Below, piece by piece: positions 1 to 64,000 of a stretch of DNA of 64,000 bases. Both the position numbers and the translations under genes were made by a program. Each line of letters starts with the position of its first letter. Within the stretch, counting starts at the first letter, position 1. The stretch lies in NCBI RefSeq assembly GCF_051014685.1, contig NW_027478880.1:344099-408098 (forward strand). Reading direction: 5' to 3'. The stretch is from Ptiloglossa arizonensis (Eukaryota; Arthropoda; Insecta; Hymenoptera; Colletidae). The notes below the pieces were generated by a model that worked only from the letters and a program-made list of their open reading frames with translations, made no database searches and was not told the origin of the DNA.

Positions 1-3000
1 ACCGCTGTAATCGGGCCAGTTTCTACTTTCAGATGCAACAGGAATTTTTGGGTTAGGTCAATCCGTTCGCGAGATATGGGAGTTTGAAGCTAAGAAATGG
101 TTGAGAAGACAACAACTTTTTCGCACTTCTGCTGCTCCAAACGCTTAACCAGAATGGCCTAGGGAAAAAATACACATACCGTAGTAATCGGGCGAGCTTC
201 GACTTTCAGAAGCAATAGGAAATTTTGGGTTATGTCAATCCGTTCGCGAGATATGGGAGTTTGAAGCCAAGAAATGGTTGAGAAGGCAAAAAATTTTTCG
301 CAATTCTGCTGCTCCAAACGCTTAACAAGAATGGCCTAGGGTAAAAATACACATACCGCTGTAATCGGGCGAGTTTCTACTTTCAGACGCAACAGGAATT
401 TTTGAGTTAGGTCAATCCGTTCGCGAGATATGGGAGTTTGAAGCCAAGAAATGGTTGAGAAGGCAAAAAATTTTTCGCAATTCTGCTGCTCCAAACGCTT
501 AACAAGAATGGCCTAGTGAAAAAATACACATACCGCTGTAATCGGGCGAGTTTCTACTTTCAGATGCAACAGGAATTTTTGGTTTAGGTCAATCCGTTCG
601 CGAGATATGGGAGTTTGAAGCCAAGAAATGGTTGAGAAGACAACAAATTTTTCGCACTTCTGCTGCTCCAAACGCTTAACCAGAATGGCCTAGTGAAAAA
701 ATACACATACCGCTGTAATCGGGCGAGTTTCTACTTTCAGATGCAACAGGAATTTTTGGTTTAGGTCAATCCGTTCGCGAGATATGGGAGTTTGAAGCCA
801 AGAAATGGTTGAGAAGGCAAAAAATTTTTCGCAATTCTGCTGCTCCAAACGCTTAACCAGAATGGCCTAGTGAAAAAATACACATACCGCTGTAATCGGG
901 CGAGTTTCTACTTTCAGATGCAACAGGAATTTTTGGTTTAGGTCAATCCGTTCGCGAGATATGGGAGTTTGAAGCTAAGAAATGGTTGAGAAGACAACAA
1001 ATTTTTCGCACTTCTGCTGCTCCAAACGCTTAACCAGAATGGCCTAGTGAAAAAATACACATACCGTTGTAATCGGGCGAGTTTCTACTTTCAGATGCAA
1101 TAGGAATTTTTGGGTTAGGTCAATCCGTTCGCGAGATATGGGAGTTTGAAGCCAAGAAATGGTTGAGAAGGCAAAAAATTTTTCGCAATTCTGCTGCTCC
1201 AAACGCTTAACCAGAATGGCCTATTGAAAAAATACACATACCGCTGTAATCGGGCCAGTTTCTACTTTCAGATGCAACAGGAATTTTTGGGTTAGGTCAA
1301 TCCGTTCGCGAGATATGGGAGTTTGAAGCTAAGAAATGGTTGAGAAGACAACAACTTTTTCGCACTTCTGCTGCTCCAAACGCTTAACCAGAATGGCCTA
1401 GGGAAAAAATACACATACCGTAGTAATCGGGCGAGCTTCGACTTTCAGAAGCAATAGGAAATTTTGGGTTATGTCAATCCGTTCGCGAGATATGGGAGTT
1501 TGAAGCCAAGAAATGGTTGAGAAGGCAAAAAATTTTTCGCAATTCTGCTGCTCCAAACGCTTAACCAGAATGGCCTAGTGAAAAAATACACATACCGCTG
1601 TAATCGGGCGAGTTTCTACTTTCAGATGCAACAGGAATTTTTGGTTTAGGTCAATCCGTTCGCGAGATATGGGAGTTTGAAGCTAAGAAATGGTTGAGAA
1701 GACAACAAATTTTTCGCACTTCTGCTGCTCCAAACGCTTAACCAGAATGGCCTAGGGAAAAAATACACATACCGTTGTAATCGGGCGAGTTTCTACTTTC
1801 AGATGCAATAGGAATTTTTGGGTTAGGTCAATCCGTTCGCGAGATATGGGAGTTTGAAGCCAAGAAATGGTTGAGAAGGCAAAAAATTTTTCGCAATTCT
1901 GCTGCTCCAAACGCTTAACCAGAATGGCCTAGTGAAAAAATACACATACCGCTGTAATCGGGCCAGTTTCTACTTTCAGATGCAACAGGAATTTTTGGGT
2001 TAGGTCAATCCGTTCGCGAGATATGGGAGTTTGAAGCTAAGAAATGGTTGAGAAGACAACAACTTTTTCGCACTTCTGCTGCTCCAAACGCTTAACCAGA
2101 ATGGCCTAGGGAAAAAATACACATACCGTAGTAATCGGGCGAGCTTCGACTTTCAGAAGCAATAGGAAATTTTGGGTTATGTCAATCCGTTCGCGAGATA
2201 TGGGAGTTTGAAGCCAAGAAATGGTTGAGAAGGCAAAAAATTTTTCGCAATTCTGCTGCTCCAAACGCTTAACAAGAATGGCCTAGGGTAAAAATACACA
2301 TACCGCTGTAATCGGGCGAGTTTCTACTTTCAGACGCAACAGGAATTTTTGAGTTAGGTCAATCCGTTCGCGAGATATGGGAGTTTGAAGCCAAGAAATG
2401 GTTGAGAAGGCAAAAAATTTTTCGCAATTCTGCTGCTCCAAACGCTTAACCAGAATGGCCTAGTGAAAAAATACACAAACCGCTGTAATCGGGCGAGTTT
2501 CTACTTTCAGATGCAACAGGAATTTTTGGTTTAGGTCAATCCGTTCGCGAGATATGGGAGTTTGAAGCTAAGAAATGGTTGAGAAGACAACAAATTTTTC
2601 GCACTTCTGCTGCTCCAAACGCTTAACCAGAATGGCCTAGTGAAAAAATACACATACCGTTGTAATCGGGCGAGTTTCTACTTTCAGATGCAATAGGAAT
2701 TTTTGGGTTAGGTCAATCCGTTCGCGAGATATGGGAGTTTGAAGCCAAGAAATGGTTGAGAAGGCAAAAAATTTTTCGCAATTCTGCTGCTCCAAACGCT
2801 TAACCAGAATGGCCTAGTGAAAAAATACACATACCGCTGTAATCGGGCCAGTTTCTACTTTCAGATGCAACAGGAATTTTTGGGTTAGGTCAATCCGTTC
2901 GCGAGATATGGGAGTTTGAACCTAAGAAATGGTTGAGAAGACAACAACTTTTTCGCACTTCTGCTGCTCCAAACGCTTAACCAGAATGGCCTAGGGAAAA

Positions 3001-5636
3001 AATACACATACCGTAGTAATCGGGCGAGCTTCGACTTTCAGAAGCAATAGGAAATTTTGCGTTATGTCAATCCGTTCGCGAGATATGGGAGTTTGAAGCC
3101 AAGAAATGGTTGAGAAGGCAAAAAATTTTTCGCAATTCTGCTGCTCCAAACGCTTAACAAGAATGGCCTAGGGTAAAAATACACATACCGCTGTAATCGG
3201 GCGAGTTTCTACTTTCAGACGCAACAGGAATTTTTGAGTTAGGTCAATCCGTTCGCGAGATATGGGAGTTTGAAGCCAAGAAATGGTTGAGAAGGCAAAA
3301 AATTTTTCGCAATTCTGCTGCTCCAAACGCTTAACCAGAATGGCCTAGTGAAAAAATACACATACCGCTGTAATCGGGCGAGTTTCTACTTTCAGATGCA
3401 ACAGGAATTTTTGGTTTAGGTCAATCCGTTCGCGAGATATGGGAGTTTGAAGCTAAGAAATGGTTGAGAAGACAACAAATTTTTCGCACTTCTGCTGCTC
3501 CAAACGCTTAACCAGAATGGCCTAGTGAAAAAATACACATACCGTTGTAATCGGGCGAGTTTCTACTTTCAGATGCAATAGGAATTTTTGGGTTAGGTCA
3601 ATCCGTTCGCGAGATATGGGAGTTTGAAGCCAAGAAATGGTTGAGAAGGCAAAAAATTTTTCGCAATTCTGCTGCTCCAAACGCTTAACCAGAATGGCCT
3701 AGTGAAAAAATACACATACCGCTGTAATCGGGCCAGTTTCTACTTTCAGATGCAACAGGAATTTTTGGGTTAGGTCAATCCGTTCGCGAGATATGGGAGT
3801 TTGAAGCTAAGAAATGGTTGAGAAGAAAGCAACTTTTTCGCACTTCTGCTGCTCCAAACGCTTAACCAGAATGGCCTAGGGAAAAAATACACATACCGTA
3901 GTAATCGGGCGAGCTTCGACTTTCAGAAGCAATAGGAAATTTTGGGTTATGTCAATCCGTTCGCGAGATATGGGAGTTTGAAGCCAAGAAATGGTTGAGA
4001 AGGCAAAAAATTTTTCGCAATTCTGCTGCTCCAAACGCTTAACAAGAATGGCCTAGGGTAAAAATACACATACCGCTGTAATCGGGCGAGTTTCTACTTT
4101 CAGACGCAACAGGAATTTTTGAGTTAGGTCAATCCGTTCGCGAGATATGGGAGTTTGAAGCCAAGAAATGGTTGAGAAGGCAAAAAATTTTTCGCAATTC
4201 TGCTGCTCCAAACGCTTAACCAGAATGGCCTAGGGAAAAAATACACATACCGCTGTATTCGGGCGAGTTTCTACTTTCAGACGCAACAGGAATTTTTGAG
4301 TTAGGTCAATCCGTTCGCGAGATATGGGAGTTTGAAGCCAAGGAATGGTTGAGAAGGCAAAAAATTTTTCGCAATTCTGCTGCACCAAACGCTTAACAAG
4401 AATGGCCTAGGGAAAAAATACACATACCGTTGTAATCGGGCGAGTTTCTACTTTCAGATGCAACAGGAATTTTTGGGTTAGGTCAATCCGTTCGCGAGAT
4501 ATGGGAGTTTGAAGCCAAGAAATGGTTGAGAAGGCAAAAAATTTTTCGCAATTCTGCTGCTCCAAACGCTTAACAAGAAGGGCCTAGGGAAAAAATACAC
4601 ATACCGTTGTAATCGGGCGAGCTTCGACTTTCAGAAGCAATAGGAAATTTTGGGTTAGGTCAATCCGTTCGCGAGATATGGGAGTTTGAAGCCAAGAAAT
4701 GGTTGAGAAGGCAAAAAATTTTTCGCAATTCTGCTGCTCCAAACGCTTAACAAGAATGGCCTAGGGTAAAAATACACATACCGCTGTAATCGGGCGAGTT
4801 TCTACTTTCAGACACAACAGGAATTTTTGAGTTAGGTCAATCCGTTCGCGAGATATGGGTGTTTGAAGCCAAGAAATGGTTGAGACGGCAAAAAATTTTT
4901 CGCAATTCTGCTGCTCCAAACGCTTAACCAGAATGGCCTAGGGAAAAAATACACATACCGCTGTAATCGGGCGAGTTTCTACTTTCAGATGCAACAGGAA
5001 TTTTTGGTTTAGGTCAATCCGTGCGCGAGATATGGGAGTTTGAAGCTAAGAAATGGTTGAGAAGACTACAAATTTTTCGCACTTCTGCTGCTCCAAACGC
5101 TTAACCAGAATGGCCTTGTGAAAAAATACACATACCGTTGTAATCGGGCGAGTTTCTACTTTCAGACGCTACAGGAATTTTTGGGTTAGGTCAATCCGTT
5201 CTCGAGATATGGGAGTTTGAAGCCAAGAAATGGTTGAGAAGCCAAAAATTTTTCGCAATTCTGCTGCTCCAAACGCTTAACCAGAATGGCCTAGGGAAAA
5301 AATACACATACCGTTGTAATCGGGCGAGTTTCTACTTTCAGATGCAACAGGAATTTTTGGGTTAGGTCAATCCGTTCGCGAGATATGGGAGTTTGACGCT
5401 AAGAAATGGTTGAGAAGACAACAAATTTTTCGAAATTCTGCTGCTCCAAACGCTTAACCAGAATGGCCTAGGGAAAAAATACACACACCGTTGTAATCGG
5501 GCGAGTTTCTACTTTCAGATGCAATAGGAATTTTTGGGTTAGGTCAATCCGTTCGCGAGATATGGGAGTTTGAAGCCAAGAAATGGTTGAGAAGGCAAAA
5601 AATTTTTCGCAATTCTGCTGCTCCAAACGCTTAACC

Positions 5637-6521
5637 AGAATGGCCTAGTGAAAAAATACACATACCGCTGTAATCGGGCCAGTTTCTACTTTCAGATGCA
5701 ACAGGAATTTTTGGGTTAGGTCAATCCGTTCGCGAGATATGGGAGTTTGAAGCTAAGAAATGGTTGAGAAGACAACAACTTTTTCGCACTTCTGCTGCTC
5801 CAAACGCTTAACCAGAATGGCCTAGGGAAAAAATACACATACCGTAGTAATCGGGCGAGCTTCGACTTTCAGAAGCAATAGGAAATTTTGGGTTATGTCA
5901 ATCCGTTCGCGAGATATGGGAGTTTGAAGCCAAGAAATGGTTGAGAAGGCAAAAAATTTTTCGCAATTCTGCTGCTCCAAACGCTTAACAAGAATGGCCT
6001 AGGGTAAAAATACACATACCGCTGTAATCGGGCGAGTTTCTACTTTCAGACGCAACAGGAATTTTTGAGTTAGGTCAATCCGTTCGCGAGATATGGGAGT
6101 TTGAAGCCAAGAAATGGTTGAGAAGGCAAAAAATTTTTCGCAATTCTGCTGCTCCAAACGCTTAACCAGAATGGCCTAGTGAAAAAATACAAATACCGCT
6201 GTAATCGGGCGAGTTTCTACTTTCAGATGCAACAGGAGTTTTTGGTTTAGGTCAATCCGTTCGCGAGATATGGGAGTTTGAAGCTAAGAAATGGTTGAGA
6301 AGACAACAAATTTTTCGCACTTCTGCTGCTCCAAACGCTTAACCAGAATGGCCTAGTGAAAAAATACACATACCGTTGTCATCGGGCGAGTTTCTACTTT
6401 CAGATGCAATAGGAATTTTTGGGTTAGGTCAATCCGTTCGCGAGATATGGGAGTTTGAAGCCAAGAAATGGTTGAGAAGGCAAAAAATTTTTCGCAATTC
6501 TGCTGCTCCAAACGCTTAACC
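5637..6521 (+). repeat. 885-bp HOR unit, copy 1 of a near-identical tandem pair
   Basis: This five-monomer unit (types A to E) shares private variants with the next 885 bp: ATACAAATACC instead of ATACACATACC, AGGAGTTTTTGG instead of AGGAATTTTTGG, and GTTGTCATCGGG instead of GTTGTAATCGGG. Each lies exactly 885 bp from its partner. The one difference noticed is GGTTAGGTC here against GGTTATGTC in copy 2. This marks a recent tandem duplication of a whole HOR unit. Confidence 0.9.
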
Positions 6522-7406
6522 AGAATGGCCTAGTGAAAAAATACACATACCGCTGTAATCGGGCCAGTTTCTACTTTCAGATGCAACAGGAATTTTTGGG
6601 TTATGTCAATCCGTTCGCGAGATATGGGAGTTTGAAGCTAAGAAATGGTTGAGAAGACAACAACTTTTTCGCACTTCTGCTGCTCCAAACGCTTAACCAG
6701 AATGGCCTAGGGAAAAAATACACATACCGTAGTAATCGGGCGAGCTTCGACTTTCAGAAGCAATAGGAAATTTTGGGTTATGTCAATCCGTTCGCGAGAT
6801 ATGGGAGTTTGAAGCCAAGAAATGGTTGAGAAGGCAAAAAATTTTTCGCAATTCTGCTGCTCCAAACGCTTAACAAGAATGGCCTAGGGTAAAAATACAC
6901 ATACCGCTGTAATCGGGCGAGTTTCTACTTTCAGACGCAACAGGAATTTTTGAGTTAGGTCAATCCGTTCGCGAGATATGGGAGTTTGAAGCCAAGAAAT
7001 GGTTGAGAAGGCAAAAAATTTTTCGCAATTCTGCTGCTCCAAACGCTTAACCAGAATGGCCTAGTGAAAAAATACAAATACCGCTGTAATCGGGCGAGTT
7101 TCTACTTTCAGATGCAACAGGAGTTTTTGGTTTAGGTCAATCCGTTCGCGAGATATGGGAGTTTGAAGCTAAGAAATGGTTGAGAAGACAACAAATTTTT
7201 CGCACTTCTGCTGCTCCAAACGCTTAACCAGAATGGCCTAGTGAAAAAATACACATACCGTTGTCATCGGGCGAGTTTCTACTTTCAGATGCAATAGGAA
7301 TTTTTGGGTTAGGTCAATCCGTTCGCGAGATATGGGAGTTTGAAGCCAAGAAATGGTTGAGAAGGCAAAAAATTTTTCGCAATTCTGCTGCTCCAAACGC
7401 TTAACC
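6522..7406 (+). repeat. 885-bp HOR unit, copy 2 of a near-identical tandem pair
   Basis: This is the second member of the duplication, starting exactly 885 bp after copy 1. It carries the same three private variants (for example TTGTCATCGGG at 7261, matching 6376). Its first monomer has GGTTATGTC, normally seen in type B monomers, which suggests a small conversion or a point change after duplication. Confidence 0.9.
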
Positions 7407-10400
7407 AGAATGGCCTAGTGAAAAAATACACATACCGCTGTAATCGGGCCAGTTTCTACTTTCAGATGCAACAGGAATTTTTGGGTTAGGTCAATCCGTT
7501 CGCGAGATATGGGAGTTTGAACCTAAGAAATGGTTGAGAAGACAACAACTTTTTCGCACTTCTGCTGCTCCAAACGCTTAACCAGAATGGCCTAGGGAAA
7601 AAATACACATACCGTAGTAATCGGGCGAGCTTCGACTTTCAGAAGCAATAGGAAATTTTGGGTTATGTCAATCCGTTCGCGAGATATGGGAGTTTGAAGC
7701 CAAGAAATGGTTGAGAAGGCAAAAAATTTTTCGCAATTCTGCTGCTCCAAACGCTTAACAAGAATGGCCTAGGGTAAAAATACACATACCGCTGTAATCG
7801 GGCGAGTTTCTACTTTCAGACGCAACAGGAATTTTTGAGTTATGTCAATCCGTTCGCGAGATATGGGAGTTTGAAGCCAAGAAATGGTTGAGAAGCCAAA
7901 AATTTTTCGCAATTCTGCTGCTCCAAACGCTTAACCAGAATGGCCTAGGGAAAAAATACACATACGGTTGTAATCGGGCGAGTTTCTACTTTCAGATGCA
8001 ACAGGAATTTTTGGGTTAGGTCAATCCGTTCGCGAGATATGGGAGTTTGACGCTAAGAAATGGTTGAGAAGACAACAAATTTTTCGAAATTCTGCTGCTC
8101 CAAACGCTTAACCAGAATGGCCTAGGGAAAAAATACACACGCCGTTGTAATCGGGCGAGTTTCTACTTTCAGATGCAATAGGAATTTTTGGGTTAGGTCA
8201 ATCCGTTCGCAAGATATGGGAGTTTGAAGCCAAGAAATGGTTGAGAAGGCAAAAAATTTTTCGCAATTCTGCTGCTCCAAACGCTTAACCAGAATGGCCT
8301 AGTGAAAAAATACACATACCGCTGTAATCGGGCCAGTTTCTACTTTCAGATGCAGCAGGAATTTTTGGGTTAGGTCAATCCGTTCGCGAGATATGGGAGT
8401 TTGAAGCTAAGAAATGGTTGAGAAGACAACAACTTTTTCGCACTTCTGCTGCTCCAAACGCTTAACCAGAATGGCCTAGGGAAAAAATACACATACCGTA
8501 GTAATCGGGCGAGCTTCGACTTTCAGAAGCAATAGGAAATTTTGGGTTATGTCAATCCGTTCGCGAGATATGGGAGTTTGAAGCCAAGAAATGGTTGAGA
8601 AGGCAAAAAATTTTTCGCAATTCTGCTACTCCAAACGCTTAACAAGAATGGCCTAGGGTAAAAATACACATACCGCTGTAATCGGGCGAGTTTCTACTTT
8701 CAGACGCAACAGGAATTTTTGAGTTAGGTCAATCCGTTCGCGAGATATGGGAGTTTGAAGCCAAGAAATGGTTGAGAAGGCAAAAAATTTTTCGCAATTC
8801 TGCTGCTCCAAACGCTTAACCAGAATGGCCTAGTGAAAAAATACACATACCGCTGTAATCGGGCCAGTTTCTACTTTCAGATGCAACAGGAATTTTTGGG
8901 TTAGGTCAATCCGTTCGCGAGATATGGGAGTTTGAAGCTAAGAAATGGTTGAGAAGACAACAACTTTTTCGCACTTCTGCTGCTCCAAACGCTTAACCAG
9001 AATGGCCTAGGGAAAAAATACACATACCGTAGTAATCGGGCGAGCTTCGACTTTCAGAAGCAATAGGAAATTTTGGGTTATGTCAATCCGTTCGCGAGAT
9101 ATGGGAGTTTGAAGCCAAGAAATGGTTGAGAAGGCAAAAAATTTTTCGCAATTCTGCTGCTCCAAACGCTTAACAAGAATGGCCTAGGGTAAAAATACAC
9201 ATACCGCTGTAATCGGGCGAGTTTCTACTTTCAGACGCAACAGGAATTTTTGAGTTAGGTCAATCCGTTCGCGAGATATGGGAGTTTGAAGCCAAGAAAT
9301 GGTTGAGAAGCAAAAAATTTTTCGAAATTCTGCTGCTCCAAACGCTTAACCAGAATGGCCTAGTGAAAAAATACACATACCGCTGTAATCGGGCCAGTTT
9401 CTACTTTCAGATGCAACAGGAATTTCTGGGTTAGGTCAATCCGTTCGCGAGATATGGGAGTTTGAAGCTAAGAAATGGTTGAGAAGACAACAACTATTTC
9501 GCACTTCTGCTGCTCCAAACGCTTAACCAGAATGGCCTAGGGAAAAAATACACATACCGTAGTAATCGGGCGAGCTTCGACTTTCAGAAGCAATAGGAAA
9601 TTTTGGGTTATGTCAATCCGTTCGCGAGATATGGGAGTTTGAAGCCAAGAAATGGTTGAGAAGCCAAAATTTTTTCGCAATTCTGCTGCTCCAAACGCTT
9701 AACCAGAATGGCCTAGGGAAAAAATACACATACGGTTGTAATCGGGCGAGTTTCTACTTTCAGACGCTACAGGAATTTTTGGGTTAGGTCAATCCGTTCG
9801 CGAGATATGGGAGTTTGAAGCCAAGAAATGGTTGAGAAGCCAAAAATTTTTCGCAATTCTGCTGCTCCAAACGCTTAACCAGAATGGCCTAGGGAAAAAA
9901 TACACATACGGTTGTAATCGGGCGAGTTTCGACTTTCAGAAGCAATAGGAATTTTTGGGTTAGGTCAATCCGTTCGCGAGATATGGGACTTTGAAGCCAA
10001 GAAATGGTTGAGAAGGCAAAAAATTTTTCGCAATTCTGCTGCTCCAAACGCTTAACAAGAATGGCCTAGGGAAAAAATACACATACCGTTGTAATCGGGC
10101 GAGTTTCTACTTTCAGACGCTACAGAAATTTTTGGGTTAGGTCAATCCGTTCGCGAGATATGGGAGTTTGAAGCCAAGAAATGGTTGAGAAGCCAAAAAT
10201 TTTTCTCAATTCTGCTGCTCCAAACGCTTAACCAGAATGGCCTAGGGAAAAAATACACATACGGTTGTAATCGGGCGAGTTTCTACTTTCAGATGCAACA
10301 GGAATTTTTGGGTTAGGTCAATCCGTTCGCGAGATATGGGAGTTTGACGCTAAGAAATGGTTGAGAATACAACAAATTTTTCGAAATTCTGCTGCTCCAA

Positions 10401-12176
10401 ACGCTTAACCAGAATGGCCTAGGGAAAAAATACACACGCCGTTGTAACCGGGCGAGTTTCTACTTTCAGATGCAATAGGAATTTTTGGGTTAGGTCAATC
10501 CGTTCGCGAGATATGGGAGTTTGAATCCAAGAAATGGTTGAGAAGGCAAAAAATTTTTCGCAATTCTGCTGCTCCAAACGCTTAACCAGAATGGCCTAGT
10601 GAAAAAATACACATACCGCTGTAATCGGGCCAGTTTCTACTTTCAGATGCAACAGGAATTTTTGGGTTAGGTCAATCCGTTCGCGAGATATGGGAGTTTG
10701 AAGCTAAGAAATGGTTGAGAAGACAACAACTTTTTCGCACTTCTGCTGCTCCAAACGCTTAACCAGAATGGCCTAGGGAAAAAATACACATACCGTAGTA
10801 ATCGGGCGAGCTTCGACTTTCAGAAGCAATAGGAAATTTTGGGTTATGTCAATCCGTTCGCGAGATATGGGAGTTTGAAGCCAAGAAATGGTTGAGAAGG
10901 CAAAAAATTTTTCGCAATTCTGCTGCTCCAAACGCTTAACAAGAATGGCCTAGGGTAAAAATACACATACCGCTGTAATCGGGCGAGTTTCTACTTTCAG
11001 ACGCAACAGGAATTTTTGAGTTAGGTCAATCCGTTCGCGAGATATGGGAGTTTGAAGCCAAGAAATGGTTGAGAAGGCAAAAAATTTTTCGCAATTCTGC
11101 TGCTCCAAACGCTTAACCAGAATGGCCTAGGGAAAAAATACACATACCGCTGTAATCGGGCCAGTTTCTACTTTCAGATGCAACAGGAATTTTTGGGTTA
11201 GGTCAATCCGTTCGCGAGATATGGGAGTTTGAAGCTAAGAAATGGTTGAGAAGACAACAAATTTTTCGCATTTCTGCAGCTCCAAACGCTTAACCAGAAT
11301 GGCCTTGTGAAAAAATACACATACCGTTGTAATCGGGTGAGTTTCTACTTTCAGACGCCACAGGAATTTTTGGGTTAGGTCAATCCGTTCGCGAGATATG
11401 GGAGTTTGAAGCCAAGAAATGGTTGAGAAGCCAAAATTTTTTCGCAATTCTGCTGCTCCAAACGCTTAACCAGAATGGCCTAGGGAAAAAATACACATAC
11501 GGTTGTAATCGGGCGAGTTTCTACTTTCAGACGCTACAGGAATTTTTGGGTTAGGTCAATCCGTTCGCGAGATATGGGAGTTTGAAGCCAAGAAATGGTT
11601 GAGAAGCCAAAAATTTTTCGCAATTCTGCTGCTCCAAACGCTTAACCAGAATGGCCTAGGGAAAAAATACACATACGGTTGTAATCGGGCGAGTTTCTAC
11701 TTTCAGACGCTACAGGAATTTTTGGGTTAGGTCAATCCGTTCGCGAGATATGGGAGTTTGAAGCCAAGAAATGGTTGAGAAGCCAAAATTTTTTCGCAAT
11801 TCTGCTGCTCCAAACGCTTAACCAGAATGGCCTAGGGAAAAAATACACATACGGTTGTAATCGGGCGAGTTTCGACTTTCAGAAGTAATAGGAATTTTTG
11901 GGTTAGGTCAATCCGTTCGCGAGATATGGGAGTTTGAAGCCAAGAAATGGTTGAGAAGGCAAAAAATTTTTCGCAATTCTGCTGCTCCAAACGCTTAACA
12001 AGAATGGCCTAGAGAAAAAATACACATACCGTTGTAATCGGGCGAGTTTCTACTTTCAGACGCTACAGGAATTTTTGGGTTAGGTCAATCCGTTCGCGAG
12101 ATATGGGAGTTTGAAGCCAAGAAATGGTTGAGAAGCCAAAAATTTTTCGCAATTCTGCTGCTCCAAACGCTTAACC

Positions 12177-13590
12177 AGAATGGCCTAGGGAAAAAATACA
12201 CATACGGTTGTAATCGGGCGAGTTTCTACATTCAGATGCAACAGGAATTTTTGGGTTAGGTCAATCCGTTCGCGAGATATGGGAGTTTGACGCTAAGAAA
12301 TGGATGAGAAGACAACAAATTTTTCGAAATTCTGCTGCTCCAAACGCTTAACCAGAATGGCCTAGGGAAAAAATACACACGCCGTTGTAATCGGGCGAGT
12401 TTCTACTTTCAGATGCAATAGGAATTTTTGGGTTAGGTCAATCCGTTCGCGAGATATGGGAGTGTGAAACCAAGAAATGGTTGAGAAGGCAAAAAATTTT
12501 TCGCAATTCTGCTGCTCCAAACGTTTAACCAGAATGGCCTAGGGAAAAAATACACATACCGCTGCAATAGGGCGAGTTTCTACTTTCAGACGCAACAGGA
12601 ATTTTTGAGTTAGGTCAATCCGTTCGCGAGATATGGGAGTTTGAAGCCAAGAAATGGTTGAGAAGGCAAAACATTTTTCGCAATTCTGCTGCTCCAAACG
12701 CTTAACCAGAATGGCCTAGGGAAAAAATACACATACCGTTGTAATCGGGGAGTTTCTACTTTCAGATGCAACAGGAATTTTTGGGTTAGGTCAATCCGTT
12801 CGCGAAATATGGGAGTTTGAAGCTAAGAAATGGTTGAGAAGACAACAAATTTTTCGCACTTCTGCTGCTCCAAACGCTTAACCAGAATGGCCTAGGGAAA
12901 AAATACACATACCGTTGTAATCGGGCGAGTTTCTACTTTCAGATGCAACAGGAATTTTTGGGTTAGGTCAATCCGTTCGCGAGATATGGGAGTTTGACGC
13001 TAAGAAATGGTTGAGAAGACAACAAATTTTTCGAAATTCTGCTGCTCCAAACGCTTAACCAGAATGGCCTAGGGAAAAAATACACACGCCGTTGTAATCG
13101 GGCGAGTTTCTACTTTCAGATGCAATAGGAATTTTTGGGTTAGGTCAATCCGTTCGCGAGATATGGGAGTGTGAAACCAAGAAATGGTTGAGAAGGCAAA
13201 AAATTTTTCGCAATTCTGCTGCTCCAAACGTTTAACCAGAATGGCCTAGGGAAAAAATACACATACCGCTGCAATAGGGCGAGTTTCTACTTTCAGACGC
13301 AACAGGAATTTTTGAGTTAGGTCAATCCGTTCGCGAGATATGGGAGTTTGAAGCCAAGAAGTGGTTGAGAAGGCAAAACATTTTTCGCAATTCTGCTGCT
13401 CCAAACGCTTAACCAGAATGGCCTAGGGAAAAAATACACATACCGTTGTAATCGGGGAGTTTCTACTTTCAGATGCAACAGGAATTTTTGGGTTAGGTCA
13501 ATCCGTTCGCGAAATATGGGAGTTTGAAGCTAAGAAATGGTTGAGAAGACAACAAATTTTTCGCACTTCTGCTGCTCCAAACGCTTAACC
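12177..13590 (+). repeat. Four-monomer cassette, copies 1 and 2 in tandem
   Basis: Two 707-bp copies (12177-12883 and 12884-13590) each contain four monomers in this order: GACGCTAAG; ACACGCCG with GGGAGTGTGAAACC; GCAATAGGGCG with TTTTGAGTTAGG and CAAAACATTTTT; ATCGGGGAG with CGCGAAATATGGG. The copies differ at only a few bases, for example TGGATGAG near 12301 and AAGTGGTTG near 13360. The third and fourth marker sets are shared with copies at 14121, 17125 and 22956. Confidence 0.88.
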
Positions 13591-14120
13591 AGAATGGCCT
13601 TGTGAAAAAAATACACATACGGTTGTAATCGGGCGAGTTTCTACTTTCAGACGCTACAGGAATTTTTGGGTTAGGTCAATCCGTTCGCGAGATATGGGAG
13701 TTTGAAGCCAAGAAATGGTTGAGAAGCCAAAATTTTTTCGCAATTCTTCTGCTCCAAACGCTTAACCAGAATGGCCTAGGGAAAAAATACACATACGGTT
13801 GTAATCGGGCGAGTTTCGACTTTCAGAAGTAATAGGAATTTTTGGGTTAGGTCAATCCGTTCGCGAGATATGGGAGTTTGAAGCCAAGAAATGGTTGAGA
13901 AGGCAAAAAATTTTTCGCAATTCTGCTGCTCCAAACGCTTAACAAGAATGGCCTAGGGAAAAAATACACACACCGTTGTAATCGGGCGAGTTTCTACTTT
14001 CAGACGCTACAGGAATTTTTGGGTTAGGTCAATCCGTTCGCGAGATATGGGAGTTTGAAGCCAAGAAATGGTTGAGAAGCCAAAAATTTTTCGCAATTCT
14101 GCTGCTCCAAACGCTTAACC

Positions 14121-14827
14121 AGAATGGCCTAGGGAAAAAATACACATACGGTTGTAATCGGGCGAGTTTCTACTTTCAGATGCAACAGGAATTTTTGGGT
14201 TAGGTCAATCCGTTCGCGAGATATGGGAGTTTGACGCTAAGAAATGGTTGAGGAGACAACAAATTTTTCGAAATTCTGCTGCTCCAAACGCTTAACCAGA
14301 ATGGCCTAGGGAAAAAATACACACGCCGTTGTAATCGGGCGAGTTTCTACTTTCAGATGCAATAGGAATTTTTGGGTTAGGTCAATCCGTTCGCGAGATA
14401 TGGGAGTGTGAAACCAAGAAATGGTTGAGAAGGCAAAAAATTTTTCGCAATTCTGCTGCTCCAAACGTTTAACCAGAATGGCCTAGGGAAAAAATACACA
14501 TACCGCTGCAATAGGGCGAGTTTCTACTTTCAGACGCAACAGGAATTTTTGAGTTAGGTCAATCCGTTCGCGAGATATGGGAGTTTGAAGCCAAGAAATG
14601 GTTGAGAAGGCAAAACATTTTTCGCAATTCTGCTGCTCCAAACGCTTAACCAGAATGGCCTAGGGAAAAAATACACATACCGTTGTAATCGGGGAGTTTC
14701 TACTTTCAGATGCAACAGGAATTTTTGGGTTAGGTCAATCCGTTCGCGAAATATGGGAGTTTGAAGCTAAGAAATGGTTGAGAAGACAACAAATTTTTCG
14801 CACTTCTGCTGCTCCAAACGCTTAACC
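14121..14827 (+). repeat. Four-monomer cassette, copy 3
   Basis: The four marker monomers appear in the same order as in copies 1 and 2: GACGCTAAG, GTGTGAAACC, GCAATAGGGCG, then ATCGGGGAG with CGCGAAATATGG. Its GCTGCAATAGGG lies 1237 bp (seven short monomers) after that of copy 2. Confidence 0.86.
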
Positions 14828-16064
14828 AGAATGGCCTAGGGAAAAAATACACATACCGTTGTAATCGGGCGAGTTTCTACTTTCAGATGCAACAGGAATT
14901 TTTGGGTTAGGTCAATCCGTTCGCGAGATATGGCAGTTTGACGCTAAGAAATGGTTGAGAAGACAACAAATTTTTCGAAATTCTGCTGCTCCAAACGCTT
15001 AACCAGAATGGCCTAGGGAAAAAATACACACACCGTTGTAATCGGGCGAGTTTCTACTTTCAGATGCAATAGGAATTTTTGTGTTAGGTCAATCCGTTCG
15101 CGAGATATGGGAGTTTGAAGCCAAGAAATGGTTGAGAAGGCAAAAAATTTTTCGCAATTCTGCTGCTCCAAACGCTTAACCAGAATGGCCTAGGGAAAAA
15201 ATACACATACCGCTGCAATCGGGCGGGTTTCTACTTTCAGATGCAACAGGAATTTTTGGTTTAGGTCAATCCGTTCGCGAGATATGGGAGTTTGAAGCTA
15301 AGAAATGGTTGAGAAGACAACAACTTTTTCGCACTTCTGCTGCTCCAAACGCTTAACCAGAATGGCCTAGGGAAAAAATACACATACCGTTGTAATCGGG
15401 CGAGTTTCTACTTTCAGATGCAACAGGAATTTTTGGGTTAGGTCAATCCGTTCGCGAGATATGGGAGTTTGACGCTAAGAAATGGTTGAGAAGACAACAA
15501 ATTTTTCGAAATTCTGCTGCTCCAAACGCTTAACCAGAATGGCCTAGGGAAAAAATACACACACCGTTGTAATCGGGCGAGTTTCTACTTTCAGATGCAA
15601 TAGGAACTTTTGGGTTAGGTCAATCCGTTCGCGAGATATGGGAGTTTGAAGCTAAGAAATGGTTGAGAAGACAACAAATTTTTCGCACTTCTGCTGCCCC
15701 AAACGCTTAACCAGAATGGCCTTGTGAAAAAATACACATACCGTTGTAATCGGGCGAGTTTCTACTTTCAGACGCTACAAGAATTTTTGGGTTAGGTCAA
15801 TCCGTTCGCGAGATATGGGAGTTTGAAGCCAAGAAATGGTTGAGAAGCCAAAAATTTTTCGCAATTCTGCTGCTCCAAACGCTTAACCAGAATGGCCTAG
15901 GGAAAAAATACACATACCGTTGTAATCGGGCGAGTTTCTACTTTCAGACGCTACAAGAATTTTTGGGTTAGGTCAATCCGTTCGCGAGATATGGGAGTTT
16001 GAAGCCAAGAAATGGTTGAGAAGCCAAAAATTTTTCGCAATTCTGCTGCTCCAAACGCTTAACC

Positions 16065-17831
16065 AGAATGGCCTAGGGAAAAAATACACACACCGTTGTA
16101 ATCGGGCGAGTTTCTACTTTCAGATGCAATAGGAATTTTTGGGTTAGGTCAATCCGTTCGCGAGATATGGGAGTTTGAAGCCAAGAAATGGTTGAGAAGG
16201 CAAAAAATTTTTCGCAATTCTGCTGCTCCAAACGCTTAACCAGAATGGCCTAGGGAAAAAATACACATACCGCTGCAATCGGGCGGGTTTCTACTTTCAG
16301 ATGCAACAGGAATTTTTGGTTTAGGTCAATCCGTTCGCGAGATATGGGAGTTTGAAGCTAAGAAATGGTTGAGAAGACAACAACTTTTTCGCACTTCTGC
16401 TGCTCCAAACGCTTAACCAGAATGGCCTAGGGAAAAAATACACATACCGTTGTAATCGGGCGAGTTTCTACTTTCAGATGCAACAGGAATTTTTGGGTTA
16501 TGTCAATCCGTTCGCGAGATATGGGAGTTTGAAGCTAAGAAATGGTTGAGAAGGCAAACAATTTTTCGGAATTCTGCTGCTCCAAACGCTTAACCAGAAT
16601 GGCCTAGGGAAAAAATACACATACGGTTGTAATCGGGCGAGTTTCTACTTTCAGACGCTACAGGAATTTTTGGGTTAGGTCAATCCGTTCGCGAGATATG
16701 GGAGTTTGAAGCCAAGAAATTGTTGAGAAGCCAAAATTTTTTCTCAATTCTGCTGCTCCAAACGCTTAACCAGAATGGCCTAGGGAAAAAATACACATAC
16801 GGTTGTAATCGGGCGAGTTTCGACTTTCAGAAGTAATAGGAATTTTTGGGTTAGGTCAATCCGTTCGCGAGATATGGGAGTTTGAAGCCAAGAAATGGTT
16901 GAGAAGGCAAAAAATTTTTCGCAATTCTGCTGCTCCAAACGCTTAACAAGAATGGCCTAGGGAAAAAATACACATACCGTTGTAATCGGGCGAGTTTCTA
17001 CTTTCAGACGCTACAGGAATTTTTGGGTTAGGTCAATCCGTTCGCGAGATATGGGAGTTTGAAGCCAAGAAATGGTTGAGAAGCCAAAAATTTTTTGCAA
17101 TTCTGCTGCTCCAAACGCTTAACCAGAATGGCCTAGGGAAAAAATACACATACGGTTGTAATCGGGCGAGTTTCTACTTTCAGATGCAACAGGAATTTTT
17201 GGGTTAGGTCAATCCGTTCGCGAGATATGGGAGTTTGACGCTCAGAAATGGTTGAGAAGACAACAAATTTTTCGAAATTCTGCTGCTCCAAACGCTTAAC
17301 CAGAATGGCCTAGGGAAAAAATACACACGCCGTTGTAATCGGGCGAGTTTCTACTTTCAGATGCAATAGGAATTTTTGGGTTAGGTCAATCCGTTCGCGA
17401 GATATGGGAGTGTGAAACCAAGAAATGGTTGAGAAGGCAAAAAATTTTTCGCAATTCTGCTGCTCCAAACGCTTAACCAGAATGGCCTAGGGAAAAAATA
17501 CACATACCGCTGCAATAGGGCGAGTTTCTACTTTCAGACGCAACAGGAATTTTTGAGTTAGGTCAATCCGTTCGCGAGATATGGGAGTTTGAAGCCAAGA
17601 AATGGTTGAGAAGGCAAAACATTTTTCGCAATTCTGCTGCTCCAAACGCTTAACCAGAATGGCCTAGGGAAAAAATACACATACCGTTGTAATGGGGAAG
17701 TTTCTACTTTCAGATGCAACAGGAATTTTTGGGTTAGGTCAATCCGTTCGCGAAATATGGGAGTTTGAAGCTAAGAAATGGTTGAGAAGACAACAAATTT
17801 TTCGCACTTCTGCTGCTCCAAACGCTTAACC
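16065..17831 (+). repeat. Ten-monomer unit P (1767 bp)
   Basis: This unit matches 21896-23662 at a fixed offset of 5831 bp (33 short monomers). Shared markers include GGGCGGGTTT (16281 and 22112), GGTTATGTC (16501 and 22332), CGACTTTCAGAAGTAATAGG and GCTGCAATAGGG (17509 and 23340). It ends with cassette copy 4 (17125-17831). Minor differences exist, such as GAAATTGTTGAG near 16718 here only. Confidence 0.85.
17125..17831 (+). repeat. Four-monomer cassette, copy 4
   Basis: The four marker monomers are in the canonical order, within unit P. A private change is GTAATGGGGAAG near 17690, where other copies read GTAATCGGGGAG. The first monomer has GACGCTCAGAAATGG. Confidence 0.85.
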
Positions 17832-19598
17832 AGAATGGCCTTGTGAAAAAATACACATACCGTTGTAATCGGGCGAGTTTCTACTTTCAGACGCTACAAG
17901 AATTTTTGGGTTAGGTCAATCCGTTCGCGAGATATGGGAGTTTGAAGCCAAGAAATAGTTGAGAAGCCAAAAATTTTTCGCAATTCTGCTGCTCCAAACT
18001 CTTAACCAGAATGGCCTAGGGAAAAAATACACATACCGTTGTAATCGGGCGAGTTTCTACTTTCAGATGCAACAGGAATTTTTGGGTTAGGTCAATCCGT
18101 TCGCGAGATATGGGAGTTTGACGCTAAGAAATGGTTGAGAAGACAACAAATTTTTCGAAATTCTGCTGCTCCAAACGCTTAACCAGAATGGCCTAGGGAA
18201 AAAATACACACACCGTTGTAATCGGGCGAGTTTCTACTTTCAGATGCAATAGGAACTTTTGGGTTAGGTCAATCCGTTCGCGAGATATGGGAGTTTGAAG
18301 CTAAGAAATGGTTGAGAAGACAACAAATTTTTCGCACTTCTGCTGCCCCAAACGCTTAACCAGAATGGCCTTGTGAAAAAATACACATACCGTTGTAATC
18401 GGGCGAGTTTCTACTTTCAGACGCTACAAGAATTTTTGGGTTAGGTCAATCCGTTCGCGAGATATGGGAGTTTGAAGCCAAGAAATGGTTGAGAAGCCAA
18501 AAATTTTTCGCAATTCTGCTGCTCCAAACGCTTAACCAGAATGGCCTAGGGAAAAAATGCACATACCGTTGTAATCGGGCGAGTTTCTACTTTCAGATGC
18601 CACAGGAATTTTTGGGTTAGGTCAATCCGTTCGCGAGATATGGGAGTTTGACGCTAAGAAATGGTTGAGAAGACAACAAATTTTTCGAAATTCTGCTGCT
18701 CCAAACGCTTAACCAGAATGGCCTAGGGAAAAAATACACACACCGTTGTAATCGGGCGAGTTTCTACTTCCAGATGCAATAGGAATTTTTGGTTTAGGTC
18801 AATCCGTTCGCGAGATATGGGAGTTTGAAGCTAAGAAATGGTTGAGAAGACAACAACTTTTTCGCACTTCTGCTGCTCCAAACGCTTAACCAGAATGGCC
18901 TAGGGAAAAAATACACATACCGTTGTAATCGGGGAGTTTCTACTTTCAGATGCAACAGGAATTTTTGGGTTAGGTCAATCCGTTCGCGAGATATGGGAGT
19001 TTGAAGCTAAGAAATGGTTGAGAAGACAACAAATTTTTCGAAATTCTGCTGCTCCAAACGCTTAACCAGACTGGCCTAGGGAAAAAATACACACACCGTT
19101 GTAATCGGGCGAGTTTCTACTTTCAGATGCAATAGGAATTTTTGGGTTAGGTCAATCCGTTCGCGAGATATGGGAGTTTGAAGCCAAGAAATGGTTGAGA
19201 AGGCAAAAAATTTTTCGCAATTCTGCTGCTCCAAACGCTTAACCAGAATGGCCTAGGGAAAAAATACACATACCGCTGCAATCGGGCGGGTTTCTACTTT
19301 CAGATGCAACAGGAATTTTTGGTTTAGGTCAATCCGTTCGCGAGATATGGGAGTTTGAAGCTAAGAAATGGTTGAGAAGACAACAACTTTTTCGCACTTC
19401 TGCTGCTCCAAACGCTTAACCAGAATGGCCTAGGGAAAAAATACACATACCGTTGTAATCGGGCGAGTTTCTACTTTCAGATGCAACAGGAATTTTTGGG
19501 TTAGGTCAATCCGTTCGCGAGATATGGGAGTTTGACGCTAAGAAATGGTTGAGAAGACAAAAAATTTTTCGAAATTCTGCTGCTCCAAACGCTTAACC
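17832..19598 (+). repeat. Ten-monomer unit Q, copy 1 (1767 bp)
   Basis: A set of private variants repeats exactly 1767 bp later: AAATAGTTG (17953 and 19720), CCAAACTCTTAACC, GCTGCCCCAAAC, AAATGCACATACC (18556 and 20323), GATGCCACAGG, TACTTCCAGATGCAATAGG and CCAGACTGGCC (19071 and 20838). The length is ten monomers less 3 bp because of short monomers such as the ATCGGGGAG type. The first monomer starts CCTTGTG where copy 2 starts CGTAGGG, so the true duplication breakpoint lies inside or near that monomer. Confidence 0.92.
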
Positions 19599-21365
19599 AG
19601 AATGGCGTAGGGAAAAAATACACATACCGTTGTAATCGGGCGAGTTTCTACTTTCAGACGCTACAAGAATTTTTGGGTTAGGTCAATCCGTTCGCGAGAT
19701 ATGGGAGTTTGAAGCCAAGAAATAGTTGAGAAGCCAAAAATTTTTCGCAATTCTGCTGCTCCAAACTCTTAACCAGAATGGCCTAGGGAAAAAATACACA
19801 TACCGTTGTAATCGGGCGAGTTTCTACTTTCAGATGCAACAGGAATTTTTGGGTTAGGTCAATCCGTTCGCGAGATATGGGAGTTTGACGCTAAGAAATG
19901 GTTGAGAAGACAACAAATTTTTCGAAATTCTGCTGCTCCAAACGCTTAACCAGAATGGCCTAGGGAAAAAATACACACACCGTTGTAATCGGGCGAGTTT
20001 CTACTTTCAGATGCAATAGGAACTTTTGGGTTAGGTCAATCCGTTCGCGAGATATGGGAGTTTGAAGCTAAGAAATGGTTGAGAAGACAACAAATTTTTC
20101 GCACTTCTGCTGCCCCAAACGCTTAACCAGAATGGCCTTGTGAAAAAATACACATACCGTTGTAATCGGGCGAGTTTCTACTTTCAGACGCTACAAGAAT
20201 TTTTGGGTTAGGTCAATCCGTTCGCGAGATATGGGAGTTTGAAGCCAAGAAATGGTTGAGAAGCCAAAAATTTTTCGCAATTCTGCTGCTCCAAACGCTT
20301 AACCAGAATGGCCTAGGGAAAAAATGCACATACCGTTGTAATCGGGCGAGTTTCTACTTTCAGATGCCACAGGAATTTTTGGGTTAGGTCAATCCGTTCG
20401 CGAGATATGGGAGTTTGACGCTAAGAAATGGTTGAGAAGACAACAAATTTTTCGAAATTCTGCTGCTCCAAACGCTTAACCAGAATGGCCTAGGGAAAAA
20501 ATACACACACCGTTGTAATCGGGCGAGTTTCTACTTCCAGATGCAATAGGAATTTTTGGTTTAGGTCAATCCGTTCGCGAGATATGGGAGTTTGAAGCTA
20601 AGAAATGGTTGAGAAGACAACAACTTTTTCGCACTTCTGCTGCTCCAAACGCTTAACCAGAATGGCCTAGGGAAAAAATACACATACCGTTGTAATCGGG
20701 GAGTTTCTACTTTCAGATGCAACAGGAATTTTTGGGTTAGGTCAATCCGTTCGCGAGATATGGGAGTTTGAAGCTAAGAAATGGTTGAGAAGACAACAAA
20801 TTTTTCGAAATTCTGCTGCTCCAAACGCTTAACCAGACTGGCCTAGGGAAAAAATACACACACCGTTGTAATCGGGCGAGTTTCTACTTTCAGATGCAAT
20901 AGGAATTTTTGGGTTAGGTCAATCCGTTCGCGAGATATGGGAGTTTGAAGCCAAGAAATGGTTGAGAAGGCAAAAAATTTTTCGCAATTCTGCTGCTCCA
21001 AACGCTTAACCAGAATGGCCTAGGGAAAAAATACACATACCGCTGCAATCGGGCGGGTTTCTACTTTCAGATGCAACAGGAATTTTTGGTTTAGGTCAAT
21101 CCGTTCGCGAGATATGGGAGTTTGAAGCTAAGAAATGGTTGAGAAGACAACAACTTTTTCGCACTTCTGCTGCTCCAAACGCTTAACCAGAATGGCCTAG
21201 GGAAAAAATACACATACCGTTGTAATCGGGCGAGTTTCTACTTTCAGATGCAACAGGAATTTTTGGGTTAGGTCAATCCGTTCGCGAGATATGGGAGTTT
21301 GACGCTAAGAAATGGTTGAGAAGACAAAAAATTTTTCGAAATTCTGCTGCTCCAAACGCTTAACC
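19599..21365 (+). repeat. Ten-monomer unit Q, copy 2 (1767 bp)
   Basis: This is the adjacent near-identical copy of unit Q with the same private variants at an offset of 1767 bp. The GGCGTAGGG variant opens this copy and recurs at 21366, immediately after it, as expected for a tandem duplication with its junction at that point. Confidence 0.92.
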
Positions 21366-21895
21366 AGAATGGCGTAGGGAAAAAATACACATACCGTTGT
21401 AATCGGGCGAGTTTCTACTTTCAGATGCAACAGGAATTTTTGGGTTAGGTCAATCCGTTCGCGAGATATGGGAGTTTGAAGCTAAGAAATGGTTGAGAAG
21501 ACAACAAATTTTTCGCACTTCTGCTGCTCCAAACGCTTAACCAGAATGGCCTTGTGAAAAAATACACATACCGTTGTAATCGGGCGAGTTTCTACTTTCA
21601 GACGCTACAAGAATTTTTGGGTTAGGTCAATCCGTTCGCGAGATATGGGAGTTTGAAGCCAAGAAATGGTTAAGAAGCCAAAAATTTTTCGCAATTCTGC
21701 TGCTCCAAACGCTTAACCAGAATGGCCTAGGGAAAAAATACACATACCGTTGTAATCGGGCGAGTTTCTACTTTCAGATGCAACAGGAATTTTTGGGTTA
21801 GGTCAATCCGTTCGCGAGATATGGGAGTTTGACGCTAAGAAATGGTTGAGAAGACAACAAATTTTTCGAAATTCTGCTGCTCCAAACGCTTAACC

Positions 21896-23662
21896 AGAAT
21901 GGCCTAGGGAAAAAATACACACACCGTTGTAATCGGGCGAGTTTCTACTTTCAGATGCAATAGGAATTTTTGGGTTAGGTCAATCCGTTCGCGAGATATG
22001 GGAGTTTGAAGCCAAGAAATGGTTGAGAAGGCAAAAAATTTTTCGCAATTCTGCTGCTCCAAACGCTTAACCAGAATGGCCTAGGGAAAAAATACACATA
22101 CCGCTGCAATCGGGCGGGTTTCTACTTTCAGATGCAACAGGAATTTTTGGTTTAGGTCAATCCGTTCGCGAGATATGGGAGTTTGAAGCTAAGAAATGGT
22201 TGAGAAGGCAACAACTTTTTCGCACTTCTGCTGCTCCAAACGCTTAACCAGAATGGCCTAGGGAAAAAATACACATACCGTTGTAATCGGGCGAGTTTCT
22301 ACTTTCAGATGCAACAGGAATTTTTGGGTTATGTCAATCCGTTCGCGAGATATGGGAGTTTGAAGCTAAGAAATGGTTGAGAAGGCAAAAAATTTTTCGG
22401 AATTCTGCTGCTCCAAACGCTTAACCAGAATGGCCTAGGGAAAAAATACACATACGGTTGTAATCGGGCGAGTTTCTACTTTCAGACGCTACAGGAATTT
22501 TTGGGTTAGGTCAATCCGTTCGCGAGATATGGGAGTTTGAAGCCAAGAAATGGTTGAGAAGCCAAAATTTTTTCGCAATTCTGCTGCTCCAAACGCTTAA
22601 CCAGAATGGCCTAGGGAAAAAATACACATACGGTTGTAATCGGGCGAGTTTCGACTTTCAGAAGTAATAGGAATTTTTGGGTTAGGTCAATCCGTTCGCG
22701 AGATATGGGAGTTTGAAGCCAAGAAATGGTTGAGAAGGCAAAAAATTTTTCGCAATTCTGCTGCTCCAAACGCTTAACAAGAATGGCCTAGGGAAAAAAT
22801 ACACATACCGTTGTAATCGGGCGAGTTTCTACTTTCAGACGCTACAGGAATTTTTGGGTTAGGTCAATCCGTTCGCGAGATATGGGAGTTTGAAGCCAAG
22901 AAATGGTTGAGAAGCCAAAAATTTTTCGCAATTCTGCTGCTCCAAACGCTTAACCAGAATGGCCTAGGGAAAAAATACACATACGGTTGTAATCGGGCGA
23001 GTTTCTACTTTCAGATGCAACAGGAATTTTTGGGTTAGGTCAATCCGTTCGCGAGATATGGGAGTTTGACGCTAAGAAATGGTTGAGAAGACAACAAATT
23101 TTTCGAAATTCTGCTGCTCCAAACGCTTAACCAGAATGGCCTAGGGAAAAAATACACACGCCGTTGTAATCGGGCGAGTTTCTACTTTCAGATGCAATAG
23201 GAATTTTTGGGTTAGGTCAATCCGTTCGCGAGATATGGGAGTGTGAAACCAAGAAATGGTTGAGAAGGCAAAAAATTTTTCGCAATTCTGCTGCTCCAAA
23301 CGCTTAACCAGAATGGCCTAGGGAAAAAATACACATACCGCTGCAATAGGGCGAGTTTCTACTTTCAGACGCAACAGGAATTTTTGAGTTAGGTCAATCC
23401 GTTCGCGAGATATGGGAGTTTGAAGCCAAGAAATGGTTGAGAAGGCAAAACATTTTTCGCAATTCTGCTGCTCCAAACGCTTAACCAGAATGGCCTAGGG
23501 AAAAAATACACATACCGTTGTAATCGGGGAGTTTCTACTTTCAGATGCAACAGGAATTTTTGGGTTAGGTCAATCCGTTCGCGAAATATGGGAGTTTGAA
23601 GCTAAGAAATGGTTGAGAAGACAACAAATTTTTCGCACTTCTGCTGCTCCAAACGCTTAACC
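21896..23662 (+). repeat. Ten-monomer unit P' (1767 bp), including cassette copy 5
   Basis: This is the second copy of unit P, 5831 bp downstream and of the same length. It contains the GGGCGGGTTT, GGTTATGTC with CGGAATTCTG, and AGAAGTAATAGG monomers, and ends with the fifth four-monomer cassette (22956-23662). Between it and the Q copies lie three extra monomers (21366-21895). Confidence 0.85.
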
Positions 23663-24192
23663 AGAATGGCCTTGTGAAAAAATACACATACCGTTGTAAT
23701 CGGGCGAGTTTCTACTTTCAGACGCTACAAGAATTTTTGGGTCAGGTCAATCCGTTCGCGAGATACGGGAGTTTGAAGCCAAGAAATGGTTGAGAAGCCA
23801 AAAATTTTTCGCAATTCTGCTGCTCCAAACGCTTAACCAGAATGGCCTAGGGAAAAAATACACATACCGTTGTAATCGGGCGAGTTTCTACTTTCAGATG
23901 CAACAGGAATTTTTGGGTTAGGTCAATCCGTTCGCGAGATATGGGAGTTTGACGCTAAGAAATGGTTGAGAAGACAACAAATTTTTCGAAATTCTGCTGC
24001 TCCAAACGCTTAACCAGAATGGCCTAGGGAAAAAATACACACACCGTTGTAATCGGGCGAGTTTCTACTTTCAGATGCAATAGGAATTTTTGGGTTAGGT
24101 CAATCCGTTCGCGAGATATGGGAGTTTGAAGCCAAGAAATGGTCGAGAAGGCAGAAAATTTTTCGCAATTCTGCTGCTCCAAACGCTTAACA

Positions 24193-25783
24193 AGAATGGC
24201 CTAGGGAAAAAATACACATACCGTTGTAATCGGGCGAGTTTCTACTTTCAGATGAAACAGGAATTTTTGGGTTAGGTCAATCCGTTCGCGAGATATGGGA
24301 GTTTGACGCTAAGAAATGGTTGAGAAGACAACAAATTTTTCGAAATTCTGCTGCTCCAAACGCTTAACCAGAATGGCCTAGGGAAAAAATACACACACCG
24401 TTGTAATCGGGCGAGTTTCTACTTTCAGATGCAATAGGAACTTTTGGGTTAGGTCAATCCGTTCGCGAGATATGGGAGTTTGAAGCTAAGAAGTGGTTGA
24501 GAAGACAACAAATTTTTCGCACTTCTGCTGCCCCAAACGCTTAACCAGAATGGCCTTGTGAAAAAATACACATACCGTTGTAATCGGGCGAGTTTCTACT
24601 TTCAGACGCTACAAGAATTTTTGGGTTAGGTCAATCCGTTCGCGAGATATGGGAGTTTGAAGCCAAGAAATGGTTGAGAAGCCAAAAATTTTTCGCAATT
24701 CTGCTGCTCCAAACGCTTAACCAGAATGGCCTAGGGAAAAAATGCACATACCGTTGTAATCGGGCGAGTTTCTACTTTCAGATGCCACAGGAATTTTTGG
24801 GTTAGGTCAATCCGTTCGCGAGATATGGGAGTTTGACGCTAAGAAATGGTTGAGAAGACAACAAATTTTTCGAAATTCTGCTGCTCCAAACGCTTAACCA
24901 GAATGGCCTAGGGAAAAAATACACACACCGTTGTAATCGGGCGAGTTTCTACTTTCAGATGCAATAGGAATTTTTGGTTTAGGTCAATCCGTTCGCGAGA
25001 TATGGGAGTTTGAAGCTAAGAAATGGTTGAGAAGACAACAACTTTTTCGCACTTCTGCTGCTCCAAACGCTTAACCAGAATGGCCTAGGGAAAAAATACA
25101 CATACCGTTGTAATCGGGGAGTTTCTACTTTCAGATGCAACAGGAATTTTTGGGTTAGGTCAATCCGTTCGCGAGATATGGGAGTTTGAAGCTAAGAAAT
25201 GGTTGAGAAGACAACAAATTTTTCGAAATTCTGCTGCTCCAAACGCTTAACCAGAATGGCCTAGGGAAAAAATACACACACCGTTGTAATCGGGCGAGTT
25301 TCTACTTTCAGATGCAATAGGAATTTTTGGGTTAGGTCAATCCGTTCGCGAGATATGGGAGTTTGAAGCCAAGAAATGGTTGAGAAGGCAAAAAATTTTT
25401 CGCAATTCTGCTGCTCCAAACGCTTAACCAGAATGGCCTAGGGAAAAAATACACATACCGCTGCAATCGGGCGGGTTTCTACTTTCAGATGCAACAGGAA
25501 TTTTTGGTTTAGGTCAATCCGTTCGCGAGATATGGGAGTTTGAAGCTAAGAAATGGTTGAGAAGACAACAACTTTTTCGCACTTCTGCTGCTCCAAACGC
25601 TTAACCAGAATGGCCTAGGGAAAAAATACACATACCGTTGTAATCGGGCGAGTTTCTACTTTCAGATGCAACAGGAATTTTTGGGTTAGGTCAATCCGTT
25701 CGCGAGATATGGGAGTTTGACGCTAAGAAATGGTTGAGAAGACAAAAAATTTTTCGAAATTCTGCTGCTCCAAACGCTTAACC
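24193..25783 (+). repeat. Unit Q, third copy lacking its first monomer
   Basis: Nine monomers (1591 bp) match 18008-19598 in order and length. They share GCTGCCCCAAAC, AAATGCACATACC (24741), GATGCCACAGG and, just after the end, GGCGTAGGG. The private CCAGACTGG of the other two copies is CCAGAATGG here, and GATGAAACAGG near 24253 occurs only here. So this copy is older or has been partly converted. Confidence 0.85.
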
Positions 25784-26668
25784 AGAATGGCGTAGGGAAA
25801 AAATACACATACCGTTGTAATCGGGCGAGTTTCTACTTTCAGATGCAACAGGAATTTTTGGGTTAGGTCAATCCGTTCGCGAGATATGGGAGTTTGAAGC
25901 CAAGAAATGGTTGAGAAGGCAAAAAATTTTTCGCAATTCTGCTGCTTCAAACGCTTAACCAGAATGGCCTAGGTAAAAAATACACATACCGCTGTAATCG
26001 GGCGAGTTTCTACTTTCAGATGCAACAGGAATTTTTGGTTTAGGTCAATCCGTTCGCGAGATATGGGGGTTTGAAGCTAAGAAATGGTTGAGAATACAAA
26101 AACTTTTTCGCACTTCTGCTGCTCCAAACGCTTAACCAGAATGGCCTAGGGAAAAAATACACATACCGTTGTAATCGGGCGAGTTTCGACTTTCAGAAGC
26201 AATAGGAATTTTTGGGTTAGGTCAATCCGTTCGCGAGATATGGGAGTTTGAAGCAAAGAAATTGTTGAGGAGGCAAAAAATTTTTCGCAATTCTGCTGCT
26301 CCAAACGCTTAACAAGAATGGCCTAGGGGAAAAATACACATACCGTTGTAATCGGGCGAGTTTCTACTTTCAGATGCAACAGGAATTTTTGGGTTATGTC
26401 AATCCGTTCGCGAGATATGGGAGTTTGAAGCTAAGAAATGGTTGAGAAGGCAAAAAATTTTTCGGAATTCTGCTGCTCCAAACGCTTAACCAGAATGGCC
26501 TAGGGAAAAAATACACATACCTTTGTAATCGGGCGAGTTTCTACTTTCAGATGCAACAGGAATTTTTGGGTTAGGTCAATCCGTTCGCGAGATATGGGAG
26601 ATTGAAGCTAAGAAATGGTTGAGAAGACAACAAATTTTTCGCACTTCTGCTGCTCCAAACGCTTAACC

Positions 26669-27730
26669 AGAATGGCCTAGTGAAAAAATACACATACCGT
26701 TGTAATCGGGCGAGTTTCTACTTTCAGATGCAATTGGAATTTTTGGGTTAGGTCAATCCGTTCGCGAGATATGGGAGTTTGAAGCCAAGAAATGGTTGAG
26801 AAGGCAAAAAATTTTTCGCAATTCTGCTGCTCCAAACGCTTAACCAGAATGGCCTAGGGAAAAAATACACATACCGTTGTAATCGGGCGAGTTTCGACTT
26901 TCAGAAGCAATAGGAATTTTTGGGTTAGGTCAATCCGTTCGCGAGATATGGGAGTTTGAAGCAAAGAAATTGTTGAGAAGGCAACAAATTTTTCGCAATT
27001 CTGCTGCTCCAAACGCTTAACAAGAATGGCCTAGGGAAAAAATACACATACCGTTGTAATCGGGCGAGTTTCTACTTTCAGATGCAACAGGAATTTTTGG
27101 GTTATGTCAATCCGTTCGCGAGATATGGGAGTTTGAAGCCAAGAAATGGTTGAGAAGGCAAACGATTTTTCGCAATACTGCTGCTCCAAACGCTTAACAA
27201 GAATGGCTTAGGGAAAAAATACACATACCGTTGTAATCGGGCGAGTTTCTACTTTCAGATGCAACAGGAATTTGTCGGTTAGGTCAATCCGTTCGCGAGA
27301 TATGGGAGTTTGAAGCCAAGAAATGGTTGAGAAGGCAAAAAATTTTTCGCAATTCTGCTGCTCCAAACGCTTAACCAGAATGGCCTAGGGAAAAAATACA
27401 CATACCGTTGTAATCGGGCGAGTTTCTACTTTCAGACGCTACAGGAATTTTTGGGTTAGGTCAATCCGTTCGCGAGATATGGGAGTTTGAAGCCAAGAAA
27501 TGGTTGAGAAGGCAAAAAATTTTTCGCAATTCTGCTTCTCCAAACGCTTAACCAGAATGGCCTAGGGTAAAAATACACATACCGCTGTAATCGGGCGAGT
27601 TTCGACTTTCAGAAGCAATAGGAATTTTTGGTTTAGGTCAATACGTTCGCGAGATATGGGAGTTTGAAGCCAAGAAATGGTTGAGAAGGCAAAAAATTTT
27701 TCGCAATTCTGCTGCTCCAAACGCTTAACA
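26669..27730 (+). repeat. Six-monomer segment duplicated 3540 bp downstream
   Basis: This segment matches 30209-31270 at an offset of exactly 3540 bp (20 monomers). Shared rare variants are GCAAAGAAATTG, AACGATTTTTCGCAATACTG, ATGGCTTAGGG, GGAATTTGTCGG, CTGCTTCTCC and AATACGTTCGC. The first monomer differs slightly (AGTGAAAAAATACACATACC against AGTGAGAAAATACACACACC), and similarity falls away after about 27800. Confidence 0.88.
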
Positions 27731-28261
27731 AGAATGGCCTAGGGAAAAAATACACATACCGTTGTAATCGGGCGAGTTTCTACTTTCAGATGCAACAGGA
27801 ATTTTTGGGTTAGGTCAATCCGTTCGCGAGATATGGGAGTTTGAAGCCAAGGAATGGTTGAGAAGACAACAAATATTTCGCACTTCTGCTGCTCCAAACG
27901 CTTAACCAGAATGGCCTAGGGTTAAAATACACATACCGCTGTAATCGGGCGAGTCTCTACTTTCAGATGCAACGGGAATTTTTGGGTTAGGTCAATTCGT
28001 TCGCGAGATATGGGAGTTTGACGCTAAGAAATGGTTGAGAAGACAACAAATTTTTCGCAATTCTGCTGCTCCAAACGCTTAACCAGAATGGCCTAGGGAA
28101 AAAATACACATACCGTTGTAATCGGGCGAGTTTCTACTTTCAGATGCAATAGGAATTTTTGGGTTAGGTCAATCCGTTCGCGAGATATGGGAGTTTGAAG
28201 CCAAGAAATGGTTGAGAAGGCAAAAAATTTTTCGCAATTCTGCTGCTCCAAACGCTTAACC
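27731..28261 (+). repeat. Three-monomer segment duplicated 4248 bp downstream
   Basis: Markers CCAAGGAATGG, GGGTTAAAATACAC, GAGTCTCTACTTTCAG, GCAACGGGAATTTTT and AATTCGTTCGC recur at 31979-32509, exactly 24 monomers later. Adjacent blocks sit at a 20-monomer offset, so the four-monomer difference records a separate insertion or duplication between them. Confidence 0.85.
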
Positions 28262-29323
28262 AGAATGGCCTAGGTAAAAAATACACATACCGCTGTAATC
28301 GGGCGAGTTTCTACTTTCAGATGCAACAGGAATTTTTGGTTTAGGTCAATCCGTTCGCGAGATATGGGAGTTTGAAGCTAAGAAATGGTTGAGAATACAA
28401 AAACTTTTTCGCACTTCTGCTGCTCCAAACGCTTAACCAGAATGGCCTAGGGAAAAAATACACATGCCGTTGTAATCGGGCGAGTTTCTACTTTCAGATG
28501 CAACAGGAATTTTTGGGTTATGTCAATCCGTTCGCGAGATATGGGAGTTTGAAGCTAAGAAATGGTTGAGAAGGCAAAAAATTTTTCGGAATTCTGCTGC
28601 TCCAAACGCTTAACCAGAATGGCCTAGGGAAAAAATACACATACCTTTGTAATCGGGCGAGTTTCTACTTTCAGATGCAACAGGAATTTTTGGGTTAGGT
28701 CAATCCGTTCGCGAGATATGGGAGTTTGAAGCTAAGAAATGGTTGAGAAGACAACAAATTTTTCGCACTTCTGCTGCGCCAAACGCTTAACCAGAATGGC
28801 CTAGTGAAAAAATACACATACCGTTGTAATCGGGCGAGTTTCTACTTTCAGATGCAATTGGAATTTTTGGGTTAGGTCAATCCGTTCGCGAGATATGGGA
28901 GTTTGAAGCCAAGAAATGGTTGAGAAGGCAAAAAATTTTTCGCAATTCTGCTGCTCCAAACGCTTAACCAGAATGGCCTAGGGAAAAAATACACATACCG
29001 TTGTAATCGGGCGAGTTTCGACTTTCAGATGCAACAGCAATTTTTGGGTTAGGTCAATCCGTTCGCGAGATATGGGAGTTTGAAGCTAAGAAATGGTTGA
29101 GAAGACAACAAATTTTTCGCACTTCTGCTGCTCCAAACGCTTAACCAGAATGGCCTAGTGAGAAAATACACACACCGTTGTAATCGGGCGAGTTTCTACT
29201 TTCAGATGCAATTGGAATTTTTGGGTTAGGTCAATCCGTTCGCGAGATATGGGAGTTTGAAGCCAAGAAATGGTTGAGAAGGCAAAAAATTTTTCGCAAT
29301 TCTGCTGCTCCAAACGCTTAACC
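28262..29323 (+). repeat. Six-monomer tandem HOR, copy 1 (1062 bp)
   Basis: The six monomers carry, in order, CCTAGGTAAAAAA with ATACAAAAAC; ACATGCCG with CGGAATTCTG; ACATACCTTTG with GCTGCGCCAAAC; GCAATTGG; GATGCAACAGCAATTTTT; and AGTGAGAAAATACACACACC. The same series follows 1062 bp later with no difference noticed in these markers. Confidence 0.92.
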
Positions 29324-30385
29324 AGAATGGCCTAGGTAAAAAATACACATACCGCTGTAATCGGGCGAGTTTCTACTTTCAGATGCAACAGGAATTTTTG
29401 GTTTAGGTCAATCCGTTCGCGAGATATGGGAGTTTGAAGCTAAGAAATGGTTGAGAATACAAAAACTTTTTCGCACTTCTGCTGCTCCAAACGCTTAACC
29501 AGAATGGCCTAGGGAAAAAATACACATGCCGTTGTAATCGGGCGAGTTTCTACTTTCAGATGCAACAGGAATTTTTGGGTTATGTCAATCCGTTCGCGAG
29601 ATATGGGAGTTTGAAGCTAAGAAATGGTTGAGAAGGCAAAAAATTTTTCGGAATTCTGCTGCTCCAAACGCTTAACCAGAATGGCCTAGGGAAAAAATAC
29701 ACATACCTTTGTAATCGGGCGAGTTTCTACTTTCAGATGCAACAGGAATTTTTGGGTTAGGTCAATCCGTTCGCGAGATATGGGAGTTTGAAGCTAAGAA
29801 ATGGTTGAGAAGACAACAAATTTTTCGCACTTCTGCTGCGCCAAACGCTTAACCAGAATGGCCTAGTGAAAAAATACACATACCGTTGTAATCGGGCGAG
29901 TTTCTACTTTCAGATGCAATTGGAATTTTTGGGTTAGGTCAATCCGTTCGCGAGATATGGGAGTTTGAAGCCAAGAAATGGTTGAGAAGGCAAAAAATTT
30001 TTCGCAATTCTGCTGCTCCAAACGCTTAACCAGAATGGCCTAGGGAAAAAATACACATACCGTTGTAATCGGGCGAGTTTCGACTTTCAGATGCAACAGC
30101 AATTTTTGGGTTAGGTCAATCCGTTCGCGAGATATGGGAGTTTGAAGCTAAGAAATGGTTGAGAAGACAACAAATTTTTCGCACTTCTGCTGCTCCAAAC
30201 GCTTAACCAGAATGGCCTAGTGAGAAAATACACACACCGTTGTAATCGGGCGAGTTTCTACTTTCAGATGCAATTGGAATTTTTGGGTTAGGTCAATCCG
30301 TTCGCGAGATATGGGAGTTTGAAGCCAAGAAATGGTTGAGAAGGCAAAAAATTTTTCGCAATTCTGCTGCTCCAAACGCTTAACC
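29324..30385 (+). repeat. Six-monomer tandem HOR, copy 2 (1062 bp)
   Basis: This is an adjacent copy of the preceding unit at an exact offset of 1062 bp, with all six marker sets in the same order. Its last monomer also begins the copy of the 20-monomer-offset duplication, so the six-monomer event is nested in a larger rearrangement. Confidence 0.92.
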
Positions 30386-31270
30386 AGAATGGCCTAGGGA
30401 AAAAATACACATACCGTTGTAATCGGGCGAGTTTCGACTTTCAGAAGCAATAGGAATTTTCGGGTTAGGTCAATCCGTTCGCGAGATATGGGAGTTTGAA
30501 GCAAAGAAATTGTTGAGAAGGCAACAAATTTTTCGCAATTCTGCTGCTCCAAACGCTTAACAAGAATGGCCTAGGGAAAAAATACACATACCGTTGTAAT
30601 CGGGCGAGTTTCTACTTTCAGATGCAACAGGAATTTTTGGGTTATGTCAATCCGTTCGCGAGATATGGGAGTTTGAAGCCAAGAAATGGTTGAGAAGGCA
30701 AACGATTTTTCGCAATACTGCTGCTCCAAACGCTTAACAAGAATGGCTTAGGGAAAAAATACACATACCGTTGTAATCGGGCGAGTTTCTACTTTCAGAT
30801 GCAACAGGAATTTGTCGGTTAGGTCAATCCGTTCGCGAGATATGGGAGTTTGAAGCCAAGAAATGGTTGAGAAGGCAAAAAATTTTTCGCAATTCTGCTG
30901 CTCCAAACGCTTAACCAGAATGGCCTAGGGAAAAAATACACATACCGTTGTAATCGGGCGAGTTTCTACTTTCAGACGCTACAGGAATTTTTGGGTTAGG
31001 TCAATCCGTTCGCGAGATATGGGAGTTTGAAGCCAAGAAATGGTTGAGAAGGCAAAAAATTTTTCGCAATTCTGCTTCTCCAAACGCTTAACCAGAATGG
31101 CCTAGGGTAAAAATACACATACCGCTGTAATCGGGCGAGTTTCGACTTTCAGAAGCAATAGGAATTTTTGGTTTAGGTCAATACGTTCGCGAGATATGGG
31201 AGTTTGAAGCCAAGAAATGGTTGAGAAGGCAAAAAATTTTTCGCAATTCTGCTGCTCCAAACGCTTAACA
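30209..31270 (+). repeat. Downstream copy of the 20-monomer-offset duplication
   Basis: This is the partner of 26669-27730. One difference noted is TAGGAATTTTCGGG near 30460 against TAGGAATTTTTGGG. The GGAATTTGTCGG variant then occurs once more at about 31341, outside the copied segment, which shows further local spread of that variant. Confidence 0.86.
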
Positions 31271-31978
31271 AGAATGGCCTAGGGAAAAAATACACATACC
31301 GTTGTAATCGGGCGAGTTTCTACTTTCAGATGCAACAGGAATTTGTCGGTTAGGTCAATCCGTTCGCGAGATATGGGAGTTTGAAGCCAAGAAATGGTTG
31401 AGAAGGCAAAAAATTTTTCGCAATTCTGCTGCTCCAAACGCTTAACCAGAATGGCCTAGGGAAAAAATACACATACCGTTGTAATCGGGCGAGTTTCTAC
31501 TTTCAGAAGCAATAGGAATTTTTGGGTTAGGTCAATCCGTTCGCGAGATATGGGAGTTTGAAGCCAAGAAATGGTTGGGAAGGCAAAAAATTTTTCGCAA
31601 TTCTGCTGCTCCAAACGCTTAACAAGAATGGCCTAGGGAAAAAATACACATACCGTTGTAATCGGGCGAGTTTCTACTTTCAGATGCAACAGGAATTTTT
31701 GGGTTAGGTCAATCCGTTCGCGAGATATGGGAGTTTGAAGCTAAGAAATCGTTGAGAAGACAACAAATTTTCCGCACTTCTGCTGCTCCAAACGCTCAAC
31801 CAGAATGGCCTAGGGAAAAAATACACATACCGTTGTAATCGGGCGAGTTTCTAGTTTCAGATGCAATTGGAATTTTTGGGTTAGGTCAATCCGTTCGCGA
31901 GATATGGGAGTTTGAAGCCAAGAAATGGTTGAGAAGGCAAAAAATTTTTCGCAATTCTGCTGCTCCAAACGCTTAACA

Positions 31979-32509
31979 AGAATGGCCTAGGGAAAAAATA
32001 CACATACCGTTGTAATCGGGCGAGTTTCTACTTTCAGATGCAACAGGAATTTTTGGGTTAGGTCAATCCGTTCGCGAGATATGGGAGTTTGAAGCCAAGG
32101 AATGGTTGAGAAGACAACAAATTTTTCGCACTTCTGCTGCTCCAAACGCTTAACCAGAATGGCCTAGGGTTAAAATACACATACCGCTGTAATCGGGCGA
32201 GTCTCTACTTTCAGATGCAACGGGAATTTTTGGGTTAGGTCAATTCGTTCGCGAGATATGGGAGTTTGACGCTAAGAAATGGTTGAGAAGACAACAAATT
32301 TTTCGCAATTCTGCTGCTCCAAACGCTTAACCAGAATGGCCTAGGGAAAAAATACACATACCGTTGTAATCGGGCGAGTTTCTACTTTCAGATGCAATAG
32401 GAATTTTTGGGTTAGGTCAATCCGTTCGCGAGATATGGGAGTTTGAAGCCAAGAAATGATTGAGAAGGCAAACAATTTTTCGCAATTCTGCTGCTCCAAA
32501 CGCTTAACC
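31979..32509 (+). repeat. Downstream copy of the 24-monomer-offset duplication
   Basis: This is the partner of 27731-28261. Differences include AAATTTTTCGC here against AAATATTTCGC in the upstream copy, and GAAATGATTGAG with CAAACAATTTTT in the last monomer here. Confidence 0.83.
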
Positions 32510-33925
32510 AGAATGGCCTAGGGAAAAAATACACATACCGCTGTAATCGGGCGAGTTTCTACTTTCAGATGCAACAGGAATTTTTGGTTTAAGTCAATCC
32601 GTTCGCGAGATATGGGAGTTTGAAGCTAAGAAATGGTTGAGAAGACAACAACTTTTTCGCACTTCTGCTGCTCCAAACGCTTAACCAGAATGGCCTAGGG
32701 AAAAAATACACATACCGTTGTAATCGGGCGAGTTTCGACTTTCAGAAGCAATAGGAATTTTTGGGTTAGGTCAATCCGTTCGCGAGAAATGGGAGTTTGA
32801 AGCCAAGAAATGGTTGGGAAGGCAAAAAATTTTTCGCAATTCTGCTGCTCCAAACGCTTAACAAGAATGGCCTAGGGAAAAAATACACATACCGTTGTAA
32901 TCGGGCGAGTTTCTACTTTCAGATGCAACAGGAATTTTTGGGTTAGGTCAATCCGTTCGCGAGATATTGGAGTTTGAAGCTAAGAAATCGTTGAGAAGAC
33001 AACAAATTTTTCGCACTTCTGCTGCTCCAAACGCTGAACCAGAATGGCCTAGGGAAAAAATACACATACCGTTGTAATCGGGCGAGTTTCTAGTTTCAGA
33101 TGCAATTGGAATTTTTGGGTTAGGTCAATCCGTTCGCGAGATATGGGAGTTTGAAGCCAAGAAATGGTTGAGAAGGCAAAAAATTTTTCGCAATTCTGCT
33201 GCTCCAAACGCTTAACCAGAATGGCCTAGGGAAAAAATACACATACCGCTGTAATCGGGCGAGTTTCTACTTTCAGATGCAACAGGAATTTTTGGTTTAA
33301 GTCAATCCGTTCGCGAGATATGGGAGTTTGAAGCTAAGAAATGGTTGAGAAGACAACAAATTTTTCGCACTTCTGCTGCTCCAAACGCTTAACCAGAATG
33401 GCCTAGGGAAAAAATACACATACCGTTGTAATCGGGCGAGTTTCGACTTTCAGAAGCAATAGGAATTTTTGGGTTAGGTCAATCCGTTCGCGAGATATGG
33501 GAGTTTGAAGCCACGAAATGGTTGGGAAGGCAAAAATTTTTCGCAATTCCTGCTGCTCCAAACGCTTAACAAGAATGGCCTAGGGAAAAAATACACATAC
33601 CGTTGTAATCGGGCGAGTTTCTACTTTCAGATGCAACAGGAATTTTTGGGTTAGGTCAATCCGTTCGCGAGATATGGGAGTTTGAAGCTAAGAAATGGTT
33701 GAGAAGGCAAAAAATTTTTCGCAATTCTGCTGCTCCAAACGCTTAACCAGAATGGCCTAGGGAAAAAATACACATACCGCTGTAATCGGGCGAGTTTCTA
33801 CTTTCAGATGCAATTGGAATTTTTGGGTTAGGTCAATCCGTTCGCGAGATATAGGAGTTTGAAGCCAAGAAATGGTTGAGAAGGCAAAAAATTTTTCGCA
33901 ATTCTGCTGCTCCAAACGCTTAACC
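32510..33925 (+). repeat. Four-monomer tandem duplication (708 bp x 2)
   Basis: Copies at 32510-33217 and 33218-33925 share GGTTTAAGTC (unique to this pair, 708 bp apart), then a CGACTTTCAGAAGCAATAGG monomer with TTGGGAAGG, a GATGCAACAGG monomer with GCTAAG, and a GCAATTGG monomer. They have diverged: copy 1 has GAAATCGTTGAG and CGCTGAACC, and copy 2 has CCACGAAATGG and two 1-bp length changes near 33537-33550 that cancel out. Related monomers with TTGGGAAGG, AAATCGTTG and CTAGTTTCAG also lie at 31.5-31.9 kb, seven monomers before copy 1's. Confidence 0.78.
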
Positions 33926-34279
33926 AGAATGGCCTAAGGAAAAAATACACATACCGTTGTAATCGGGCGAGTTTCTACTTTCAGACGCTACAGGAATTTT
34001 TGGGTTAGGTCAATCCGTTCGCGAGATATGGGAGTTTGAAGCCAAGAAATGGTTGAGAAGGCAAAAAATTCTTCGCAATTCTGCTGCTCCAAACGCTTAA
34101 CCAGAATGGCCTAGGGAAAAAATACACATACCGTTGTAATCGGGCGAGTCTCTACTTCCAGACGCTACAGGAATTTTTGGGTTAGGTCAATCCGTTCGCG
34201 AGATATGGGAGTTTGAAGCCAAGAAATGGTTGACAAGGCAAAAAATTTTTCGCAATTCTGCTGCTCCAAACGCTTAACC

Positions 34280-36934
34280 AGAATGGCCTAGGGAAAAAAT
34301 ACACATACCGTTATAATCGAGCGAGTTTCTACTTTCAGATGCAATAGGAATTTTTGGGTTAGGTCAATCCGTTCGCGAGATATGGGAGTTTGAAACTAAG
34401 AAATGGTTGAGAAGACAACAAATCTTTCGCACTTCTGCTGCTCTAAACGCTTAACCAGAATGGCCTAGGGGAAAAATACACATACCGTTGTAATCGGGCG
34501 AGTTTCTACTTTCAGATGCAATAGGAATTTTTGGGTTAGGTCAATCGGTTCGCGAGATATGGGAGTTTGAAGCCAAGAAATGGTTGAGAATGCAAAAAAT
34601 ATTTTTCAATTCTGCTGCTCCAAACGCTTAACCAGAATGGCCTAGGGAAAAAATACACATACCGTTGTAATCGGGCGAGTTTCTACTGTCAGATGCAACA
34701 GGAATTTTTGGGTTGGGTCAATCCGTTCGCGAGATATGGGAGTTTGAAGCCAAGAAATGGTTGAGAGGGCAAAAAATTTTTCGCATTTCTGCTGCTCCAA
34801 ACGCTTAACCAGAATGGCCTAGGGAAAAAATACACATACCGTTGTAATCGGGCGAGTTTCTACTTTCAGATGCAATAGGAATTTTTGAGTTAGGTCAATC
34901 CGTTCGCGAGATATGGGAGTTTGAAGCCAAGAAATGGTTGAGAAGGCAACAAATTTTTCGCAATTCTGCAGCTCCAAACGCTTAACCAGAATGGCCTAGG
35001 GAGAAAATACACATACCGTTGTAATCGGGCGAGTTTCTACTTTCAGATGCAATAGGAATTTTTGGGTTAGGTCAATCCGTTCGCGAGATAAGGGAGTTTG
35101 AAGCCAAGAAATGGTTGAGAAGGCAAAAAATTTTTCGCAATTCTGCTGCTCCAAACGCTTAAACAGACTGGCCTAGGGAAAAAATACAGATACCGTTATA
35201 ATCGGGCGAGTTTCTACTTTCAGATGCAACAGGAATTTTTGGGTTAGGTCAATCCGTTCGCGAGATATGGGAGTTTGAAGCTAAGAAATGGTTGAGAAGA
35301 CAACAGATCTTTCGCACTTCTGCTGCTCCAAACGCTTAACCAGAATGGCCTAGGGAAAAAATACACATACCGTTGTAATCGGGCGAGTTTCTACTTTCAG
35401 ATGCAATAGGAATTTTTGGGTTAGGTCAATCCGTTCGCGAGATATGGGAGTTTGAAGCCAAGAAATGGTTGAGAAGGCAAAAAATTCTTCGCAATTCTGC
35501 TGCTCCAAACGCTTAACCAGAATGGCCTAGGGAAAAAATACACATACCGTTGTAATCGGGCGAGTCTCTACTTCCAGACGCTACAGGAATTTTTGTGTTA
35601 GGTCAATCCGTTCGCGAGATATGGGAGTTTGAAGCCAAGAAATGGTTGAGAAGGCAAAAAATTTTTCGCAATTCTGCTGCTCCAAACGCTTAACCAGAAT
35701 GGCCTAGGGAAAAAATACAGATACCGTTATAATCGGGCGAGTTTCTACTTTCAGATGCAACAGGAATTTTTGGGTTAGGTCAATCCGTTCGCGAGATATG
35801 GGAGTTTGAAACTAAGAAATGGTTGAGAAGACAACAAATCTTTCGCACTTCTGCTGCTCCAAACGCTTAACCAGAATGGCCTAGGGAAAAAATACACATA
35901 CCGTTGTAATCGGGCGAGTTTCTACTTTCAGATGCAATAGGAATTTTTGGGTTAGGTCAATCCGTTCGCGAGATATGGGAGTTTGAAGCCAAGAAATGGT
36001 TGAGAAGGCAAAAAATTTTTCGCAATTCTGCTGCTCCAAACGCTTAACCAGAATGGCCTAGGGAAAAAATACACATACCGTTGTAATCGGGCGAGTCTCT
36101 ACTTCCAGGCGCTACAGGAATTTTTGGGTTAGGTCAATCCGTTCGCGAGATATGGGAGTTTGAAGCCAAGAAATGGTTGAGAAGGCAAAAAATTTTTCGC
36201 AATTCTGCTGCTCCAAACGCTTAACCAGAATGGCCTAGGGAAAAAATACACATACCGTTGTAATCGGGCGAGTTTCTACTTTCAGATGCAATAGGAATTT
36301 TTGGGTTAGGTCAATCCGTTCGCGAGATATGGGAGTTTGAAGCCAAGAAATGGTTGAGAAGGCAAAAAATTTTTCGCAATTCTGCTGCTCCAAACGCTTA
36401 ACCAGAATGGCCTAGGGAAAAAATACACATACCGTTGTAATCGGGCGAGTCTCTACTTCCAGGCGCTACAGGAATTTTTGGGTTAGGTCAATCCGTTCGC
36501 GAGATATGGGAGTTTGAAGCCAAGAAATGGTTGAGAAGGCAAAAAATTTTTCGCAATTCTGCTGCTCCAAACGCTTAACCAGAATGGCCTAGGGAAAAAA
36601 TACACATACCGTTGTAATCGGGCGAGTTTCGACTTTCAGATGCAATAGGAATTTTTGGGTTAGGTCAATCCGTTCGCGAGATATGGGAGTTTGAAGCCAA
36701 GAACTGGTTGAGAAGGCAACAAATTTTTCGCAATTCTGCTGCTCCAAACGCTTAACCAGAATGGCCTAGGGAAAAAATACACATACCGTTGTAATCGGGC
36801 GAGTTTCGACTTTCAGATGCAATAGGAATTTTTGGGTTAGGTCAATCCGTTCGCGAGATATGGGAGTTTGAAGCCAAGAAATGGTTGAGAAGGCAACAAA
36901 TCTTTCGCACTTCTGCTGCTCCAAACGCTTAACC
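34280..36934 (+). repeat. 15-monomer segment, upstream copy of a 25-monomer-offset duplication
   Basis: This matches 38705-41360 at an offset of 4425-4426 bp. Shared rare variants are GCTCTAAACGC, TCAATCGGTTCGC, AATGCAAAAAATATTTTTCAA, CTACTGTCAG, GGGTTGGGTC, CTGCAGCTCC, GAGATAAGGG and CAACAGATCTTTCGC. The monomer at 36050-36226, of the CCAGGCGCT type, is the one whose counterpart downstream is mostly replaced by adapter sequence. Confidence 0.88.
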
Positions 36935-37111
36935 AGAATGGCCTAGGGAAAAAATACACATACCGTTGTAATCGGGCGAGTTTCTACTTTCAGATGCAAT
37001 AGGAATTTTTGGGTTAGGTCAATCCGTTCGCGAGATATGGGAGTTTGAAGCCAAGAAATGGTTGAGAAGGCAAAAAATTCTTCGCAATTCTGCTGCTCCA
37101 AACGCTTAACC
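35519..37111 (+). repeat. Nine-monomer HOR, copy 1 (1593 bp)
   Basis: The monomer order is CCAGACGCT with TTTTGTGTTAGG; TATAATC with GAAACTAAG; GATGCAATAGG; CCAGGCGCT; GATGCAATAGG; CCAGGCGCT; CGACTTTC with GAACTGG; CGACTTTC with CAACAAATCTTTCGCACTTC; GATGCAATAGG with AAATTCTTCGC. The same order, except in the last two monomers, follows at 37112-38704. Confidence 0.88.
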
Positions 37112-38704
37112 AGAATGGCCTAGGGAAAAAATACACATACCGTTGTAATCGGGCGAGTCTCTACTTCCAGACGCTACAGGAATTTTTGTGTTAGGTCAAT
37201 CCGTTCGCGAGATATGGGAGTTTGAAGCCAAGAAATGGTTGAGAAGGCAAAAAATTTTTCGCAATTCTGCTGCTCCAAACGCTTAACCAGAATGGCCTAG
37301 GGAAAAAATACAGATACCGTTATAATCGGGCGAGTTTCTACTTTCAGATGCAACAGGAATTTTGGGTTAGGTCAATCCGTTCGCGAGATATGGGGAGTTT
37401 GAAACTAAGAAATGGTTGAGAAGACAACAAATCTTTCGCACTTCTGCTGCTCCAAACGCTTAACCAGAATGGCCTAGGGAAAAAATACACATACCGTTGT
37501 AATCGGGCGAGTTTCTACTTTCAGATGCAATAGGAATTTTTGGGTTAGGTCAATCCGTTCGCGAGATATGGGAGTTTGAAGCCAAGAAATGGTTGAGAAG
37601 GCAAAAAATTTTTCGCAATTCTGCTGCTCCAAACGCTTAACCAGAATGGCCTAGGGAAAAAATACACATACCGTTGTAATCGGGCGAGTCTCTACTTCCA
37701 GGCGCTACAGGAATTTTTGGGTTAGGTCAATCCGTTCGCGAGATATGGGAGTTTGAAGCCAAGAAATGGTTGAGAAGGCAAAAAATTTTTCGCAATTCTG
37801 CTGCTCCAAACGCTTAACCAGAATGGCCTAGGGAAAAAATACACATACCGTTGTAATCGGGCGAGTTTCTACTTTCAGATGCAATAGGAATTTTTGGGTT
37901 AGGTCAATCCGTTCGCGAGATATGGGAGTTTGAAGCCAAGAAATGGTTGAGAAGGCAAAAAATTTTTCGCAATTCTGCTGCTCCAAACGCTTAACCAGAA
38001 TGGCCTAGGGGAAAAAATACACATACCGTTGTAATCGGGCGAGTCTCTACTTCCAGGCGCTACAGGAATTTTTGGTTAGGTCAATCCGTTCGCGAGATAT
38101 GGGAGTTTGAAGCCAAGAAATGGTTGAGAAGGCAAAAAATTTTTCGCAATTCTGCTGCTCCAAACGCTTAACCAGAATGGCCTAGGGAAAAAATACACAT
38201 ACCGTTGTAATCGGGCGAGTTTCGACTTTCAGATGCAATAGGAATTTTTGGGTTAGGTCAATCCGTTCGCGAGATATGGGAGTTTGAAGCCAAGAACTGG
38301 TTGAGAAGGCAACAAATTTTTCGCAATTCTGCTGCTCCAAACGCTTAACCAGAATGGCCTAGGGAAAAAATACACATACCGTTGTAATCGGGCGAGTTTC
38401 GACTTTCAGATGCAATAGGAATTTTTGGGTTAGGTCAATCCGTTCGCGAGATATGGGAGTTTGAAGCCAAGAAATGGTTGAGAAGGCAAAAAATTTTTCG
38501 CAATTCTGCTGCTCCAAACGCTTAACCAGAATGGCCTAGGGAAAAAATACACATACCGTTGTAATCGGGCGAGTCTCTACTTCCAGGCGCTACAGGAATT
38601 TTTGGGTTAGGTCAATCCGTTCGCGAGATATGGGAGTTTGAAGCCAAGAAATGGTTGAGAAGGCAAAAAATTTTTCGCAATTCTGCTGCTCCAAACGCTT
38701 AACC
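37112..38704 (+). repeat. Nine-monomer HOR, copy 2 (1593 bp), with single-base length errors
   Basis: This is the second copy, 1593 bp after the first. Four single-base length differences from copy 1 cancel out: GGAATTTTGGG (T lost, near 37360), ATGGGGAG (G gained, near 37392), CTAGGGGAAAAAATAC (G gained, near 38010) and TTTTTGGTTAGG (G lost, near 38074). The last two monomers differ from copy 1. Such changes are absent from copy 1, which fits consensus error as well as mutation. Confidence 0.85.
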
Positions 38705-40324
38705 AGAATGGCCTAGGGAAAAAATACACATACCGTTATAATCGGGCGAGTTTCTACTTTCAGATGCAATAGGAATTTTTGGGTTAGGTCAATCCGTTCG
38801 CGAGATATGGGAGTTTGAAACTAAGAAATGGTTGAGAAGACAACAAATCTTTCGCACTTCTGCTTGCTCTAAACGCTTAACCAGAATGGCCTAGGGGAAA
38901 AATACACATACCGTTGTAATCGGGCGAGTTTCTACTTTCAGATGCAATAGGAATTTTTGGGTTAGGTCAATCGGTTCGCGAGATATGGGAGTTTGAAGCC
39001 AAGAAATGGTTGAGAATGCAAAAAATATTTTTCAATTCTGCTGCTCCAAACGCTTAACCAGAATGGCCTAGGGAAAAAATACACATACCGTTGTAATCGG
39101 GCGAGTTTCTACTGTCAGATGCAACAGGAATTTTTGGGTTGGGTCAATCCGTTCGCGAGATATGGGAGTTTGAAGCCAAGAAATGGTTGAGAAGGCAAAA
39201 AATTTTTCGCATTTCTGCTGCTCCAAACGCTTAACCAGAATGGCCTAGGGAAAAAATACACATACCGTTGTAATCGGGCGAGTTTCTACTTTCAGATGCA
39301 ATAGGAATTTTGAGTTAGGTCAATCCGTTCGCGAGATATGGGAGTTTGAAGCCAAGAAATGGTTGAGAAGGCAAAAAATTTTTCGCAATTCTGCAGCTCC
39401 AAACGCTTAACCAGAATGGCCTAGGGAGAAAATACACATACCGTTGTAATCGGGCGAGTTCTCTACTTTCAGATGCAATAGGAATTTTTGGGTTAGGTCA
39501 ATCCGTTCGCGAGATAAGGGAGTTTGAAGCCAAGAAATGGTTGAGAAGGCAAAAAATTTTTCGCAATTCTGCTGCTCCAAACGCTTAAACAGACTGGCCT
39601 AGGGAAAAAATACAGATACCGTTATAATCGGGCGAGTTTCTACTTTCAGATGCAACAGGAATTTTTGGGTTAGGTCAATCCGTTCGCGAGATATGGGAGT
39701 TTGAAGCTAAGAAATGGTTGAGAAGACAACAGATCTTTCGCACTTCTGCTGCTCCAAACGCTTAACCAGAATGGCCTAGGGAAAAAATACACATACCGTT
39801 GTAATCGGGCGAGTTTCTACTTTCAGATGCAATAGGAATTTTTGGGTTAGGTCAATCCGTTCGCGAGATATGGGAGTTTGAAGCCAAGAAATGGTTGAGA
39901 AGGCAAAAAATTCTTCGCAATTCTGCTGCTCCAAACGCTTAACCAGAATGGCCTAGGGAAAAAATACACATACCGTTGTAATCGGGCGAGTCTCTACTTC
40001 CAGACGCTACAGGAATTTTTGTGTTAGGTCAATCCGTTCGCGAGATATGGGAGTTTGAAGCCAAGAAATGGTTGAGAAGGCAAAAAATTTTTCGCAATTC
40101 TGCTGCTCCAAACGCTTAACCAGAATGGCCTAGGGAAAAAATACAGATACCGTTATAATCGGGCGAGTTTCTACTTTCAGATGCAACAGGAATTTTTGGG
40201 TTAGGTCAATCCGTTCGCGAGATATGGGAGTTTGAAACTAAGAAATGGTTGAGAAGACAACAAATCTTTCGCACTTCTGCTGCTCCAAACGCTTAACCAG
40301 AATGGCCTAGGGAAAAAATACACA

Positions 40325-40341
40325 TACCGTTGTAATCGGGC
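40325..40341 (+). other. CENP-B-box-like 17-mer (representative of most monomers)
   Basis: The 17 bases TACCGTTGTAATCGGGC lie at monomer positions 27-43. Compared with the mammalian CENP-B box (core NTTCGNNNNANNCGGGN), they keep the spaced CG, A and CGGG but have AC in place of TT, so 7 of 9 core bases match. A similar 17-mer is present in nearly every monomer, with C or A for T at the sixth base in parts of block A (CCGCTG, CCGTAG). I saw no monomer that restores TTCG at this place. The match could be chance, and nothing shows that a CENP-B-like protein binds it. Confidence 0.3.
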
Positions 40342-40476
40342 GAGTTTCTACTTTCAGATGCAATAGGAATTTTTGGGTTAGGTCAATCCGTTCGCGAGAT
40401 ATGGGAGTTTGAAGCCAAGAAATGGTTGAGAAGGCAAAAAATTTTTCGCAATTCTGCTGCTCCAAACGCTTAACCA

Positions 40477-40606
40477 CTCTCAACAACAACAACGGAGGAG
40501 GAGGAAAAGAGAGAGACTCTCTCTCTCAACAACAACAACGGAGGAGGAGGAAAAGAGAGAGAATCTCTCTCAACAACAACAACGGAGGAGGAGGAAAAGA
40601 GAGAGA
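40477..40606 (+). other. Three tandem PacBio SMRTbell adapter copies (assembly contamination)
   Basis: This stretch has no relation to the satellite. It consists of three units, each with a CT-rich stem (ATCTCTCTC), four AAC triplets, GGAGGAGGAGG, AAAA and a GAGAGAGA stem. That is the reverse complement of the 45-base blunt hairpin adapter used in PacBio SMRTbell libraries, as I know it. Copy 1 (40477-40516) lacks about the first four bases. Copy 2 (about 40518-40562) is preceded by an extra CT. Copy 3 (40563-40606) matches 44 of 45 bases, lacking only the final T. The right edge is uncertain by a few bases because GAGA is shared with satellite sequence. The satellite resumes as GAGAAGGC at 40605. 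An 80-codon open frame across the region is adapter translated with flanking satellite and should not be annotated as a gene. Confidence 0.97.
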
Positions 40607-41537
40607 GAAGGCAAAAAATTTTTCGCAATTCTGCTGCTCCAAACGCTTAACCAGAATGGCCTAGGGAAAAAATACACATACCGTTGTAATCGGGCGAGTT
40701 TCTACTTTCAGATGCAATAGGAATTTTTGGGTTAGGTCAATCCGTTCGCGAGATATGGGAGTTTGAAGCCAAGAAATGGTTGAGAAGGCAAAAAATTTTT
40801 CGCAATTCTGCTGCTCCAAACGCTTAACCAGAATGGCCTAGGGAAAAAATACACATACCGTTGTAATCGGGCGAGTCTCTACTTCCAGGCGCTACAGGAA
40901 TTTTTGGGTTAGGTCAATCCGTTCGCGAGATATGGGAGTTTGAAGCCAAGAAATGGTTGAGAAGGCAAAAAATTTTTCGCAATTCTGCTGCTCCAAACGC
41001 TTAACCAGAATGGCCTAGGGAAAAAATACACATACCGTTGTAATCGGGCGAGTTTCGACTTTCAGATGCAATAGGAATTTTTGGGTTAGGTCAATCCGTT
41101 CGCGAGATATGGGAGTTTGAAGCCAAGAACTGGTTGAGAAGGCAACAAATTTTTCGCAATTCTGCTGCTCCAAACGCTTAACCAGAATGGCCTAGGGAAA
41201 AAATACACATACCGTTGTAATCGGGCGAGTTTCGACTTTCAGATGCAATAGGAATTTTTGGGTTAGGTCAATCCGTTCGCGAGATATGGGAGTTTGAAGC
41301 CAAGAAATGGTTGAGAAGGCAACAAATCTTTCGCACTTCTGCTGCTCCAAACGCTTAACCAGAATGGCCTAGGGAAAAAATACACATACCGTTGTAATCG
41401 GGCGAGTTTCTACTTTCAGATGCAATAGGAATTTTTGGGTTAGGTCAATCCGTTCGCGAGATATGGGAGTTTGAAGCCAAGAAATGGTTGAGAAGGCAAA
41501 AAATTTTTCGCAATTCTGCTGCTCCAAACGCTTAACC

Positions 41538-42243
41538 AGAATGGCCTAGGGAAAAAATACACATACCGTTGTAATCGGGCGAGTCTCTACTTCCAGGCGC
41601 TACAGGAATTTTTGGGTTAGGTCAATCCGTTCGCGAGATATGGGAGTTTGAAGCCAAGAAATGGTTGAGAAGGCAAAAAATTTTTCGCAATTCTGCTGCT
41701 CCAAACGCTTAACCAGAATGGCCTAGGGAAAAAATACACATACCGTTGTAATCAGGCGAGTTTCGACTTTCAGATGCAATAGGAATTTTTGGGTTAGGTC
41801 AATCCGTTCGCGAGATATGGGAGTTTGAAGCCAAGAACTGGTTGAGAAGGCAACAAATTTTTCGCAATTCTGCTGCTCCAAACGCGTAACCAGAATGGCC
41901 TAGGGAAAAAATACACATACCGTTGTAATCGGGCGAGTTTCTACTTTCAGATGCAATAGGAATTTTTGGGTTAGGTCAATCCGTTCGCGAGATATGGGAG
42001 TTTGAAGCCAAGAAATGGTTGAGAATGCAAAAAATTTTTCGCATTTCTGCTGCTCCAAACGCTTAACCAGAATGCCCTAGGGAAAAAAAACATACCGTTG
42101 TAATCGGGCGAGTTTCTACTTTCAGATGCAATAGGAATTTTTGGGTTAGGTCAATCCGTTCGCGAGATATAGGAGTTTGAAGCCAAGAAATGGTTGAGAA
42201 GGCAAAAAATTTTTCGCAATTCTGCTGCTCCAAACGCTTAACC
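41538..42243 (+). repeat. Four-monomer module with A8 short monomer, copy 1
   Basis: The order is CCAGGCGCT; CGACTTTC with GAACTGG and CAACAAATTTTT; GATGCAATAGG with AATGCAAAAAA and CGCATTTC; then an A8 monomer (GGGAAAAAAAACATACC) with ATGCCCTAGGG and GATATAGGAG. All of these recur at 42775-43480, 1237 bp later (seven monomers minus 2 bp). Confidence 0.86.
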
Positions 42244-42774
42244 AGAATGGCCTAGGGAAAAAATACACATACCGTTGTAATCGGGCGAGTTTCGACTTTC
42301 AGATGCAATAGGAATTTTTGGGTTAGGTCAATCCGTTCGCGAGATATGGGAGTTTGAAGCCAAGAACTGGTTGAGAAGGCAACAAATTTTTCGCAATTCT
42401 GCTGCTCCAAACGCTTAACCAGAATGGCCTAGGGAAAAAATACACATACCGTTGTAATCGGGCGAGTTTCGACTTTCAGATGCAATAGGAATTTTTGGGT
42501 TAGGTCAATCCGTTCGCGAGATATGGGAGTTTGAAGCCAAGAAATGGTTGAGAAGGCAACAAATCTTTCGCATTTCTGCTGCTCCAAACGCTTAACCAGA
42601 ATGGCCTAGGGAAAAAATACACATACCGTTGTAATCGGGCGAGTTTCTACTTTCAGATGCAATAGGAATTTTTGGGTTAGGTCAATCCGTTCGCGAGATA
42701 TGGGAGTTTGAAGCCAAGAAATGGTTGAGAAGGCCAAAAATTTTTCGCAATTCTGCTGCTCCAAACGCTTAACC

Positions 42775-43480
42775 AGAATGGCCTAGGGAAAAAATACACA
42801 TACCGTTGTAATCGGGCGAGTCTCTACTTCCAGGCGCTACAGGAATTTTTGGGTTAGGTCAATCCGTTCGCGAGATATGGGAGTTTGAAGCCAAGAAATG
42901 GTTGAGAAGGCAAAAAATTTTTCGCAATTCTGCTGCTCCAAACGCTTAACCAGAATGGCCTAGGGAAAAAATACACATACCGTTGTAATCGGGCGAGTTT
43001 CGACTTTCAGATGCAATAGGAATTTTTGAGTTAGGTCAATCCGTTCGCGAGATATGGGAGTTTGAAGCCAAGAACTGGTTGAGAAGGCAACAAATTTTTC
43101 GCAATTCTGCTGCTCCAAACGCTTAACCAGAATGGCCTAGGGAAAAAATACACATACCGTTGTAATCGGGCGAGTTTCTACTTTCAGATGCAATAGGAAT
43201 TTTTGGGTTAGGTCAATCCGTTCGCGAGATATGGGAGTTTGAAGCCAAGAAATGGTTGAGAATGCAAAAAATTTTTCGCATTTCTGCTGCTCCAAACGCT
43301 TAACCAGAATGCCCTAGGGAAAAAAAACATACCGTTGTAATCGGGCGAGTTTCTACTTTCAGATGCAATAGGAATTTTTGGGTTAGGTCAATCCGTTCGC
43401 GAGATATAGGAGTTTGAAGCCAAGAAATGGTTGAGAAGGCAAAAAATTTTTCGCAATTCTGCTGCTCCAAACGCTTAACC
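42775..43480 (+). repeat. Four-monomer module with A8 short monomer, copy 2
   Basis: This is the partner of 41538-42243, with the private ATGCCCTAGGG (43312) and GATATAGG. TTTTGAGTTAGG near 43028 is a difference from copy 1. Closely related modules recur around 45.3, 47.0, 50.0, 50.9, 53.6, 55.5 and 57.1 kb. Confidence 0.84.
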
Positions 43481-44365
43481 AGAATGGCCTAGGGAAAAAA
43501 TACACATACCGTTGTAATCGGGCGAGTTTCTACTTTCAGATGCACTAGGAATTTTTGGGTTAGGTCAATCCGTTTGCGAGATGTGGGAGTTTGAAGCCAA
43601 GAAATGGTTGAGGAGGCAAAAAATTTTTCGCTATTCTGCTGCTCCAAACGCTTAAACAGAATGGCCTAGGGAAAAAATACAGATACCGTTATAATCGGGC
43701 GAGTTTCTACTTTCAGATGCAACAGGAATTTTTGGGTTAGGTCAATCCGTTCGCGAGATATGGGAGTTTGAAGCTAAGAAATGGTTGAGAAGACAACAAA
43801 TCTTTCGCACTTCTGCTGCTCCAAACGCTTAACCAGAATGGCCTAGGGGAAAAATACACATACCGTTGTAATCGGGCGAGTTTCGACTTTCAGATGCAAT
43901 AGGAATTTTTGGGTTAGGTCAATCCGTTCGCGAGATATGGGAGTTTGAAGCCAAGAAATGGTTGAGAAGGCAAAAAATTTTTCGCAATTCTGCGGCTCCA
44001 AACGCTTAAACAGAATGGCCTAGGGAAAAAATACAGATAGCGTTGTAATCGGGCGAGTTTCTACTTTCAGATGCAACAGGAATTTTTGGGTTAGGTCAAT
44101 CCGTTCGCGAGATATGGGAGTTTGAAGCTAAGAAATGGTTGAGAAGGCAAAAAATTTTTCGCAATTCTGCGGCTCCAAAGGCTTAAACAGAATGGCCTAG
44201 GGAAAAAATACAGATACCGTTGTAATCGGGCGAGTTTCTACTTTCAGATGCAACAGGAATTATTGGGTTAGGTCAATCCGTTCGCGAGATATGGGAGTTT
44301 GAAGCCAAGAAATGGTTGAAAAGGCAAAAAATTTTTCGCAATTCTGCTGCTCCAAACGCTTAACC

Positions 44366-44542
44366 AGAATGGCCTAGGGAAAAAATACACATACCGTTGT
44401 AATCGGGCGAGTCTCTACTTCCAGGCGCTACAGGAATTTTTGGGTTAGGTCAATCCGTTCGCGAGATATGGGAGTTTGAAGCTAAGAAATGGTTGAGAAG
44501 ACAACAAATCTTTCGCACTTCTGCTGCTCCAAACGCTTAACC
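44366..44542 (+). repeat. Chimeric monomer (CCAGGCGCT front, GCTAAG/AACAAATC back)
   Basis: The front half carries GAGTCTCTACTTCCAGGCGCT, which I otherwise see only with GCCAAG and AAGGCAAAAAA in the back half. Here the back half is GCTAAG, AAGACAACAAATC and CGCACTTC, the haplotype that normally follows TATAATC with GATGCAACAGG. The next monomer (CTAGGGGAAAAATAC, CGACTTTC) is the usual successor of that second haplotype, as at 43.7-43.9 kb. This fits an exchange inside the monomer, somewhere between about positions 60 and 115. Confidence 0.75.
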
Positions 44543-45073
44543 AGAATGGCCTAGGGGAAAAATACACATACCGTTGTAATCGGGCGAGTTTCGACTTTCA
44601 GATGCAATAGGAATTTTTGGGTTAGGTCAATCCGTTCGCGAGATATGGGAGTTTGAAGCCAAGAAATGGTTGAGAAGGCAAAAAATTTTTCGCAATTCTG
44701 CGGCTCCAAACGCTTAAACAGAATGGCCTAGGGAAAAAATACAGATAGCGTTGTAATCGGGCGAGTTTCTACTTTCAGATGCAACAGGAATTTTTGGGTT
44801 AGGTCAATCCGTTCGCGAGATATGGGAGTTTGAAGCTAAGAAATGGTTGAGAAGGCAAAAAATTTTTCGCAATTCTGCTGCTCCAAACGCTTAACCAGAG
44901 TGGCCTAGGGAAAAAATAAACATACCGTTGTAATCGGGCCAGTTTCTACTTTCAGATGCAATAGGAATTTTTGGGTTAGGTCAATTCGTTCGCGAGATAT
45001 GGGAGTTTGAAGCCAAGAAATGGTTGAGAAGGCAAAAAATTTTTCGCAATTCTGCGGCTCCAAAGGCTTAAAC

Positions 45074-46841
45074 AGAATGGCCTAGGGAAAAAATACAGAT
45101 ACCGTTGTAATCGGGCGAGTTTCTACTTTCAGATGCAACAGGAATTATTGGGTTAGGTCAATCCGTTCGCGAGATATGGGAGTTTGAAGCCAAGAAATGG
45201 TTGAAAAGGCAAAAAATTTTTCGCAATTCTGCTGCTCCAAACGCTTAACCAGAATGGCCTAGGGAAAAAATACACATACCGTTGTAATCGGGCGAGTCTC
45301 TACTTCCAGGCGCTACAGGAATTTTTGGGTTAGGTCAATCCGTTCGCGAGATATGGGAGTTTGAAGCCAAGAAATGGTTGAGAAGGCAAAAAATTTTTCG
45401 CAATTCTGCTGCTCCAAACGCTTAACCAGAATGGCCTAGGGAAAAAATACACATACCGTTGTAATCGGGCGAGTTTCGACTTTCAGATGCAATAGGAATT
45501 TTTGGGTTAGGTCAATCCGTTCGCGAGATATGGGAGTTTGAAGCCAAGAACTGGTTGAGAAGGCAACAAATTTTTCGCAATTCTGCTGCTCCAAACGCTT
45601 AACCAGAATGGCCTAGGGAAAAAATACACATACCGTTGTAATCGGGCGAGTTTCTACTTTCAGATGCAATAGGAATTTTTGGGTTAGGTCAATCCGTTCG
45701 CGAGATATGGGAGTTTGAAGCCAAGAAATGGTTGAGAATGCAAAAAATTTTTCGCATTTCTGCTGCTTCAAACGCTTAACCAGAATGGCCTAGGGAAAAA
45801 AAACATACCGTTGTAATCGGGCGAGTTTCTACTTTCAGATGCAATAGGAATTTTTGGGTTAGGTCAATCCGTTCGCGAGATATGGGAGTTTGAAGCCAAG
45901 AAATGGTTGAGAAGGCAAAAAATTTTTCGCAATTCTGCTGCTCCAAACGCTTAACCAGAATGGCCTAGGGAAAAAATACACATACCGTTGTAATCGGGCG
46001 AGTATCTACTTTCAGATGCACTAGGAATTTTTGGGTTAGGTCAATCCGTTTGCGAGATGTGGGAGTTTGAAGCCAAGAAATGGTTGAGGAGGCAAAAAAT
46101 TTTTCGCAATTCTGCTGCTCCAAACGCTTAAACAGAATGGCCTAGGGAAAAAATACAGATACCGTTATAATCGGGCGAGTTTCTACTTTCAGATGCAACA
46201 GGAATTTTTGGGTTAGGTCAATCCGTTCGCGAGATATGGGAGTTTGAAGCTAAGAAATGGTTGAGAAGACAACAAATCTTTCGCACTTCTGCTGCTCCAA
46301 ACGCTTAACCAGAATGGCCTAGGGGAAAAATACACATACCGTTGTAATCGGGCGAGTTTCGACTTTCAGATGCAATAGGAATTTTTGGGTTAGGTCAATC
46401 CGTTCGCGAGATATGGGTGTTTGAAGCCAAGAAATGGTTGAGAAGGCAAAAAATTTTTCGCAATTCTGCGGCTCCAAACGCTTAAACAGAATGGCCTAGG
46501 GAAAAAATACAGATACCGTTGTAATCGGGCGAGTTTCTACTTTCAGATGCAACAGGAATTTTTGAGTTAGGTCAATCCGTTCGCGAGATATGGGAGTTTG
46601 AAGCTAAGAAATGGTTGAGAAGGCAAAAAATTTTTCGCAATTCTGCTGCTCCAAACGCTTAACCAGAGTGGCCTAGGGAAAAAATGAACATACCGTTGTA
46701 ATCGGGCCAGTTTCTACTTTCAGATGCAATAGGAATTTTTGGGTTAGGTCAATCCGTTCGCGAGATATGGGAGTTTGAAGCCAAGAAATGGTTGAGAAGG
46801 CAAAAAATTTTTCGCAATTCTGCGGCTCCAAAGGCTTAAAC
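45074..46841 (+). repeat. Ten-monomer HOR, copy 1 (1768 bp)
   Basis: Marked by GCGGCTCCAAAGGCTTAAAC just before the start (45062 and 46830), the CCAGGCGCT/CGACTTTC/AATGC/A8 series, GAGTATCTAC with GATGCACTAGG (46018 and 47786) and TTTGCGAGATGTGGG. The offset is 1768 bp. A related five-monomer stretch (44189-45073) precedes it and shares GGAATTATTGGG and GTTGAAAAGGC exactly 885 bp upstream. Confidence 0.86.
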
Positions 46842-48255
46842 AGAATGGCCTAGGGAAAAAATACAGATACCGTTGTAATCGGGCGAGTTTCTACTTTCAG
46901 ATGCAACAGGAATTTTTGGGTTAGGTCAATCCGTTCGCGAGATATGGGAGTTTGAAGCCAAGAAATGGTTGAGAAGGCAAAAAATTTTTCGCAATTCTGC
47001 TGCTCCAAACGCTTAACCAGAATGGCCTAGGGAAAAAATACACATACCGTTGTAATCGGGCGAGTCTCTACTTCCAGGCGCTACAGGAATTTTTGGGTTA
47101 TGTCAATCCGTTCGCGAGATATGGGAGTTTGAAGCCAAGAAATGGTCGAGAAGGCAAAAAATTTTTCGCAATTCTGCTGCTCCAAACGCTTAACCAGAAT
47201 GGCCTAGGGAAAAAATACACATACCGTTGTAATCGGGCGAGTTTCGACTTTCAGATGCAATAGGAATTTTTGGGTTAGGTCAATCCGTTCGCGAGATATG
47301 GGAGTTTGAAGCCAAGAACTGGTTGAGAAGGCAACAAATTTTTCGCAATTCTGCTGCTCCAAACGCTTAACCAGAATGGCCTAGGGAAAAAATACACATA
47401 CCGTTGTAATCGGGCGAGTTTCTACTTTCAGATGCAATAGGAATTTTTGGGTTAGGTCAATCCGTTCGCGAGATATGGGAGTTTGAAGCCAAGAAATGGT
47501 TGAGAATGCAAAAAATTTTTCGCATTTCTGCTGCTCCAAACGCTTAACCAGAATGGCCTAGGGAAAAAAAACATACCGTTGTAATCGGGCGAGTTTCTAC
47601 TTTCAGATGCAATAGGAATTTTTGGGTTAGGTCAATCCGTTCGCGAGATATGGGAGTTTGAAGCCAAGAAATGGTTGAGAAGGCAAAAAATTTTTCGCAA
47701 TTCTGCTGCTCCAAACGCTTAACCAGAATGGCCTAGGGAAAAAATACACATACCGTTGTAATCGGGCGAGTATCTACTTTCAGATGCACTAGGAATTTTT
47801 GGGTTAGGTCAATCCGTTTGCGAGATGTGGGAGTTTGAAGCCAAGAAATGGTTGAGGAGGCAAAAAATTTTTCGCAATTCTGCTGCTCCAAACGCTTAAA
47901 CAGAATGGCCTAGGGAAAAAATACAGATACCGTTATAATCGGGCGAGTTTCTACTTTCAGATGCAACAGGAATTTTTGGGTTAGGTCAATCCGTTCGCGA
48001 GATATGGGAGTTTGAAGCTAAGAAATGGTTGAGAAGACAACAAATCTTTCGCACTTCTGCTGCTCCAAACGCTTAACCAGAATGGCCTAGGGGAAAAATA
48101 CACATACCGTTGTAATCGGGCGAGTTTCGACTTTCAGATGCAATAGGAATTTTTGGGTTAGGTCAATCCGTTCGCGAGATATGGGAGTTTGAAGCCAAGA
48201 AATGGTTGAGAAGGCAAAAAATTTTTCGCAATTCTGCGGCTCCAAACGCTTAAAC
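46842..48255 (+). repeat. Ten-monomer HOR, copy 2 (first eight monomers)
   Basis: This copies the preceding unit at an offset of 1768 bp as far as GCGGCTCCAAACGCTTAAAC near 48240. After that the sequence departs (GGAATTCTTGGG, GGATTTTGAAGCC). Differences inside include GGTTATGTC and GGTCGAGAAGG near 47100-47150. Confidence 0.84.
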
Positions 48256-50025
48256 AGAATGGCCTAGGGAAAAAATACAGATACCGTTGTAATCGGGCGA
48301 GTTTCTACTTTCAGATGCAACAGGAATTCTTGGGTTAGGTCAATCCGTTCGCGAGATATGGGATTTTGAAGCCAAGAAATGGTTGAGAAGGCAACAAATT
48401 TTTCGCAATTCTGCTGCTCCAAACGCTTAACCAGAATGGCCTAGGGAAAAAATTCACATACCGTTGTAATCGGGCCAGTTTCTACTTTCAGATGCAATAG
48501 GAATTTTTGGGTTAGGTTAATGCGTTCGCGAGATATGGGAGTTTGAAGCCAAGAAATGTTTGAGAAGGCAAAAGATTTTTCGCAATTCTGCTGCTCCAAA
48601 CGCTTAACCAGAATGGCCTAGGGAAAAAATACACATACCGCTGTAATCGGGCGAGGTTCTACTTTCAGATGCAATAGGAATTTTTGGGTTAGGTCAATCC
48701 GTTCGCGAGATATGGGAGTTTGAACCCAAGAAATGGTTGAGAAGGCAAAAAATTTTTCGCAATTCTGCTGCTCCAAACGCTTAACCAGAATGGCCTAGGG
48801 AAAAAATACACATACCCTTGTAATCGGGCGAGTTTCTACCTTCAGATGCAATAGGAATTTTTGGGTTAGGTCAATCCGTTCGCGAGATATGGGAGTTTGA
48901 AGCCAAGAAATGGTTGAGAAGGCAAAAAATTTTTCGCAATTCTGCTGCTCCGAACGCTTAACCAGAATGGCCTAGGGAGAAAATACACATACCGTTGTAA
49001 TCGGGCGAGTTTCTACTTTCAGATGCAATAGGAATTTTTGGGTTAGGTCAATCCGTTCGCGAGATAAGGGAGTTTGAAGCCATGAAATGGTTGAGAAGGC
49101 AAAAAATTTTTCGCAATTCTGCTGCTCCAAACGCTTAAACAGAATGGCCTAGGGAAAAAATACAGATACCGTTATAATCGGGCGAGTTTCTACTTTCAGA
49201 TGCAACAGGAATTTTTGGGTTAGGTCAATCCGTTCGCGAGATATGGGAGTTTGAAGCTAAGAAATGGTTGAGAAGACAACAGATCTTTCGCACTTCTGCT
49301 GCTCCAAACGCTTAACCAGAATGGCCTAGGGAAAAAATACACATACCGTTGTAATCGGGCGAGTTTCTACTTTCAGATGCAATAGGAATTTTTGGGTTAG
49401 GTCAATCCGTTCGCGAGATATGGGAGTTTGAAGCCAAGAAATGGTTGAGAAGGCAAAAAATTCTTCGCAATTCTGCTGCTCCAAACGCTTAACCAGAATG
49501 GCCTAGGGAAATAATACACATACCGTTGTAATCGGGCGAGTCTCTACTTCCAGACGCTACAGGAATTTTTGGGTTAGGTCAATCCGTTCGCGAGATATGG
49601 GAGTTTGAAGCCAAGAAATGGTTGAGAATGCAAAAAATTTTTCGCAATTCTGCTGCTCCAAACGCTTAACCAGAATGGCCTAGGGAAAAAATACAGATAC
49701 CGTTATAATCGGGCGAGTTTCTACTTTCAGATGCAACAGGAATTTTTGGGTTAGGTCAATCCGTTCGCGAGATATGGGAGTTTGAAACTAAGAAATGGTT
49801 GAGAAGACAACAAATCTTTCGCACTTCTGCTGCTCCAAACGCTTAACCAGAATGGCCTAGGGAAAAAATACACATACCGTTGTAATCGGGCGAGTTTCTA
49901 CTTTCAGATGCAATAGGAATTTTTGGGTTAGGTCAATCCGTTCGCGAGATATGGGAGTTTGAAGCCAAGAAATGGTTGAGAAGGCAAAAAATTTTTCGCA
50001 ATTCTGCTGCTCCAAACGCTTAACC

Positions 50026-50909
50026 AGAATGGCCTAGGGAAAAAATACACATACCGTTGTAATCGGGCGAGTCTCTACTTCCAGGCGCTACAGGAATTTT
50101 TGGGTTAGGTCAATCCGTTCGCGAGATATGGGAGTTTGAAGCCAAGAAATGGTTGAGAAGGCAAAAAATTTTTCGCAATTCTGCTGCTCCAAACGCTTAA
50201 CCAGAATGGCCTAGGGAAAAAATACACATACCGTTGTAATCGGGCGAGTTTCGACTTTCAGATGCAATAGGAATTTTTGGGTTAGGTCAATCCGTTCGCG
50301 AGATATGGGAGTTTGAAGCCAAGAAATGGTTGAGAAGGCAACAAATTTTTCGCAATTCTGCTGCTCCAAACGCTTAACCAAAATGGCCTAGGGAAAAAAT
50401 ACACATACCGTTGTAATCGGGCGAGTTTCTACTTTCAGATGCAATAGGAATTTTTGGGTTAGGTCAATCCGTTCGCGAGATATGGGAGTTTGAAGCCAAG
50501 AAATGGTTGAGAATGCAAAAAATTTTTCGCAATTCTGCTGCTCCAAACGCTTAACCAGAATGGCCTAGGGAAAAAATACACATACCGTTGTAATCGGGCG
50601 AGTTTCTACTTTCAGATGCAACAGGAATTTTTGGGTTAGGTCAATCCGCTCGCGAGATATGGGAGTTTGAATCCAAGAAATGGTTGAGAAGGAAAAAAAT
50701 TTTTCGCATTTCTGCTGCTCCAAACGCTTAACCAGAATGGCCTAGGGAAAAAAAAACATACCGTTGTAATCGGGCGAGTTTCTACTTTCAGATGCAATAG
50801 GAATTTTTGGGTTAGGTCAATCCGTTCGCGAGATATGGGAGTTTGAAGCCAAGAAATGGTTGAGAAGGCAAAAAATTTTTCGCAATTCTGCTGCTCCAAA
50901 CGCTTAACC
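50026..50909 (+). repeat. Five-monomer module, tandem copy 1 (884 bp)
   Basis: The order is CCAGGCGCT; CGACTTTC with CAACAAATTTTT; AATGCAAAAAA; CCGCTCGCGAG with GAATCCAAG and AAGGAAAAAAA; and a short monomer with an A9 run. The next 883 bp repeat this order with an A8 run instead. The A9 run shifts the reverse reading frame by one base, which is why an 87-codon frame appears at 50636-50899; it is not a gene. Confidence 0.88.
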
Positions 50910-51792
50910 AGAATGGCCTAGGGAAAAAATACACATACCGTTGTAATCGGGCGAGTCTCTACTTCCAGGCGCTACAGGAATTTTTGGGTTAGGTCAATCC
51001 GTTCGCGAGATATGGGAGTTTGAAGCCAAGAAATGGTTGAGAAGGCAAAAAATTTTTCGCAATTCTGCTGCTCCAAACGCTTAACCAGAATGGCCTAGGG
51101 AAAAAATACACATACCGTTGTAATCGGGCGAGTTTCGACTTTCAGATGCAATAGGAATTTTTGGGTTAGGTCAATCCGTTCGCGAGATATGGGAGTTTGA
51201 AGCCAAGAAATGGTTGAGAAGGCAACAAATTTTTCGCAATTCTGCTGCTCCAAACGCTTAACCAGAATGGCCTAGGGAAAAAATACACATACCGTTGTAA
51301 TCGGGCGAGTTTCTACTTTCAGATGCAATAGGAATTTTTGGGTTAGGTCAATCCGTTCGCGAGATATGGGAGTTTGAAGCCAAGAAATGGTTGAGAATGC
51401 AAAAAATTTTTCGCAATTCTGCTGCTCCAAACGCTTAACCAGAATGGCCTAGGGAAAAAATACACATACCGTTGTAATCGGGCGAGTTTCTACTTTCAGA
51501 TGCAACAGGAATTTTTGGGTTAGGTCAATCCGCTCGCGAGATATGGGAGTTTGAATCCAAGAAATGGTTGAGAAGGAAAAAAATTTTTCGCATTTCTGCT
51601 GCTCCAAACGCTTAACCAGAATGGCCTAGGGAAAAAAAACATACCGTTGTAATCGGGCGAGTTTCTACTTTCAGATGCAATAGGAATTTTTGGGTTAGGT
51701 CAATCCGTTCGCGAGATATGGGAGTTTGAAGCCAAGAAATGGTTGAGAAGGCAAAAAATTTTTCGCAATTCTGCTGCTCCAAACGCTTAACC
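50910..51792 (+). repeat. Five-monomer module, tandem copy 2 (883 bp)
   Basis: This has the same five marker monomers as copy 1. The CCGCTCGCGAG variant is 884 bp downstream of its partner (50648 and 51532). The module appears again inside the larger units at about 53.6, 55.5 and 57.1 kb. Confidence 0.88.
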
Positions 51793-53207
51793 AGAATGGC
51801 CTAGGGAAAAAATACACATACCGTTATAATCGGGCGAGTTTCTACTTTCAGATGCACTAGGAATTTTTGGGTTAGGTCAATCCGTTCGCGAGATATGGGA
51901 GTTTGAAGCCAAGAAATGGTTGAGGAGGCAAAAAATTTTTCGCAATTCTGCTGCTCCAAACGCTTAAACAGAATGGCCTATGGAAAAAATACAGATACCG
52001 TTATAATCGGGCGAGTTTCTACTTTCAGATGCAACAGGAATTTTTGGGTTAGGTCAATCCGTTCGCGAGATATGGGAGTTTGAAGCTAAGAAATGGTTGA
52101 GAAGAAAACAAATCTTTCGCACTTCTGCTGCTCCAAACGCTTAACCAGAATGGCCTAGGGGAAAAATACACATACCGTTGTAATCGGGCGAGTTTCGACT
52201 TTCAGATGCAATAGGAATTTTTGGGTTAGGTCAATCCGTTCGCGAGATATGGGAGTTTGAAGCCAAGAAATGGTTGAGAAGGCAAAAAATTTTTCGCAAT
52301 TCTGCGGCTCCAACCGCTTAAACAGAATGGCCTAGGGAAAAAATACAGATACCGTTATAATCGGGCGAGTTTCTACTTTCAGATGCAATAGGAATTTTTG
52401 GGTTAGGTCAATCCGTTCGCGAGATATGGGAGTTTGAAGCCAAGAAATGGTTGAGGAGGCAAAAAATTTTTCGCAATTCTGCTGCTCCAAACGTTTAAAC
52501 AGAATGGCCTAGGGAAAAAATACAGATACCGTTATAATCGGGCGAGTTTCTATTTTCAGATGCAACAGGAATTTTTGGGTTAGGTCAATCCGTTCGCGAG
52601 ATATGGGAGTTTGAAGCCAAGAAATGGTTGAGAAGGCAAAAAATTTTTCGCAATTCTGCTGCTCCAAACGCTTAACCAGAATGGCCTAGGGAAAAAATTC
52701 ACATACCGTTGTAATCGGGCGAGTTTCTACTTTCAGATGCAACAGGAATTTTTGGGTTAGGTCAATCCGTTCGCGAGATATGGGAGTTTGAAGCCAAGAA
52801 ATGGTTGAGAAGGCATAAAATTTTTCGCATTTCTGCTGCTCCAAACGCTTAACCAGAATGGCCTAGGGAAAAAAAAACATACCGTTGTAATCGGGCGAGT
52901 TTCTACTTTCAGATGCAATAGGAATTTTTGGGTTAGGTCAATCCGTTCGCGAGATATGGGAGATTGAAGCCAAGAAATGGTTGAGAAGGCAAAAAATATT
53001 TCGCAATTCTGCTGCTCCAAACGCTTAACCAGAATGGCCTAGGGAAAAAATACACATACCGTTGTAATCGGGCGAGTTTCTACTTTCAGATGCAACAGGA
53101 ATTTTTGGGTTAGGTCAATCCGTTCGCGAGATATGGGAGTTTGAAGCCAAGAAATGGTTGAGGAGGCAAAAAATTTTTCGCAATTCTGCTGCTCCAAACG
53201 CTTAAAC

Positions 53208-55151
53208 AGAATGGCCTAGGGAAAAAATACAGATACCGTTATAATCGGGCGAGTTTCTACTTTCAGATGCAACAGGAATTTTTGGGTTAGGTCATCCGTT
53301 CGCGAGATATGGGAGTTTGAAGCTAAGAAATGGTTGAGAAGACAACAAATCTTTCGCACTTCTGCTGCTCCAAACGCTTAACCAGAATGGCCTAGGGAAA
53401 AAATACACATACCGTTGTAATCGGGCGAGTCTCAACTTCCAGACGCTACAGGAATTTTTGGGTTAGGTCAATCCGTTCGCGAGATATGGGAGTTTGAAGC
53501 CAAGAAATGGTTGAGAAGGCAAAAAATTTTTCGCAATTCTGCTGCTCCAAACGCTTAACCAGAATGGCCTAGGGAAAAAATACACATACCGTTTTAATCG
53601 GGCGAGTCTCTACTTCCAGGCGCTACAGGAATTTTTGGGTTAGGTCAATCCGTTCGCGAGATATGGGAGTTTGAAGCCAAGAAATGGTTGAGAAGGCAAA
53701 AAATTTTTCGCAATTCTGCTGCTCCAAACGCTTAACCAGAATGGCCTAGGGAAAAAATACACATACCGTTGTAATCGGGCGAGTTTCGACTTTCAGATGC
53801 AATAGGAATTTTTGGGTTAGGTCAATCCGTTCGCGAGATATGGGAGTTTGAAGCCAAGAAATGGTTGAGAAGGCAACAAATTTTTCGCAATTCTGCTGCT
53901 CCAAACGCTTAACCAGAATGGCCTAGGGAAAAAATACACATACCGTTGTAATCGGGCGAGTTTCTACTTTCAGATGCAATAGGAATTTTTGGGTTAGGTC
54001 AATCCGTTCGCGAGATATGGGAGTTTGAAGCCAAGAAATGGTTGAGAATGCAAAAAATTTTTCGCAATTCTGCTGCTCCAAACGCTTAACCAGAATGGCC
54101 TAGGGAAAAAATACACATACCGTTGTAATCGGGCGAGTTTCTACTTTCAGATGCAACAGGAATTTTTGGGTTAGGTCAATCCGCTCGCGAGATATGGGAG
54201 TTTGAATCCAAGAAATGGTTGAGAAGGAAAAAAATTTTTCGCATTTCTGCTGCTCCAAACGCTTAACCAGAATGGCCTAGGGAAAAAAAACATACCGTTG
54301 TAATCGGGCGAGTTTCTACTTTCAGATGCAATAGGAATTTTTGGGTTAGGTCAATCCGTTCGCGAGATATGGGAGTTTGAAGCCAAGAAATGGTTGAGAA
54401 GACAACAAATCTTTCGCACTTCTGCTGCTCCAAACGCTTAACCAGAATGGCCTAGGGAAAAAATACACATACCGTTGTAATCGGGCGAGTTTCGACTTTC
54501 AGATGCAATAGGAATTTTTGGGTTAGGTCAATCCGTTCGCGAGATATGGGAGTTTGAAGCCAAGAAATGGTTGAGAAGGCAAAAAATTTTTCGCAATTCT
54601 GCTGCTCCAAACGCTTAACCAGAATGGCCTAGGGAAAAAATACACATACCGCTGTAATCGGGCGAGGTTCTACTTTCAGATACAATTGTAATTTTTGGGT
54701 TAGGTCAATCCGTTCGCGAGATATGGGAGTTTGAAGCCAAGAAATGGTTGAGAAGGCAAAAAATTTTTCGCATTTCTGCTGCTCCAAACGCTTAACCAGA
54801 ATGGCCTAGGGAAAAAATACACATACCGTTGTAATCGGGCGAGTTTCTACTTTCAGATGCAATAGGAATTTTTGGGTTAGGTCAATCCGTTCGCGAGATA
54901 TGGGAGTTTGAAGCTAAGAAATGGTTGAGAAGGCAAAAAATTTTTCGCAATTCTACTGCTCCAAACGCTTAAACAGAATGGCCTAGGCAAAAAATACAGA
55001 TACCGTTATAATCGGGCGTGTTTCTACTTTCAGATGCAATAGGAATTTTTGGGTTAGGTCAATCCGTTCGCGAGATATGGGAGTTTGAAGCCAAGAAATG
55101 GTTGAGGAGGCAAAAAATTTTTCGCAATTCTGCTGCTCCAAACGCTTAAAC
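53208..55151 (+). repeat. Unit 1 of the TCATCCG series, 11 monomers (1944 bp)
   Basis: It starts with a CAGATACCGTTATAATC monomer carrying GGTTAGGTCATCCG, then GAGTCTCAACTTCCAGACGCT (53429), then the five-monomer CCAGGCGCT module, then four further monomers before the next start. One of these has GAGGTTCTAC and another has GGGCGTGTTTC. The length is 11 monomers minus 3 bp. Confidence 0.83.
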
Positions 55152-56741
55152 AGAATGGCCTAGGGAAAAAATACAGATACCGTTATAATCGGGCGAGTTT
55201 CTACTTTCAGATGCAACAGGAATTTTTGGGTTAGGTCATCCGTTCGCGAGATATGGGAGTTTGAAGCTAAGAAATGGTTGAGAAGACAACAAATCTTTCG
55301 CACTTCTGCTGCTCCAAACGCTTAACCAGAATGGCCTAGGGAAAAAATACACATACCGTTGTAATCGGGCGAGTCTCAACTTCCAGACGCTACAGGAATT
55401 TTTGGGTTAGGTCAATCCGTTCGCGAGATATGGGAGTTTGAAGCCAAGAAATGGTTGAGAAGGCAAAAAATTTTTCGCAATTCTGCTGCTCCAAACGCTT
55501 AACCAGAATGGCCTAGGGAAAAAATACACATACCGTTGTAATCGGGCGAGTCTCTACTTCCAGGCGCTACAGGAATTTTTGGGTTAGGTCAATCCGTTCG
55601 CGAGATATGGGAGTTTGAAGCCAAGAAATGGTTGAGAAGGCAAAAAATTTTTCGCAATTCTGCTGCTCCAAACGCTTAACCAGAATGGCCTAGGGAAAAA
55701 ATACACATACCGTTGTAATCGGGCGAGTTTCGACTTTCAGATGCAATAGGAATTTTTGGGTTAGGTCAATCCGTTCGCGAGATATGGGAGTTTGAAGCCA
55801 AGAAATGGTTGAGAAGGCAACAAATTTTTCGCAATTCTGCTGCTCCAAACGCTTAACCAGAATGGCCTAGGGAAAAAATACACATACCGTTGTAATCGGG
55901 CGAGTTTCTACTTTCAGATGCAATAGGAATTTTTGGGTTAGGTCAATCCGTTCGCGAGATATGGGAGTTTGAAGCCAAGAAATGGTTGAGAATGCAAAAA
56001 ATTTTTCGCAATTCTGCTGCTCCAAACGCTTAACCAGAATGGCCTAGGGAAAAAATACACATACCGTTGTAATCGGGCGAGTTTCTACTTTCAGATGCAA
56101 CAGGAATTTTTGGGTTAGGTCAATCCGCTCGCGAGATATGGGAGTTTGAATCCAAGAAATGGTTGAGAAGGAAAAAAATTTTTCGCATTTCTGCTGCTCC
56201 AAACGCTTAACCAGAATGGCCTAGGGAAAAAAAACATACCGTTGTAATCGGGCGAGTTTCTACTTTCAGATGCAATAGGAATTTTTGGGTTAGGTCAATC
56301 CGTTCGCGAGATATGGGAGTTTGAAGCCAAGAAATGGTTGAGGAGGCAAAAAATTTTTCGCAATTCTGCTGCTCCAAACGTTTAAACAGAATGGCCTAGG
56401 GAAAAAATACAGATACCGTTATAATCGGGCGAGTTTCTATTTTCAGATGCAACAGGAATTTTTGGGTTAGGTCAATCCGTTCGCGAGATATGGGAGTTTG
56501 AAGCCAAGAAATGGTTGAGAAGGCAAAAAATTTTTCGCAATTCTGCTGCTCCAAACGCTTAACCAGAATGGCCTAGGGAAAAAATTCACATACCGTTGTA
56601 ATCGGGCGAGTTTCTACTTTCAGATGCAATAGGAATTTTTGGGTTAGGTCAATCCGTTCGCGAGATATGGGAGATTGAAGCCAAGAAATGGTTGAGAAGG
56701 CAAAAAATTTTTCGCAATTCTGCTGCTCCAAACGCTTAAAC
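55152..56741 (+). repeat. Unit 2 of the TCATCCG series, 9 monomers (1590 bp)
   Basis: It has the same opening pair and five-monomer module as unit 1, followed by only two monomers (one with TTTCTATTTTCAG, one with GGGAGATTGAAG). GAGTCTCAAC at 55373 is 1944 bp after that of unit 1 and 1590 bp before that of unit 3. Confidence 0.84.
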
Positions 56742-58331
56742 AGAATGGCCTAGGGAAAAAATACAGATACCGTTATAATCGGGCGAGTTTCTACTTTCAG
56801 ATGCAACAGGAATTTTTGGGTTAGGTCATCCGTTCGCGAGATATGGGAGTTTGAAGCTAAGAAATGGTTGAGAAGACAACAAATCTTTCGCACTTCTGCT
56901 GCTCCAAACGCTTAACCAGAATGGCCTAGGGAAAAAATACACATACCGTTGTAATCGGGCGAGTCTCAACTTCCAGACGCTACAGGAATTTTTGGGTTAG
57001 GTCAATCCGTTCGCGAGATATGGGAGTTTGAAGCCAAGAAATGGTTGAGAAGGCAAGAAATTTTTCGCAATTCTGCTGCTCCAAACGCTTAACCAGAATG
57101 GCCTAGGGAAAAAATACACATACCGTTGTAATCGGGCGAGTCTCTACTTCCAGGCGCTACAGGAATTTTTGGGTTAGGTCAATCCGTTCGCGAGATATGG
57201 GAGTTTGAAGCCAAGAAATGGTTGAGAAGGCAAAAAATTTTTCGCAATTCTGCTGCTCCAAACGCTTAACCAGAATGGCCTAGGGAAAAAATACACATAC
57301 CGTTGTAATCGGGCGAGTTTCGACTTTCAGATGCAATAGGAATTTTTGGGTTAGGTCAATCCGTTCGCGAGATATGGGAGTTTGAAGCCAAGAAATGGTT
57401 GAGAAGGCAACAAATTTTTCGCAATTCTGCTGCTCCAAACGCTTAACCAGAATGGCCTAGGGAAAAAATACACATACCGTTGTAATCGGGCGAGTTTCTA
57501 CTTTCAGATGCAATAGGAATTTTTGGGTTAGGTCAATCCGTTCGCGAGATATGGGAGTTTGAAGCCAAGAAATGGTTGAGAATGCAAAAAATTTTTCGCA
57601 ATTCTGCTGCTCCAAACGCTTAACCAGAATGGCCTAGGGAAAAAATACACATACCGTTGTAATCGGGCGAGTTTCTACTTTCAGATGCAACAGGAATTTT
57701 TGGGTTAGGTCAATCCGCTCGCGAGATATGGGAGTTTGAATCCAAGAAATGGTTGAGAAGGAAAAAAATTTTTCGCATTTCTGCTGCTCCAAACGCTTAA
57801 CCAGAATGGCCTAGGGAAAAAAAACATACCGTTGTAATCGGGCGAGTTTCTACTTTCAGATGCAATAGGAATTTTTGGGTTAGGTCAATCCGTTCGCGAG
57901 ATATGGGAGTTTGAAGCCAAGAAATGGTTGAGAAGGCAAAAAATTTTTCGCAATTCATCTGCTCCAAACGCTTAACCAGAATGGCCTAGGGAAAAAATAC
58001 ACATACCGTTGTAATCGGGCGAGTTTCTACTTTCAGATGCACTAGGAATTTTTGGGTTAGGTCAATCCGTTCGCGAGATATGGGAGTTTGAAGCCAAGAA
58101 ATGGTTGAGGAGGCAAAAAATTTTTCGCAATTCTGCTGCTCCAAACGTTTAAACAGAATGGCCTAGGGAAAAAATACAGATACCGTTATAATCGGGCGAG
58201 TTTCTATTTTCAGATGCAACAGGAATTTTTGGGTTAGGTCAATCCGTTCGCGAGATATGGGAGTTTGAAGCCAAGAAATGGTTGAGGAGGCAAAAAATTT
58301 TTCGCAATTCTGCTGCTCCAAACGCTTAAAC
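56742..58331 (+). repeat. Unit 3 of the TCATCCG series, 9 monomers (1590 bp)
   Basis: This is a head-to-tail copy of unit 2 with the same length and opening markers (GAGTCTCAAC at 56963). It differs in its last monomers (GATGCACTAGG present, and CGCAATTCATCTGC near 57952). AAGGCAAGAAATTTTT near 57055 is private to this unit. Confidence 0.83.
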
Positions 58332-60280
58332 AGAATGGCCTAGGGAAAAAATACAGATACCGTTATAATCGGGCGAGTTTCTACTTTCAGATGCAACAGG
58401 GATTTTTGGGTTAGGTCATCCGTTCGCGAGATATGGGAGTTTGAAGCTAAGAAATGGTTGAGAAGACAACAAATCTTTCGCACTTCTGCTGCTCCAAACG
58501 CTTAACCAGAATGGCCTAGGGAAAAAATACACATACCGTTGTAATCGGGCGAGTCTCAACTTCCAGACGCTACAGGAATTTTTGGGTTAGGTCAATCCGT
58601 TCGCGAGATATGGGAGTTTGAAGCCAAGAAATGGTTGAGAAGGCAAAAAATTTTTCGCAATTCTGCTGCTCCAAACGCTTAACCAGAATGGCCTAGGGAA
58701 AAAATACACATACCGTTGTAATCGGGCGAGTCTCTACTTCCAGACGCTACAGGAATTTTTGGGTTAGGTCAATCCGTTCGCGAGATATGGGAGTTTGAAG
58801 CCAAGAAATGGTTGAGAAGGCAAAAAATTTTTCGCAATTCTGCTGCTCCAAACGCTTAACCAGAATGGCCTAGGGAAAAAATACACATACCGCTGTAATC
58901 GAGCGAGGTTCTATAATACTTTCAGATGCAATTGGAATTTTTGGGTTAGGTCAATCCGTTCGCGAGATATGGGAGTTTGAAGCCAAGAAATGGTTGAGAA
59001 GGCAAAAAATTTTTCGCAATTCTGCTGCTCCAAACGCTTAACCAGAATGGCCTAGGGAAAAAATACACATACCGTTGTAATCGGGCGAGTTTCTACTTTC
59101 AGATGCAACAGGAATTTTTGGGTTAGGTCAATCCGTTCGCGAGATATGGGAGTTTGAAGCCAAGAAATGGTTGAGAAGGCAAAAAATTTTTCGCATTTCT
59201 GCTGCTCCAAACGCTTAACCAGAATGGCCTAGGGAAAAAATACACATTCCGTTGTAATCGGGCGAGTTTCTACTTTCAGATGCAATAGGAATTTTTGGGT
59301 TAGGTCAATCCGTTCGCGAGATATGGGAGTTTGAAGCCAAGAAATGGTTGAGGAGGCAAAAAATTTTCCCAATTCTGCTGCTCCAAACGCTTAAACAGAA
59401 TGGCCTAGGGAAAAAATACAGATACCGTTATAATCGGGCGAGTTTCTACTTTCAGATGCAACAGGAATTTTTGGGTTAGGTCAATCCGTTCGCGAGATAT
59501 GGGTGTTTGAAGCTAAGAAATGGTTGAGAAGACACAAATCTTTCGCACTTCTGCTGCTCCAAACGCTTAACCAGAATGGCCTAGGGAAAAAAAACACATA
59601 CCTCTGTAATCGGGCGAGGTTCTACTTTCAGATGCAATAGGAATTTTTGGGTTAGGTCAATCCGTTCGCGAGATAAGGGAGTTTGAAGCCAAGAAATGGT
59701 TGAGAAGGCCAAAAATTTTTCGCAATTCTGCTGCTCCAAACGCTTAAACAGAATGGCCTAGGGAAAAAATACAGATACCGTTATAATCGGGCGTGTTTCT
59801 ACTTTCAGATGCAACAGGAATTTTTCGGTTAGGTCAATCCATTCGCGAGATATGGGAGTTTGAAGCTAAGAAATGGTTGAGAAGACAACAAATCTTTCGC
59901 ACTTCTGCTGCTCCAAACGCTTAACCAGAATGGCCTAGGGAAAAAATACACATACCGTTGTAATCGGGCGAGTTTCTACTTTCAGATGCAATAGGAATTT
60001 TTGGGTTAGGTCAATCCGTTCGAGAGATATGGGAGTTTGAAGCCAAGAAATGGTTGAGAAGGCAAAAAATTTTTCGCAATTCTGCTGCTCCAAACGCTTA
60101 ACCAGAATGGCCTAGGGAAAAAATACACATACCGTTGTAATCGGGCGAGTCTCTACTTCCAGACGCTACAGGAATTTTTGGGTTAGGTCAATCCGTTCGC
60201 GAGATATGGGAGTTTGAAGCCAAGAAATGGTTGAGAAGGCAAAAAATTTTTCGCAATTCTGCTGCTCCAAACGCATAACC
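58332..60280 (+). repeat. Unit 4 of the TCATCCG series, 11 monomers (1949 bp), first with the TATAATAC insertion monomer
   Basis: It opens like units 1-3, but with GCAACAGGGATTTTT, and then switches to a different series: CCAGACGCT; the 182-bp GAGGTTCTATAATAC monomer; CGCATTTC; ACACATTCCG; GAGGCAAAAAATTTTCCC; AAGACACAAATC; GAGGTTCTAC with GATAAGGG; GGGCGTGTTTC; CGAGAGATATGG. Units 5 and 6 copy this series. Confidence 0.85.
58901..58920 (+). repeat. 5-bp insertion variant (182-bp monomer)
   Basis: This position reads GAGGTTCTATAATACTTTC where other monomers have GAGTTTCTACTTTC, 5 bp longer. The same insertion is at 60850-60869 and 63150-63169, once per HOR unit, so it arose once and spread with the unit. 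GAGGTTCTAC without the insertion, at about 48653, 54664 and 59613, is a plausible precursor. Confidence 0.85.
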
Positions 60281-62582
60281 AGAATGGCCTAGGGAAAAAA
60301 TACAGATACCGTTATAATCGGGCGAGTTTCTACTTTCAGATGCAACAGGGATTTTTGGGTTAGGTCATCCGTTCGCGAGATATGGGAGTTTGAAGCTAAG
60401 AAATGGTTGAGAAGACAACAAATCTTTCGCACTTCTGCTGCTCCAAACGCTTAACCAGAATGGCCTAGGGAAAAAATACACATACCGTTGTAATCGGGCG
60501 AGTCTCAACTTCCAGACGCTACAGGAATTTTTGGGTTAGGTCAATCCGTTCGCGAGATATGGGAGTTTGAAGCCAAGAAATGGTTGAGAAGGCAAAAAAT
60601 TTTTCGCAATTCTGCTGCTCCAAACGCTTAACCAGAATGGCCTAGGGAAAAAATACACATACCGTTGTAATCGGGCGAGTCTCTACTTCCAGACGCTACA
60701 GGAATTTTTGGGTTAGGTCAATCCGTTCGCGAGATATGGGAGTTTGAAGCCAAGAAATGGTTGAGAAGGCAAAAAATTTTTCGCAATTCTGCTGCTCCAA
60801 ACGCTTAACCAGAATGGCCTAGGGAAAAAATACACATACCGCTGTAATCGAGCGAGGTTCTATAATACTTTCAGATGCAATTGGAATTTTTGGGTTAGGT
60901 CAATCCGTTCGCGAGATATGGGAGTTTGAAGCCAAGAAATGGTTGAGAAGGCAAAAAATTTTTCGCAATTCTGCTGCTCCAAACGCTTAACCAGAATGGC
61001 CTAGGGAAAAAATACACATACCGTTGTAATCGGGCGAGTTTCTACTTTCAGATGCAACAGGAATTTTTGGGTTAGGTCAATCCGTTCGCGAGATATGGGA
61101 GTTTGAAGCCAAGAAATGGTTGAGAAGGCAAAAAATTTTTCGCATTTCTGCTGCTCCAAACGCTTAACCAGAATGGCCTAGGGAAAAAATACACATTCCG
61201 TTGTAATCGGGCGAGTTTCTACTTTCAGATGCAATAGGAATTTTTGGGTTAGGTCAATCCGTTCGCGAGATATGGGAGTTTGAAGCCAAGAAATGGTTGA
61301 GAAGGCAAAAAATTTTTCGCAATTCTGCTGCTCCAAACGCTTAACCAGAATGGCCTAGGGAAAAAATACACATACCGTTGTAATCGGGCGAGTTTCTACT
61401 TTCAGATGCAACAGGAATTTTTGGGTTAGGTCAATCCGTTCGCGAGATATGGGAGTTTGAAGCCAAGAAATGGTTGAGAAGGCAAAAAATTTTTCGCATT
61501 TCTGCTGCTCCAAACGCTTAACCAGAATGGCCTAGGGAAAAAATACACATTCCGTTGTAATCGGGCGAGTTTCTACTTTCAGATGCAATAGGAATTTTTG
61601 GGTTAGGTCAATCCGTTCGCGAGATATGGGAGTTTGAAGCCAAGAAATGGTTGAGGAGGCAAAAAATTTTCCCAATTCTGCTGCTCCAAACGCTTAAACA
61701 GAATGGCCTAGGGAAAAAATACAGATACCGTTATAATCGGGCGAGTTTCTACTTTCAGATGCAACAGGAATTTTTGGGTTAGGTCAATCCGTTCGCGAGA
61801 TATGGGTGTTTGAAGCTAAGAAATGGTTGAGAAGACACAAATCTTTCGCACTTCTGCTGCTCCAAACGCTTAACCAGAATGGCCTAGGGAAAAAAAACAC
61901 ATACCTCTGTAATCGGGCGAGGTTCTACTTTCAGATGCAATAGGAATTTTTGGGTTAGGTCAATCCGTTCGCGAGATAAGGGAGTTTGAAGCCAAGAAAT
62001 GGTTGAGAAGGCCAAAAATTTTTCGCAATTCTGCTGCTCCAAACGCTTAAACAGAATGGCCTAGGGAAAAAATACAGATACCGTTATAATCGGGCGTGTT
62101 TCTACTTTCAGATGCAACAGGAATTTTTCGGTTAGGTCAATCCATTCGCGAGATATGGGAGTTTGAAGCTAAGAAATGGTTGAGAAGACAACAAATCTTT
62201 CGCACTTCTGCTGCTCCAAACGCTTAACCAGAATGGCCTAGGGAAAAAATACACATACCGTTGTAATCGGGCGAGTTTCTACTTTCAGATGCAATAGGAA
62301 TTTTTGGGTTAGGTCAATCCGTTCGAGAGATATGGGAGTTTGAAGCCAAGAAATGGTTGAGAAGGCAAAAAATTTTTCGCAATTCTGCTGCTCCAAACGC
62401 TTAACCAGAATGGCCTAGGGAAAAAATACACATACCGTTGTAATCGGGCGAGTCTCTACTTCCAGACGCTACAGGAATTTTTGGGTTAGGTCAATCCGTT
62501 CGCGAGATATGGAGTTTGAAGCCAAGAAATGGTTGAGAAGGCAAAAAATTTTTCGCAATTCTGCTGCTCCAAACGCATAACC
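60281..62582 (+). repeat. Unit 5 of the TCATCCG series, 13 monomers (2302 bp)
   Basis: This is unit 4 plus two extra monomers. The ACACATTCCG monomer and its neighbour are duplicated (61191 and 61545, exactly 354 bp apart). The remaining markers follow in the same order as in unit 4. Within the last monomer GATATGGAGTTT lacks one G, where an error-rich stretch begins. Confidence 0.86.
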
Positions 62583-64000
62583 AGAATGGCCTAGGGAAAA
62601 AATACAGATACCGTTATAATCGGGCGAGTTTCTACTTTCAGATGCAACAGGGATTTTTGGGTTAGGTCATCCGTTCGCGAGATATGGGAGTTTGAAGCTA
62701 AGAAATGGTTGAGAAGACAACAAATCTTTCGCACTTCTGCTGCTCCAAACGCTTAACCAGAATGGCCTAGGGAAAAAATACACATACCGTTGTAATCGGG
62801 CGAGTCTCACTTCCAGACGCTACAGGAATTTTTGGGTTAGGGTCAATCCGTTCGCGAGATATGGGAGTTTGAAGCCAAGAAATGGTTGAGAAGGCAAAAA
62901 ATTTTTCGCAATTCTGCTGCTCCAAACGCTTAACCAGAATGGCCTAGGAAAAAATACACATACCGTTGTAATCGGGCGAGTCTCTACTTCCAGACGCTAC
63001 AGGAATTTTTGGGTTAGGTCAATCCGTTCGCGAGATATGGGAGTTTGAAGCCAAGAAATGGTTGAGAAGGCAAAAATTTTTCGCAATTCTGCTGCTCCAA
63101 ACGCTTAACCAGAATGGCCTAGGGAAAAAATACACATACCGCTGTAATCGAGCGAGGTTCTATAATACTTTCAGATGCAATTGGAATTTTTGGGTTAGGT
63201 CAATCCGTTCGCGAGATATGGGAGTTTGAAGCCAAGAAATGGTTGAGAAGGCAAAAAATTTTTCGCAATTCTGCTGCTCCAAACGCTTAACCAGAATGGC
63301 CTAGGGAAAAAATACACATACCGTTGTAATCGGGCGAGTTTCTACTTTCAGATGCAACAGGAATTTTTGGTTAGGTCAATCCGTTCGCGAGATATGGGAG
63401 TTTGAAGCCAAGAAATGGTTGAGAAGGCAAAAAATTTTTCGCATTTCTGCTGCTCCAAACGCTTAACCAGAATGGCCTAGGGAAAAAATACACATTCCGT
63501 TGTAATCGGGCGAGTTTCTACTTTCAGATGCAATAGGAATTTTTGGGTTAGGTCAATCCGTTCGCGAGATATGGGAGTTTGAAGCCAAGAAATGGTTGAG
63601 GAGGCAAAAAATTTTCCCAATTCTGCTGCTTCCAAACGCTTAAACAGAATGGCCTAGGGAAAAAATACAGATACCGTTATAATCGGGCGAGTTTCTACTT
63701 TCAGATGCAACAGGAATTTTTGGGTTAGGTCAATCCGTTCGCGAGATATGGGTGTTTGAAGCTAAGAAATGGTTGAGAAGACACAAATCTTTCGCACTTC
63801 TGCTGCTCCAAACGCTTAACCAGAATGGCCTAGGGAAAAAAAACACATACCTCTGTAATCGGGCGAGGTTCTACTTTCAGATGCAATAGGAATTTTGGGT
63901 TAGGTCAATCCGTTCGCGAGATAAGGGAGTTTGAAGCCAAGAAATGGTTGAGAAGGCCAAAAATTTTTCGCAATTCTGCTGCTCCAAACGCTTAAACAGA
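62583..64000 (+). repeat. Unit 6 of the TCATCCG series, cut by the window end
   Basis: The first eight monomers of another copy, in the order of unit 4. They carry several single-base length changes not seen in units 4 and 5: GTCTCACTTCC, GGGTTAGGGTC, CCTAGGAAAAAATAC, GGCAAAAATTTTTCGC, TTTTTGGTTAGG, GCTTCCAAAC and GGAATTTTGGG. The clustering points to consensus error rather than age. Confidence 0.84.

Follow-up and report, generated by a model that had tools for sequence, protein, structure and literature searches.

Tandem SMRTbell adapter copies replace 130 bases of satellite DNA in register in an assembly of Ptiloglossa arizonensis

We analyzed a stretch of 64,000 nucleotides from the Ptiloglossa arizonensis assembly (referred to as the window), which from 1 to 64000 forms one tandem array of a 177-bp satellite (94% matches) at the end of contig C510. 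Within this array, positions 40477-40606 are occupied by a block of three tandem copies of the PacBio blunt SMRTbell adapter (45 nt), with lengths of 40, 46 and 44 nt. On the plus strand, all three are the reverse complement of the printed adapter. Copy 1 (40477..40516; 40 nt) lacks 4 bases at the start of the stem and the last T. Copy 2 (40517..40562; 46 nt) has a CT stem that is two bases longer and does not start with AT, and it is likewise without the last T. Copy 3 (40563..40606; 44 nt) is exact at 44 of 45 positions, the position of the last T being held by the first base of the satellite flank, a G. The left flank (1..40476, plus strand) and the right flank (40607..64000, plus strand), which reaches the end of contig C510, belong to the same array on the same strand and are in exact register with each other.

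The preliminary description of this DNA had read the block as three near-complete copies of a 45-base sequencing adapter, and the comparison with the published adapter agrees with that reading. A 30-nt core of the adapter is present in three exact copies (starting at 40482, 40528 and 40572 of the window) and was absent from 100 dinucleotide shuffles. The loop and purine parts of all three copies match the adapter of PMC8864876 with zero mismatches, the copies differing only in the stem bases at their ends. Local alignment of the adapter over the block, which had been proposed as a check, gave a best score of 44, compared to scores of at most 8 in the block-free 2-kb chunks (31 of 32) of a scan along the window and no more than 13 in its first 2 kb after single-base shuffling (200 shuffles). 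Open frames of 80 codons on the plus strand and 52 codons on the minus strand run over the block. A coding role was considered and rejected: these frames are the adapter's own triplet runs, extended into the satellite.

Scoring of 60-bp segments (step 30) against the satellite consensus gave a median of 56, and the five segments that scored below 39 all overlapped the block. The claim that the block is the only non-satellite DNA in the 64 kb thus holds at the resolution of 60-bp segments stepped by 30. The array itself shows further structure. Between 16001 and 24000 of the window, a lag of 5,831 bases gives an ungapped identity of 0.985, much higher than the 0.75 for a lag of 177, indicating a recent duplication or a higher-order repeat in the array. 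Late in the array, monomers of 182 bp at 58889, 60838 and 63138 are spaced 1,949 and 2,300 bases apart; these three monomers give a hint of a higher-order repeat.

How the block sits in the array had been missed in the preliminary description and is an addition made by the present analysis: the block takes the place of 130 satellite bases in register and adds zero length. Anchors flanking the block, at 40326 and 40680, are separated by 354 bases, exactly 2 × 177. Comparison of neighboring sequence at lags of 177 revealed that 130 satellite bases, from GAATGGCC to GGTTGA, are swapped for 130 adapter bases, and that the satellite resumes on the correct base. The 1,000 bases preceding the block were also compared, ungapped, with the array following it. 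Identity was 0.955 at lag 1239 and 0.956 at lag 1416, and fell to 0.27 once the latter was altered by 130 bases, the shift expected of an insertion. A simple insertion into the array was rejected, the register not being shifted by the block length (identity of 0.27 versus 0.96).

The assembly searched comprised 998.67 Mb in 2016 contigs. At a threshold of at most 2 mismatches, above which copies on other contigs would escape, the adapter core gave 272 forward and 23 reverse matches in this genome, while the reversed-pattern control gave 0 at the same threshold. The matches listed (the first 100) fell on 18 contigs, and 42 matches, including all 23 reverse ones, were in blocks on 17 of them; the other 253 forward matches fit on the remaining contig, C2008, which is a concatemer. 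Among the matches listed, the 17 block contigs carry 11 internal blocks and 6 blocks at a contig end. Counting damaged and partial copies, blocks contain two adapters in ten cases, three in three and four in four. All 17 blocks found border tandem repeats of few kinds: the internal blocks all lie in tandem repeats (ten in a 175-177-bp satellite, the block on C376 in a 7-bp repeat), and the neighbors of terminal blocks are the 177-bp satellite (three), a 7-bp repeat (two) and a weaker repeat of approximately 174-175 bp (C482). Adapter identity and recurrence across the assembly bear out the earlier claim of a library artefact; the adapter leftovers are a laboratory artefact of the kind published in PMC8864876, and not biology.

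Some of these contigs deserve separate mention. Over the 8 kb read, C343 and C566 are arrays of a 7-bp repeat (TATAACG type), and each has an adapter block at its contig end. C1954 (22,327 bp) and C1963 (21,613 bp) have an adapter block at the end and satellite in the last 5 kb read, and their lengths would suit single contaminated reads. A weak reverse match to the core at the C628 locus was discarded; it belongs to the satellite and carries 4 substitutions and 1 deletion.

The first 10,000 bases of C2008 (10,962 bp) are an adapter concatemer, mostly of a 43-bp unit, with 231 core matches and a 43-bp spacing in 227 of 230 intervals; its last 962 bases have room for the remaining 22 matches. 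Joints between adjacent adapters read GAGAGAGATCTCTCTC in 229 of 230 cases in these 10,000 bases, and in 15 of 28 cases in the 17 blocks, where seven other forms account for the other 13. This joint is the blunt joint between two complete adapters without its two middle bases. In adapter kit chemistry, overhang adapters carry a terminal T. The GAGAGAGATCTCTCTC joint would be expected of two hairpins with an 8-bp stem, such as overhang adapters minus the terminal T, and C2008 suggests that adapter dimers went through sequencing as small circles.

Adapter contamination of HiFi reads and of assemblies has already been published together with the filter HiFiAdapterFilt (PMC8864876), and the parts of that paper covered here print the 45-nt blunt SMRTbell adapter. 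They report that 89.6% of the adapters in HiFi reads (n = 152,000) are reverse-complemented and that the class met most often is adapter at the read's 5′ end. The present case resembles those cases, as far as covered, in the adapter itself, in the predominance of the reverse complement and of read 5′ ends, and in where adapters occur: within contigs that are otherwise continuous, at contig ends, and as tandem series in erroneous contigs. It differs from them in that each of the 17 blocks holds at least 2 copies and in that internal satellite blocks overwrite the array in register; the source speaks of 'errant insertion', and in-register replacement is unmentioned in the main-text parts covered.

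Outside this genome, a 34-nt core of the adapter had no exact match in a prokaryote genome collection, whose records may have been adapter-screened, and one exact match in viral contigs, on IMGVR_UViG_3300046167_000019 (33,739 bases). There it belongs to a complete 45-nt adapter (2335-2379 of the piece read), the outer end of which is the last base of the contig. This contig end resembles the terminal blocks described here in having the adapter in the same sense relative to the contig, and is unlike them in being a single copy without tandem and from an unrelated sample. This contig provides a separate, independent example of the contaminant at the same position.

Register was measured for the ten internal blocks in 175-177-bp satellite (script-measured lengths of 89 to 176 bases). 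The register error at the best lag was 0 in seven blocks (C53, C66, C86, C87, C188, C510 and C628), +1 in C79 and C148, and +8 in C47. Register at the best lag was thus kept within 1 base in nine of ten blocks and within 8 bases in all ten, whatever the block length. Under random independent phases, the chance of these outcomes is approximately 1e-15 and 7e-11, respectively. With a 150-base probe, best lags were 0 or +1 in nine blocks and again +8 in C47; for C53 the best lag with this probe was +1, level with a 0 lag after rounding. Individual lags spread over 0 to +2 in C79 and C148 and over 0 to +1 in C53; the resolution of the register test is therefore a few bases, not always one. The block on C376 is also in register, which says little given a period of only 7 bp.

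Orientation was evaluated after turning all blocks to read AAC...GGA. For all 11 internal blocks, matches between the 4.9-kb flanks were confined to the plus strand. For the window, where the flanks had been described as co-oriented and the block as something other than a simple read-through, the 4.9-kb flanks gave no minus-strand match at E 1e-5 and hence no inverted copy was found between them, in line with both statements. All six terminal blocks, turned in the same way, are at the left end of their contig, so that adapter is read before genomic sequence is reached, the arrangement found at the 5′ end of a read. In this the assembly resembles one made from HiFi reads that carry reverse-complement adapter at the 5′ end. 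Junctions, counted by eye, differ between the two sides of the block. On the right, the full stem end GAGAGAGAT is followed by the insert in 15 of 17 blocks, the exceptions without this standard joint being the window's own contig C510 and C566. On the left, an intact ATCTCTCTC is present in 3 of the 11 internal blocks and in 1 of the 6 terminal ones. These counts agree with a ligation joint on the right side and a read start on the left.

Together, these data make it highly probable that the block, shown to be unremoved SMRTbell adapter, was placed by the overlay of a contaminated HiFi read. A string-graph assembler would take the next read whole into the contig and tolerate its overhang. In the proposed sequence of events, three tandem adapters would have been left on the 5′ end of a HiFi read from the satellite, and the assembler would have matched this read, by its satellite part, to the preceding one. 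The overlap would then have been extended along the same diagonal, up to the first base of the contaminated read, and the contig sequence would have switched to that read from base 1, so that the adapter overhang would have overwritten an equal number of true satellite bases. Co-oriented flanks would follow from in-register replacement combined with a read-overlap layout. Points against overlay are the block on C47, out of register by 8 bases, and the missing standard right joint in C510 and C566, and the presence of tandem adapters ahead of a real insert is left without account by this model. More tentatively, the tandem adapters may show, to the base, where the assembler passed from one read to the next within satellite arrays, a proposal that we regard as somewhat short of an even chance.

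Other origins were weighed against read overlay. Two satellite fragments might have been joined via tandem adapters before sequencing and read as one insert. Such a chimeric library molecule would account for an adapter that sits between two co-oriented satellite stretches; random joining would, however, randomize the satellite phase, which is within 1 base at the best lag in 9 of 10 blocks, and the adapter-first arrangement of 6 of 6 terminal blocks also speaks against it. Random chimeras were rejected because the array register is kept, and we consider a chimeric origin in general unlikely. A consensus artefact within a single ZMW, in which the signal of an adapter dimer replaces part of a read and assembly overlay plays no role, would likewise preserve length roughly, and C2008 suggests the possible presence of adapter dimers. 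Such an artefact gives no reason to expect that 7 of 10 blocks have a register error of exactly 0 at the best lag, or that the six terminal blocks all face the same way, and we judge it very unlikely.

A missed adapter in one SMRTbell, where the read passes the insert and the adapter and returns along the other strand, is a known class of error with an inverted duplicate as its outcome (PMC8864876, legend of Fig. 1D). Because the flanks of all 11 internal blocks match on the plus strand only, the usual read-through of a single missed adapter is excluded; given also 2 to 4 adapters per block instead of one, the probability of this origin in any form is minimal. That the block is real genomic DNA, a microsatellite or insertion resembling the adapter by chance, could be argued from its presence in the assembly and within an 80-codon open frame. 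Against this stand the exact match to the adapter at 44 of 45 positions, the array's lack of any gain in length, and the adapter-concatemer contig in the same assembly. The sole match in viral contigs, where a contig terminates in a complete adapter, points the same way, and the 0 exact matches of the 34-nt core in the prokaryote genome collection count for little, those assemblies being possibly adapter-screened. Genomic DNA is accordingly an explanation of almost vanishing probability.

The satellite sequence beneath the block is lost and the join there is unsafe. Since replacement is in register, treating 40477-40606 as masked, unknown satellite of the same length agrees better with the data than excision does, and the join should be distrusted; excising the adapter and closing the gap would shorten the window's array by 130 bases. 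The array joins at adapter blocks on the 17 contigs are not to be trusted, and C2008 should be removed from the assembly. As all 11 internal blocks lie in tandem repeats, array order and length across the joins may be wrong, and if the adapters mark read switches, the joins may rest on a single contaminated read. If true, in-register replacement would be a general signature for finding such joins, even after the adapter has been masked.
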